A stretch of 64,000 nt of DNA from Globisporangium splendens (taxonomy: Eukaryota; Oomycota; Peronosporomycetes; Pythiales; Pythiaceae), in the NCBI GenBank assembly GCA_006386115.1, contig VFIW01000142.1:1-64000 (forward strand). Direction: 5' to 3'. The position numbers and the translations under genes were made by a program. Within the stretch, counting starts at the first letter, position 1. Each line of letters starts with the position of its first letter. The notes under the pieces were generated by a model, which saw only the letters and a list, made by a program, of their open reading frames with translations, was not told the DNA's origin and did not search any database. Positions 1 through 64,000 of the stretch are shown piece after piece.

Positions 1-128
1 CGCGTGCGCGTGTGTGCGTGCGTGCGTGCGGGTCGGTGTCGGTGTCGGTGTCGGAGACGGCGCCGAGGGAGGTGTGTGCTGGCCTTTTTTTGTCGCGGGT
101 GGCACGGCGCGCAAGGTCCATTGTGGCT

Positions 129-200
129 GCGCCGTTGGTCTAATGGTTAGGATTCATCCCTCCCACGGATGAGGTCGGGGTTCGATTCCTCGGCGGCGCA
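129..200 (+). tRNA. tRNA-Gly(CCC) copy 1
   Basis: All four arms fold by eye: acceptor GCGCCGT/GCGGCGC, anticodon loop CTCCCAC (anticodon CCC, reads GGG), T loop TTCGATT, discriminator A. A T5 run follows 6 bases after the gene. This is the consensus form of the CCC type. Confidence 0.95.
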
Positions 201-525
201 CACTTTTTGTGAGGTGTTGTTGCTTTGTGTCTGCTGGTCTCCGCGGTCGACTTGCGTGGCGTTGGTCGTGTTGTTTGTTGTTTGTTGTTTGTTGTTTGTT
301 GTTTGTTGTTTGTTGGTGGCCGTAGGGTTGGCAGCGAGCAGTGGATGGCACGCGCGCACATGTGTGTGTGCATGCATGCGCACGTGGACAGGTATGTGTT
401 GGTGTGTGTGTGTGTGTGGTTGTGGGTTAGGTGATGTGTGGAGGGTTGTGTCGTTGGTATGTGTGGGTTGTGTGTTATGTGTGTTGTGCTTGTTTGTTGT
501 GCAATGGAATGTAATTGGAGGCAGC

Positions 526-597
526 GCGCCGTTGGTCTAATGGTTAGGATTCGTCCCTTCCAAGGATGAGGTCTGGGTTCAATTCCCCGACGGCGCA
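526..597 (+). tRNA. tRNA-Gly(TCC) copy 1
   Basis: Acceptor GCGCCGT/ACGGCGC, anticodon loop CTTCCAA (anticodon TCC, reads GGA). The T stem 5' strand is CTGGG instead of the array consensus CGGGG, which leaves one mismatch; the copy at 9080 shares it. Confidence 0.9.
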
Positions 598-1047
598 CAC
601 TTTTGTTGCGTCCACCTTCGCTTGCCTGCCTGTCCTTTTGTCGTTTCACGCGCCACCACCACTCACGGACACGCTCCTCGCCTCGCCGCGCCTCGTCTCG
701 CCTCTCCTCGCCGCGCCTCGTCTCGCCTCTCCTCGTCTCACGCCACCATCTCGTCGCGTCCACAGACGTGCTTGTGTGTGTTGTCTCCAGTCAAGTGCAC
801 AGCTGCCGACGGCTCAGGTTGTCGTCAGCAGCGTCCCATCCCATCCCGTCCCGCCTCATCTCGTCTCGTCCCGGATGCGGAGTGGACGCATCGAGGCCGC
901 ATCCGCGTGCGCGTGTGTGTGTATGTGTGTGTGTATGTATGTGTGTGTGTGTGTGTATGTGTATCGGGGTCGAAGACGGCGCCGAGGGAGGCGTGTGCTG
1001 GCCTTTTTTTGTCGCGGGTGGCACGGCGCGCAAGGGCCATTGTGGCT

Positions 1048-1119
1048 GCGCCGTTGGTCTAATGGTTAGGATTCATCCCTCCCACGGATGAGGTCGGGGT
1101 TCGATTCCTCGGCGGCGCA
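1048..1119 (+). tRNA. tRNA-Gly(CCC) copy 2
   Basis: Same sequence as the consensus CCC gene; anticodon loop CTCCCAC, terminator-like T5 run downstream. Confidence 0.95.
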
Positions 1120-1458
1120 CACTTTTTGTGAAGTGTTGTTGCTTTGTGTCTGCTGGTCTCCGCGGTCGACTTGCGTGGCGTTGGTCGTGTTGTTTGTTGC
1201 TTGTTGTTTGTTGTTTGTTGTTTGTTGCTTACTGTTTGTTGGTGGTCGTTGGGTTGGCAGCGATCGGTGGATGGCACGCGCACAGATGCATGTGTGGATG
1301 CATGTGCGCGCGTGGACAGGTGTGTGTTGGTGTGTGTGTGTGTGTGTGTGGTTGTGGGTAGGTGATGTGTGGAGGGGTTTGTGTGTTGTGTTGTGTGTGT
1401 TGGTGTGTTATGTGTGTTGTGCGTGTTTGTTGTGCAATGGAATGTAATTGGAGGCAGC

Positions 1459-1530
1459 GCGCCGTTGGTCTGATGGTTAGGATTCGTCCCTTCCAAGGAT
1501 GAGGTCGGGGTTCAATTCCCCGACGGCGCA
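1459..1530 (+). tRNA. tRNA-Gly(TCC) copy 2
   Basis: Anticodon loop CTTCCAA. The D loop reads TGATGG instead of TAATGG, a single change in the A-box region that leaves the fold intact. Confidence 0.92.
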
Positions 1531-1822
1531 CACTTTTGTTGCGTCCACCTTCGCTTGCCTGCCTGTCCTTTTGTCGTTTCACGCGCCACCACCACTCACG
1601 GACACGCTCCTCGCCTCGCCGCGCCTCGTCTCGCCTCTCCTCGTCTCACGCCACCATCTCGTCGCGTCCACAGACGTGCTTGTGTGTGTTGTCTCCAGTC
1701 AAGTGCACAGCTGCCGACGGCTCAGGTTGTCGTCAGCAGCGTCCCATCCCATCCCGTCCCGCCTCGTCTCGTCTCGTCCCGGATGCGGAGTGGACGCATC
1801 GAGGCCGCATCCGCGTGCGCGC

Positions 1823-1856
<34 letters not shown>

Positions 1857-1939
1857 CGGGGTCGAAGACGGCGCCGAGGGAGGCGTGTGCTGGCCTTTTT
1901 TTGTCGCGGGTGGCACGGCGCGCAAGGGCCATTGTGGCT

Positions 1940-2011
1940 GCGCCGTTGGTCTAATGGTTAGGATTCATCCCTCCCACGGGTGAGGTCGGGGTTCGATTCC
2001 TCGGCGGCGCA
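1940..2011 (+). tRNA. tRNA-Gly(CCC) copy 3
   Basis: Anticodon CCC. The anticodon stem 3' strand is GGGTG instead of GGATG; this gives a G-T wobble and still pairs. The copy at 3352 has the same change. Confidence 0.93.
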
Positions 2012-2356
2012 CACTTTTTGTGTTGTTGCTTTGTGTCTGCTGGTCTCCGCGGTCGACTTGCGTGGCGTTGGTCGTGTTGTTTGTTGCTTGTTGTTTGTTG
2101 TTTGTTGTTTGTTGTCTGTTGTTTGTTGCTTACTGTTTGTTGGTGGTCGTTGGGTTGGCAGCGATCGGTGGATGGCACGCGCACAGATGCATGTGTGGAT
2201 GCATGTGCGCGCGTGGACAGGTGTGTGTTGGTGTGTGTGTGTGTGTGTGGTTGTGGGTAGGTGATGTGTGGAGGGGTTTGTGTGTTGTGTTGTGTGTTAT
2301 GTGTGTTATGTGTGTTGTGCGTGTTTGTTGTGCAATGGAATGTAATTGGAGGCAGC

Positions 2357-2428
2357 GCGCCGTTGGTCTAATGGTTAGGATTCGTCCCTTCCAAGGATGA
2401 GGTCGGGGTTCAATTCCCCGACGGCGCA
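2357..2428 (+). tRNA. tRNA-Gly(TCC) copy 3, hybrid flanks
   Basis: Consensus TCC gene, but its 3' flank (TTTTTGTGTTGTTGC) is the kind normally found after CCC genes, and the next gene is again TCC. A CCC unit has been lost here, apparently by recombination inside the tRNA body. Confidence 0.93.
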
Positions 2429-2842
2429 CACTTTTTGTGTTGTTGCTTTGTGTCTGCTGGTCTCCGCGGTCGACTTGCGTGGCGTTGGTCGTGTTGTTTG
2501 TTGTTTGTTGTTTGTTGTTTGTTGTTTGTTGTTTGTTGTTTGTTGTTTGTTGTTTGTTGTTTGTTGTCTGTTGTCTGTTGTTTGTTGTTTGTTGTTTGTT
2601 GCTTAGTGTTTGTTGCTTAGTGTTTGTTGGTGGTCGTTGGGTTGGCAGCGATCGGTGGATGGCACGCGCACAGATGCATGTGTGGATGCATGTGCGCGCG
2701 TGGACAGGTGTGTGTTGGTGTTGTGGTGTGTGGGTTTGTTGTATTGATGTTGGCGGGGTTTTGTGTGTTTGTTTTTGTGTGTTGGTGTGTTTATGTGTGT
2801 TGTGCGTGTTTGTTGTGCAATGGAAATGGAATTGATGGCAGC

Positions 2843-2914
2843 GCGCCGTTGGTCTAATGGTTAGGGTTCGTCCCTTCCAAGGATGAGGTCGGGGTTCAAT
2901 TCCCCGACGGCGCA
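2843..2914 (+). tRNA. tRNA-Gly(TCC) copy 4
   Basis: Anticodon loop CTTCCAA. The D stem 3' strand is GGGT instead of GGAT and stays pairable. The 5' flank (GGAAATGGAATTGATGGCA) is a variant of the usual one. Confidence 0.92.
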
Positions 2915-3351
2915 CACTTTTGTTGCGTCCACCTTCGCTTGCCTGCCTGTCCTTTTGTCGTTTCACGCGCCACCACCGCTCACGGACACGCTCCTCGCCT
3001 CGCCGCGCCTCGTCTCGCCTCTCCTCGTCTCACGCCACCATCTCGTCGCGTCCACAGACGTGCTTGTGTGTGTTGTCTCCAGTCAAGTGCACAGCTGCCG
3101 ACGGCTCAGGTTGTCGTCAGCAGCGTCCCATCCCATCCCGTCCCGCCTCATCTCGTCTCGTCCCGGATGCGGAGTGGACGCATCGAGGCCGCATCCGCGT
3201 GCGCGTGTGTATGTGTGTGTGTATGTGTGTGTGTGTGTATGTGTGTGTGTGTGTGTGTGTATGTGTATCGGGGTCGGAGACGGCGCCGAGGGAGGCGTGT
3301 GCTGGCCTTTTTTTGTCGCGGGTGGCACGGCGCGCAAGGGCCATTGTGGCT

Positions 3352-3423
3352 GCGCCGTTGGTCTAATGGTTAGGATTCATCCCTCCCACGGGTGAGGTCG
3401 GGGTTCGATTCCTCGGCGGCGCA
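3352..3423 (+). tRNA. tRNA-Gly(CCC) copy 4
   Basis: Anticodon CCC; anticodon stem GGGTG variant shared with the copy at 1940. Confidence 0.93.
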
Positions 3424-3749
3424 CACTTTTTGTGTTGTTGCTTTGTGTCTGCTGGTCTCCGCGGTCGACTTGCGTGGCGTTGGTCGTGTTGTTTGTTGTT
3501 TGTTGTTTGTTGTTTGTTGTTTGTTGTTTGTTGGTGGCCGTAGGGTTGGCAGCGAGCAGTGGATGGCACGCGCGCACATGTGTGTGTGCATGCATGCGCA
3601 CGTGGACAGGTATGTGTTGGTGTGTGTGTGTGTGTGGTTGTGTAGAGCTCATGGGCGGAGGTGTTTGTGTGTTGGTAGTTGTGTGTTGTGTGTGTGTTTG
3701 TTGTGCATGGGAAGGGAAGGGAAGTCAAGGCAAGTCAAGGCAAGGCAGC

Positions 3750-3821
3750 GCGCCGTTGGTCTAATGGTTAGGATTCGTCCCTTCCAAGGATGAGGTCGGG
3801 GTTCAATTCCCCGACGGCGCA
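3750..3821 (+). tRNA. tRNA-Gly(TCC) copy 5
   Basis: Consensus TCC gene, first one preceded by the AAGGCAAGTCAAGGCA spacer type. The spacer after it (3830-3960) is irregular. Confidence 0.94.
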
Positions 3822-4199
3822 CACTTTTGTGCGTCCACCTTCTCTTGCTGCCTGTCCTTTTGCCGTTTTCGACACACACCACTCCACGTACACGCGTCCT
3901 CCCTAGTCTCGCGCTACTCATCCTCGTCACCACCCGGGCGTCCTCAACCCTGGCTTGTGTTTGTTGCCTCTAGTCAAGTGCGCAGCTGCCGACGGCCCAG
4001 GTTGTCGTCAGCAGCGTCCCATCCCGTCCCGTCCCGTCTCGGATGCAGAGTGGACGCATCGATGCCGCATCCGCGTGCGCGTGTGTGCGTGCGTGCGTGC
4101 GGGTCGGTGTCGGTGTCGGTGTCGGAGACGGCGCCGAGGGAGGTGTGTGCTGGCCTTTTTTTGTCGCGGGTGGCACGGCGCGCAAGGTCCATTGTGGCT

Positions 4200-4271
4200 G
4201 CGCCGTTGGTCTAATGGTTAGGATTCATCCCTCCCACGGATGAGGTCGGGGTTCGATTCCTCGGCGGCGCA
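4200..4271 (+). tRNA. tRNA-Gly(CCC) copy 5
   Basis: Consensus CCC gene; first gene of a unit of about 820 bp repeated immediately at 5020. Confidence 0.95.
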
Positions 4272-4578
4272 CACTTTTTGTGAGGTGTTGTTGCTTTGTG
4301 TCTGCTGGTCTCCGCGGTCGACTTGCGTGGCGTTGGTCGTGTTGTTTGTTGTTTGTTGTTTGTTGGTGGTCGTAGGGTTGGCAGCGAGCAGTGGATGGCA
4401 CGCGCGCACATGTGTGTGTGCATGCATGCGCACGTGGACAGGTATGTGTTGGTGTGTGTGTGTGTGTGTGGTTGTGTAGAGCTCATGGGCGGAGGTGTTT
4501 GTGTGTTGGTAGTTGTGTGTTGTGTGTGTGTTTGTTGTGCATGGGAAGGGAAGGCAAGGCAAGTCAAGGCAAGGCAGC

Positions 4579-4650
4579 GCGCCGTTGGTCTAATGGTTAG
4601 GATTCGTCCCTTCCAAGGATGAGGTCGGGGTTCAATTCCCCGACGGCGCA
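4579..4650 (+). tRNA. tRNA-Gly(TCC) copy 6
   Basis: Consensus TCC gene; first copy of the duplicated 820-bp unit. Confidence 0.95.
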
Positions 4651-5019
4651 CACTTTTGTTGCGTCCACCTTCGCTTGCCTGCCTGTCCTTTTGCCGTTTC
4701 GCGCACCACCACCACTCACGGACACGCTCCTCGCCTCGTCTCGCGCTATCATCCCGTCGCGTCCACAACCATGCTTGTGTGTGTTGCCTCTAGTCAAGTG
4801 CGCAGCTGCCGACGGCCCAGGTTGTCGTCAGCAGCGTCCCATCCCGTCCCGTCCCGTCTCGGATGCAGAGTGGACGCATCGATGCCGCATCCGCGTGCGC
4901 GTGTGTGCGTGCGTGCGTGCGGGTCGGTGTCGGTGTCGGTGTCGGAGACGGCGCCGAGGGAGGTGTGTGCTGGCCTTTTTTTGTCGCGGGTGGCACGGCG
5001 CGCAAGGTCCATTGTGGCT

Positions 5020-5091
5020 GCGCCGTTGGTCTAATGGTTAGGATTCATCCCTCCCACGGATGAGGTCGGGGTTCGATTCCTCGGCGGCGCA
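5020..5091 (+). tRNA. tRNA-Gly(CCC) copy 6
   Basis: Consensus CCC gene; exact counterpart of the copy at 4200. Confidence 0.95.
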
Positions 5092-5398
5092 CACTTTTTG
5101 TGAGGTGTTGTTGCTTTGTGTCTGCTGGTCTCCGCGGTCGACTTGCGTGGCGTTGGTCGTGTTGTTTGTTGTTTGTTGTTTGTTGGTGGTCGTAGGGTTG
5201 GCAGCGAGCAGTGGATGGCACGCGCGCACATGTGTGTGTGCATGCATGCGCACGTGGACAGGTATGTGTTGGTGTGTGTGTGTGTGTGTGGTTGTGTAGA
5301 GCTCATGGGCGGAGGTGTTTGTGTGTTGGTAGTTGTGTGTTGTGTGTGTGTTTGTTGTGCATGGGAAGGGAAGGCAAGGCAAGTCAAGGCAAGGCAGC

Positions 5399-5470
5399 GC
5401 GCCGTTGGTCTAATGGTTAGGATTCGTCCCTTCCAAGGATGAGGTCGGGGTTCAATTCCCCGACGGCGCA
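5399..5470 (+). tRNA. tRNA-Gly(TCC) copy 7
   Basis: Consensus TCC gene; exact counterpart of the copy at 4579. Confidence 0.95.
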
Positions 5471-5832
5471 CACTTTTGTTGCGTCCACCTTCGCTTGCCT
5501 GCCTGTCCTTTTGCCGTTTCGCGCACCACCACCACTCACGGACACGCTCCTCACCTCGTCTCGCGCTATCATCCCGTCGCGTCCACAACCATGCTTGTGT
5601 GTGTTGCCTCTAGTCAAGTGCGCAGCTGCCGACGGCCCAGGTTGTCGTCAGCAGCGTCCCATCCCGTCCCGTCTCGGATGCAGAGTGGACGCATCGATGC
5701 CGCATCCGCGTGCGCGTGTGTGCGTGCGTGCGTGCGTGCGGGTCGGTGTCGGTGTCGGAGACGGCGCCGAGGGAGGTGTGTGCTGGCCTTTTTTTGTAGC
5801 GGGTGGCACGGCGCGCAAGGTCCATTGTGGCT

Positions 5833-5904
5833 GCGCCGTTGGTCTAATGGTTAGGATTCATCCCTCCCACGGATGAGGTCGGGGTTCGATTCCTCGGCGG
5901 CGCA
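5833..5904 (+). tRNA. tRNA-Gly(CCC) copy 7
   Basis: Consensus CCC gene. It is followed by one of the longest TTTGTTG tracts in the array (5974-6067). Confidence 0.95.
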
Positions 5905-5973
5905 CACTTTTTGTAAGGTGTTGTTGCTTTGTGTCTGCTGGTCTCCGCGGTCGACTTGCGTGGCGTTGGTCGT

Positions 5974-6067
5974 GTTGTTTGTTGTTTGTTGTTTGTTGTT
6001 TGTTGTTTGTTGTTTGTTGTTTGTTGTTTGTTGTTTGTTGTTTGTTGTTTGTTGTTTGTTGTTTGTT
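5974..6067 (+). repeat. TTTGTTG heptamer satellite, expanded copy
   Basis: About 13 head-to-tail TTTGTTG units. The same heptamer occurs at this place in every CCC-to-TCC spacer with copy number from about 3 to 16, so its length distinguishes the units. It creates long artificial reading frames on both strands. Confidence 0.9.
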
Positions 6068-6295
6068 GCTTAGTGTTTGTTGGTGGTCGTTGGGTTGGCA
6101 GCGATCGGTGGATGGCACGCGCACAGATGCATGTGTGGATGCATGTGCGCGCGTGGACAGGTGTGTGTTGGTGTGTGTGTGTGTGTGGTTGTGGGTAGGT
6201 GATGTGTGGAGGGGTTTGTGTGTTGTGTTGTGTGTGTTGGTGTGTTATGTGTGTTGTGCGTGTTTGTTGTGCAATGGAATGTAATTGGAGGCAGC

Positions 6296-6367
6296 GCGCC
6301 GTTGGTCTAATGGTTAGGATTCGTCCCTTCCAAGGATGAGGTCGGGGTTCAATTCCCCGACGGCGCA
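6296..6367 (+). tRNA. tRNA-Gly(TCC) copy 8
   Basis: Consensus TCC gene preceded by the GGAATGTAATTGGAGGCA spacer type. Confidence 0.95.
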
Positions 6368-6794
6368 CACTTTTGTTGCGTCCACCTTCGCTTGCCTGCC
6401 TGTCCTTTTGTCGTTTCACGCGCCACCACCGCTCACGGACACGCTCCTCGCCTCGCCGCGCCTCGTCTCGCCTCTCCTCGTCTCACGCCACCATCTCGTC
6501 GCGTCCACAGACGTGCTTGTGTGTGTTGTCTCCAGTCAAGTGCACAGCTGCCGACGGCTCAGGTTGTCGTCAGCAGCGTCCCATCCCATCCCGTCCCGCC
6601 TCATCTCGTCTCGTCCCGGATGCGGAGTGGACGCATCGAGGCCGCATCCGCGTGCGCGTGTGTGTGTATGTGTGTGTGTATGTATGTGTGTGTGTGTGTG
6701 TGTATGTGTATCGGGGTCGAAGACGGCGCCGAGGGAGGCGTGTGCTGGCCTTTTTTTGTCGCGGGTGGCACGGCGCGCAAGGGCCATTGTGGCT

Positions 6795-6866
6795 GCGCCG
6801 TTGGTCTAATGGTTAGGATTCATCCCTCCCACGGATGAGGTCGGGGTTCGATTCCTCGGCGGCGCA
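6795..6866 (+). tRNA. tRNA-Gly(CCC) copy 8
   Basis: Consensus CCC gene preceded by the (GT)n/GTATGT spacer type. Confidence 0.95.
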
Positions 6867-7245
6867 CACTTTTTGTGAAGTGTTGTTGCTTTGTGTCTGC
6901 TGGTCTCCGCGGTCGACTTGCGTGGCGTTGGTCGTGTTGTTTGTTGTTTGTTGTTTGTTGTTTGTTGCTTGTTGTTTGTTGTTTGTTGTTTGTTGTTTGT
7001 TGTTTGTTGTTTGTTGCTTAGTGTTTGTTGGTGGTCGTTGGGTTGGCAGCGATCGGTGGATGGCACGCGCACAGATGCATGTGTGGATGCATGTGCGCGC
7101 GTGGACAGGTGTGTGTTGGTGTGTGTGTGTGTGTGTGGTTGTGGGTAGGTGATGTGTGGAGGGGTTTGTGTGTTGTGTTGTGTGTGTTGGTGTGTTATGT
7201 GTGTTGTGCGTGTTTGTTGTGCAATGGAATGTAATTGGAGGCAGC

Positions 7246-7317
7246 GCGCCGTTGGTCTAATGGTTAGGATTCGTCCCTTCCAAGGATGAGGTCGGGGTTC
7301 AATTCCCCGACGGCGCA
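7246..7317 (+). tRNA. tRNA-Gly(TCC) copy 9
   Basis: Consensus TCC gene. Confidence 0.95.
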
Positions 7318-7687
7318 CACTTTTGTTGCGTCCACCTTCGCTTGCCTGCCTGTCCTTTTGCCGTTTCGCGCACCACCACCACTCACGGACACGCTCCTCA
7401 CCTCGTCTCGCGCTATCATCCCGTCGCGTCCACAACCATGCTTGTGTGTGTTGCCTCTAGTCAAGTGCGCAGCTGCCGACGGCCCAGGTTGTCGTCAGCA
7501 GCGTCCCATCCCGTCCCGTCTCGGATGCAGAGTGGACGCATCGATGCCGCATCCGCGTGCGCGTGTGTGCGTGCGTGCGTGCGGGTCGGTGTCGGTGTCG
7601 GTGTCGGTGTCGGAGACGGCGCCGAGGGAGGTGTGTGCTGGCCTTTTTTTGTCGCTGGTGGCACGGCGCGCAAGGTCCATTGTGGCT

Positions 7688-7759
7688 GCGCCGTTGGTCT
7701 AATGGTTAGGATTCATCCCTCCCACGGATGATGTCGGGGTTCGATTCCTCGGCGGCGCA
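7688..7759 (+). tRNA. tRNA-Gly(CCC) copy 9
   Basis: Anticodon CCC. The variable loop is ATGT instead of AGGT; no stem is affected. Confidence 0.92.
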
Positions 7760-8122
7760 CACTTTTTGTGAGGTGTTGTTGCTTTGTGTCTGCTGGTCTC
7801 CGCGGTCGACTTGCGTGGCGTTGGTCGTGTTGTTTGTTGTTTGTTGTTTGTTGTTTGTTGTTTGTTGTCTGTTGTTTGTTGTTTGTTGTTTGTTGCTTAG
7901 TGTTTGTTGGTGGTCGTTGGGTTGGCAGCGATCGGTGGATGGCACGCGCACAGATGCATGTGTGGATGCATGTGCGCGCGTGGACAGGTGTGTGTTGGTG
8001 TGTGTGTGTGTGTGGTTGTGGGTAGGTGATGTGTGGAGGGGTTTGTGTGTTGTGTTGTGTGTGTCGGTGTGTTATGTGTGTTGTGCGTGTTTGTTGTGCA
8101 ATGGAATGTAATTGGAGGCAGC

Positions 8123-8194
8123 GCGCCGTTGGTCTAATGGTTAGGATTCGTCCCTTCCAAGGATGAGGTCGGGGTTCAATTCCCCGACGGCGCA
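8123..8194 (+). tRNA. tRNA-Gly(TCC) copy 10, hybrid flanks
   Basis: Consensus TCC gene with the 3' flank of a CCC gene, followed by a degenerate stretch (8196-8890) and a broken TCC copy. Confidence 0.93.
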
Positions 8195-8600
8195 CACTTT
8201 TTGTGTTGTTGCTTTGTGTCTGCTGGTCTCCGCGGTCGACTTGCGTGGCGTTGGTCGTGTTGTTTGTTGTTTGTTGTTTGTTGTTTGTTGTTTGTTGTTT
8301 GTTGTTTGTGTTTGGTTGTTGTTTGTTTGTTGTCTGTTGTCTGTTGTTTGTTTTGTGTTTGTTGCTTAGTGTTTGTTGGTGGTCTTTTGTGTTGGCACGA
8401 TCGGTGGATTGGCACGCGCACAGTGCAGTTGTGATGCAACTGTGCGCGCGTGGACAGGTGTGTGTTTGTTGTGTGGTGTGTGTGGTGGGTTGTGGGTAGG
8501 TGAATGTGGGGAGTGTTTGTGTGTTTGTGTTGTGTGTTTTGGTGTGTTATGTGTGTTTGTTGCGGTGTTTGTTGTGCAATGGAATGTATTTGGAGGCAGC

Positions 8601-8672
8601 GCGCCGTTGGTCTAATGGTTAGGATTCGTCCCTTCCAAGGTTTGAAGTCGGGGTTCAATCCCGACGGCCGCA
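8601..8672 (+). pseudogene. Degenerate tRNA-Gly(TCC) copy
   Basis: The 5' half and the anticodon loop CTTCCAA are intact. The anticodon stem 3' strand is GGTTTG, the T arm has lost two bases (TTCAATCCCG), and the acceptor 3' strand has an extra C (ACGGCCGC). It sits in a stretch of spacer with many indels, so consensus error is an alternative to decay. Confidence 0.8.
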
Positions 8673-9079
8673 CACTTTTTGTGTTGGTGCTTTGTGCTGC
8701 TGGTCTCCGCGGTCGATTGCGTGGCGTGGTCCGTGTTGTTTGTTGTTTGTTGTTTGTTGTTTGTTGTTGTTGTTTGTTTGTTTGGTGTTTTTTGTTTGTT
8801 GGGGGGGGTTTTTTTTTTGTCTGTTGTCTGTTGTTTGTTGTTTAGTGTTTGTTGCTTAGTGTTTGTTGGTGGTCGTTGGGTTGGCAGCGATCGGTGGATG
8901 GCACGCGCACAGATGCATGTGTGGATGCATGTGCGCGCGTGGACAGGTGTGTGTTGGTGTGTGTGTGTGTGGTTGTGGGTAGGTGATGTGTGGAGGGGTT
9001 TGTGTGTTGTGTTGTGTGTGTTGGTGTGTTATGTGTGTTGTGCGTGTTTGTTGTGCAATGGAATGTAATTGGAGGCAGC

Positions 9080-9151
9080 GCGCCGTTGGTCTAATGGTTA
9101 GGATTCGTCCCTTCCAAGGATGAGGTCTGGGTTCAATTCCCCGACGGCGCA
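9080..9151 (+). tRNA. tRNA-Gly(TCC) copy 11
   Basis: Anticodon TCC; T stem CTGGG variant identical to the copy at 526. This links the two units by descent or gene conversion. Confidence 0.9.
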
Positions 9152-9588
9152 CACTTTTGTTGCGTCCACCTTCGCTTGCCTGCCTGTCCTTTTGTCGTTT
9201 CACGCGCCACCACCACTCACGGACACGCTCCTCGCCTCGCCGCGCCTCGTCTCGCCTCTCCTCGTCTCACGCCACCATCTCGTCGCGTCCACAGACGTGC
9301 TTGTGTGTGTTGTCTCCAGTCAAGTGCACAGCTGCCGACGGCTCAGGTTGTCGTCAGCAGCGTCCCATCCCATCCCGTCCCGCCTCATCTCGTCTCGTCC
9401 CGGATGCGGAGTGGACGCATCGAGGCCGCATCCGCGTGCGCGTGTGTGTGTATGTGTGTGTGTATGTGTGTGTGTATGTATGTGTGTGTGTGTGTGTATG
9501 TGTATCGGGGTCGAAGACGGCGCCGAGGGAGGCGTGTGCTGGCCTTTTTTTGTCGCGGGTGGCACGGCGCGCAAGGGCCATTGTGGCT

Positions 9589-9660
9589 GCGCCGTTGGTC
9601 TAATGGTTAGGATTCATCCCTCCCACGGATGAGGTCGGGGTTCGATTCCTCGGCGGCGCA
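9589..9660 (+). tRNA. tRNA-Gly(CCC) copy 10
   Basis: Consensus CCC gene. It is the first CCC gene after three TCC loci in a row (8123, 8601, 9080). Confidence 0.95.
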
Positions 9661-9978
9661 CACTTTTTGTGAAGTGTTGTTGCTTTGTGTCTGCTGGTCT
9701 CCGCGGTCGACTTGCGTGGCGTTGGTCGTGTTGTTTGTTGTTTGTTGTTTGTTGTTTGTTGTTTGTTGGTCGTAGGGTTGGCAGCGAGCAGTGGATGGCA
9801 CGCGCGCACATGTGTGTGTGCATGCATGCGCACGTGGACAGGTATGTGTTGGTGTGTGTGTGTGTGTGTGGTTGTGTAGAGCTCATGGGCGGAGGTGTTT
9901 GTGTGTTGGTAGTTGTGTGTTGTGTGTGTGTTTGTTGTGCATGGGAAGGGAAGGCAAGGCAAGTCAAGGCAAGGCAGC

Positions 9979-10050
9979 GCGCCGTTGGTCTAATGGTTAG
10001 GATTCGTCCCTTCCAAGGATGAGGTCGGGGTTCAATTCCCCGACGGCGCA
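9979..10050 (+). tRNA. tRNA-Gly(TCC) copy 12
   Basis: Consensus TCC gene with the AAGGCAAGTCAAGGCA spacer upstream. Confidence 0.95.
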
Positions 10051-10419
10051 CACTTTTGTTGCGTCCACCTTCGCTTGCCTGCCTGTCCTTTTGCCGTTTC
10101 GCGCACCACCACCACTCATGGACACGCTCCTCGCCTCGTCTCGCGCTATCATCCCGTCGCGTCCACAACCATGCTTGTGTGTGTTGCCTCTAGTCAAGTG
10201 CGCAGCTGCCGACGGCCCAGGTTGTCGTCAGCAGCGTCCCATCCCGTCCCGTCCCGTCTCGGATGCAGAGTGGACGCATCGATGCCGCATCCGCGTGCGC
10301 GTGTGTGCGTGCGTGCGTGCGGATCGGTGTCGGTGTCGGTGTCGGAGACGGCGCCGAGGGAGGTGTGTGCTGGCCTTTTTTTGTCGCGGGTGGCACGGCG
10401 CGCAAGGTCCATTATGGCT

Positions 10420-10491
10420 GCGCCGTTGGTCTAATGGTTAGGATTCATCCCTCCCACGGATGAGGTCGGGGTTCGATTCCTCGGCGGCGCA
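10420..10491 (+). tRNA. tRNA-Gly(CCC) copy 11
   Basis: Consensus CCC gene; the base run just upstream is CATTATGGCT instead of CATTGTGGCT. Confidence 0.95.
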
Positions 10492-10841
10492 CACTTTTTG
10501 TGAGGTGTTGTTGCTTTGTGTCTGCTGGTCTCCGCGGTCGACTTGCGTGGCGTTGGTCGTGTTGTTTGTTGCTTGTTGTTTGTTGTTTGTTGTTTGTTGT
10601 CTGTTGTTTGTTGCTTACTGTTTGTTGGTGGTCGTTGGGTTGGCAGCGATCGGTGGATGGCACGCGCACAGATGCATGTGTGGATGCATGTGCGCGCGTG
10701 GACAGGTGTGTGTTGGTGTGTGTGTGTGTGTGTGGTTGTGGGTAGGTGATGTGTGGAGGGGTTTGTGTGTTGTGTTGTGTGTTATGTGTGTTATGTGTGT
10801 TGTGCGTGTTTGTTGTGCAATGGAATGTAATTGGAGGCAGC

Positions 10842-10909
10842 GCGCCGTTGGTCGAATGGTTAGGATTCGTCCATTCAAGGAGAGGTCGGTTCCATTCCCC
10901 GACGGCGCA
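10842..10909 (+). pseudogene. Degenerate tRNA-Gly(TCC) copy, 68 nt
   Basis: The acceptor ends match the TCC type. The anticodon arm reads GTCCATTCAAGGAG (a base lost), the T arm reads GTCGGTTCCATTCC, and the D loop has GTCGAATGG. The total is 4 nt short. The spacers on both sides are normal, so the damage is confined to the gene. Confidence 0.8.
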
Positions 10910-11273
10910 CACTTTTGTTGCGTCCACCTTCGCTTGCCTGCCTGTCCTTTTGCCGTTTCGCGCACCACCACCACTCATGGACACGTTCCTCGCCTCGTCT
11001 CGCGCTATCATCCCGTCGCGTCCACAACCATGCTTGTGTGTGTTGCCTCTAGTCAAGTGCGCAGCTGCCGACGGCCCAGGTTGTCGTCAGCAGCGTCCCA
11101 TCCCGTCCCGTCTCGGATGCAGAGTGGACGCATCGATGCCGCATCCGCGTGCGCGTGTGTGCGTGCGTGCGTGCGGGTCGGTGTCGGTGTCGGTGTCGGA
11201 GACGGCGCCGAGGGAGGTGTGTGCTGGCCTTTTTTTGTCGCGGGTGGCACGGCGCGCAAGGTCCATTGTGGCT

Positions 11274-11345
11274 GCGCCGTTGGTCTAATGGTTAGGATTC
11301 ATCCCTCCCACGGATGAGGTCGGGGTTCGATTCCTCGGCGGCGCA
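11274..11345 (+). tRNA. tRNA-Gly(CCC) copy 12
   Basis: Consensus CCC gene. Confidence 0.95.
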
Positions 11346-11667
11346 CACTTTTTGTGAGGTGTTGTTGCTTTGTGTCTGCTGGTCTCCGCGGTCGACTTGC
11401 GTGGCGTTGGTCGTGTTGTTTGTTGTTTGTTGTTTGTTGTTTGTTGTTTGTTGGTGGTCGTAGGGTTGGCAGCGAGCAGTGGATGGCACGCGCGCACATG
11501 TGTGTGTGCATGCATGCGCACGTGGACAGGTATGTGTGTGTGTGTGTGTATGTGGTTGTGTAGAGCTCATGGGCGGAGGTGTTTGTGTGTTGGTAGTTGT
11601 GTGTTGTGTGTGTGTTTGTTGTGCATGGGAAGGCAAGGGAAGTCAAGGCAAGTCAAGGCAAGGCAGC

Positions 11668-11739
11668 GCGCCGTTGGTCTAATGGTTAGGATTCGTCCCT
11701 TCCAAGGATGAGGTCGGGGTTCAATTCCCCGACGGCGCA
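11668..11739 (+). tRNA. tRNA-Gly(TCC) copy 13
   Basis: Consensus TCC gene; the AAGTC/AAGGC spacer repeat upstream is expanded by one unit. Confidence 0.95.
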
Positions 11740-12103
11740 CACTTTTGTTGCGTCCACCTTCGCTTGCCTGCCTGTCCTTTTGCCGTTTCGCGCACCACCA
11801 CCACTCATGGACACGTTCCTCGCCTCGTCTCGCGCTATCATCCCGTCGCGTCCACAACCATGCTTGTGTGTGTTGCCTCTAGTCAAGTGCGCAGCTGCCG
11901 ACGGCCCAGGTTGTCGTCAGCAGCGTCCCATCCCGTCCCGTCTCGGATGCAGAGTGGACGCATCGATGCCGCATCCGCGTGCGCGTGTGTGCGTGCGTGC
12001 GTGCGGGTCGGTGTCGGTGTCGGTGTCGGAGACGGCGCCGAGGGAGGTGTGTGCTGGCCTTTTTTTGTCGCGGGTGGCACGGCGCGCAAGGTCCATTGTG
12101 GCT

Positions 12104-12175
12104 GCGCCGTTGGTCTAATGGTTAGGATTCATCCCTCCCACGGATGAGGTCGGGGTTCGATTCCTCGGCGGCGCA
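12104..12175 (+). tRNA. tRNA-Gly(CCC) copy 13
   Basis: Consensus CCC gene. Confidence 0.95.
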
Positions 12176-12509
12176 CACTTTTTGTGAGGTGTTGTTGCTT
12201 TGTGTCTGCTGGTCTCCGCGGTCGACTTGCGTGGCGTTGGTCGTGTTGTTTGTTGTTTGTTGTTTGTTGGTGGTCGTAGGGTTGGCAGCGAGCAGTGGAT
12301 GGCACGCGCGCACATGTGTGTGTGCATGCATGCGCACGTGGACAGGTATGTGTGTGTGTGTGTGTGTGTGTATGTGGTTGTGTAGAGCTCATGGGCGGAG
12401 GTGTTTGTGTGTTGGTAGTTGTGTGTTGTGTGTGTGTTTGTTGTGCATGGGAAGGGAAGGGAAGGCAAGGCAAGTCAAGGCAAGTCAAGGCAAGTCAAGG
12501 CAAGGCAGC

Positions 12510-12581
12510 GCGCCGTTGGTCTAATGGTTAGGATTCGTCACTTCCAAGGATGAGGTCGGGGTTCAATTCCCCGACGGCGCA
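12510..12581 (+). tRNA. tRNA-Gly(TCC) copy 14, altered anticodon stem
   Basis: Anticodon TCC is intact, but the anticodon stem 5' strand is CGTCA instead of CGTCC, so the pair closing the loop is lost. The spacer after it (12582-12900) contains many indels. Confidence 0.85.
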
Positions 12582-13001
12582 CACTTTTGTTGCGTCCACC
12601 TTCGCTTGGCCTGCCTCCTTTTTGCCGTTTCGCGCACAACCACCACTCCACGGACAGCTCCTCCACCTCGCTCGCGCTATCATCCCGTCGCGTCCACAAC
12701 CATGTCTTGTGTTGTTGCTCTAGTCAAGTCGCAGCTGCCGACGGCCCAGGTTTTGTCGTCGCCGCGTCCCATCCGTCCCGTTCCGTCTCGGATGCAGAGT
12801 GGACGCCTCGAGCCCCTACGCATCCCCCCCCGCCCGGTTTTGGCGGGGGCGTTGTGTGCGTGGTGCGGGGATCGGTGTCGGTGTCGGGGTCGGTGCGGTG
12901 TCGGGTCGGTGTCGGTGTCGGGGTCGGAGACGGCGCCGAGGGAGGCGTGTGCTGGCCTTTTTTTGTCGCGGGTGGCACGGCGCGCAAGGGCCATTGTGGC
13001 T

Positions 13002-13073
13002 GCGCCGTTGGTCTAATGGTTAGGATTCATCCCTCCCACGGATGAGGTCGGGGTTCGATTCCTCGGCGGCGCA
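13002..13073 (+). tRNA. tRNA-Gly(CCC) copy 14
   Basis: Consensus CCC gene. Confidence 0.95.
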
Positions 13074-13424
13074 CACTTTTTGTGTTGTTGCTTTGTGTCT
13101 GCTGGTCTCCGCGGTCGACTTGCGTGGCGTTGGTCGTGTTGTTTGTTGTTTGTTGTTTGTTGTTTGTTGTTTGTTGTTTGTTGGTGGTCGTAGGGTTGGC
13201 AGCGAGCAGTGGATGGCGCGCGCGCACGTGTGTGTGTGCATGCATGCGCACGTGGACAGGTATGTGTTGGTGTGTGTGTGTGTGTGGTTGTGTAGAGCTC
13301 ATGGGCGGAGGTGTTTGTGTGTTGGTAGTTGTGTGTTGTGTGTGTGTTTGTTGTGCATGGGAAGGCAAGGGAAGGGAAGGGAAGGGAAGTCAAGGCAAGT
13401 CAAGGCAAGTCAAGGCAAGGCAGC

Positions 13425-13496
13425 GCGCCGTTGGTCTAATGGTTAGGATTCGTCCCTTCCAAGGATGAGGTCGGGGTTCAATTCCCCGACGGCGCA
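13425..13496 (+). tRNA. tRNA-Gly(TCC) copy 15
   Basis: Consensus TCC gene; upstream AAGGG/AAGTC repeat is the longest of its kind in the array. Confidence 0.95.
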
Positions 13497-13890
13497 CACT
13501 TTTGTTGCGTCCACCTTCGCTTGCCTGCCTGTCCTTTTGCCGTTTCGCGCACCACCACCACTCACGGACACGCTCCTCACCTCGTCTCGCGCTATCATCC
13601 CGTCGCGTCCACAACCATGCTTGTGTGTGTTGCCTCTAGTCAAGTGCGCAGCTGCCGACGGCCCAGGTTGTCGTCAGCAGCGTCCCATCCCGTCCCGTCT
13701 CGGATGCAGAGTGGACGCATCGATGCCGCATCCGCGTGCGCGTGTGTGCGTGCGTGCGTGCGGGTCGGTGTCGGTGTCGGTGTCGGTGTCGGGGTCGGTG
13801 TCGGTGTCGGTGTCGGAGACGGCGCCGAGGGAGGTGTGTGCTGGCCTTTTTTTGTCGCGGGTGGCACGGCGCGCAAGGTCCATTGTGGCT

Positions 13891-13962
13891 GCGCCGTTGG
13901 TCTAATGGTTAGGATTCATCCCTCCCACGGATGAGGTCGGGGTTCGATTCCTCGGCGGCGCA
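13891..13962 (+). tRNA. tRNA-Gly(CCC) copy 15
   Basis: Consensus CCC gene; the GGTGTC tract upstream is expanded. Confidence 0.95.
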
Positions 13963-14283
13963 CACTTTTTGTAAGGTGTTGTTGCTTTGTGTCTGCTGGT
14001 CTCCGCGGTCGACTTGCGTGGCGTTGGTCGTGTTGTTTGTTGTTTGTTGTTTGTTGTTTGTTGTTTGTTGGTGGTCGTAGGGTTGGCAGCGAGCAGTGGA
14101 TGGCACGCGCGCACATGTGTGTGTGCATGCATGCGCACGTGGACAGGTATGTGTTGGTGTGTGTGTGTGTGTGTGGTTGTGTAGAGCTCATGGGCGGAGG
14201 TGTTTGTGTGTTGGTAGTTGTGTGTTGTGTGTGTGTTTGTTGTGCATGGGAAGGGAAGGCAAGGCAAGTCAAGGCAAGGCAGC

Positions 14284-14355
14284 GCGCCGTTGGTCTAATG
14301 GTTAGGATTCGTCCCTTCCAAGGATGAGGTCGGGGTTCAATTCCCCGACGGCGCA
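14284..14355 (+). tRNA. tRNA-Gly(TCC) copy 16
   Basis: Consensus TCC gene; last TCC gene of the array. Confidence 0.95.
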
Positions 14356-14790
14356 CACTTTTGTTGCGTCCACCTTCGCTTGCCTGCCTGTCCTTTTGTC
14401 GTTTCACGCGCCACCACCGCTCACGGACACGCTCCTCGCCTCGCCGCGCCTCGTCTCGCCTCTCCTCGTCTCACGCCACCATCTCGTCGCGTCCACAGAC
14501 GTGCTTGTGTGTGTTGTCTCCAGTCAAGTGCACAGCTGCCGACGGCTCAGGTTGTCGTCAGCAGCGTCCCATCCCATCCCGTCCCGCCTCATCTCGTCTC
14601 GTCCCGGATGCGGAGTGGACGCATCGAGGCCGCATCCGCGTGCGCGTGTGTGTGTATGTGTGTGTGTGTGTATGTGTGTGTGTATGTGTGTGTGTGTGTA
14701 TGTGTATCGGGGTCGGAGACGGCGCCGAGGGAGGCGTGTGCTGGCCTTTTTTTGTCGCGGGTGGCACGGCGCGCAAGGGCCATTGTGGCT

Positions 14791-14862
14791 GCGCCGTTGG
14801 TCTAATGGTTAGGATTCATCCCTCCCACGGATGAGGTCGGGGTTCGATTCCTCGGCGGCGCA
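14791..14862 (+). tRNA. tRNA-Gly(CCC) copy 16
   Basis: Consensus CCC gene; last gene of the array. The spacer after it loses register with the consensus from about 14990 and ends near 15173. Confidence 0.95.
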
Positions 14863-15173
14863 CACTTTTTGTGAAGTGTTGTTGCTTTGTGTCTGCTGGT
14901 CTCCGCGGTCGACTTGCGTGGCGTTGGTCGTGTTGTTTGTTGTTTGTTGTTTGTTGTTTGTTGTTTGTTGTTTGTTGTTTGTTGTTTGTTGTTGGTGGGT
15001 CGTTGGGTGGCAGCGATCGGTGGATGCACGCGCCACAGATGCATGTGTTGGGATGCATGTGCGCGCCTGTGGACAGGTGGTTGGGCTGTGTTGGTTGTGT
15101 GTGTGGGTGTGTGTGGTTGTGGGTTAGGGTGATGTGTGGAGGGGTTTGTGTGTTGTGTTGTGTGTGTTGGTGT

Positions 15174-15802
15174 AAGAGGGCGCTGTTCCAAACAGTCCCC
15201 AAAACACGGCACACACGCTTGTGCCAGAGGAAGCAATCCCGACTTGGAGGGAGAGAAGAACGACTTGAGTACTTGAAGGAAAATTTGCAACTGAATTAAA
15301 AATGCTTATGGTTCCTGTCGCTACATGTAAATGAACCCCAAGGGATCCTACAGGTTTTATAACTAAAACCTAAACATACACAATAAAACCTATGAATCTG
15401 ATATATAAAACCTTGGGTACACTGAGGTTGAACCTACGAGATCTTCGAGAAGCTTGAACTTGAAGTCCCGTGGAAAATTCCCTGCAAAGTGATTGGCTAC
15501 AGCCACTCACTTCAGGTGGCAGAGACACGTCGGTCTCATCACCAGTGCAGTTTCCCAAGTAGGAACCATCACTCAGTACTTGATTAGTACATGGATGTCA
15601 TCACTCTGTACTGATTAGTACATGTGAACAATATTTTGCACTGATTAGTAAAGAGAACGCTCGTGACGCCATGGGATGACGTCACATGTGCATGTGGGGA
15701 CTGTCGTACCGTAATCCCTTTGTTATTTGTCTCTCCACAATGCACACTGAAGGTGGTGTGTGGCACACTAGATCTGGGAACAGATCCACCTTCATGTAAT
15801 GG
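15174..15802. other. Unique AT-richer boundary DNA beside the array
   Basis: No gene is visible. Three imperfect copies of a TGATTAGTA motif, two of them within GTACTGATTAGTACAT-like palindromes, lie at about 15576-15655. Repeated AAAACCTA-type words occur at 15360-15415. Neither has an obvious function. Confidence 0.5.
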
Positions 15803-16327
15803 CTAGGTATAGCCCATTACATGGTTTGGCTGTGCCGTACAGTTCGTGTGACGCAAGTTGAGCGATGATGTGAGCCAGGGGAAGTGATCATTAGTGTCGG
15901 CACACTTGTCCTTGCGCTTGCCCGGCTGGACGGAAAACTGACAAGTTTGAGATGCGCAGCAAACACACCGATGACTGCCTCCACAACTCTTCACGCGTAC
16001 GCTCTTAAACTTGATCAAGGCGTGATCTTGAATCACACGAAGCGCTTCTGTGGCGGACGAGTATTCAATTCCGATCGCGAGCATGTTGACTGAGGCTGGA
16101 CTCTTTTTTGGTGCTGGCTTGTTGCGATGACTGGCAAACTCTGACTGGCTCTCGGTCGCTTGTGCTCTGTGGTTTGGTCTCATGTACAGGGTGGCTGCCG
16201 TCTGGGTTGCCTCGACGACTTCAGGTGACAAAATCTGCCTGCCCCTCTTTTGTGTGACACAAACTGCCCAAGTATGCAAATGCAGCCCAGTTAAGGTTGA
16301 GTGTGCGGTTATTGACATAAACCACAT
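15803..16327 (-). pseudogene. Relic of a MULE-type transposase N-terminal zinc-binding domain
   Basis: A 174-codon open frame. Its residues 90-165 show a basic stretch, a Cys pair (CVCC), a further Cys before QFSV, and a terminal HTNC. This spacing resembles the C2HC DNA-binding module at the N terminus of MuDR/MULE transposases and their domesticated relatives, which are common in oomycete genomes. The DDE catalytic core and SWIM finger are absent, and no terminal inverted repeats were found. It could be a solo domain or a decayed element. Family assignment is inferred from the Cys/His pattern only. Confidence 0.35.
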
Positions 16328-16589
16328 ACTGACTCGCAGGATTTGTCTTTTTTCCCGGTCGAGTTATGATCAAAAGAAGGACGTATGCGCACCAGCACTT
16401 TGCCGCCGTTTTGAGATAAGCCAGTTAACCAGCTGGCAGTCCTGCCAACCAGCGATGCGTTTGTCATGTTTTGGCATCCAATTAACCGGTTAAAGCAAAC
16501 TGGTCACTTCTCGTGGTGGTAATGTGTCGAAAGTGTCGAAAACACTCGCTCCTCTCCGTCACGAATGATGTGTGTCATTCGAGAGCTGA

Positions 16590-16613
16590 GACACACACAC
16601 ACACACACACACA
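16590..16613. repeat. AC dinucleotide microsatellite
   Basis: About 12 AC units, 65 bp upstream of the start of the alpha/beta-hydrolase-like gene, probably in its 5' UTR or promoter. Confidence 0.9.
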
Positions 16614-16678
16614 TGCAGGTGCCGTGCCACCCAAGGAGGTGAGGCTCACATTTCGAACAACGACGGACACTGCAGACG

Positions 16679-18313
16679 ATGAACGCACTGGTACGCGCAG
16701 CGAGACTCGGCGGCCGCCATGCGGCGGTGCTTCCACGCAGCAGCACTGCGGCGCCGCGCTCACGCGGATCGAATGCGCTGCTTTCGCGCCGCTTGGCATC
16801 GTCCAAGACCACGCCCGAGCCTTCGTCCGAAGGTGTGCACGTCCCGCGCGAAAAAGTGACCAAGGAGATGCTCATCAGCGAGTTCAAGGAGATCCTCAAG
16901 CTCGTCGTCGGGGTATGCTACCGGAAATGACAGACGCGTCACTCAATAGGGGGATAGATGACAAAGGTGTTTGCATGTGCTGGTTTGACTTGCTTGTGCA
17001 GGGGACCGTCGCGATCGTCGGGTTGGTGACCACGAGTGGGTACGTCATTGAGAAGACGAAGCAGTGGAACCCGATGCCCGCGTCCGGGATGCTCCTCGAG
17101 ATCCCTGGTGACGACGGCAACACCGTGACGGTCCACGTGCAGAAGAAAGGCACCGGTCCGCTCACGGTGGTCCTCGACGGCGGCGTCGGCGAGACCTCGT
17201 TCGACTGGGAAAAAGTCATGGAGCAGGTACGAAGAACGCAACACGCTGAGGTGTTTTCTAAGTGTCGGAGCTCTTTGACACTGGTGTACTCGGAGGCGGT
17301 CTCTGTAGGTGTCTCAATTTGCTACGGTGGTGAGCATTGATCGCCCTGGGTTGGGCTTCTCAACTCCCGGCGCGCTTCCACGCACTTCCACGCAGGTATG
17401 CAACTCCAGAGCTCTCTCAGCTTCCCATTACGTCGATGTAGGCATAACCTGCTAACGACTGCTCCTCTATTCTCTCTGTTTCGTTGCTGTAGATCGCGAA
17501 TGAGTATGCGCAGGTGCTTCAGAAGCTCAATGTGCTGGACCAGGTCATCCTTGTGGGCCACGGCGCCGGTGGCTACAACATGAGGTATGGCGCCTTCATG
17601 TACGCATGTGAAGATATTCAACACTTATATTTGTGTCTTGGTTCTGTGGATGAAGACAATTTGCGGAAGACATTGAGAACCCGAACCTACCGGTGAACTA
17701 CACCGTTGAGGGGCTAGTGTTGGTCGATGCGCTCCAGGAAAACCTCCGCGAGGAGCTGGAACGCGTCTCGCCGACCGTGAAAAGCGCGCTCAAGACGATG
17801 GACGACAATGGCGAGACCGTGCTTGCGCTGTCGCGCTTCGGCATCATCCGCATGATCAACAGCATCCAGCGCGACAAGTTTGTCAAGCGCTACTCTCCCA
17901 TCGCGTTGCCGTTCGTCGAGCACTTCTTGCCGTCGCCAGCGCACCGCCAAGGTGCGCTCTGGGAAAACCAAGGCATCCCATTGACCGAGGAGCGGTTGCG
18001 CAATGAGCCACGCGCGAGTGGTTTTGAGTTCCCGTGCGTCGTGCTGTCACACGGCAAGCCCGACATGTTCGACGGCATGAAAGCAGATGCGAACATCGAC
18101 TTGGACACGATCGTCGCGCTCGAGCGCAAGTGGCAGGCGGCGCAACAGCGCCTCGTCGACGAAGTGAGCGCGCTCCCTAGCGTGCACATTGTCGTCCCGG
18201 ACGTTGGCCACAACATCCAGCACGAGGAACCCGACGAGATCACGCGAGTGGTGCGCGCACTCGTGAACGAGGCGCAGGACAAGGGCTCTGGCGAGGGACT
18301 CAAATCGTTGTAG
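16679..18313 (+). CDS. Mitochondrial alpha/beta-hydrolase-fold protein, nucleophile Ser replaced by Gly
   Basis: Five exons: 16679-16912, 17002-17226, 17309-17395, 17493-17584, 17656-18313. All junctions are GT..AG and in phase, giving 431 residues. Residues 1-45 are Arg/Ala/Ser-rich and lack acids, like a mitochondrial presequence. A hydrophobic segment follows at about 74-97 and could anchor it in a membrane. The hydrolase domain has VVSIDRPGLGFS (oxyanion-side loop), a nucleophile elbow reading GHGAGG at 204-209, and DVGHNIQHEEP near the end with the expected catalytic His. The family motif is GHSxGG; here the Ser position is codon GGC, one base from AGC. The fold is therefore clear, but the usual Ser chemistry should be lost. 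Its partner or substrate cannot be told. Confidence 0.85.
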
Positions 18314-18524
18314 AAAACCTTAGCAGCACCAAGACAACAATAACAGGCGTGTGTGTGAAGCAAACAAGAAAATAAAGAACTGACCTGGCTTTTAAAAGTG
18401 CATTTTGATGAGGCAGAGGCACTCTGTAGTCTTGTTCCTGTCCTCTTCTCTATTCTCTTGGCTGCTAACGCGAAGTCTACAGCCATTCGCACGGTCCTTT
18501 CATGCTGTGACGCATTTTCTACAC

Positions 18525-21500
18525 TTAGTTTGACGCGATTTGCTGGACCACGTACTCAAAGAGAAACGTCACCCCAGTGTCTGCTGCCATGAGCCCGAGC
18601 AGCGCCGATTGCAACTACAGACAAGCAAAGAGTGTCAGCATTAGTGAGACACCAACCACTAGCAACCACATTTTTCAACTCCTGGTCTTGCATACCTCAG
18701 CGTTGGGCATTGGAACCAACTCCAGCATCGCATTGAGCGGCATGAACACCTCGGTGACGGCCACACCGAGGACCACGTACGCGAGCAGCGCGCTTCGCGA
18801 CAGCAGCTTGTTGTCCCAGAAGCTCTCCATGAATGGCTTCCCCTTGTAGTTGGCGACAAACGTGTTCACCTGCATGACGGCCGAGAGCAGAAACATGACG
18901 CTGTTGACGACATTCGGTGTGAACTTCCCGTCCGGATGCATCGATGGATCTGCGCGGTTGATGAACGGCTGTGCGGTTCGCAATGCGCCTGCGAGGACCG
19001 CCAAGTGGATCGCAAACTGCCCGAGAATCGACACCAGCACCGAGCGGCAAAACACGCCCGAGGGCGGTCGCTCATGGGACAATTTCTTCGCTGGCTTGGC
19101 GTGCGAGAGAAACAGGAAAAACATGGCGATTCCGAGCTACAGGTGCATAAACACAGAGACAAAAGCAAATGAGCGTGACAGCAGCGCATAATGAGCACAC
19201 ACACTTAAAGGAGACGCACCCCAAGAACTGTGAGCTGCTGATCACCGTTCTTGACACCGTGAAGGTAGAGCGAGCTCAAGTAGTACGCGGTGATCAAGCA
19301 ATTGACACCGAGGATCTTGTACATCTGGATCGTGGTCACCAGCGTGCATCGTCCTTGTCGAATGAGCTGCTTCGTGACGCGAACGCTCGAGCTTCGCGAG
19401 GTAAACGGCGACGCGATCGAGGCATCTCCCAGATGAACAACATGCGCAACGTCGTCATCGTGCAGCGCTTGCAGTTTTTCATGGAGTGCGGCATTTTGGT
19501 CTCGGCCACCAACCGTTTTAGTAAATGATGACGACTCACGGCGAGAGTTCTCATCCGATGGCGAATTCACGATCGAAATGCCAATGTGTGCCTGCTTCAG
19601 CGCGCCGACATCGTTCGTGCCATCCCCACACATCGCTGTCGTTTTGCCGCACCGGTTCATCGCCATGATGATGTGCTCCTTCTGCTGCGGCGACGTGCGA
19701 GCAAACACATTGATGTGGAGGCAGATCTTGACCAGAACCTGCAAAAACGCCTCCAGCACCGCGTTTTCTTCGCTACTACGGCTGCTGTTGTTGTTGTTGC
19801 TGCTGCTCGTTCTGCCACGCTCCTGTTGCTTGTATAGCGCAGTGAGAGCATCCCCTGTCACGCACAGATCGTACTGAACCTGCAGCTTTCCCACCGTCGC
19901 GGCATCGAATGGAATCGTCTCAATCTCCATGTCTGGTGTGCCGTCGTCAATGCCAATCCACTCCACAACGTTCTCCTTCCCCGTCGCACTCAGGATCAGC
20001 GGCACCTTGGAATACCCGGCGTTGATGCCGACTTGCCGCGCCACGTCGCACGCCGTCAGTGCGTTGTCACCGGTCACCATCACCACTTTGTGCTTCGCGA
20101 TCATCAAATCGCGAATCGTTCGCTTTGTGTCGTCCTTCAGTGGCGACTCGAGGACAAGAAAGCCCGCAAAGGTCAGCCCCGTTTCCACATCATGTCTGGA
20201 TTTCTGGCGAAGACTCGTCAAAGTCCAATCTGCTGGAACGGTGCGGTAGCCCAGAGCAAGCACGCGGGAGCCTCGCGACGCGAAATGGCGATATACCGAT
20301 CGGTAATACGCCGGCTTTTCCGCAAACAATGACTCCAGAACTTCTGGTGCACCCTTTGTCAAGATGCGGCGATCCTCAGGCTCGTCATTATCACCCTTCA
20401 CAATGGACACAATCGTACTCATGCGCTTGTGTTCGGACGAGAACGAAAAGCGGTGCAGAATGTCGATCGACTGGATCTCGCCGCGACGGTCCGACAGGAA
20501 CGACGGCTGCACGCTTGAGCCACCCTGTGCGTAGGACGCACCGTAGACGAGGTTCCACTTGATGGCTTGGATCGCTGTCAGCTCGAGGGGATCACCGACA
20601 ACATGACCATTCAGGAGCACGAGCGACTGACAACCAGCAAGGACGAGCTCCGTGTCCAGAGGTAGCTGCTCGGGTGCAATGACGTCGAGCTCCCCTTGGT
20701 GCTTAGCGTTCTTCTCCAAGTGTTGGGTCTTCAACCCGACGACGCCGAGCATTTTCAGTTCGTCGCTTGTCAGCGTGCCGGTCTTGTCAAAGCAGCAGAT
20801 ATCGATGCGACCAGCAAATGGGATTCGGAACGGCTCAGTGCAGAAAATGTTGAATTTGGTCAGCGCGATGAGCGAGTTAGTGACCGCAAGCGAGAGCTCC
20901 ATGGGCAATTCTGGCGGCACCACAGACGTGACGATCATAATACAGTGGAGCAAGAGCTTGAAGCGATCTCTGGACGCGTCTTGAAGACCCTGCTGCAGTA
21001 CAAACGACGACGCGCAGATCGCAAACCCGAGAAGAAACAAAATGAACCACATCGCCTCAGAGTTGTTTGCTGTCACGCGCTGGGACGAGTAAATGATGGT
21101 GCGCACGAGGCTTCCTTGCGTCGTGCCGAAGCCCGTGCGGAGCACAAACGCAACGCAGCCCTGGTCGGGGGGATTTGGGATCTTGCACTTGGACGAGGAC
21201 CCTTTCTCCAGCGAATGCTGCAGGAGCTTCGTTCCGCCAAAGAGTACGTGCTTCTTGTGCTGCATGTTGCTGCCTTCATCGACGTGGAGTGTCTCGAGCA
21301 GCTCATTCTCGTCCAGACCAGAGCCAATGGCTTCTTTGCGCAGTGGAATCGATTCACCCGAGAGCATCGACTCGTTCACGATGCAGTTGCCGCGAAGCAG
21401 GAGAACGTCACACGGGATGCCCACGTCGTCACTGGCACCAGGCGTGGTGTGCATGCTGTGCCCGCCAATGGAGCAAATGTCGCCGGGCACCAGCTCATCA

Positions 21501-22467
21501 CTCCACACGAGCGTCCACGACTTTGAGCGGTACACGAGGCATCGTTGCGGCGCGCGCCGCATCTGATTCAGCGTCTCCATGTTGCGCTGCCGCTGCTTGA
21601 CCACCGTGCACTCGAACACGACGAGCATGAGCAGCGTGAGCATGGAGTAGTACACGTACTCGTCGAGACACCAGAGCAGCATGCAGAAGAACTGGAACAC
21701 GAAGAATGGCGCGACCAGTTGCTCCTTGAGCAGCTCCGCGAACAGCGGGATCGGGATGTCGAAGTCGTTTTTACCCCACTTGATGCCCGCGAGCGCCAGG
21801 TCCGTGGACGACGCGTACCCAGTGCTCATCAAGTACCGACGCAGCGTGTGATGCGTGGGGAAATCCAAGCGGCGGAAGCACGGCGCGTCTTTCGAGGACT
21901 CTTTACTGCGACCATTAATGGCGTCCAGGCCGTCGTTAATGCAGAAACTGAGGTTCTGGTACGAGAACCACAGCACAGGAATGCGTTCGCCACTTACGAG
22001 CGTCTCGTCCTACAACCATACAAGACAAAAGCACGCCGCCATCCATTAGAATTGCGAGTAGGTGACACAGCCAGCATATGCATGAGCACACTTACGCCGG
22101 CTTGGAGCGGCTTCTCGGCGACGTGGCATCGACAGAGCTGCTTGGGCAGCGTCGCGCGCGATGGCAGCACCTTCACGAGCATGCGCGTCGTCACGTCGTC
22201 GCCATTGATCTCGCGCGCGTGCGTGCACGTCATCCACGCGCGCACGTCGACGCTCCACTCGCCGCTGAGGAACGCGAGCGCGTGCACAGACACGATGAGC
22301 GCGGCGAAGAGCGTCGCGACCAAATCGTCGCGCACGCAGTAAAGATATGCCGCCGTGGAGTAGAGGAACACGAACGGCAGCACGTCCAGGCGCAGCAGCG
22401 GCGGCAGCGGCTCGTAGAGCGCGACGGCGCCGATCTCGTGGTCGTCGATGCGCACGGCCACCGTCAT
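18525..22467 (-). CDS. P5A-type ATPase, ER transmembrane-helix dislocase (Spf1/ATP13A1 family)
   Basis: Four exons on the minus strand: 22467-22096, 22009-19220, 19136-18696, 18614-18525. They join in phase to 1230 residues, the usual length of the family. Seen are the P5A signature PPELPMELS in the M4 helix, the phosphorylation site DKTGTLT (Asp near 531), KGAPEVL in the nucleotide domain, TGDNALTACDVA, and MCGDGTNDVGALKQA in the P domain. The C-terminal exons supply the last membrane helices. P5A ATPases sit in the ER membrane and extract mis-inserted or mitochondrial tail-anchored helices. A Ser/Asn-rich insertion near the QQERGRTSSSNNNN stretch and a spacer before SSSFTKTVGG are typical variable loops. 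Alternative P5B (ATP13A2) identity is excluded by the PPELP motif. Confidence 0.95.
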
Positions 22468-23914
22468 ATTGCCTTTAGATACGCGGGGTTTACGTGGAGG
22501 TTGGGGATCGCTTGCGCTGGTTTAACTGGAATGAGGTCAGAAGAACACGAAAGGGTACGTTCGACTAAGTACGAAAGTGAAGATCTGAAGATGGAGATAT
22601 GCGGTCAAGAAGTGCATTGATGTGGAATTACAAGACGCTGTGTATGAATATGAGCTTGTGTGGATGGATATCGTCAGATCATCGTAGTCTTAAAAATGTA
22701 TCTTCATTCCGCGAATGCGTGTTCAAGAAAACCATATTTGGAATCATCATTCGATATCGCGCTGTTATAATAATGAAGGTGGGGGTGAGAATTCTTCAGT
22801 CGCTGTTGTGTCCTCACAGAGATCAGACATACGCTTGTTTTATATAAAAAGATGTTGCATCACTAGAACGCCCCGCACGTATATATGCAACAACATATTC
22901 ACACACATATACATACAATATGAACGTGCACATACACGCAATTGTTTCTTGGCGATAGAGTGAAAACCTCAGCTGGTACCCGAAAAAGTTGCAATCGACA
23001 TGAATTGGTCCGTTAAGGCAGGATCGTCATTGGTTTCACGGTCGTAATGAAACGCTTAGTCCACATACAAATACACATATATAATGGGTGTGCGCGCGCG
23101 ATGGAGACAGTCGCAATGTGGCGATGCAAAGACGCCGCAGCAAGCGCAAGTGCACTGGGAATCGGCAAATGAAGTTGCAAAAAGGAAACGAACGGCGGCA
23201 AAGGGAAACCAAACAAAACGACTGGTGTCGCTCTTCACAGGCGTAAAAACCCTTTTGGAAATGCGTAAAAAGTCTTTTTACGAAAAATGCAGGTTGAGCG
23301 AAGGTACGCAGTGTCGCCAAGTTGCACCGAACCTATCAGAAAGCAACAGATCACTTAGACTCCCATTAAAAAAAGCAGCCACGGAATTAATTAAACCGCT
23401 TAATGATTCGCAGCATAGAAAATATCTTTTTTTTCTGGACTCCTGGCCGATTGGGTGCATGTCATCGGCATGATGTGCATGTCTGGACCGAAAGGGACTT
23501 CAATCTGGATACAAATTCACACCGTCGGCACATCATAACCTCGTGCACGACAATGCTGTCGAACGCTCGTGTTGTTTTAGCGTTGAAGCCTCACGCCGTT
23601 TAAGCGCGTGCACTCTTCATTTTAGAGCGCATTGATTATTCTCTTGCATCGCGACATTTTGTCGAGCTCCAAGTGTAATCAATTCATCCCCAGTTTTATC
23701 CCAAAAGCTACTATTAAAGCGCTTGATCCGAGTAATACCTACCTTTTACTGTTTAATCTTCGCCGAATTAGTCGTTGTTCTCTCTCCGCCCCCTTCCTGT
23801 CTCCCCCTCTTTCTTCGCCCCACCTGATTTTCTCCACTGCAACCAGCGAGGGGAACAAGAAGCGCATTCCGCATTCACGCGCGCGCGAGACGTGGGGGAG
23901 AGGAGCGACGGCGG
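22468..23914. other. Divergent intergenic region, 1.4 kb
   Basis: It separates the 5' ends of the P5A ATPase (minus) and the RME-8-like gene (plus) and so should hold both promoters. A CTCATTCCAGTT sequence on the minus strand at 22520-22535 resembles an oomycete initiator for the ATPase. Short open frames of up to 142 codons show no recognisable domain. The 22850-22960 part is AT-rich. Confidence 0.5.
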
Positions 23915-26900
23915 ATGACGACGATGGCGGGGGCCGATGCGGCGGACGGCGCGGAGCTGCAGAAGCTCAAACAGACGCTCGCGTCCGTCGTGTTCGGCCA
24001 GGAGGTGGTCACGCTCTCGGAGGGGTACGTGCCGCGCGGACCCGAGACGAGCGGGTATGAGCCCGATACGACAATGACCGCCGAGAAAAGCGACTGGGAG
24101 AACACGGACGTGCTCGCGAACCGGCACTCGGGCGTGATCTACGCGGCGCGCTTCTTCGTCACCAGGGTCGGCTTCTTGCGCTCGGTGAAACGGTGAGTGC
24201 GATCAGTGCAGAGGATCTTTGAGTAATGGAAGCTACAGTAAGGTGTTGAAGCTGATTATATTGTGTGTGTATTTGATAGAATTATGGTTTTGAGCAGCAA
24301 CCACTTGACGATTGTGGATCCGTATACGGAGGAGGTGAAAGAGCGCTATGCGTACGACAACATCAAGGAGATCACGGTGGCAACGGACACTGGCGGTGGC
24401 CAAAATGCCGATCGGTCGTTCACCATCCACATCGGGAAAAACATGAAAGAAACGTACACGTGTCGCAACCGTCAGCATTTGCTCTCGTCGTACTACCAAC
24501 TACGCGAGCGTGCTTCTTCTTTTCGAAAGGATGGAGCAGATGTGGCAGCGAACACGTCGATGATCATGGGGGGAGGCGGGAGCAGTGGAATCGGCGCAGG
24601 TTATGGCGTTGCCGGTTCGAATGGTCCACTTGGCCCAGCGGGCATAATGGGAACCAACTCGAATGGGATGTATTTCGACAGCCTCTTCCAGTTGTGCGGG
24701 AAAACATTCACGATGACCAAGCTGAGCTGGACGAAAAGCACGTGGGACAACCCGGTGAGAGTCAATGTCCTGTTGGCTGTGCGAGCATCCAGTCTTGATC
24801 GCCTAGATCCAAAGAAGCGGAACACGCTGTCGTCGACCTTGTTGATCGATATTGTCAAGATTCAACGTGTCACGACGAACTCGAACGAGCTGGTGCTGTA
24901 TTTCCAAAACAATCGCGTTCACAGGTATTGGTGCGACAGCCGCGAGCCGTTCATCCAAGCGCTTGCCAACAACCTCCGCTCGTGGCTGAACGTCACACTT
25001 GTTGTTGAAGAAGTGTCGGATGCGTGCGAGTTTGATGCGTTGATGTCGACGAGTGATATCGTTCAGCCCGTTTCGTTTGAGATTCCCGTGCTGAAGATTA
25101 GCAAGAACCGAAAGAACAAGTTGCAGTTGCGGCTTCTAGGTTTGACATCTACAGCTGTGCTCGAACGCGACCCGGTCACGAGGAAAACGTTGGTGACCCA
25201 TGAGCTCCGCGATATCTTCAACATCGTCATGTACCCGTCGTTCTCGTCGTCGCTTGAAGAAGGAAAGGAGACGGAAGGAGCATGCGGTAAATTTGCGCTT
25301 GAGCTGAAGCACGGACGCACGCGTCGCTTTGTATGCCTGACGTCCACTGTTAGCCGTCGAGACAAGGAGGTGGGACTTGGCTTGAAGCGAGTCACATCAA
25401 CACATGAACAAGAACTACGACAACTGCTGGGTGATATCGGCTGTGAACACCCTGTTCCAGACTGGCTCAAGGTTGCCGGGTCGACTACAGTGCTCAGTCC
25501 GAAAGAAGCGCGCAGTTTGTTTTTGAGCAACATGGTGGAGATGTGCCGCATGAACAAGGTGCATGTCTCGTGGTCAACTGAGGAAACGAAGATTGCGTGC
25601 AAAGAGGGAACGTGGGGCACCGAAGTGCACCCAGAATGGGAAGATATCTTGCTGCGCAAGCTCGCAGGTCTCACCATGATCCCGAATCTTGTGACGAAAG
25701 ATACTTTGGACAACATATTCCGACACCTGGAGCAGTTTAACCGCAATATCCCGCTCGGTGGACTCCGCCAACGGCATCGTCCAGCTTTCGTCTCGCTCAT
25801 GAAGATTCTCGAGAGCTTCAAAGAGTACTCTGTGGCACAGCTGAACAGCCCTTCGAATACTGACTCCCCCGTTCCGTCGACCGAGTTCCAAGTTGCTTTA
25901 CTGCTCTCCATCCAGCGCCTTCTATGCACTCGTGGTATCTTTGAAGAAATTCCAAGTCACCAGTACAAGCACAGCGTTGAAATCATCATGGAGCTTGTTC
26001 ATTCCCCGTCAGAGGAAGTGTGTTTTGCAGCGGCAAGCGTGATCAAGTACATGGTGATCAACTACTCGGAGACGAAGAGCTTGAAGTCCGAAAACACGAA
26101 CCGACGCACGATTTTCACGAAATACCACGGGAGGTTGTTTGTGTCGCGTGCATTTGACTTATCCAAGAGCAACCGCGTGGGGCGCACCTCGATTACTCCA
26201 CCCCACTGGGCGAAAAATGGGTTACAGCGCGACTCCAGTGCTCAGCAATCGTCGCATGTAGAACGCAGCATGGCGAATGCATTGTCGTACTCCCAATTGG
26301 GTCTGGATTACTTGGTGATCTCGTTGGTGCTGCAAACGTTGGAAGTGTGTCTGTCAAGTGGAAAAAAAGCAACCCCTGAAAAAGTGCTTCGAGAGCTGCT
26401 GCGGGCCATGCGTATCGATGAGTTCATGCGTCACCATGCGCTCTTCTTGTTTAACCGGTCGCTGAGTTTTTCGATCGCGAAGTGCTCGTCCATTTTGGTG
26501 AAAATCCACGTGTTAGAGCAGCCATCCGAGCTTGTGGAGCTTATTCAAGACTTTGCGAGAAAGCATGGCGCATTGATTTGGCAACTTTACTTGTCACTCT
26601 ATGGCCAGGATAAAGCCCAACGCCGGATATCTTCGCAGTTGGTTGCATTGCTCACTCACGAGAACCCGCGATCGTCGTACGTCATTCGCAATACGTTCCC
26701 GCATGCGCTGTTGGACGACATTCCTGTGAGCCAGTTGGAGTATGACGAGTTTGGCCGATTCTTGCCAACACCAAGTTCGGAGTTCTATCCGAATAGTAGT
26801 TCTTCGTCTGCTATGTCTCCACGCAAGAATCAAAGCAACGGACGTCGTGTTGATATTACGAACGCTACAGAGAGTGGTCGAAGCAAGATGAGTTTTGGAA

Positions 26901-29900
26901 ACAACACTCGCGCCCGACTTGTGAAAAATGCGAAATGCGTGGTTCTCCTGCCCGAGTTTTTCGACCGTCTGTGGAAGAGCTATACTACAAAGGATTTGGT
27001 GTGGGGGCCGAATGCAGTGGAAGAGCTGATCCGAAAACTGGAGGCAGAGGTGGCCGAACTCGACTTGTATCGACTCAAGTACCAATGTTTCCTGTACATG
27101 GACCCGCTGGCGAGGGACATCAAAGTCGAATATGAAAGAGTTTACGGCACCGACAGCCAGTTTCAAACCCATCATCAGGAACAGCAAGTGCATTTTGCAC
27201 CCTTCCCATTCGAGCTTTTCTTTAGTGCGACGGAAAATCGTCTGACGGCTGAGATTGCGAAGAAAACGATTTCATCGTCCAACAAATTCACGAGGTATCT
27301 GCCACTGTCGTTCTTGGTGAAACCTGACACATCAGACGATGGAGATAGCGATGATGGCGTAGACGGAGCCGAAGGTTATGAGAGCGACGATGCGTCTGTT
27401 GATGAGCAGGCGCTTTTAGCAGCCCGAAGAAGCAGTGTGCGTGCTAGTGATCTGCCAGCTGCAGTGCAAGTGAATCAAACTGTTGATCCACGTCAAAATG
27501 ATGAGCGTGAGCGCCGAATGAAGAAGAAGAAAAAGAAGAGAGCGAAAACTGTACCACGCTGGTATGTTGCGTGGAATTCAAACGAGTTTCGTGTCGACTA
27601 CGCTTGTTTGGAGAGCGAAATCAAGGTCGGAGCGTATTTCCTGACCCACATGCTGAACGACCGTGGAGTTCTTGTCGAAGATATTGACGGAGCAGACAAG
27701 TTTATGACGTTGCTGTACTATCGTCTCCTTGCTGAAGACAATGCTCTCGAGAGTCACAAGGGTGAGCGAAAGTCACTGTCGTCGTCATCATCCTCCCATT
27801 CTGATTACTACAAGTCAGACATTCGGCTATTGGTTTTGAAGGTGATGATTCAACTATACGAGCGCCATTTCAACCAATTGAGCTCGTTAGTCTTTCTGAA
27901 CCATTTCCTTCAAGTGAGCATGATTAACGGAAATGCCGTGGATGAGAAGCGATGGCCTCTGGTTGTGCGAGGAAATATCACGCTGTTTCTGGATCGAGTT
28001 CTCTCCAGCGCACTGAATGCTTCGCGTTTTTTGCGCGAGGAGCGAAATATCAAAATGGTACTGGATCTTCTGCATGAAGTAAAGCCAATCGTCTTCTCTG
28101 AGGGGCATGATGGTTCCGAAAAGGAGTACAGTGTGGATGCCCTAGCTGAAATGAACGACGACGTCGATTCATTTGAGCAAGATGATGAAGATTTCGAGGA
28201 CGCGATCGACGATGATGAAGAATACGATGAATCTGATGATCACGACGATATGGGGAAGCAAACGATCGACGCGTTTGAAGAAGAATCGGTTGCTGAAAGC
28301 TCAGTTGCTTCGAGTACCTCGGGATCTCCAACCCACGCCGGCCATGATCATGGCTTCCATGATGACGAGGGACCGAGCCGTTTTACTGTGGTTGCGGAGC
28401 ACTCTGGAACAATGAGTGGCTCGATGATCATGCAAACGTGCTTGAGTGTGCTCAGCAGACTTATCGATTGCCACACATCTGAAGACGAAGGCCACATGCA
28501 CCAGGATGTCAAGTACCCAAAGTATGGTCGCTTGACGCATTTCGAGGGATCTGGCGTCAGCCCGATTAGCCGGATCAAGCGCCGTCTCTGTGAAGATGAT
28601 ACGCTTCGATTCTTGGTTGCGTTGCTAGCGTGTCCAAATCGCGTTGTGTTCAAGAAATGCCTGGGCTTGATTCGCCTTCTTGTGCGCCACAACGAAGCAA
28701 TCATTCCGAGTCTTCATGCAACCGGTCTATTTTACTACTTGCTTCGATTCGCAAACGACGTAGAAGAAATGTCTGTTGCAGCCAGACTCATTTCTCACAT
28801 TCATCTCCGCCAGTCACGTTTGGACGTACCACATCTTGTCGATGACAAACAAGGGGGTCAAAACAAGAAAGGCGTGTTTTCTCCGGACCCATTGACGCGT
28901 ATTTGCTTGAAGAGTTGGCTGGTTCGGCTGCTTCCGGTATCAATGGTGGCTCAGCTGTTGCGTCACGGGCCTCGTCGGTTTGCGCAAGCGCTGTTCTCCG
29001 ATTCGAACAACCCAGAAGTCGTTTGGAATTCGACTATGCGAGACCAGATGGTTAGCTATATCGAGAAGTTCATGGAGCATCACACAGATCCAGATGGCAT
29101 GTTCTACATCTCAAATGGTGAGGAATCTGACCATGAAGCGTGTGTTGCGCTGATTCAGTACCCAAAAGAAGTGCACGCTTTGCAATGCTACCAGTACTAT
29201 CTTCACAACCTGCTGGATGAAAAGGAATTCCCTGGATGGCCAATCAATGATGAGGCCGCGTTTTTATCGGCATTGATGGACTCAGTGAATCGATGGGTTC
29301 ACCCTGAAGCCTTAATGACCACTCGTGGTGCGATGGCCAGCGAAGGACTCACCACCAAGCTTCTGAGTGTTCACGATGCTGTTCAGCTGCTGGATGCAAT
29401 CGCACTATTGCTACGCCGCTTCCCTGATTCCGCTAGCATTACGTCGCTGGGAAACTTTGCTTACATCTTGGAAGCGCTTGAGAAATGCATCATGGAACTT
29501 CGAGATGGAAACACAAGAAGCGCGAGAAGCATTGTTGATGTGAGCGGTGCAATTTCGAGGAAGAGTTCGTTCGTGAAGGCTTTTGGAAGCGCTATTCGGG
29601 TTATTAACCTGGCAGTGGCTCTTTCGGACGAGAACGCTCACGAATGTAGCTCGGGCCTCGGTTTGCGCGCTCTTTGCGGCTCACTGCAGTTACTGTTCCA
29701 TAACCAAGATGCCCTGGGGTTGCTGAATAGGTTTGACTTACGAGTCACTACTCACTGGGTGCTTGAAGCTTTGGTTAATGTCCTCAACCAGCCAAACGGG
29801 CGTGTGTCTGCGGCTGCGCAGTCGTTGGATTTGCTTCCGTGCCTTACCCGATTTTTGGCCCAAGCAGACGACCAACTGGCAATTGACCTGTCGCTGCAAA

Positions 29901-31495
29901 TTGTGTTTGAAATGGGAGGCAGCTCTGGTGAAATGGCTGAAGTTCTCCTGCTTCAGCTTGCTGAGCATGGTATCATCTGGTATTTGACGCTTCTGCTGTT
30001 CAACTATGTCCCGGATCAAAAGAACGCAGAAGATGATTCGCAACGAATTGGTATTGGTGCTGCGAAGGCTCTCGAACAGATCTTGAAAGCGTCTGCGAAA
30101 GAGGAATCGATTGCTGTTTACGTCAAGCGAATGCAGACAACAATCGAGAATGTGTTTACGAGACCGCTGATCGATATTTTGCGGACATCTGGCCCTGAAC
30201 CATTTTTGAAGGTTCTTGTGAACGGAATGCGGCAGCCGCATGTGATGTGGACGGAGCGCATGCGGGCTGAACTGATCAGCATTGCGCAGAGAGCGGTTAA
30301 ATTCCATGCCAATCTGGATCTAAGTGGACAAGATGTCCACCGAGTGTTCGAGCTGCCGGCACATTTCATGTACACTGCGCAAAAGGAAGAACTGTGTGTG
30401 GCTGGAATCTACGTCAACTTTTACAACGAGAGCCCGCAAGTAGGTATTGAGGCTCAGATTGCTGGCCACCAGAACCCTGTGCAAGTTGCAGAACCTGTAC
30501 CAACTCCGGGGCGGAAACCATTGACGAGAAAAGCCCTTCAGGCTGCCGCTGCAGCAGCTGCTGCGACTGAAAGCAAGACTGTAAGTGGCCACGTGATGCA
30601 CGGCTTGCTTGCCGCGCTGTCTCATGACATCTCTGGAGTTCGAGCTCAGCCGTCAATCCTGGAAGCTGTTTTGTTGCAACGACTGTTGCCCATTGCGACG
30701 GCGATCCGACATCTCATTCAGTATACGCCAGATATGGATCTCCAAGTGGTGCAGTCGGATGGAATTTTGGCTCTCCTGTTTGTGCTTGATCACGAAGCTC
30801 AACCACAAGGATTCTCATTTGCATGCGCTCCGTTGCTCCAACTCCGCTGTATTGAATGCTTGCACATGTTGTCGTTCAGCAGCAAGTGCGTGGATTCCTT
30901 GGCAACTCTGGTGCCGCCGTTTATCAAGAGTGCGTTCCAGGTGGTCTACAAGAACTTGTCGAGAACCGAGGCGTCTACTGAGGGTCAGCTGGCGCGAATT
31001 ACGCTTCAACTGCTGGGCAATCTTTGTTTGATCCCAGCTTGCATTGACAACTTGGTGAAAGGAATGAATCCTACGAGCTTGTCGGCTTTGCTGCCTCATG
31101 TTTGGCAGGGCGACCCAAACGAGATGCAGCTTTTGCTTTGCTTGCACATGATTCCTCTGAAGCGGCACACACAAGCAGCGACGCAGTTTGCGAAGGCTGC
31201 AGTGAGTTCTCAGTTGGCGTCGTCGTTGCTGAACCTCCTTTCGACGCTTGTGCCAAAGTCGAAGTTGGGTGAGAGCACACTGACAAAGTCGTACGCTGCT
31301 CGTTTCCTCTCCGTGCTGTCGTCGAACCCCGGTAGCGGCGGCGCGATCTCCAGTCTCCTGGTTGCATCTCGGGTGTGGGAAACCCACGGTGACACAACTC
31401 AAGGATCGTCTGATGACCTTCGACGACTTCTAGTCCAGCCGCATGCGCCTGCTTTGCTGAAGTCAGACCGTGCAAATCCACAAAAGATCGGGTAA
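23915..31495 (+). CDS. RME-8/GRV2/DNAJC13-like endosomal sorting protein without a visible J domain
   Basis: Two exons, 23915-24192 and 24280-31495, give 2497 residues. The N-terminal 400 residues have the PH-like repeats of the family (SNHLTIVDPYTEEV). Armadillo-like helical repeats follow. Family-specific blocks include RHRPAFVSLMKILESFKEY, DLVWGPNAVEELIRKLEAEV near 1000 (IWN repeat), VAWNSNEFRVDYACLESEIK near 1180, PEVVWNSTMRDQM near 1670 and VMWTERMRAELISIA near 2080. Plant GRV2 and animal DNAJC13 act with retromer and SNX/WASH on endosomes. In those proteins a DnaJ domain with an HPD motif lies in the middle. Here that interval (about 1290-1420) is an Asp/Glu-rich low-complexity stretch and no HPD occurs anywhere. 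A Lys-rich run lies near 1173. It must act, if at all, without recruiting Hsc70 through its own J domain. Confidence 0.85.
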
Positions 31496-31499
31496 AGGA

Positions 31500-32423
31500 C
31501 GAGGAATGCAAGTGAAAAAGATATAAAAAAGATATAGAGCGCGACAGGACCCAGGTATTTTGTAATGTGGATAATGTAAACCTCTGTTGGTCGCTGGATC
31601 TCACCCCATTGACAAATGCCAAAGTATGTACCAGGCTACCGTTTCCTCGATGGCAAGTCCGCAACCTGAGTTTGGACGAGCTCAACCTCTCAGTGCTCAT
31701 GTGGGCAAGTGCGGGGTAGTAGACGTGATTTGGAAGCGGGACATTGCGACCAAGTAGAGCCTCCATGAGCAGGAAAGCATGACACAAAGTTACAACCGTG
31801 AGTACCGAGTGACTTTGAGTGACGTGCTTGCACGTAAGGAAAAACTCGCTGTAGACAAACGGGGTGATGACTTCGGTGTGCTCGACGAGGATAACGAATC
31901 CGACAACGTGCTTCAGCGCCTTTTTCACAAACGCAGGCTTGAGTTTGGCTTCAAGTTTGGCAATGCGCGAAGAAGAAGAAGGCGACCGACTGGGGCTTCG
32001 TCTGTGTTGGCTGCCAGCGCTCGTCTGAGGTAGCGTACTCGTCCATTTGTACTGGCTTCCTTTGTGAGCATCGCCAGGTGCTATCGACGCTTTCTTTGCC
32101 GTTTTGGGCACAAACGACAGCACATTTTTGACGCATGTTGCAGCATTGCCATTGGATGGCAGGGTACACATGCGCGTTCTTGGGGTGGCTTTTTTGTGCA
32201 GGGACATCACCGCTTTTAGTGAGCTGGTTTGCCTGGACTCTGCAAAATGCTGCCGCGCAAATGTCAGACGAGCGCGCGCGCCACGTACATTCCAGTGCGA
32301 CAGGCAGCAACGACACCCATGCACTTGGCGGAAAGCTGCATCATTTTCGCAGCTCTTTGCTTTCTTGGACACGACACCCCAATTGTCAACTATACGCATT
32401 CGGATGATACTGGCAAAGATCAC
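31500..32423 (-). pseudogene. Possible relic of a membrane protein gene
   Basis: An open frame of about 300 codons lies between the RME-8-like stop and the TPR gene; it continues as an antisense shadow into the RME-8-like 3' end. It contains a hydrophobic stretch HVVGFVILVEHTEVITPFVY followed by PLPNHVYYPALA. That pairing resembles a large family of oomycete multi-pass proteins known only as hypothetical (recalled, not searched). A 72-nt segment between them, starting GTGCAA, could be an intron. No clear start or complete domain is visible, so a gene remnant is the likeliest reading. Confidence 0.3.
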
Positions 32424-32560
32424 CTCTCGAACAAGGGTCCGGATGTGGACAAAAGTATAGTTTTAATCGGATAGAGTGTTAATTATCCGGACGAACAACT
32501 CGTGCAACTTGTGGCTTTGATCAGACCGTCAGAACGGGAACATCTGTCCATCAAACGAAA

Positions 32561-33665
32561 ATGCTGCGCATGGCGAGTGTCGCGGCCGCGAAGGCGACGC
32601 AGAAGCGCTTCGGACGCAGCGCATTGCGCGCGGCATCCGCTCTGGACAGAAACGCAGATGCGATCGCCCAACTAGCTGCGCTCAGCGTGCGCTGTCACTC
32701 GTCGTCGGCGTCCGACAAGAAGAAGCCGCCGGTCGTGCAGGTGCTGCACCAGAAAGCCGAGCCCGTGACGTACGCTCAAGTGGAGCAGGACATCGCGGCG
32801 ATGCAGCGCGAGATCCGCGACGCATACAAGTACGTAGCTGTGTACACTGGAAGCGCGTGTATGCTGTGATTGTGGGGGTGTATTTACATTTGCTCTTGCT
32901 AGTGCGGGGAACTACAATGAAGCGCTCGAAGTCGGTCTCTCGTGTCGCGATGCCGTCAAGAGCCACTTCGGCGAGAAACACCCGGTATTTGCTAGCACGA
33001 TCACGAACATCGCGCTGATGTACAAGAACCTGGGCCGCATGGAGGAAGCCGTCGAGTCGTACGAGTACGCGCTGCAGACGTACAAGGAGAGCGTCGGCGA
33101 GCAGCACGCGTCCTTCGCGACGACGCTGCACAACCTCGGGTCGGTGTACCGCACGCTCTCGCTGTCAGCAGCTGGGATGGAGCGCGTGAATGCGCTGCAC
33201 CGCGCGCTTGACTGCTTTGAGGAAGCGCTAAAGATCCGCAAGAGTATCTTGGAGCCTGGCCACCCGGACATCTCGCTCACGATGTGCAACTTGGGCATTA
33301 TCCATTGGCACAACAAGCAGCCGGAGAAGGCCTTCCAGGTGCTCACCGAGGCGAAAGACCTGCTCGAACGCCGCGTCGGACCTAACAGCACGCTCACGGC
33401 GCTGGCGATGAACAATCTCGCGTATGTGAGCAAGGAGGCGCGCAAGTACGATGAAGCGGTGCAACTGTACGAAAAAGTGGTGGCGATCCGCGAGCGCGTG
33501 CTCGGCACCGAGCACAACGAGACGATCATGGCGCGCCACAATCTTGCGGAAGCGTATCGCGCGAGTGGGCAGGAGGAGAAGGCGCTCGCGATCCAGCAGC
33601 AGATCCTCGACCTCTTCGACGCCGATGCCGCGGAGGATGAACACGATCATTCCAAGAACCGCTGA
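32561..33665 (+). CDS. Mitochondrion-targeted KLC-type tetratricopeptide repeat protein
   Basis: Two exons, 32561-32829 and 32903-33665, in phase, 343 residues. The first 55 residues are rich in Arg, Ala and Ser and end at RCHSSSASDKKK, a probable presequence and cleavage area. From about 90 on there are five or six TPRs of the 42-residue kinesin-light-chain type, each with an N-L-G/A-x-x-Y/H core: TITNIALMYKNLG, TLHNLGSVYRTL, TMCNLGIIHWHN, AMNNLAYVSKEA and ARHNLAEAYRASG. Such arrays are binding scaffolds with no enzymatic activity. The acidic C-terminal tail is short. Partner and pathway are not shown by the sequence. Confidence 0.88.
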
Positions 33666-34068
33666 GAACAATAGCGCTAAGATAATACAAAAAAACTCGA
33701 TTTTGTCACCATGGCTGGTAGGTGACTTCAGGGTGCACTAACTTGCGCAGCTTCTTTGCGTTAAAGGGATGCTATGCCGTACATGAAGCGAAACACATCC
33801 GCCTAACTGAACGCGCCTTTTCGAGTCCAGTGTCACAACTTCATAGAGGACAACGAACCATTCCTGTTCGACGTGCAAACACCACTGCTTTTCATATCCA
33901 GCGAAGTAAAAGCCAAGCTCCACTGACCCGACTCACGTCTGTATGCATTCACTTGTTTACTCCTTTGACTAACTATGGGGGTATCCTTTTGCTTGAGCTT
34001 GCCTCCTGCTCAGCGTCCAAGCCACTCGACCAGCTATAAAACAACCAAATACTAGTAATAGCACAAAG
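33666..34068. other. Convergent intergenic region
   Basis: It lies between the 3' ends of the TPR gene and the LDAH-like gene. No gene, tRNA or repeat is visible. Confidence 0.5.
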
Positions 34069-35268
34069 TTACACTTTGTGAGGCAAAGCGCTGTACGCGT
34101 CGCCATCCACGACGTCGCTGATCCACTGGGAAATGTGTGTCGCCATGTCGCGCGTTCCGTTCACGTCCATCATGAAGCCATGCGATTGAGGGATCATGCG
34201 GTGACGCGACTTGGTGAAGCGCTCTTGGTATCCTTGCACGAACTCGTTGGGCACCCAGTCGTCGACGGGCGAGTACACAAACAGCGTCTTGTCTTCGTGC
34301 GTCTTGACGAGGGAGTCGTCCAATTCGCGCACTTGCTGCATCTCGTGCAGCGCCATCAGGAGAACGTTGCGCATCACGTGGCGGTTCACGAGCGACAGCG
34401 TGGCATGCTGCAGCACGTCTTCCGTGGCACGGCCGATCGCCAAGCGGATGAAAAATTGGCGCACGATAGTTGGGCACAGGAACTCCAGCATGTGCACCAG
34501 TTTGATCGCGTGCTTGTGCTGCTCAAACACTGGCGTCAGCGCGGCACCCTTTGTGGTCTTCATCATGTGCATGATCGTGGGCTGCATCAAGCACAACTTT
34601 GCGATGTGCTCGGGGTATCGCTCGGCGATCTTCAGTGTGATGTAGCCCCCAATCGAGTGACCGATCACGATGAGCTTCAAATTCGGGTTCTGCGCGATTC
34701 GTTGATCGACATAGTTGAGTTTGTGCTCGATTTGCTCTTGGAATGTGAACTCGCGTCCGTTGTTCTTCCACGGCATGAAATGGCCCGCGTTCGACATACT
34801 GCGCACTTCATGACGGCGGCCATGGCGCGCAACGATTTCGCGCATCAGCGGCAAGTAAAAGTGCGCGATACCGGGGTTTCCTGGCACGATCAGCACGAGC
34901 ACATCGCTGTCGACAACACCATTCGCATCCGGAAGCGCGTGGTACACGATCGATTGCATCTGTACACCTTCCGCGACATCATGCCACTCTTCAACTGGAC
35001 TCAACAGATCCGGGTGGAATTGGATCTCCCCCGCCGCTGCCGCAGCGAGCGCCGGCACGCGAGCGCCGTGTGGATGATGCACAACGTGTCGCGCGTGCGT
35101 GAGCTCCTGGTTGATCGCGCGGTGCACGCGCAATTGCTCGAGATGGCGCTGGCGGCGGTGGTACACGTACCGAAAGAGCGCCAGCAGCGCGAGCGGCGCC
35201 AACACGCGGTAGCGGCTCTTGACGCGCTCCACGAGCGTCACGAGGAACGGAGGGAGCACGAGCGCCAT
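34069..35268 (-). CDS. Lipid droplet-associated hydrolase-like protein (LDAH family)
   Basis: Single exon, 399 residues. An N-terminal hydrophobic segment (about 12-35, APLALLALFRYVY) can anchor it to a membrane or lipid droplet. The family signature LIVPGNPGIAHFY precedes the nucleophile elbow IGHSIGGYI, with Ser present. An acidic residue lies in VYSPVDDWVP and the catalytic His in MIPQSHGFMMD. The order and spacing match the LDAH (C2orf43) alpha/beta-hydrolases, which are about 320-400 residues long and act at lipid droplets. The long reading frame on the opposite strand is a shadow produced by high GC at third positions. Confidence 0.88.
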   Translation of the reverse strand: MALVLPPFLVTLVERVKSRYRVLAPLALLALFRYVYHRRQRHLEQLRVHRAINQELTHARHVVHHPHGARVPALAAAAAGEIQFHPDLLSPVEEWHDVAEGVQMQSIVYHALPDANGVVDSDVLVLIVPGNPGIAHFYLPLMREIVARHGRRHEVRSMSNAGHFMPWKNNGREFTFQEQIEHKLNYVDQRIAQNPNLKLIVIGHSIGGYITLKIAERYPEHIAKLCLMQPTIMHMMKTTKGAALTPVFEQHKHAIKLVHMLEFLCPTIVRQFFIRLAIGRATEDVLQHATLSLVNRHVMRNVLLMALHEMQQVRELDDSLVKTHEDKTLFVYSPVDDWVPNEFVQGYQERFTKSRHRMIPQSHGFMMDVNGTRDMATHISQWISDVVDGDAYSALPHKV

Positions 35269-36517
35269 GGTCTCTTCTTTTGCAGAATGGGGAGGCTGCT
35301 AGCGCTCTGCGGATGATGTCATGACCAGATCGAGAGTGATGATGACCCCTTCCGACTTCTTGAACAACGATGGGCCGGATTGTCACGTCAAACATGAAAA
35401 ATCTCACCTGGACCTGTCATTTTCTGTCAGATAAGGTACCTTGTTATGGAAAACTATCGAAGGAGTGTGGGTATTTAGGGTACTGCGGAGGACAGAATAA
35501 TTTACAGTTAAACATTTTGGAAGAAGGGGAGGGGGTACTATTCTGACAATAGATCACCCGAAAGCGTTGATATCGAGGACGCTTCTGTGTCGCTCTCGCT
35601 TGTGCATGCACTCCATGTGACTTTCGTATTGGAGGCATGAAGGGCGGCGACTTCAACAAGAGGTAGTTGAGCTTACTGCTACTCTTTTAAGTACCTGTTT
35701 CTTCGTGGTGGATGCACTTGATGTCTCACGTTTGCTTCTTCATGGGACCAGACGAGCTGAGTCCGACAGCTTGGTTTGGCAGTTCCACAAGCAGTGTCAC
35801 CCACAAAACCAGAGTGCAGCAGGGCGAGCTCAGTCTGCAACCTTCCGGTCTCCACTCACGTGCCCCGCAAAGCAAGCTGCCTCCAAACCCACTGAACATC
35901 AACAGCTACAAAAAGGCAAGCAACACACAAGAAGCTCCAAGCATTGACCCGCTAAAGCATTTTTTCAAGTTCTTTGAGCACATGGGAAAGTGGATCCAGA
36001 AACAATTCCGCAAGCTCCGGAAAATCGCCGACTAAATGAACCACCAAGTCCTACGACTCAAGGTGATCGAAGGCGCTCTTGAGGTGTGCAACTCACGAGC
36101 GTTTTCGATGCACAACTCGGTCTTTCTTGAACAATCTGATAGCCTTGTTGTATTGAGACTTGAGCCGAATATTTAGGGCCTGGGATCGCAGACAACCACG
36201 CACACACACACTCTCCAATACGTTGACGGATGCGATACGCTACCCAAGTGGAGTTGCCGCTACATTAACGCCAGCAATAACTCAATTTATACGCGAATTT
36301 CCCATTTTTTGCTTCATTCCTACAGTTTGCATATTACTTTTTTCTCTAGGGGAAATTCGCCAAACTTCAAGTCGACATCTACTATCTGATTGGTCCATTT
36401 CCTTTTGTTGACTCTCCAAACAGCGCTCTCATTGGCTATAAAACACTGTTTACTCAGCGTTTTTCCGAACAGCATCCAGTCAGCCACCATTCGCAAACAG
36501 AAGAACCAAGCGCCAAA
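35269..36517. other. Divergent intergenic region with one doubtful small frame
   Basis: It contains the promoters of the LDAH-like gene (minus) and the 881-residue gene (plus). The only frame worth noting is at 35712-36035. The rest shows no domain or repeat. Confidence 0.5.
35712..36035 (+). CDS. Small hypothetical protein, doubtful
   Basis: A 107-codon frame. The C-terminal part is a basic amphipathic stretch (DPLKHFFKFFEHMGKW, then QKQFRKLRKIAD); the N-terminal part is Ser/Pro/Gln-rich. No homologue is recognised. It could be a real small protein, the last exon of an unseen gene, or chance. Confidence 0.25.
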   Translation: MHLMSHVCFFMGPDELSPTAWFGSSTSSVTHKTRVQQGELSLQPSGLHSRAPQSKLPPNPLNINSYKKASNTQEAPSIDPLKHFFKFFEHMGKWIQKQFRKLRKIAD

Positions 36518-39163
36518 ATGACAGAAGGAGGCGCTGTGGATGTGGGCGCCATGGGGGTTCAGGCGCTCTTCCAGACGCTGGCGGCACGCGACGTGCAAGA
36601 CCCACGCGTTGAGCAGGCGACGCGCGCGCTGCTGCGCTGGCTGCACGCGCGGCTTGCGGCACATTATGCGCCGTCAAGAGGAGAAGAGAGTGATGCACAG
36701 AATGGTGATGTGGACGATGTGTGGGCGAGCGCGGCGCCGTCCGCTAATGCTGCAGCAGCAGGGACAGAGCTTGTGCCTCGTATTGGTGGTGCTGTCACTG
36801 AAGAAATTTACGTTGAGATCTGCAAAGCGCTCCCGCAGTGGCTCGCTCCAGTGCGCCATTCGCCGATCCCACTTACGTTGTGGCTGCAGTGGATGGAGAT
36901 CGGAAGCTGCGTACGCGATCTCCAGCGTATCGTAGAACCCTCCACCGCCGCACATAATGGAATTCCACCGGAGCAAGTTATCGCATTGATGAAGAATGCG
37001 AAGGCGCCAGTGGGGTTTCCAGCTGCGAATGCGCATTGTGATGCGCAACAGCAGATTGCGTTCAGCTGTGGTTTGTGGGATGTTGTCGTTTCAAGCCCAG
37101 TGCAATCCTTTCAAGCGATGACAGCGACGCAAGAAGCCCGCATGCACGAAGAAGGGTGGAGCCAACGACTCGATGTGTTTGTGCACTGGATGGCTCAAGC
37201 CATGCGCGGATACGACGTCGTGTTCCTGAACAATGTCGGCGCGTCGCTCATTGCGCATATCCAAAGCTCGTTGCTGCACGGAAGCCGACTGCTCTCAAAC
37301 GTGAATGTTGCCGTGCAGAAGTTGCAGACGCTTATTGGTGCCAAACCAACCGACAACCAGTGGCAAAAGCATGCGTCGAGCATTGCGATCATGGTGCTCG
37401 TGCAGCATGCGCTGCCGAATGCTCACGAGGACGCAAAAGCAGCGTCTGTGGTCGATTTGCTGGGCAATCTAGTCGTTTCGAAACTCAAAATGGACGCGTT
37501 CCCGCATACCCACGATCCACATACGATTGTGGGCGTCGCGATCGGCATTGCTTCAGCCACGGCGACAACAAAGGCTCTCAATGGCAGCACCTGGACAAGC
37601 GTGCTGGTGCAGCAATTCTCGCTACTTCGATGCGTGAACCTCTCGCTTGTCTCGTTCCAAGTCGGTGCCAATGAACAACAATCGCAGCGTTTGGCGAATA
37701 TGAGAAAGGTGTTCCAGGACAACCTCGCGCGCGTGATTCGTTCGAATAACGACGCTGGAATGGTCGCGCTGTCGTTCCAAATGACAGAGGCGTGTGTCGT
37801 GGAAGCGCTCGGCTTTTTCCGACACTCGGCAGCGTCCTACAAGTCGTTACTCCAGGCACTCCAGTCAGTTTACCCTCCGGAATTGCTCCGTGACGTGCTA
37901 GTTAAGTACGCTGTTGGCTCAACTGACAAGGAAGCGACCTCAAAAGCAGACACGCGCGCATTGCTGGAGTACTTGAAGACACTCTACGACACTGTGGCAT
38001 CGACGCTGCAGGTGCTCACAGAGACGCAACGCGGGAATCATAGTGCGACGCTGTTAGCGTTTTTGACGCTCTCGAAGTTGGAGTTTGCGCGCGAAACGTG
38101 CTCGTCAAGGGAACGAAATACGTTCATGATCACACTGACCCAGCGACTCGAGGATGCAATCGAGGTGATGCCTGAACCCGTGTTGTCTAGAATGTTTCGT
38201 TCCGTGTCCAACCGCGATGCGCTAGCGGCATGGAGCGCTGCCGATACTGACAATGGCAATGGCGATAACAGCATTCTGCAGGAGGTGGATATCATCCTGA
38301 GTTGTCAAGTGCTCGTCGTGGGGCTCATCATGCAGCGAAAGCTCCGAGTTTTGTTATTCCAGTCGAGTGCATTGATGGACGAAGCCATCGCACTGGTATT
38401 CATGGGTTTGTACAATGGATACGAGCCACTGGACGCCTTTGCACATCGGTTTCTCGGGTTTTGCTTGACGCATTTAGGGCAATACATCTCGATCAACGAC
38501 ATCATCCCGCACTATCTGCAGCTGACGCTCGACAAGTACCCAGAGAATGCGAGTCAAGACACTATTGCCAGGACTTGTGGCGTGATCTTTGGCGCACTGT
38601 ACTATGCGAGTTCGCTCGCGACTTCAGCTGCAAGTGGTGATGCATTTTTTTCCTCTCCATCTGTGTCAGCGGGACTGAGTTCGCAGCAACGGATGGTCTT
38701 ATGGGCGCTGAAAAAATGCTGCGACCGTGTGGCTGAGCTTATGCTCGCTCCAGAGACAACAATCACACCAAGCAAGGCTCTCGACTCGGCTAATAGTGTC
38801 CAAGACGCCAAGGAACCTCAAGACGCAGTCGTCACAGCAAAAGAAAAGCCTTCAGAGCCGAACACGACGACGAAAAGTGGTTTGTACCTGTCCGGCATCG
38901 TGTTTGAGCTCTTGAAGATGGGACCATTGGAGCTGCTGGTCCAGATGGCCATGGAGATCGAGCTGCTGCTGAGCACTTGCGCTGTGAAGAAGGAAGCGAT
39001 CGGTGCACTAAAAGAGCAATTATTCGCGTCCATCTCGCAGCATTGCGATGCCGAGAAGCGCGCGTGGCTCGCGGCATGGTACGTGGAGCTCGCGAATCTG
39101 TACTCAAATGAGGACGCTGATAGGGAGAATGAAGACACAGCAAAGCCCCACGCACGGTTGTAG
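36518..39163 (+). CDS. Large helical protein of unknown function
   Basis: Single exon, 881 residues, third-position composition typical of coding sequence in this window. No domain is recognised. The sequence is leucine- and alanine-rich with regularly spaced helices and no membrane segment or signal peptide, consistent with an armadillo/HEAT-like solenoid. It has an acidic loop at about 55-70, a Thr/Lys/Glu-rich low-complexity insert at about 755-790, and a conserved-looking stretch DEAIALVFMGLYNGYEPLDA followed by HRFLGFCLTHLGQYI near 630-660. The start at 36518 is the first ATG after a short AC-rich leader. Confidence 0.85.
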   Translation: MTEGGAVDVGAMGVQALFQTLAARDVQDPRVEQATRALLRWLHARLAAHYAPSRGEESDAQNGDVDDVWASAAPSANAAAAGTELVPRIGGAVTEEIYVEICKALPQWLAPVRHSPIPLTLWLQWMEIGSCVRDLQRIVEPSTAAHNGIPPEQVIALMKNAKAPVGFPAANAHCDAQQQIAFSCGLWDVVVSSPVQSFQAMTATQEARMHEEGWSQRLDVFVHWMAQAMRGYDVVFLNNVGASLIAHIQSSLLHGSRLLSNVNVAVQKLQTLIGAKPTDNQWQKHASSIAIMVLVQHALPNAHEDAKAASVVDLLGNLVVSKLKMDAFPHTHDPHTIVGVAIGIASATATTKALNGSTWTSVLVQQFSLLRCVNLSLVSFQVGANEQQSQRLANMRKVFQDNLARVIRSNNDAGMVALSFQMTEACVVEALGFFRHSAASYKSLLQALQSVYPPELLRDVLVKYAVGSTDKEATSKADTRALLEYLKTLYDTVASTLQVLTETQRGNHSATLLAFLTLSKLEFARETCSSRERNTFMITLTQRLEDAIEVMPEPVLSRMFRSVSNRDALAAWSAADTDNGNGDNSILQEVDIILSCQVLVVGLIMQRKLRVLLFQSSALMDEAIALVFMGLYNGYEPLDAFAHRFLGFCLTHLGQYISINDIIPHYLQLTLDKYPENASQDTIARTCGVIFGALYYASSLATSAASGDAFFSSPSVSAGLSSQQRMVLWALKKCCDRVAELMLAPETTITPSKALDSANSVQDAKEPQDAVVTAKEKPSEPNTTTKSGLYLSGIVFELLKMGPLELLVQMAMEIELLLSTCAVKKEAIGALKEQLFASISQHCDAEKRAWLAAWYVELANLYSNEDADRENEDTAKPHARL

Positions 39164-39273
39164 ATAAGCAAGCCCACTTGGCGCCGTTAATGGAGAAGAT
39201 GAAAATCATATTTTGAAGCAAGAATCATGAGGTCTCATTTCTTCAACTGGTGAATGACGCAGAGGCCACTATT

Positions 39274-39341
39274 CAAATGGTATCACTAAACACATCCACA
39301 CTCACAAAAAGAAGGTCCTTTTCACTAAATTATACCATTTG
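39274..39341. repeat. Short inverted repeat 3' of the 881-residue gene
   Basis: CAAATGGTAT at 39274-39283 and its reverse complement ATACCATTTG at 39332-39341, each next to CACTAAA. A hairpin in the 3' UTR or a chance palindrome. Confidence 0.5.
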
Positions 39342-39563
39342 AGACACTTTTACGACAATATCCACTTTTGCCTCAATTTGGAGCTATTTATAGGCAACCA
39401 ACCGCAACGATAATTTCTCACTTGCATCAACTTTTGCAATGAGTGCCCTTATTCGTAGTATCACTTGACTGATACCATCTCCGTCTCCCGTCGAGTTTTC
39501 ACGTCGGTGTCGCTGCCAACTTGAACGTTGAGCCCCAGATGTGAACAGCTCCACCCAGAAAGA

Positions 39564-39584
39564 TTCACTCGCCATTTTCACTCC
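39564..39584 (+). promoter_or_regulatory. Oomycete-like Inr + FPR core promoter of HADH
   Basis: TTCACTCGCCATTTTCACTC matches the composite oomycete core promoter, an initiator of TCAYTYY type followed directly by a flanking promoter region of CAWTTTNYY type. It lies about 32-52 bp upstream of the ATG at 39616. This is the best single sequence clue to the taxon. Confidence 0.6.
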
Positions 39585-39615
39585 CTCCGCTCTTCCCTTC
39601 ATTTCTTTATACACC

Positions 39616-40605
39616 ATGATGATGCACGCGGCTCTGCGGTCGGTCTCCATGCGCCAGGCGCCGGCGCTGCTACAGCTGACGGCGCGCTCCTTCGCGTCGG
39701 CGTCGGACAAGTTCGAGATCAAGAAGGTGGGCATGGTCGGGCTCGGTCTCATGGGCCACGGCATCGCGCAGACCGCGGCGCAGGCGGGCTTCCAGGTCGT
39801 GGCCGTCGACATGAACCAAGCCGGGCTTGACGCCGGCATGAAGCGTATCGAGGGCTCGCTCAACAAGATCGTGGGCCGCAACGTCAAGAAGGGCACGATC
39901 ACGGAGGAAGACGCGCAGCAGCAGATTGCCAAGACGCTCGGCTTGATCACACCTACGACCAGCCAGGACGACTTGGTCGATTGCGATCTCGTGATCGAGG
40001 CGATCGTTGAGAACGTGAACGTGAAGAAGGACTTTTACGCGAACCTGGGCAAGATCGTCAAGCCGTCGGCGATCTTCGCGTCCAACACGTCGTCGCTCGC
40101 GATCTCGGACTTTGCCGGCTCGTCGGGCCGCGCGTCCCAGGTCGTGGGGCTCCACTTTTTCAACCCGGTGCAGCTCATGAAGCTCGTGGAAGTCGTGCGC
40201 ACGGACGTGACCGACCCTGCGGTGTTTGAGGCGTCGAAGAACTGGGTGCACGCGATCGGCAAGCACCCAGTGTCGTGCAAGGACACCCCGGGCTTCATCG
40301 TCAACCGCTTGCTCGTGCCGTACCTGGCGCAGGCGATCGCGCTCTACGAACGCGGCGACGCAACCAAGGAGGACATTGACGTATCGATGCAGTTCGGTGC
40401 GGGCCACCCGATGGGTCCCATCACGCTCGCGGACTACGTGGGTCTCGACACGACGCTGTTCATCCTGGAAGGCTGGGTGCGCGACCACCCGAACGAACCG
40501 GCGTTCTTCGTGCCGGAGATCGTGCGCCAGAAGGTGGTCGAGGGAAAGCTCGGCAGAAAAACCGGCGAAGGTTTCTACAAGTGGGACGGCGACAAACGCC
40601 TCTGA
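39616..40605 (+). CDS. HADH: 3-hydroxyacyl-CoA dehydrogenase, mitochondrial
   Basis: Single exon, 329 residues from the ATG at 39616. A longer in-frame start at 39541 would place the core promoter inside the coding region, so I reject it. Residues 1-30 form a presequence (MRQAPALLQLTARSFASAS). The NAD-binding loop is GMVGLGLMGHGIAQ. SNTSSLAI, HFFNPVQLMKLVEVV with the catalytic His, KDTPGFIVNRLL and the Glu partner in VEV mark the enzyme. The C-terminal domain has GAGHPMGPITLADYVG and ends GRKTGEGFYKW. It oxidises L-3-hydroxyacyl-CoA to 3-ketoacyl-CoA in beta-oxidation. Confidence 0.96.
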   Translation: MMMHAALRSVSMRQAPALLQLTARSFASASDKFEIKKVGMVGLGLMGHGIAQTAAQAGFQVVAVDMNQAGLDAGMKRIEGSLNKIVGRNVKKGTITEEDAQQQIAKTLGLITPTTSQDDLVDCDLVIEAIVENVNVKKDFYANLGKIVKPSAIFASNTSSLAISDFAGSSGRASQVVGLHFFNPVQLMKLVEVVRTDVTDPAVFEASKNWVHAIGKHPVSCKDTPGFIVNRLLVPYLAQAIALYERGDATKEDIDVSMQFGAGHPMGPITLADYVGLDTTLFILEGWVRDHPNEPAFFVPEIVRQKVVEGKLGRKTGEGFYKWDGDKRL

Positions 40606-40805
40606 GCGGTATCGAGACAGACTTGCCGAGTTGCGTATATGTGATGTACAAACGAACGTCTCTCCTTCGTTATGCAGTTAGTTGTGTGTCTGCTGTATAC
40701 TCTCTTCGAGCTTACGTTATATATGCAATAGCTGAGCAATGCTTTTGTTGTTGTGTTTGTTCTGTTGCGTTGTTCAATTCTGCTGTCGGTGGGGAGTCAT
40801 TGCGG

Positions 40806-41444
40806 TTAGAAGGTCTCCCATCCGCTGGTCGAAGCTGACGATAAACTCCATTTAGTCGATTCAGTCACGCCTTTTCCATAGAAATAAGTTATCGCACCAG
40901 AGTTTTGGTCGACGACGCGCAGCACAAAGTAGCGGCTACTGTCCACCACTAATATGATTGTAAGATCCCAGTATGGTTGGAATTGGTCGAAGCCTGTAGC
41001 TCAAACACAACTGTAGATCACACAAAGCACAATGAGCACCTTTCTGGACCGCAGGCGGCCCGTCCTTCTTGATTGGACATGCAGCGAAGAGCGCGCCGGT
41101 GTTGGCGTCTTTGAGCTCAATGAGCGCATTGTCGTCGATCGACGAGACCACGAGGCGCCCCGTCCACAATGGCTCCGACGGCCACGAGTCCGCTCTGTTG
41201 CCGCAAGAAACACTTAGTCAGAGCCGCATACTGTCAACTACTCAAAAGACTTGGGAAGTACCTGTGGCCTGCGGCGGATGTCTGCGGCGGGATCTTGAAC
41301 GCAAAGCACTGGTTGATCACCGTGAGCACACGCTGGACGCCTATCACATCAGCACACGCGACACCATGCTATCGTCAACAAGATACCTCGCAGGGATGCG
41401 TTTACACACACACATCAATACAAGAACGTACCGACTTCTGCCAT
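40806..41444 (-). CDS. NECAP-like PHear-domain protein, C-terminally truncated
   Basis: Four exons on the minus strand: 41444-41432, 41340-41262, 41194-41040, 40948-40806. Joined in phase they give 129 residues. The PHear core of NECAP endocytic adaptors is recognisable: FAFKIPPQTSAAGHRADSW, WTGRLVVSSIDDNALIELKD, GALFAACP and VVDSSRYFVLRVVDQNSG. NECAPs bind AP-2 and its partners during clathrin-coated vesicle formation. After DQNSG the expected FIGIGF..RGDAFDFN strand is missing, and the frame ends in unrelated sequence at a TAA 200 bp from the HADH stop. Either this is a truncated gene or the terminal exon is lost. The first exon is only 13 nt. Confidence 0.7.
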
Positions 41445-41901
41445 GCTGCCGCTGATATTTGCTCGTCTCGCTTATAAACGAACTGCTCGCTCTCGTGGAC
41501 GCAAGCGAGCGCCATTTCTGCCGTTGCGCATGCTCATCCGTTACGTTGCCATAATGGGAAACGCGGCTCTTCAAGCTGTTCTTCTTCTCTCTAAAATAAT
41601 AACTGATATTCGCTCTCTAAAGTGCTAAACCTTCTCAAATGCATACCCTGTATAAATAGAGTTGGAGAAGTTGTTGCCTGCTGGGTGATTGCGCGCACAT
41701 ATTTGGGTTTTTCCCCCTCATCTCACCCTATTAGAGGGCTCTGACGAGCCGTTTCTTGGCGTTCTTGCCTCCTTCCAAGCAGAACTGAGAACCCCCAGCA
41801 GCAGCATGTACGACGATGGGAGCGCTTTGCGGCTATGGAGAAGAGCAACTGAGTGTTCATATGTGTGCTATTGTGTGTCTCTGTTGTATGCGCTTTGCAG
41901 C

Positions 41902-42469
41902 ATGTCGTTCGCTGCCCGTTTCCGCACGTTTGTGAACCACCCGACCGGACCAAAGACCACGCACTTTTGGGGGCCGGTCGCCAACTGGGGGTTTGTCCTC
42001 GCGGTACGTCCTTCCTTCTTGTTACGCGGTTGAACTCTCTCTATCTCTGTGTTTACGCGTGGAGTCTCTTCTTCTTCCGTGGGGACACTCCATGTCCGAG
42101 AATGAAGGGGAGGCGGAATGCGCGTCGCGGTCGGAGGATTCTAACGATGCTTTTGTTTGCATGTGCGCGCAGGCGATGAATGACATGAGAAAGCCTGCTG
42201 ACATCATCTCCATCAAGATGACCTCTGGTACGCTTGCTACTATGGTACGCTTTGATAAATGACAGAAGACTATAATAACGCGATGCTGGCCGTTTATTTG
42301 TTTACTATTAGCGCTCTCGATCTACAGTTTGGTGTTCATGCGCTTTGCATGGATGGTCAAGCCGCGCAACTACCTGCTGCTCGCGTGCCACGTCTCGAAC
42401 GAGACGGCACAGTTGTATCAACTCCAACGTGGCATCCGTGCCCAGGTGCTCAACAAGAAACAAGAGTAA
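41902..42469 (+). CDS. MPC1: Mitochondrial pyruvate carrier subunit 1
   Basis: Three exons, 41902-42003, 42173-42227, 42312-42469, all GT..AG, 104 residues against 109 in human MPC1. Conserved family blocks are [55 protein letters not shown] and [16 protein letters not shown]1 pairs with MPC2 in the inner mitochondrial membrane to import pyruvate. An in-frame ATG at 41806 lies upstream but would add a Cys/Tyr-rich stretch not found in the family, so 41902 is preferred. Confidence 0.95.
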
Positions 42470-42664
42470 ACGTCCCATACGAAATGCCACAACAGCAACA
42501 AATAAAGAAGCAACAAGCCGACGGTTTTTGTGCATTTGAATCCGTCAGCACTACGCAACTTTGTCAATCATCATGCTGTCTTTTTGTGTATTGTGAAACT
42601 CATTACAAGAGAAGCGAACCGCTGGAAAATAGGGAGAAAAAATCTATCGATCGCGCGAGGGGTT

Positions 42665-43125
42665 CTACATGCGGAACACGCCAAACTTGGTCTCCTGTGC
42701 GTGCTCGTTGAGAGCCGCGCTCAGACTCAGACCCAAGACCTTGCGGGTGTCCTTTGGGTCGATGATGCCGTCGTCCCAGAGCCGCGCCGTCGAGAAGTAT
42801 GCCGAACTCTCCTTTTCGTACTTGTCCAGTGTTGGCTGCTTGAAGGCCGCTTCTTCTTCCGCGGTCCACGTCTTACCTGCTCGCTCGAGGTTGTCACGTT
42901 GCACCTGGGCCAACACGCCTGCCGCTTGCTCGCCACCCATGACGGAAATGCGCGCGTTGGGCCACATGTACAAGAACCGTGGAGAGAACGCGCGACCACA
43001 CATGCCGTAGTTCCCAGCTCCGTAGGATCCGCCGATGATGCACGTGATCTTGGGAACCTTCGCGCACGATACGGCCATGACCATCTTGGCGCCATCCTTG
43101 GCGATACCGCCGTGCTCGGCCTTTT

Positions 43126-43159
<34 letters not shown>

Positions 43160-44407
43160 AAGCAGTGGGATGCCACGTTGCGAGCACAGTTCGATAAAGT
43201 GTGCAGCCTTCACCGATGATTCCGAGAACAGGATGCCATTGTTCGCGATGATGCCGACCGGGTTGCCGTACAACTTGGCAAAGCCCGTGACGATCGTCGT
43301 GCCGTAGTATTTCTTGAATTCATCAAACTTGCTGCCATCCACGATACGTGCAATCACCTTGCGCACGTCAAAGGGCTTACGTGCATCCACGGGGATGATA
43401 CCCCCGAGCTCGTCTGGACTGAACAGCGGTTCCTCGATCGGAGCCTGGGCAACCGATGGCTGCTTTGTGTAGTTGAGATTCGAGATAATGCGGCGCGTGA
43501 TCTCGAGCGCATGGTGGTCGTTGTTGGCAAAGTGGTCGGTCACGCCGGACGTGCGGCAGTGCACATCAGCACCACCGAGCTCTTCAGGTGTCACGACTTC
43601 GCCCGTAGCAGCCTTCACAAGCGGTGGTCCACCCAAGAACACCGTTCCGTTGCCCTTGACGATGACACTCTCGTCCGACATCGCTGGCACGTAAGCGCCA
43701 CCTGCAGTGCACGAACCCATGACGACAGCGATTTGCGGGATGCCCACCGCAGACATGTTGGCTTGGTTGTAGAATTCACGGCCAAAGTGATCGCGATCTG
43801 GGAAAATGTCGGCTTGCTTGGGCAAGAACGCACCGCCCGAGTCGACCAGGTACACGCACGGCAATCGGTTCTCCATCGCGATCTCCTGAGCGCGCAAGTG
43901 CTTCTTGACTGTCAATGGGAAGTACGTACCACCCTTCACGGTCGCATCGTTGCCTAGAATCATGCACTCGATGCCGTTGATGCGGCCAATACCCGTCACA
44001 ATACCTGCCGACGGCACTTCGCCATCGTACATATCGTACGCCGCCAATGGCGACAGCTCCAGGAACGGCGAGTCGCGATCCAGGAGCGAGTCGATTCGGT
44101 CGCGCACGAGCAGTTTGCCGCGCGAGACGTGGCGTTCGCGAGCCTTCTCGCCGCCACCGAGACGGATCTTGGCGACGCGTGCCTTCAGCTCGGCCGTGAG
44201 CGCATCCATGTGCGCCAGCGAATCCTTGAACTGCTCCGACTTGGTGTTCAGCTTACCGTCGAGCACGTTGGACGGCACGCTCGAGAGCACGCCCGCGTGC
44301 GAGGCCATGGCGCGCGTGACCGCATGGTGGCGCTGGGTGCTGGAGGCGACGACGCGTCCGAAGTCGCGGAGGCGAAGCATTTGGTCGATGGATGGACGCG
44401 TCTGCAC
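42665..44407 (-). CDS. MCCC2: Methylcrotonyl-CoA carboxylase beta subunit, mitochondrial
   Basis: Single exon as read, 580 residues. It carries the two carboxyltransferase halves: [20 protein letters not shown] and [18 protein letters not shown] in the N half, and [20 protein letters not shown] with [20 protein letters not shown] in the C half. The MCC-beta form, not propionyl-CoA carboxylase beta, is shown by [15 protein letters not shown] and the [12 protein letters not shown] block. It transfers carboxyl from biotin to 3-methylcrotonyl-CoA in leucine breakdown. Residues 1-35 are Arg-rich and presequence-like. CTGTGCAG just upstream of codon 2 looks like a 3' splice site, so the start could be the ATG at 44380 or lie in an unseen first exon. 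Confidence 0.95.
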
Positions 44408-45248
44408 AGATAGTCAATCGATATGTGAGCGAGCGCCAATTGAAGTTTTTCGTCGCCAGTCGGGCCAAGTTGAAGCAGGCCGGGTTTTCAGAAAACGGCG
44501 CGACCCATTTATGACAGCAACACGCAGTTTGCTGCTATTGTAGTCACGACCCGACCCATTTTCGGTTCTGTTGGCTGACCCGTCTTTTAGAAATTGGGTC
44601 GGTAAACGTGATGAATGAAGAACATGTCTAGATTTGTAATTTCTTGACAATTCACACATTTCTATTTTAGGATATTTAGGGACACTTTAGGTTCCTGATT
44701 TTGTGCGTCTCCTGAATTTAAGAAACTATCTGCAGTAACTAAAGGACGTCCTCAAAAGATACCTGAAATACGACCTGAGAAAAGTATCCATGTCGACGTG
44801 GCAGTTAGGCGTGAAACGAGGATAAGCTGCAACGTGTTGCACTTGTAGTTGACATCACGACTTCAACTTCAGCCTCTCTCTCACTACCGAAAAGATCACT
44901 GACAATGGCTTCAAGCAAATATTACTGCAATTACAACGCCAACAAAAGCCACACTGAACGATAGAAATTTCTCAATGGACCTTTATTCCGTCGTCACGAT
45001 CGTAGCTCTTCACGCTGAAGTTATGCAATGGAGCTACCGAACCAACGATGCACTCTCGCAAAGACTCACATACATCCACACCTACGTAACTTACGTTCGA
45101 TTACTTCGACCACGACCGGGGGTTTGTCGTCTTTCTCAAAGACCTTGAAACAAACCCTCGCCTTGTTCTCTCTCTCTCTCTCTCTCTGATGCTCCCTGCA
45201 TCTAGAGCATCCACGTTGATAAATACTTGTAGCGTTGCTCGTAGATCA
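44408..45248. other. Intergenic region, no gene seen
   Basis: AT-richer DNA between the 5' end of MCCC2 and the 3' end of the RNF141-like gene. Apart from a TC dinucleotide run at 45169-45187, nothing was found. Confidence 0.5.
45169..45187. repeat. TC dinucleotide microsatellite
   Basis: Nine to ten TC units just 3' of the RNF141-like gene. Confidence 0.85.
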
Positions 45249-46604
45249 TTACAGCTCCTCAGGATCGTCTTCTTCCTCTTCCGCTTGCATGGCAAGCGTC
45301 ATTGCGTACACGTGATCGCGCCGCAGCTGCTCGTAGTGCTTCACTGCTGCATGCTGATCTTCGCCAGACGCCAATTCTAGCGCAAGGAGCACGTCTTCAT
45401 CAAACTCGCTTGGAAGATTCACGCCAGGCATTGTCAGCAGCGACGATAGACCAAGCGGGAGCGTTGGCGAAAACCTTGTCGGAAACAGCTCGGCGTGCAC
45501 AAACTTGTTGAATGGTTTGGGCGTCACAGCAACTGCGGAAGCGTACAACTCAGCAGATCGCTTCATCGCTTCTTCTGTGTAAGTTGATCGGTCTTTTTTC
45601 TCCAAAAATTCAAAGATGCGTGCAACCAAATCCGTTGCGTAGGATCCGATGTCTTCCACCTCGTTCGACGTCAGCTGCCACAATTCACTTCCTTCAGAGC
45701 ATTCAATTTTTGAGCGGCAAATAGGGCACGTTGAATTTTGAGCACTCCTATATTGCATGAACAAAGGAATCATCCATTAGAGAGCTTTGTGTGTAGGACA
45801 TGCACATCTTGAGCTTACCAGTGCTGAAAGCAACCGAGGCAGAAGCTGTGTGTGCATGGCAAGACAACTTGCTTCTGCTTGTCCATGCAAATCTGGCACT
45901 CCGTCTCATCGAAATCTGAATCTCCAGCTCCAAGTGCACTCTCTGGAAACTTAACAGTATGTGCGACGCATGCCTTGACATCTACAAAATAGAAAACAAC
46001 AGCCATGAGTCACGAACCCACCATAAATGTCGGGAAGAGACAAAAGCATACCTGACAAAAAGCAGTAAATGTAGTAAAATTGGCGCACAGTCAGGACCTT
46101 TGCATGGCCAATTGCTTCAGATGCCTCTCTGCCCAAATTCATCGTGTGGTTCCTCCACATGACCGTTGACATTGCATCGAGATCCAACGGCATCGGCGAT
46201 GTTTCTGTGCGTCGGCGAATTTTGCGAACCTCCACAGAGACCTACATACACAATAAAGAAAAGAGAAAGTTAACACCATGATCACAGAGTCCACTCATCG
46301 TCGTTGCTGGCATACATACATTGCCGCGTATTCTCCACACATAAGGCAGAATCTCAGCAGAGATTCGCTCATTCACGACGACCCGGAACGCCAAGTGGCA
46401 CGACTTTGGCGTCGGACACAGTCGAGCCCTGCACATATGCAAATCTCATTAGACCCCATTATCCTTGGGAGAGTACACAATATGAAGCAACTCGTACCAC
46501 TCGTTGGCTTGCTTGAGGTGGTGCCCAAACTCGAGGAACGAGCCCATGTTCTGGCGGATGCGCTTCTTCATCTTGTCTTCCTGCACCGACGTCGTTTGGC
46601 CCAT
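45249..46604 (-). CDS. RNF141-like RING finger protein, probably N-myristoylated
   Basis: Five exons on the minus strand: 46604-46477, 46428-46320, 46241-46052, 45981-45819, 45747-45249. They join in phase to 362 residues. MGQTTS at the start is a myristoylation consensus. The middle part (WYELLHIV, HLAFRVVVNERI, AKVLTVRQFYYIY) matches the layout of RNF141/ZNF230. A C3HC4 RING has ligands C171, C174, C185, H187, C190, C193, C204 and C207. The C-terminal tail is longer than in animals and ends Glu/Asp-rich. A RING of this type implies E3 ubiquitin ligase activity at a membrane. The first intron is only 48 nt (GTACTC..GTGCAG) and is the weakest junction. Confidence 0.82.
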
Positions 46605-47654
46605 TGTTGTGCGAACTTCCTTCTGCGCTTTTGCTTTCCTTCTAGAATATCTTCCCTCGCTCTCTTCTTCTTCTTCTTCTGAGCGCCGCGCGGTGTGTGT
46701 GTGTGTGTCGTTCGCAGCGTTTAGAGAAATGGGCACATCAAGAGCAACGGCGGTGTTCTCCCCGAGAAATAAATACACGCCGAGAAAGAAAAAAAGTTGA
46801 TAAAGAAAGGGGGAGGAGTTTAAAAAAACGGCGTACAGTAGGCTCGCCAAGTGCACACAACCAAACGACCACGACTGTTCCTTCCGAGTATACAATTTTG
46901 AAATATGCGAATTTATGTTGATGCGGCTGACATTTACGGACTTTGTCGAAGTTTGTACTGCGTTTCTATGGGGAGTTGGAGCACTCCTGTTGAAAAGGAA
47001 AGGTCGTGGTGGTTGCCCTGTTTATGACGAAAAGGGTTGAAGGACACGAGAGTGATGGTTCTGTCTGGTTATTCTTCTCTTCGTTTGTTGTGGCTGTTGT
47101 TGTGTGGTGTTAAATATGTGTTTCCAGAGGTTCTGCACACGCGATCACCTTGCGAATGTGAGGTGGAGCCATCTGCGCGCTCGCTTCCGATTGGGCGACG
47201 CGGTCTCCACGTCAAGCAGGTGGACCAACACGAGGGAAAATGAGGATGGAGCGCATGCTCCGTCATCTGACGCACAAGCCCTAGAAGTGAACCGTAGTAC
47301 ATCGTGGACCGCGAGCTGACGCTGATGTCATCTCGTGCGTGCAGGACGCCGCATCGTTTGCGGAAAAGGAGCACGCGATCGGCTCGGCAGCAGGAGCGCG
47401 TGCTCGCCGTGTGCTCGTGAGCAATGCGCGAAAACGGGTGGGTGAATGCGCGTGCCATGACAAAAAAACATCCAGCCTATTAGGGGATCGAGTTGTAGAG
47501 GGATATGCGAGAAAAAAGAACACCAAGTGGCTCTCATGCGACTGTTCAAGATATGGGGGCGTGTAATTATGAGAGACTATTATGGGAATGTGGACCATGT
47601 GGTCGCGAGCGTCAGTGCAGTGGCGGCTGCGGTGGTGATTGGGCGGCCGCAGAG
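46605..47654. other. Intergenic region with one exon-like fragment
   Basis: It holds the presumed promoters of the RNF141-like gene (minus) and the four-TM gene (plus). At about 47343-47427 an open segment beginning DAASFAEKEHAIGSA is flanked by GTGCAG and GTGAGC. It could be an extra 5' exon of the four-TM gene or of an unseen gene. A GA-rich run lies at 46660-46690. Confidence 0.4.
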
Positions 47655-48816
47655 ATGACGAAAGCGAAAAAGCGCGATGACGAAGATGCAGACAAAGTCG
47701 GCGACGCTGGCGCAGTGATCGGCAGCATGGAGACGCACCCGAAGCGCACGACATCGTTTGTCGCGCGCTTGACGCACAAGAAGCACGTGGTAAGCAGGTG
47801 CAGCACGCGTTTTTGTGCATGATGGATCATGACGCTTGGATGGAAAACTGAAGCAATGCGCTGTATGTACGTCTTGATGCTTATTGTTGATGTGGCGCGT
47901 CGTTATGTGATGGTCGATGCAGCATTATGACCTGGCGACGCGGGTCGCGATGGAACACGAGAACAGCAAGTACTGGGCGCGGATCCTGCTGCTGTTCCCG
48001 CTCGCGCCAGTGTGCGCGGCGCTCTCGACGGTCGTGATCGGCGGCGTGATCGGCGGCGTGATCGTCAATGCCGCGACGAATAACTGCAATGCGAGTCTCA
48101 TGAGTGAGTTGCCTTGCTATAACAGAGACGCTATGCCGATTTGCACTCATATTCGGATGTGCGTAGCATTTATGCAGGGTGCAGTGGTGCTAAGCTATGT
48201 GCTTATTTGGTTTTATGCGTACTGTTGGATGGGACCATCTCCCATCAAGAGTCTCCGAACGGTTCGCGTGTTCTACTTGGTCTACGGGGTCGTGTGCATT
48301 GTGTGGTGGGGAATCTACGGGACGCTCTAGACCACAAGCGCCACAAGCTCGGGGTTCCAGTCCTGCCTCTTGATGTCCCCATCACTGTATATCGTGTCGC
48401 AGTACGAAGTTGCGATATTCTGGATCCTGTTCCTCGTGTTCCTCGGCTTTGTCGCCAATGAACGCACTGCGAAATTGCAGCAGGAGAAGCTGGATGCGTG
48501 GAACAGTCGCAAATCGAACGCCAAGAAACGCGCCGACGCTGCGGAAGAAGCCATGCGGGCAGAGATTCTTGAAGCGGCTCAAGAAAAAGCGCGGCAAGAG
48601 GGAGACGAGCTCCGAAAGCAGAGTCTCAAGGCTGCGCAGGAACGGCTGTACATGGACAGCGATGGGGAAGACGAAGATGCCGAGAGGGATGACCTCTTTG
48701 CCGAAGAAGACAACACGTTAGGTGTGCATGTCGGCGTGCAGGAAGCAGAGGAGGAAGAAGACGAAGAAGAGGAAGAAGTGCTGCTGACCCAGGTGCAGGG
48801 AACGGCACTTTCGTAG
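47655..48816 (+). CDS. Four-TM protein with long acidic coiled-coil tail, interrupted by in-frame TAG
   Basis: Exons 47655-47789, 47923-48103 and 48167-48816 join in phase to 322 codons. The frame is broken by TAG at 48328-48330 (CTC TAG ACC) and then stays open to a TAG at 48814. Four membrane segments are visible: ILLLFPLAPVCAALSTVVIG, VVLSYVLIWFYAYCW, VFYLVYGVVCIVWWGIYGTL (directly before the TAG) and VAIFWILFLVFLGFV (after it). A charged helix rich in KARQEGDEL-type sequence and an Asp/Glu tail follow. Because the fourth segment and tail lie beyond the stop in the same frame, the stop may be a nonsense mutation, a read-through site or a consensus error. A 51-nt intron GTCTAC..CTCTAG would remove it in frame but would delete TM3. 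The family was not recognised. Confidence 0.6.
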
Positions 48817-49311
48817 TCCTGAACGCACAAGGAGTCAAAGAAGAACGCCTCGTGTCTGTTTGTCATTTTCAAATTGCGAGCATTTGACGGCGCTGCTCAC
48901 CACGTTGGTCAGATCATTCACCCTGTTTCGGCAATTGCAGCTACATAATTATCCCGTTTTGGCAATTACAGCTTCAACATCGCCTCATTTCACCTTTTAC
49001 TCGGGTTATGGTAACTAACTGCATCCTAAACACACCGTATTTTGTCAATTAGCACTCGTCCGCCGTCAAGGTTGCCTAATTGGATCGCACACACTTACGT
49101 ACACTATGCAACCCTCAATTGTCAGTCGTTTTAGATCAGCGTTCACTTTCATACCCGTACACTGTGGGGATACACATTGTAGAGAGAAAACCATCGCGCG
49201 TTTTGCTCTCGTCTGATAAAGAAGCGAGCGAAAGAGAGCGAGAGAGAAAAAAGCAGCGAGCGTGTGTTGTTCCCCATTCCCATCGCATCGCGACGACATC
49301 TCCGGCAGGAC
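48817..49311. other. Promoter region of the ATG1-Claw gene
   Basis: No gene. A GA-rich stretch (AAAGAGAGCGAGAGAGAAAA) lies at about 49220-49250, shortly before the ATG. Confidence 0.45.
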
Positions 49312-52300
49312 ATGAGCGGGGGCAACGGACAGACCATCACGGTGTGCGGCAATGTGTTCCGGTGCGTAGTTAGGGTGCTTTGTGTATGTCGTTTGTGGAG
49401 TTCAAAGGGGCGAGATGAAAGCCAAAATGAGGGAAACAAACAATAAACAGATGATGCCCTCGAACAACGCTAACATTACGACGTCAATGTACATGACGCA
49501 CTAGGCTGGTCGAGACGATCGGACGCGGATCTTATGGAACAGTACGTCATATAATGCGTTTATGGTGCTTTCTATGGTGTAGAGGGGGAAAATGGATACT
49601 GATGTTGTTGTTTATTGTGTTGTTGGATCATGAACGATATTCACGTGTAGGTGCACAAAGCGATCAACCTGTCGTCTGGTGCGGCCGTGGCTGTGAAATT
49701 GATCGGGAAAGACAAACTACGACGCCCGCATGAGCGCCAGAGCATCGAAAAAGAGATCGAGACCATGCGCGTGGCTGTCGAGAAATACGAAAACGGACAC
49801 CCACATATCGTGCGCTTGCTCTGTACTAAGGTGCGGAAATCCTGCTTCAATTTGTGCATATTGACTTTCGTTTGGTTTGCGTGTATACTGACGAAAGATT
49901 TGGTATATATAATTGCTTCTCTATACTTGTGACAGGAATCGCAACACCATATCTTCATCGTTCTGGTGCGTGCGTGACAAGCATATCGTGGTTTAGCTCT
50001 TGATCGATTAGCTTATTAATGTGGATATGCAATTTTATGTAACGCGCACTTTTGCAGGAATACTGCGCGGGTGGCGATTTGGCGACGCTGATGAAGGCGA
50101 ACCATGGGCTCACGGAGGAGCAAGCGCGTCTCTTTATGTCTCAACTAGGTATGCTTCGCATATTGCCTTCGATAATATGCATTTATCATCATCGTGCATA
50201 TGCGCCACTGATCGTGCGTGTCTGCTTGCCTTATTCAGCGTCGGGTCTCCAGTTCCTTCGCTCGCAGAACGTGGTGCATCGCGATTTCAAACCTGCGAAT
50301 CTGCTGCTGTCGTCGAAAAACATCGCGAATGCCAAGCTCAAAATCGGTATGACAACTTTATTTATCAGTGCGCCATAATCGAAGTTGTTGGATCTGACAC
50401 CGCCTTTGACTGTTGTAAAACTTGTGATTATCATTAGCCGATTTTGGGTTCGCGCGGCAATTGCAGTCCGAGTCGTTGGCAGAGAGTGTGGTCGGGTCCC
50501 CATTGTACATGGCACCGGAGCTGCTTGAGTACAAGAGCTACGATGCGAAGGCAGATCTATGGTCTGTCGGCATTATCCTCTACGAGATGCTGGTCAACGA
50601 CCACCCGTTCCTGGTGGTGGACAACTGCCACGCGACGAACCACTTGGCACTTCGACGCAATATCCAGCGGTACTACGAGCGATACGGTCGACTGCGGCTG
50701 CCAGCACGCATTTCGGTGTCGCCAGAGTGCGAAGAACTGGTCGAAGGACTGCTTCGCGTGGACCCACGGCAACGGATATCGTTTGAAGACTTTTTCCGTG
50801 CGAGTTTCTTGCTTCCTCCCCTGCCAGCAGACACGAGCGCAGCCACAGATCTTGCGAATTCCACGAACAAACAAGCGCTCGTGGCTGAGAATCAACCGGA
50901 ATATGGTAGAGTTATGGTTTTGGAAAGGCTCTTTCATTGTTTCTTGCTGATGCTGATTCATTTGTTCTTGCGTTAAGATGAATGGGCTGCATTCAGTGAC
51001 GAGTATGTGATTGTGGACAACGAGTTTGAGGATGTCGGGCGAAAAGTCTTGGACGGCCACAATCTGAACACCGAGCTCGAGGAGAAACTGAACGAGATGC
51101 CGCGTAAAGTTGTTGCAAATGGCGAGAAAGCAGTGCCGCGAACTCCAGATCTAGCTGTCCGACCAATTCCACCTGCCTCACCAGCTCAAACAGCAGCATC
51201 GACCATCGAGAAAGACAACTGCGTTGTGGTATCGTCGCCACCTGTGGCGGTTCATACCGTTGACACGCATGGGATTATTGACGTGGTGGTGGATACATCG
51301 ACCCCAAGAAACTCCATGGGAGACCATGAACAAAATTTTGAAAGCAAACCACAGACTGCAGCAGTCGACGAGATTGTGGCGAAAACGGAGAACTGGTTGG
51401 TTGGCGAGCGCAAAGAATGGGTGACGGACGATATTCACCTGGAAGAACTGCTTGGCATTTGCTACAAGAGCTTTTCCTGTGGCAGCATCGGTCTTTTCGT
51501 ACCAACACCGTTTGGAGACTACATTGCATTCCACGAAGGCTGTCCTCATTACTACTTGTCTATGGAATCAATTGCGGCATCGAAGCGAGATGGAAGGTAT
51601 GGAATTTGATCAGATTGACTTTTCTCTGATGGCATGGATTTCTTCTAAAACATGTTTGATGTTGTCTATTTAGGAACCCTCCGTACGTGCTGGGGTGCAT
51701 CGTCTTTATTGAAGACTACGTGACTTCAGCGGTATGTTACCCAGCGTGCTCCCAGGATTTCCAGTACTGTTTTCCCTGCCCACTAATCTCTTGTTTGATT
51801 GATTTTGTAGGAGTCTAATCCATTCAACTTGCGAGAAGGCACGAAATACCATATCGTTACGGTGACACCGCTGTCTTCCTCAGAGAGTGGCGCAAATGAT
51901 GGCATGGGTGCTGGTGCTTCTTCGATTGAAGACGAGCTGCCATTATCTCAAGTGCTGACGTCCCGCTCGCCTCGAAATGAACCGCCGACGAACAGCTTCT
52001 CCTCTGTCCAAGCCGTGGTCAATGCCTCGACGACGCCGCCAACGCAGCACCAGAGAATATCGTTCCGCAGCTTCCACATCAGCCATTTGGCGTTGTTTTT
52101 CTTGAAGGGCGGGAAGCTCCCGTATGTCGCGTTTAACGAAGGTGCGCCGCACTATTACCTGGCAAACGAGTCTCTTCAAGCGGCGATGCAAAGTGAGGGC
52201 GACGGCAGTGACAAGACACCTCCAGCGTACATATGTGGCGAGATCATCTTTATCGACACGTTCCAAGCCACCGAGGTACGTCCTTTTATGCTGCTGAATA

Positions 52301-52435
52301 TCAACGCTGACGGAGTTAATCACAAACTTATCTTGTGTTCGTATGGCAACCAAATTGTAGGATTTCAACCCATATCGATTGCCATACGGAACTCGCTTCC
52401 ATGTCGTGACTGTTGCAAACCCCAAGAAAACGTAG
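49312..52435 (+). CDS. ATG1/ULK autophagy kinase fused to two ATG11/FIP200-type Claw domains
   Basis: Eleven exons: 49312-49361, 49505-49541, 49651-49830, 49936-49965, 50058-50148, 50239-50346, 50438-50905, 50978-51596, 51674-51731, 51811-52275, 52361-52435. Every junction is GT..AG and phase-consistent: 727 codons, 726 residues. Kinase domain about 17-295: GRGSYG (23-28), Lys45, HRDFKPAN (143-150), DFG (167-169), GSPLYMAPELL. A linker follows with SDEYVIVD (328-335), matching the ATG8-interacting motif of ATG1/ULK. Claw 1 spans about 476-568 (FVPTPFGDYIAFHEGCPHYY, REGTKYHIVTV). Claw 2 spans about 629-723 (FFLKGGKLPYVAFNEGAPHY, LPYGTRFHVVTV). The C-terminal tandem MIT that binds ATG13 in canonical ATG1 is not seen. 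Exon 8 alone carries the AIM linker and the start of Claw 1, so this is not two genes. Known roles: ULK/ATG1 starts autophagosome formation; Claw domains bind cargo receptors. The combined function is inferred. Confidence 0.9.
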
Positions 52436-52668
52436 ACTCAAAGACAATGCCAACAGTTTGTGAGAAGCAAGAAAATGAACCGCCGATCGAAAGAATAAGC
52501 GAAAAGTGACGGCGGCAGCGTGGTGACAATACAGCATGCAGCCTTTTATGGTAGAGTTGCATGGCATTCTCACCTTGTTCTCAAAAAAGTGTATATATGC
52601 AAGCAGGCTTTAAAGCTAATCAATCACACGCAATCTAGAATTTTACAAACTTTAACAGCACAACCGCA

Positions 52669-53811
52669 TCAGAGCAGTGGATACGCCGAGATTTCTTTCG
52701 AGACGTCCGACACCAGCACGAGGTTTTGATGCAGACACGTTGTGATCGCGTTTGGTTTCCTCTCAACCGCGAATTCCTTGACAATGTCCAGGTTGTTGGC
52801 GGCCGTGGTGCTGTCGTCGCTCGCGTGGTCACCAGTGCCTGGATTGTTGAGCGCGTGCTGGTAGTCCCACACGCAGATCTTCGCGTCGTTGCCGCTGGAG
52901 AGCAGCCACTCGTTTGGCTTGAACACTGGGAAATGCACCTGCGAGACTGCAGCAGAGTGCTGCTTCAAGCGACGCACCATTTGCTTGGAGGAAAAGTCGA
53001 CGATCGCAATCGATGCGTCCCCGAGACCCGCCGCAAAGGACTTTCCATTCGGCGCAAACGCGATCGAGTGCACCAGTGGCGGGTTGAACATCTGATTCAC
53101 GCCTGCTGTGGCACTGCTTGCACCTCCCACAGAATCCAAGCTATTAACGCCAGTGTTGAGATCGATCTTGAATTTCATGCGTCCACGCGAAAAGTCCCAG
53201 AACAACAGGAATCCGTCCATGCCGCCAGAGACCAGATCCCACGGCGCATTCGGTCGGAATGGTGCTGCACTGCAGATATTCACGTGCTGGCCGCGCAAGG
53301 TCTTGTACAAGCGATGCGCCTCCATGTCGTAGATTCGGATGTCACCGTTGTCATCGGGCGCGGACAGATACTTGCCCTGCTTGCCTGGATGCCGAGACAG
53401 CGCATTGATCTCGTCGTCGTTGTCCTGCAGGATCTCCTTGCTGGCGCAGTTGAAGATGAGCCCCTCTTGGCGCAAGTCGAACGTGAGCACCTTGTTGCCC
53501 GCTGCGACGTGAATGTAGTCGCCGTTAGCGCTGAACACCATCGAGTTCACGGCGCTCTCGTCCTGGTCGTCGTCGGACGTGAGCCCCAGCGCTTTCTTGA
53601 TGTTCATCGACCGCGTCGCGCGCGTCGTGCGCACGTCCCAGAGCCGGCACGAGCCATCGTCGCTGCCTGACGCCAGTACGTGCGGGTGCTTGTCCTCCTC
53701 CACGAGCAGCGCGCTCACGCTGTCGCGGTGGCCTCTGAACTTGACGAGTGGCGTCGTCATCTCTCGGAAATGAACGAATCGAGCGCTCAGCGATTGGAAG
53801 CCATCGATCAT
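52669..53811 (-). CDS. WDR53-like WD40 repeat protein
   Basis: Single exon, 380 residues; the ATG at 53757 (MTTPLVKFRGH) is an alternative start. Six or seven WD repeats are visible, including LASGSDDGSCRLWDVR, APDDNGDIRIYDMEAHRL, LVSGGMDGFLLFWDF and LLSSGNDAKICVWDY. NDDEINALSRH, HVNICSAAPFRP, FNPPLVHSIAFAPNG, AAVSQVHF and the terminal EISAYPLL follow the same order as human WDR53 (EEEINCLSLN, HSNICSSVAFRP, LNPALAHSI, GVSQVCF, CISVYPL). WDR53 is a candidate DDB1-CUL4 adaptor. The gene converges on the ATG1-Claw gene with about 230 bp between stops. Confidence 0.88.
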   Translation of the reverse strand: MIDGFQSLSARFVHFREMTTPLVKFRGHRDSVSALLVEEDKHPHVLASGSDDGSCRLWDVRTTRATRSMNIKKALGLTSDDDQDESAVNSMVFSANGDYIHVAAGNKVLTFDLRQEGLIFNCASKEILQDNDDEINALSRHPGKQGKYLSAPDDNGDIRIYDMEAHRLYKTLRGQHVNICSAAPFRPNAPWDLVSGGMDGFLLFWDFSRGRMKFKIDLNTGVNSLDSVGGASSATAGVNQMFNPPLVHSIAFAPNGKSFAAGLGDASIAIVDFSSKQMVRRLKQHSAAVSQVHFPVFKPNEWLLSSGNDAKICVWDYQHALNNPGTGDHASDDSTTAANNLDIVKEFAVERKPNAITTCLHQNLVLVSDVSKEISAYPLL

Positions 53812-56800
53812 GCATGCCGATCAGTGCGGACTTAATCGAGAGAACAAAACAAGAATGATGGTCGATGAGTAGTACCGTGGATTGCAATATAATGTGTGTC
53901 GAGCACATGTTGCTGATTACGGTACTGTGCTCGGTCTTTATCGAAAGAAGGGTGTATGAAATCGATTCTTAGCACTTCAGGGTGTACACTAACAAATAGG
54001 TGAAAACAGAAAAACAAAGACATCAGAAAAAAGAGGTGATGTTTTTTTGTTGCCGTTGGTGCAGAAAATGTATTGATTGTTGGCTGATTTGAGATCGTGG
54101 AGTTGCTATGTTAGCAAAGTCGCTCTCGCCCGCTTGTCGTTCTTTGACCAAGAATTCACCCACCACGAACCTGGATGGCGTGACCTCAAGTAGGGATCAA
54201 GAAGCGCGATGACGTCCACTCGCGGCTGCGTTTCCATGAGTCACAAGAGCACACAGAACGGCACGTTGCCTCTCCTGTGCTTCCCTCTGCATTGCGTAAG
54301 AGAGACGCATTCGACACGTAATTGCGTGGATACAGACGTCTGCTTCCTTCAATTGCGCATGTGCGTCTTTGAACCCCTAGGTTCAGGGACGTACATGCAT
54401 GCTGCCAGACAGTTATTACATTACCAACGATGCTTGACCACAGTGACACTGCAACATGGCTGCATTTTAGCTCCCCTCAGTTGTAGACTTGACTCGCGAC
54501 CACGTCCTCTATGAAGCCACATTGGGGTATGGTTCTGAGAATGCACAGTACGCACAGGCAAGTAGTCATGTTGTGAAGGCAACGTGGAGGTATGATTCCA
54601 CGAACTGGCAGCGAAATTGTTTGGCTCCAGAAAGTGCGCTTCTTTCGAGGATATGCAAGTTGCTCTCGCTGGCGGGAGAGGTCAAGCCCGTCCATCCGAC
54701 GCAGTTCTTTAAATGCGCCTTGAGAAGATGCATTAGGGTGACAAACGAAGACTTTCCTTGCGTCTTGATCCAAAACGCAACCTGCAAATCGTAATAACGT
54801 CACCATGAATACAGTACGATCACATCCAAAAAGTGATTGAGACATTGTATTCAAAATCACCCAAAAGAGACATACTGTATGAGCTGCACCTTGCTTTTGA
54901 AAGACTCATCAACACTAAAAGATCGCAAATCGGCAGCCTGATCTGCAGAAGTCATTTTGGAAAGCTGACGGCAGAAATCACTGAGAAAAGTCACTCGGAG
55001 ACCTGATCTGAGATCGTTAGCTCGCTGACCAGATCTGAGATCTTTTGTCCAATTGTTTCGGCCATTGGTGGTCGCTTTCCCTCTGCTGCAATGGCGATAT
55101 GTGCATACTGAGAAATCTCCTTCTCTCACGTTTGAATGTGCAAACTTGCCGATTTGAAAAGAGAGATATCACCTCCGATTTGGAGGGGATATCCATTCGA
55201 GAGAAGCCACAGTGACACTGATTTGAATGTATTCGTATCACACTCGATGGGTGGTGTGCAAGCAGGCAGCCTTACCGATCGCTCATTACCCACCTCCATC
55301 ACAGCTTTCACATCTTGGTCCTCGCCGCCAGTCGTGATGATACTGTAACTCACGCGATTGTACCAGGCACTGCGATATTTCGTCGTTCGCGAAAGCAAGT
55401 CAGCAGTGGATCCGCAAAAGCCAGAAAGCCACTTCAATGAGACGTCCCTCTGATAATACCTAGCAACACTATATCATAAATTTCTGAAAATAAGAGGTCA
55501 ACTAAACCTATTTCTTATTACTTCACTTACTTCACAAAGGTTATTGTAAAGTCAGAACTTTTAGTTGCTGCGAAACCAGAGAGTTGTGTGGCAGAAAAGC
55601 CCGATTGTTTGATCTACGATATGAGGACGCCGTTGTAGCCATACTTGAGAGGACAGAGTGTGCGCGCATGGATCCAAGCTCTCTTCCTCACTCAGAAGCA
55701 AAAGTCACAGAAAAAGATCGCAATCTACGTGGCTCCTTCCATTCTTTCTCGAGGAACCCATGGTAGCTGCTCAAACTCATACCTCAGGATTCAAAAGAAC
55801 CAGCGCATTGCTGTCCCCAAGTGGCTTCATTCCAGTCGAATCAGAAGCGAAGCTTCAGAGAAATAGGTCGCGACGCGACATATATCACTATTTTACTGAA
55901 AGCAAGACACATTCTCTGTGTTCGGTGTATTGTATTTTGGATCCGACAGAAGTGACGGAGCGTGCAGGATCTGGGAGGTTGTGGAGTTTGGGGCCGTTCG
56001 AAACATGGATCCATTGTCATTTTACGGTTTCAGGTTGCACACAAGTGTCGGCAGCATAGAAACGCGCATCTCGTGGTGTCAATTAGCCCCCTAACTGCGT
56101 TTTGTTTATTTATGTATCCTTGAGGTTGTTTTCTCATCTCATCTGTCCCATGCAGGACAATCGTGTCTGCAGCCACGATGTCGGTTCAGCGAGAGACAAC
56201 TCGCCTTTGCTGAACCCTGTTGTGGGTACAGAATGCTCTGATAACTAAAACGTACCGCTGCCAGCACAATTCAACGACCGGAAACTGCCAAAGGATCTCG
56301 CACCAAAACGTAGGTTCATAAGTTGAAGAAGCTCTTTCTAAAATAAGTAAGCAAGCGTTGCACTCAAATCTGTACAGTAAAATACTAAACCCTCTGTAAA
56401 CTGGCAAATGAAGTTTGCAGCTACGCAGGTTTTGGCTCTCAAGCTTTAAGCAGACTAGCTCCGAGTTTTCCTCCTTGCCTACTTCCCAAGCTTTGCGCAA
56501 AATAGGAGTTGGTGTGCATGAATTTGATAGAATTGATGACACGAGTCTAAATCGCGGAAAGTTGTTCGTTCAAGTCTGTCATATATGTTCCTGATCCGAG
56601 TTCAAACAAGTGCCAAGGGTGCACCTTCCTTCCTTCCTTCCTTCCTTCCTCCCTTCTTCCTTGATCCCACCTTGAACTCTTCCCTTACTGTTGGAAAAAA
56701 AGGAAGTGATATCGGCAGCGGCGATTGCGTTTGGGTGATAGCTCCTCCTCGTCCCCGCGACCCGTTTTGAATCCACTGCCAGAAAACTCATATCGTGCAA

Positions 56801-58268
56801 ACTTACTTACCTTCGAGACGCGTTTTGCTAAATTGTCGTTGGTAAACAAAGAGTCATCAAAGCAAAAAGATGGTCAGTGCGTAACTTGCCACTTTCTAAT
56901 TCAAGCATGTGCTGGCATTTCTCTGAGACTGGTGTGTTTTCCATCTAGAGCGACAAAACAGCCTAGGGATCGATAATTCGGACCAGCTGCAATTTCTCCA
57001 GTTTCTCCTTCTCTCTCGCTCAATCTGGCCCAGACTTTGGAAAAAAGTTGATTTAGGAGGGAGAAAATGGTCGCACCTGTGGGTTGACTCTTGTCGTGCG
57101 TGCATGGTCATTCCTGCGAACAGCAGGAAGTCTAACGGTGCTGCGCGTAAAGTGAGGCGCCTTCCGTGAGAGGATCCGTGTTCCCTCGACCTCGTCAGCC
57201 TCTGTACCTCGAACCAACATAAACGAAACGATTAGGGTCTGTTGAACCCTCATTTTACTGCAATTCCGAGCACTAAAACAGAGCTGGGGAGTGCACCGGC
57301 AACTCATAATTACTCACATGCAAGTTTTCAGGATTGTAAAATAACTGGACACGATCACCATCTGGACACTGATCACTACACACAGAATCAAGAAATCTGA
57401 CAGCTATCAAGTAATACTTGCGCATGCTGCAAACACACATGTATGGACTCTACTGATGAGAGAGAGATTGTATGCAGGGACAATAATCTGCCGCCCATCT
57501 CGACGCGCTCTTGATTGAACCCAGTCTGTCGTTCTCCTTGAACGCGCAATCGGAGCGTCGCGTTGTTGCGACCTTTCCAGCAAAGAACTCGGTGCTCGGC
57601 ATGCCGAAAGGCGAGTTCGAGGTTTGTTCTTGCGCTTGCTGCTGCGAAGAGCGGCGGAAAGTGGGCGACCATGGTGCCCGACCTTTCGCAACTGAGTTCC
57701 ACTGCCAGTGCTGAGCTGGACAGAAAAATGGAAGGTAATAAATAGAACAGATTTGTTGACCAGGTGCCCTGTTTTAGAGCTAAAAGTGGGATGCGATGCG
57801 CGAAGTGCACATGTCAGATCCTATAGAGCAAGCGAAGAGAGCGAGATCCGTGGACAAATAAATCAGATCTGTCCTTTCGATAGCTTGCTGCAATTTCGTG
57901 ATATGCATTTTCACAATATATACGTTTTCATCGATATTCTTACGCACCACGACTACAAAGCGGTGGATGGGTTCCCATAAAATTTAAAAGCAATATCAGG
58001 TGTACGGGTGTGGGTACGTGTAGGTTCGCGCTGGTTTGTGTAACCCACGTGGGATGGAAGAGACAAGAGGATGCGTTCAGATGGGCGTTGCAATGTGATG
58101 CGATGCGCTGAGCCGCGAGCCTCTTCATGCCGCATGGTCAACAAAGCATAAACCGCTGCACCCCACAACCCAGAAGCGAAGCGAAACGACTGCCCCAAAG
58201 CGTCCATTCTCCAATTTCACGGCATCCGTCAAAGCGTCGGCAAAGCACCAGTCTCGAATATCATCAGA
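53812..58268. other. Gene-poor region, 4.4 kb
   Basis: No convincing gene. Open frames stay below 140 codons and lack domains; the longest are on the minus strand at 54477-54860, 55126-55437 and 57388-57810. A GATCTGAGATC word recurs at 55004-55040. AT content is higher than in the neighbouring genes. The region could hold decayed mobile DNA, but I find no terminal repeats or transposase motif. Confidence 0.55.
56624..56650. repeat. TTCC tetranucleotide microsatellite
   Basis: About six to seven CTTC/TTCC units within the gene-poor region. Confidence 0.85.
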
Positions 58269-58769
58269 ATGCAGCAGCACCCGCCAGTCAAGTCCATGCG
58301 CACGATCTCCCGCCAGGAGCTGGAGAAAGCGGTCGGTGCGATCATCTCGCGCTCGTCGTCGCTGCGCCAGCGCATGCTGCGCGTGAAGAAGGCGATCGAG
58401 AAGGAGGTCGACGAGGTGGATCAGTACACGATGGAGATCGAGGAGTGTCTCGAGCGCATCGACGAGATCGAGGCGTTCTGTAAGGAGGTGCGGTGTGACC
58501 AGGCGATCGCCAAGCACTGCGTCGCGGCCAACATGGACGTCGAGAGCGAGCTCGAGGAGCTGCTGATCGAGCGCGAGGAAGAGACCCAGCTGCTCACGCG
58601 CATGATGCAGACCCGCGAGATGCACGCCGAGGCGCACAAGAAGCTGCTGCAGCACTTTGCCGTGCTGCACCGCGAGTGGCTCCACGTCAAGAAGCAGCAG
58701 CGCGCGCTCGCCATGGTGCTGCTGCGCATCAGTCTCGTGCGCATCGCGCGCCGAAAAGCCATTATTTAA
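58269..58769 (+). CDS. Small coiled-coil protein of unknown function
   Basis: Single exon, 166 residues, high GC at third positions like the other genes. Almost the whole chain is predicted helix with heptad spacing and high Glu/Lys/Arg content, for example VDEVDQYTMEIEECLERIDE and ELEELLIEREEETQLL. It ends with a Leu/Ile-rich basic helix (ALAMVLLRISLVRIARRKAI). No signal or membrane segment. The 225-codon frame on the other strand is Leu/His/Arg-rich and is its shadow. No family recognised. Confidence 0.75.
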   Translation: MQQHPPVKSMRTISRQELEKAVGAIISRSSSLRQRMLRVKKAIEKEVDEVDQYTMEIEECLERIDEIEAFCKEVRCDQAIAKHCVAANMDVESELEELLIEREEETQLLTRMMQTREMHAEAHKKLLQHFAVLHREWLHVKKQQRALAMVLLRISLVRIARRKAII

Positions 58770-59502
58770 GCAAGCAGCCCAAGAGATGACGTCTTCTTCC
58801 ATCCAGCGTGGTCGACAGCCACGAGTCCGAGCACCAGACGACCGTCATATTGAGCACCGCTCATAGACGCATTTGACGACGCTCTTCTACCGCATACAGG
58901 TACATGCGCAGACACAACCCATAGTAAGCGAGACAGAGAGCCCCGCTAGTCTCCGTACCATAGACCACCCGTGATAGTTAGCTTATTTATGTATAATAAC
59001 TAATATCCCCACTCCCTCTACCTCCATTCCTTCTTGCTTTTACCTCCATCCATCGCCGTTCCATTTCATTCTGCACACGACACAAGAGGCTTACACCCAC
59101 ACTATGACACTGTACAGTAGCCGAAAGGAGGATCAAGCGTTGCTAAAGTATGAGTGTGTCCATGCCGCAATCCAGAACAATTCATCTTCCGCAGCGAATC
59201 ATCCCCATCGCATGTCCTTCCTTCCATCCAATTGCAGGACCAGTGTCAAGCCAAGAGGCATCCTGACAGTGTTGGTCGCTGTGTGCGCCACACCAAATGC
59301 GCATTCCAGCTCCTCGTCGCCCACATGCGCACACTCCATGAGCATCCTCCTTTGGCGCTACTGCAGGTGGGGTCGTACTGTAGGTATTCGTCGTGCTGCT
59401 TGGGAACGTGGTGTTTGCATGGACGTCATTTTTCAAATTGCGTGCAATGGTGTAGTGTAGTGGTGTGGCAGTGGCATGGGTGATCTATTTGTTAGTATGT
59501 AA
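58770..59502. other. Intergenic region before the tRNA-Arg pair
   Basis: One exon-like segment at 59238-59366 (between CAATTGCAG and GTGGGG, reading DQCQAKRHPDSVGRC...) has a Cys/His-containing frame but no recognisable domain or start. Otherwise nothing seen. Confidence 0.4.
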
Positions 59503-59575
59503 GTCCTTGTGGCCTAATGGATAAGGCGTCGCCCTCCGAAGGCGGAGATTGTGGGTTCGAGTCCCATCAAGGACG
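59503..59575 (+). tRNA. tRNA-Arg(CCG) copy 1
   Basis: Acceptor GTCCTTG/CAAGGAC, D arm GCCTAATGGATAAGGC, anticodon loop CTCCGAA (anticodon CCG), T arm GTGGG-TTCGAGT-CCCAT, discriminator G. It is 73 nt long, followed directly by a T5 run. Close in layout to eukaryotic tRNA-Arg(CCG). Confidence 0.95.
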
Positions 59576-59746
59576 TTTTTCTTTTCTATTTTTTTCTCTC
59601 TTCCTTTCTTTCTGTCCCGTACTGTGCTGTGTGTTGAGAGCGTGCTGGATACGGTTTGAAGAGTGGAGGTGTATTTTTTTGTCAAAAATCAGTACTTTTG
59701 TAAGAAAGCAGTTAGTGTGCAAAATGGAAATCAGTACTTTCGTCCA

Positions 59747-59819
59747 GTCCTTGTGGCCTAATGGATAAGGCGTCGCCCTCCGAAGGCGGAGATTGTGGGT
59801 TCGAGTCCCATCAAGGACG
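59747..59819 (+). tRNA. tRNA-Arg(CCG) copy 2
   Basis: Sequence identical to the copy 244 bp upstream and followed by a T6 run. AATCAGTACTTT occurs shortly before this copy and again between the two genes. Confidence 0.95.
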
Positions 59820-60257
59820 CTTTTTTCGACTTGATGCTGCTCACAAAACAGTACTGTAAACACCCTGAATACAACACTTGTAAGCTCACAGTGACTGGGT
59901 GGCACACCAAGTGGGTCATTCACACAGTGGTGCTTGCACTTGCACAACCAAACAGAATGCAGGCTTCATGCGCGCGGATGCCAACAGGGAAATGCGCGCT
60001 ATGGAAACGCTCTTTGACGCTGTTATCTTCCAGTCTGTTGTACGCCAGGCAGCGGCGCACCGACAGCAGATGGCGCGTTGTATTTATGGACCTGGCCGAT
60101 TGCGTCTATTTTCGAGCTCCATCTCGACAAACGAGCCTTCTGCTCTGTTGCGAGGGGTCAGATTCTTGACTTTGGGCATGCAGAAGACCACGTAAAAGCA
60201 AGGTGGCTGGCGAAGGGGAGCGTCAAGAGCGCGGGTAATTCGGACAAGTCACGACAA
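59820..60257. other. Region between tRNA-Arg and the EF-hand locus
   Basis: Open frames exist (for example 59948-60169 and 60078-60377), but no clear first exon of the EF-hand gene can be fixed. The start at 60258 is a choice among several. Confidence 0.35.
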
Positions 60258-60837
60258 ATGGTGTCTCCGAGTTCCAAGCGGAGTGCGCATTTCGCAAACG
60301 TGCGCGGGTCAGAGGACAATCGCCATGGAGACCGCAAGGGTGAGAAGAAGTGCAACGCTCCAGCAAGTGGGAACGAGGTGAGAATGGCGCTGTTTACTGT
60401 TCGGCAATACGTAATCCATTGGCTAACTTTGGTAAATCGCTTATGTTTAGCATCGAAAGCAAAAAGTGTATTCAAGCGGCGACGACTCCAAGCGCTTGCC
60501 GAAGCTCGAAGCCCATGTACGGCAGGCGCTTGCAGCTTTCCGTGTTGATGCGCACAAGAACGCGCTTCCTGCAGCCAGCACGATCAAGGAATGTATCGCG
60601 CATATTGAGAACGCCAGTCGCGACGACACGGAGATTGAAGTAGCCGAGTTTCGCAAGTGCTTGTTCGCGTTGGGAGTGTCACCATATGATACAGCGCTCT
60701 TGTTGGACCATTTTGACAAGGAGAACTCTGGGTTTACAGATGGGAAGATGCTGTCAAACCATTTGCTCGCCAATCCTTCCGGAACAAGAAATCTTCATTT
60801 GGTTGATGAGGACAACAATACGAGCGGAGGCGTGTAG
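60258..60837 (+). CDS. EF-hand locus, N-terminal segment (to TAG)
   Basis: Exon 60258-60377 (start chosen at MVSPSSKRS) joins in phase to 60451. The segment is basic and Ser-rich, then helical (RLPKLEAHVRQALAAF), and holds one weak EF-hand pair: the first loop is degenerate (NASRDDTEIEVAEF) and the second is DKENSGFTDGKML. It ends at SGGV-TAG; the same frame then reads HKLTPGKAATNS into the next EF-hand pair. Confidence 0.5.
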
Positions 60838-62436
60838 CATAAGCTGACACCTGGAAAAGCTGCGACGAATTCAGCAAGCAGTACGACTATTTCATCGTTG
60901 GAAGAGCGTGCAATGAAGGATCTCCATCGCAAAGTGATCGAGCGTGTGCTACTGAAGAGCAAAACTCAAAACATCAAAGACACGTTTTGGCAGTACGATC
61001 TAGACCGGACAGGGTACTTGACGTTGCCGCAATTTCGCACGCTAGCCCGGGACCATGGCTTTGTTGGCACGGAAGTCGAGCGTCTGATCAAGTTTTTGGA
61101 TCGCGCTAATCAAGGGACCATATCCTTCCATGCGTTCTCAGGTGATGTGAAATTGGGAACAAATCAAGCGTACCCGAAATTTTCTCCCAAGAAACAACAA
61201 ATGGCGCAACCTCTCACAAAGAATGGCGTGTCAGCAATTGCACCAAGTCCAGCGAAAGGCAAGAGCAGCCCTGTTATGCCGCCGGAGTTACAAGATCCCA
61301 TGGAATCGATTCGAGCGAAGTTGCGACAGCGTGTCATGGGGCACAACAAAAGTATACGAGAAGTGTTCATGGAATTCGATGATGACGGGAATGGGTATCT
61401 GGACTATGAAGAGTTCAAACGGTTCATGGCCAAGTACAATTTTACCAACGACGAGGCTTGTCAAGTGATCGACTTTTTGGATCGTGATTTTTCCGGTACA
61501 ATCGACTATAACGAGTTCTCGTCGGGCTTGTTATTTTATCGCCCTCCTCCAGTTGCAGCATCGACACCGTCTCTGTTGCCATCGTCTCATCAGGTGGATG
61601 GACCACAGTCTACGGCCTCACTATCCACTCAAAAGGCAGAGCGTGTCCTACACGTCATCAAGCAGGTTGATCAATATAAGCCCAGCGTCGGTCATAAGAA
61701 TCCCAGAAGTGATAGGTCTAAAGGAAAGGTCAATTACAGAACCTTCGCCTCCGTCGTCAACAAAAGAAAATGGAATCTTCGCGCTGATGCGTCAAAGAAA
61801 GATCCATCAGCTGTCTCCAACCAGCATACTATGCTGGTGAATAGAGTGCTTCAGAAGCATCGATCACTTGAGGAAGCATTCCGTGGCCATAACACAGACG
61901 GAAGTGGCGAGCTTGATTACGATGAATTCCGGATACTCATGAAACACTACGGGATGAAAAATGATGGAGAAATCAACGCCTTAATTGACCAAATGGATTG
62001 CGATGGCGATGGAACAATTAGCCTCCAAGAATTCACTCAAGTATTCGGACGTGTGAAAATGAAGGGTGGAGCGACCAGCAAGCAGAAGCAAGACGCCAAG
62101 ATGCAGATTGCTTCATTACGAGAGCAGGAGCTGACGTGGATACAGCAGGCACTTGGCGAGAATGACTCGGTAGAAGATGCTTTCTGTGAATTTGATCCAA
62201 ATCGTCGTGGTGAACTCAACTACCAGCAGTTCCGGGATCTAATGGCAAGATACGGAATTAGCGGCAACGACAACATCTCTTTGCTCCTCAAACGGTTAGA
62301 TTTGGACAACTCGGGCACTGTCGACTTGCAAGAGTTTCTCTCAGTGTTTAGTGCGCAACGTCTTGCACATTATAAAAGCGCAAATACCAAGAAAGATATG
62401 CAGCTGCCCAACACAATCAACTCACACAAACGATAA
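60838..62436 (+). CDS. EF-hand locus, middle segment with eight EF-hand loops
   Basis: First ATG at 60913 (MKDLHRKVIERVL). Loops in order: DLDRTGYLTLPQF, DRANQGTISFHAF, DDDGNGYLDYEEF, DRDFSGTIDYNEF, NTDGSGELDYDEF, DCDGDGTISLQEF, DPNRRGELNYQQF, DLDNSGTVDLQEF. Loops 3, 4, 6 and 8 keep acidic residues at positions 1, 3, 5 and 12 and should bind calcium; loops 1, 2 and 7 are weaker. Low-complexity linkers follow the first two pairs. It ends INSHKR-TAA, after which the frame reads KAVRLRNLEEAWIRR, exactly the helix that opens the next pair. Calcium sensing is known for the family; no target domain is present. Confidence 0.75.
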   Translation, partial: HKLTPGKAATNSASSTTISSLEERAMKDLHRKVIERVLLKSKTQNIKDTFWQYDLDRTGYLTLPQFRTLARDHGFVGTEVERLIKFLDRANQGTISFHAFSGDVKLGTNQAYPKFSPKKQQMAQPLTKNGVSAIAPSPAKGKSSPVMPPELQDPMESIRAKLRQRVMGHNKSIREVFMEFDDDGNGYLDYEEFKRFMAKYNFTNDEACQVIDFLDRDFSGTIDYNEFSSGLLFYRPPPVAASTPSLLPSSHQVDGPQSTASLSTQKAERVLHVIKQVDQYKPSVGHKNPRSDRSKGKVNYRTFASVVNKRKWNLRADASKKDPSAVSNQHTMLVNRVLQKHRSLEEAFRGHNTDGSGELDYDEFRILMKHYGMKNDGEINALIDQMDCDGDGTISLQEFTQVFGRVKMKGGATSKQKQDAKMQIASLREQELTWIQQALGENDSVEDAFCEFDPNRRGELNYQQFRDLMARYGISGNDNISLLLKRLDLDNSGTVDLQEFLSVFSAQRLAHYKSANTKKDMQLPNTINSHKR

Positions 62437-63750
62437 AAAGCTGTTCGCTTACGCAACCTGGAAGAGGCATGGATTCGTCGCGCACTTGAGAACCACGAAT
62501 CAATCAAGGCTGTTTTCGACCGATACGATCAAGATCAAAGTGGCGAATTGGATTACGGTGAGTTTCGTCAACTAATGGACTCGTTCGGCTTCAGTGATAG
62601 TGACGATATTGAAGTGCTGGTAAAACGTCTCGATGCCAACAAATCCGGAGCGATTGATTATGAGGAGTTTGCGACAGTTTTCTATGAAGAGCGAGTTGAA
62701 CAAAATGGCCGAAGTAGACGAAGCAGTTCTGTGTCTTCGTCAAAAAGTGTGGGAGAAGCAAAAAAAGCCCGAGTGGCTCGCCAACGAGAGCTGGAAGTGA
62801 AATGGATGAAGCGTGTGCTGAGTTGTCACCAGTCGATTGAAGCTGCTTTCAACGAATATGACGAAGATGGAAGTGGAGAGCTGGACTATGACGAGTTTAG
62901 TCGTTTCATGAAGCGATACGGAATTGTCAAGCACGAAGATATATCATCGCTCATCAAGAAACTGGATGTGGACGGCTCCGGTGCAATCAACTACGAAGAG
63001 TTTACATCGGTTTTCAATCCTCTGCGGGTGGATCAGCACAGTAATGGCAATCCTCTCGTTGGGATGCTACCAGTTATGGATGAGGAAGGCTTCGACTCAG
63101 ATGAGCTTGAGTCGATCTTGGAAATTGAGCGAGAGCTGGCGGTGCGTATGCTCCAAAACACGAGAGATTTGAGAGCAGCATTCAGGAAATACGATTTGAA
63201 TGGAAATGGCCGCTTGGAGTACAAAGAGTTTCGGCAAGTGCTGAGAGCGTATCGATTTAAGGAACCCGAGATTCGTAAAGTGATTCGTCATCTAGATAGA
63301 GACGTTTCTGGCTTTATCGATTACAAAGAATTCATTGCAGGGTTCTCTGTCACAAAGGAGAATGAGCGAGGTTCACCCACAGGAGCGCGGAAGAAGTCCA
63401 AGTACCAAGTTTCTCGTGCCTCAAATACCGGTGCCCCGTCGAGCTCCAAGAACCACAAGAGCTTCTCTGCCATGCAAGCAGAATTATCCTCGGTTACGAT
63501 TGAGCGATTGAAGAAAGACCTGTTGACGAAGATACTGGCTACGTATGGTACTGTGCAATCAGTGTTCCGTCGTTATGACGAAGAACAAGAGGGTCGCTTG
63601 ACAGAGAAGCAATTTGAAACGTTGGTAGTTGATCACGGCATTTCAAGAGATGATGCTCGCTTGCTTCTGGATGCATTCGACCAAGATCACTCAGGCTCGA
63701 TCGAGTATGAAGAGTTCCTGTCGCAGCTAGTAGTCCGAAGCGCTGTGTGA
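62437..63750 (+). CDS. EF-hand locus, third segment with eight EF-hand loops
   Basis: Loops: DQDQSGELDYGEF, DANKSGAIDYEEF, DEDGSGELDYDEF, DVDGSGAINYEEF, DLNGNGRLEYKEF, DRDVSGFIDYKEF, DEEQEGRLTEKQF, DQDHSGSIEYEEF. Most are canonical. Linkers are Ser/Lys-rich (RSRRSSSVSSSKS). There is no Met ahead of the first loop. The segment ends VVRSAV-TGA; the same frame goes on for 67 codons (GNYDDVYRAEFKRSPHFTEL) to a TAA at 63952 that overlaps a GTAAGA splice donor, so the gene probably continues beyond the window. Confidence 0.75.
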   Translation, partial: KAVRLRNLEEAWIRRALENHESIKAVFDRYDQDQSGELDYGEFRQLMDSFGFSDSDDIEVLVKRLDANKSGAIDYEEFATVFYEERVEQNGRSRRSSSVSSSKSVGEAKKARVARQRELEVKWMKRVLSCHQSIEAAFNEYDEDGSGELDYDEFSRFMKRYGIVKHEDISSLIKKLDVDGSGAINYEEFTSVFNPLRVDQHSNGNPLVGMLPVMDEEGFDSDELESILEIERELAVRMLQNTRDLRAAFRKYDLNGNGRLEYKEFRQVLRAYRFKEPEIRKVIRHLDRDVSGFIDYKEFIAGFSVTKENERGSPTGARKKSKYQVSRASNTGAPSSSKNHKSFSAMQAELSSVTIERLKKDLLTKILATYGTVQSVFRRYDEEQEGRLTEKQFETLVVDHGISRDDARLLLDAFDQDHSGSIEYEEFLSQLVVRSAV

Positions 63751-64000
63751 GGAAATTACGATGACGTTTATCGAGCCGAATTCAAGCGATCCCCTCATTT
63801 CACTGAGTTGGTGCGCGTTAGAAGTCTGATCCAGATGGAATCCGCATCACAAGAGTATGCGCCAACACCGGCAGACAAGAAGTTGCTGTTCTTGCAGACA
63901 AAAACCTACATCCAGTTCCTATTCCTGGCTACGTCACCGCATTTTTTGTGGTAAGACGAGCAATTTCTCGCGCTTTCTGCTCGCTCAGTGTTGGATCAAC

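Follow-up and report, generated by a model that had tools for sequence, protein, structure and literature searches.

The gene described here lies at positions 49312-52435 of the window, which is the whole stretch of 64,000 nucleotides of Globisporangium splendens DNA that was analysed. Its 11 exons, spliced from the window with GT-AG introns and consistent phases, give one frame of 726 residues, with the start ATG at 49312 and the stop codon TAG at 52433-52435. The exons and the parts of the protein that they encode are the following.

49312..49361, forward strand: exon 1, with the start codon, encoding residues 1-16 and a part of residue 17; GT donor
49505..49541, forward strand: exon 2, kinase glycine-rich loop, GRGSYG at residue 23
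49651..49830, forward strand: exon 3, kinase N-lobe with the VAVK lysine
49936..49965, forward strand: exon 4, kinase, residues 90-99
50058..50148, forward strand: exon 5, kinase
50239..50346, forward strand: exon 6, kinase catalytic loop (HRD)
50438..50905, forward strand: exon 7, DFG, activation segment, APE, kinase end and start of the linker
50978..51596, forward strand: exon 8, SDEYVIV (328-334), followed by the linker and the greater part of Claw 1, without interruption by an intron
51674..51731, forward strand: exon 9, part of Claw 1
51811..52275, forward strand: exon 10, Claw 1 end, inter-Claw linker and most of Claw 2
52361..52435, forward strand: exon 11, Claw 2 end and stop codon TAG

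In the Pfam search of the 726-residue protein, the kinase domain (Pkinase, E 2.2e-67) covers residues 17-289, and the catalytic motifs are found at residues 23 (GRGSYG), 42 (VAVK), 143 (HRD), 167 (DFG) and 191 (APE). The ATG11 domain, PF10377, is matched with E 6.2e-33 and a score of 114.1 bits, to be compared with the curated cut-off of 22. This match falls in two stretches, the better of which is 625-721, and in a profile search of the genome each of the two Claws matches PF10377 individually above the cut-off. Neither a ubiquitin-like nor an ATG17-like part is among the Pfam matches of the protein. Splicing and Pfam confirm thus the original prediction of a single frame, built from 11 phase-consistent exons, that carries a kinase, an AIM-type motif and two Claws. 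Yeast, animals and plants make the initiator kinase and the scaffold that docks cargo as two different proteins.

Such an architecture could be an artefact of the gene model, in which an adjoining kinase gene and Claw gene are joined on paper only, and three of the homologue models (P0013, P0020 and P0030) do include sequence of an upstream membrane-protein gene. However, a single open stretch, exon 8, encodes both the AIM-type motif and the larger part of Claw 1. The first Met of this exon, residue 362, is C-terminal to the motif, and the AIM part must therefore be entered from upstream. At the exon 7/8 junction, the Trp right behind it is kept in 22/23 aligned proteins, though the QPEY right before it is exact in 10/23, the rows of the Saprolegniales being gapped there. 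The exon 6/7 junction differs in the deposited G. splendens model, which has a short read-through stretch ahead of DFG. The residue before DFG is Ala in 21 of the 22 other aligned proteins, in agreement with the splice used here, and Pro in P0021.

A second copy of the gene, with the same neighbours, is present on contig C25. Exon 1 and intron 1 are identical between the copies, GT and AG are conserved at the ends of all 10 introns in both of them, and the sole difference in exonic length is 9 gap positions, in frame, in exon 10. The 43 exonic substitutions consist of 36 synonymous and 7 amino-acid-changing ones (dN 0.0042, dS 0.074), with zero amino-acid changes in residues 1-290 and a dN of 0.0035 in residues 476-726. 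This pattern of substitution is that of one gene in which both Claws are under purifying selection. We read the C25 copy as coming from the other haplotype, left separate in an uncollapsed assembly, which is a reading and not a proof; with the same neighbours read in this way, a recent duplication of the window gene is disfavoured.

A homologue search with residues 455-726 as the query against ca 5.8 billion proteins gave 41 matches. The best one is a deposited G. splendens entry, 'Ulk/ulk protein kinase, partial', with 98% identity over the query residues 455-726. The kinase-plus-Claw architecture that was sought in related proteins is indeed present, as 38 of the 41 matches have both kinase and ATG11 domains according to precomputed domains; the exceptions are P0029, which has just the ATG11 domain, P0038, which has just the kinase, and P0041, which combines ATG11 and ATG17_like without a kinase. 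All 35 matches that carry an organism name are from oomycetes, ranging from Saprolegnia and Albugo to Phytophthora. The genera are Phytophthora, Peronospora, Plasmopara, Bremia, Hyaloperonospora, Nothophytophthora, Pythium, Lagenidium, Globisporangium, Albugo, Aphanomyces, Achlya, Saprolegnia and Thraustotheca; the other six of the 41 matches are without an organism name. Oomycetes include crop and fish pathogens.

When strict word patterns are applied to the 41 matches, the kinase is recognised in 37, Claw 1 in 39, Claw 2 in 34 and all three in 32. Some of the proteins missed by the patterns resemble truncated or faulty models. Between the window protein and that of Saprolegnia diclina, the identity is 206/275 in the kinase, 60/100 in Claw 1 and 72/94 in Claw 2, and 15 of the 44 aligned positions of the main linker are identical. 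A second search, with the Saprolegnia protein as the query and E up to 10, gave 40 matches that are the set P0001-P0040, none of them new; this search needs common five-residue words and similar length, such that distant fusions could escape it.

Because the second copy keeps the splice sites and 38/41 matches share both domains, the gene is, as judged from these comparisons, an old oomycete gene and not a gene-model chimaera. The unbroken exon 8, the splice sites kept in two copies (10/10 introns GT-AG) and the orthologues lead us to reject the artefact, to which we assign next to no probability.

Among solved structures, the nine best matches of the kinase are chains of ULK3, ULK2 and ULK1, with 179.8, 161.2 and 160.9 bits, respectively, and the next is SIK3 with 148.1 bits. 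A tree was calculated for 36 hand-picked kinase domains, including nine fused ones and seven G. splendens outgroup kinases; P0154 (Ectocarpus), which was placed with the outgroup in an earlier tree, was dropped from the final one. The nine fused kinases form a single clade with a support of 100, and this clade joins 17 further ATG1-type kinases, from plants, algae, oomycetes and elsewhere, with a bootstrap support of 98, apart from human ULK1-3 and the outgroup. The position of human ULK1/2 outside the ATG1 group is doubtful and perhaps a long-branch effect. AU tests reject the grouping of the fused kinases with the seven G. splendens kinases that lie outside ULK/ATG1 (p 0.0155), and do not reject their grouping with oomycete ATG1b (p 0.20) or, narrowly, with ULK3 (p 0.055). 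Since the tree and the AU tests reject the outgroup and not the ULK3 or ATG1b groupings, the kinase of the fused protein is, on this evidence, a member of the ATG1/ULK family.

It could be argued that the kinase is to be assigned to ULK3 rather than to ATG1, and that its role is outside autophagy. That ULK3 is the best solved match, ahead of ULK2, and that the corresponding grouping just escapes rejection speak for this option. On the other hand, the AIM-type motif and the Claws both point to autophagy, and the best tree joins it to the plant, algal and oomycete ATG1 kinases, apart from ULK1-3 and the outgroup, although the placement of human ULK1/2 in it is doubtful. We therefore consider an assignment to ULK3 to be improbable.

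The AIM-type motif, SDEYVIV, is located C-terminal to the kinase and is identified by sequence match; it resembles the AIMs that yeast Atg1 and human ULK1 carry. The pattern S-[DE]-[DE]-Y-V-[IML]-V is found in 40/40 homologues (P0001-P0040), and the second ATG1 of the genome (ATG1b) has SGEYVLV. In other organisms, the C-terminal MIT domain is the part of ATG1 that binds ATG13. No MIT family is among the Pfam matches of the fused protein at E up to 1, a search in which the HMMER filters drop most weak matches. With no recognised C-terminal MIT domain, the fused protein has therefore no recognised ATG13-binding part; the two tandem Claws occupy that position instead.

The rest of the initiation complex was sought by profile search of the genome. 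A separate ATG11/FIP200 gene is found, in the form of an ATG11 with its own Claw matched on contig C115. Beside this Claw lies a weak ATG17_like match that stays under the family cut-off, as do two more on C119, in a search that is positive in 4/14 control genomes as well. ATG13 is matched on C127 and ATG101 on C135. The second ATG1, located on C3, consists of a kinase, an AIM-type motif and an MIT2 domain (PF21127); PF12063 (MIT1) has no match in the genome, nor in any of the 14 control genomes. A full splice model was made for the second ATG1, and ATG13 and ATG101 stand as search matches. With ATG11, ATG13, ATG101 and a second ATG1 also matched, the idea of the original prediction that a multi-subunit initiation complex has been collapsed into one chain does not hold, and a complete replacement of the complex is rejected. 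Because these other members are matched in the genome, the fused gene appears instead to act next to a complex that is complete.

The two Claws were examined separately. Claw 2 by itself matches the solved FIP200 Claws, with a best E of 1.7e-7, while for Claw 1 by itself the best solved match is a pollen allergen, by chance (E 0.051), and FIP200 comes next with E 0.53. Profiles were built for each Claw from the window protein and 22 homologues chosen from P0001-P0040 for complete models, P0001 being the second copy. With hhalign, the two profiles match each other with E 3.9e-25, and they match the genome's own ATG11 Claw with E 2.3e-24 (Claw 1) and 1.9e-20 (Claw 2). Against human FIP200, the values are E 9.7e-5 with probability 58 for Claw 1, a weak match, and E 1.3e-10 with probability 97 for Claw 2. 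On the combined evidence of these comparisons, the assignment of both domains to the Claw family is far above chance. AlphaFold2 models of two homologues of the window protein have mean pLDDT values of 41.6 and 42.4, too poor for a fold search, and the support in a Claw tree is too low to tell whether Claw 1 and Claw 2 stem from a duplication within the fusion.

In the FIP200 Claw, K1569, R1573 and R1584 surround a hydrophobic pocket to which F1529, C1565, A1567, F1574, V1576 and F1582 belong (PMC7946963, PMC6477179); the numbering was assigned here from the construct 1490-1594. We compared these positions in 46 oomycete Claws, 23 of each kind. The aromatic positions of the pocket are kept, with F or Y at 1529, 1574 and 1582 in 46/46 Claws, and position 1567 is Ala, Thr or Ser and position 1576 Leu, Val or Ile. 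The basic residues are nearly all lost. The R1573 position is Pro in 46/46 and the R1584 position Val or Ile in 46/46, and K1569 is replaced by Glu in 23/23 Claw 2 and is Lys in only 2/23 Claw 1. Position 1581 is Lys or Arg in 15/23 Claw 1 and 23/23 Claw 2, and position 1575 is basic in 23/23 Claw 2, so that some basic residues do persist around the pocket. The FIP200 pocket positions Y1564, C1565 and K1568 differ too in the oomycete Claws, and ligand binding may therefore have changed or been lost.

These counts bear on the suggestion in the original prediction that the Claws read phosphorylated cargo receptors, with the kinase then possibly phosphorylating the receptor that is bound. The Claw of FIP200 does read phosphorylated receptors, and in yeast, receptor phosphorylation promotes the binding of Atg11, which is without K1569 and R1573 (PMC7946963, PMC6477179). 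The basic positions 1575 and 1581 of Claw 2 are likewise in favour of this proposal. Against it stands the loss of the three FIP200 residues, which are also lacking in the genome's own ATG11 Claw. The proposal is thus weakened, although yeast Atg11 still favours phosphorylated receptors and phosphate could be sensed in some other way; we judge it rather unlikely. As the basic residues are absent from the ATG11 Claw of the genome, and K1569 and R1573 from yeast Atg11, they are not family-wide, and phosphate reading of the FIP200 type may be an animal feature. Recognition by the oomycete Claws probably does not rest on a phosphate pocket of that type.

We consider it reasonably probable, from sequence comparison, that the fused protein, which is the oomycete 'Atg1a', is an ATG1/ULK kinase that acts in parallel with the canonical complex and is placed by its tandem Claws. 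The fused kinase would then act alongside the canonical ATG1 complex and independently of ATG13, the Claws taking over from ATG13 contacts in bringing the kinase to its place. The retained hydrophobic pocket of the Claws would bind short acidic-hydrophobic motifs of the LIR/FIR type, and the ligands could be either cargo receptors or AIM-bearing autophagy proteins. The protein's own AIM would tether the kinase to ATG8 on the growing membrane, and two Claws per chain would give avidity. Alternatively, the two Claws could pair kinases and in this way activate them, in place of the pairing by dimeric ATG11/FIP200. In fission yeast, artificial dimerisation of Atg1 bypasses Atg11 (PMC7511232), and since artificial pairing can replace Atg11 there, a natural fusion could be self-sufficient.

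Another option is that the tandem Claws bind AIMs within the initiation machinery, either the protein's own or that of the second ATG1, such that the fusion would regulate ATG1b instead of reading cargo. In a variant of this option, the protein's own AIM would serve in autoinhibition or self-assembly, to be relieved by ATG8. SDEYVIV and the SGEYVLV of ATG1b share the acidic-hydrophobic layout of FIP200 Claw ligands, and the binding of p62 to FIP200 and to LC3B is mutually exclusive (PMC7946963, PMC6477179). The occurrence of the AIM pattern in all 40 homologues is in line with this option. However, ATG1 kinases are generally expected to have an AIM for ATG8 binding, such that the motif would be present in any case. 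We hold a regulator of ATG1b to be possible but not likely. The layout of the protein's own AIM, being that of a Claw ligand, suggests a self-binding switch, although this is a guess.

Returning to the kinase acting in parallel with the canonical complex, a more specific version can be formulated, which we put forward tentatively and as one chance among several. Oomycetes would have two parallel initiation kinases, an ATG13-linked ATG1 and a self-contained one, and the Claws of the latter would recognise AIM-type motifs, whether on receptors or in the protein itself, independently of phosphate. The arrival of ATG8 and cargo would then compete for one switch that acts directly on the kinase.

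The statement in the original prediction that no described example is known has to be revised, as the architecture has been in print for oomycete Atg1a since 2017. A survey of Phytophthora sojae from that year reports that the DUF3543 of Atg1a is replaced by an Atg11 domain, and the tree of the survey includes P. sojae, P. capsici, H. parasitica, Py. ultimum and others (PMC5431975). According to the same source, PsAtg1a is one of the genes whose expression rises more than 2-fold during infection stages, and no stable transformants were obtained when silencing of PsAtg1 was attempted. The 2010 kinome of P. infestans lists two ULK kinases, and its main text leaves Atg11 unmentioned (PMC3019232). 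Among the papers listed by a literature search that covered mainly non-subscription journals and no bioRxiv preprints, none addresses by its title or abstract what oomycete Atg1a does. The fusion itself is thus already known, and no description of its tandem Claws, its AIM or its altered pocket was seen in the searched literature.

As the natural fusion seems to coexist with the unfused complex in one cell, direct tethering of the kinase to receptors would be open to a test by removal of a single gene. Compared with the Claw (PF10377) of FIP200/RB1CC1 and ATG11, both oomycete tandem domains match the family and keep the aromatic pocket positions, but they are duplicated, placed on a kinase, without an ATG17-like scaffold, and have lost nearly all of the basic residues. 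Like ATG1, ULK1 and ULK2, the fused protein is a ULK-type kinase followed by a motif of the ATG8-interacting type, as in yeast and humans; unlike them, it has no recognised C-terminal MIT domain. The nearest test of the tethering idea seen in the searched literature is the engineered Atg1-leucine zipper of fission yeast, in which a module is likewise added to Atg1 and the resulting dimerisation dispenses with Atg11 (PMC7511232); that system is artificial and uses a zipper and not Claws, and the self-pairing of Claws is a proposal made here. The closest known system is oomycete Atg1a, as PsAtg1a of Phytophthora sojae (PMC5431975), which is alike in that an Atg11 domain stands on the kinase where DUF3543 would be, in a species that also has more than one ATG1 gene (Atg1a and Atg1b) and where the oomycete ATG11 has an Atg17 domain. 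The available parts of that account name an Atg11 domain and make no mention of two Claws, an AIM, the pocket residues or a mechanism.

The neighbours of the fused kinase-Claw gene, as the sequence reads, would be the following:

47911-48816, + strand: putative membrane-protein frames, upstream
52669-53820, - strand: putative WD40-type gene, an open frame of 383 residues, downstream

The N-terminal parts of three homologue models (P0013, P0020 and P0030) map to the upstream interval, which means that the neighbourhood is conserved in relatives and that each of these models consists of two genes falsely joined. The putative WD40-type frame lies about 230 bases 3' of the fused gene, and such a frame also adjoins the second copy, on contig C25. 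The deposited protein encoded there, P0001, contains read-through residues ahead of the DFG motif, and its kinase looks odd for this reason; clean splicing is possible for the underlying gene.

Kinase loci with the same or nearly the same scores were found on two or three contigs each in the 53.3 Mb G. splendens assembly (C51/C25, C188/C100 and C66/C121/C131, plus others). This repetition suggests that both haplotypes are present for many regions.

Two further matches to the scaffold family ATG17_like, both below the cut-off, were located at C119:57416-58319 (- strand), and perhaps represent a coiled-coil protein.

The first 16 kb of the window (1-16000) display a strong strand asymmetry, with a GC skew of +0.14 to +0.36 and an AT skew of -0.25 to -0.58, the given strand being rich in T and G. 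Past ca 16 kb the composition returns to normal. Only two tandem arrays with a score of at least 200 were found within 1-18000:

2492-2629: tandem array, unit TGTTGTT
8296-9158: tandem array
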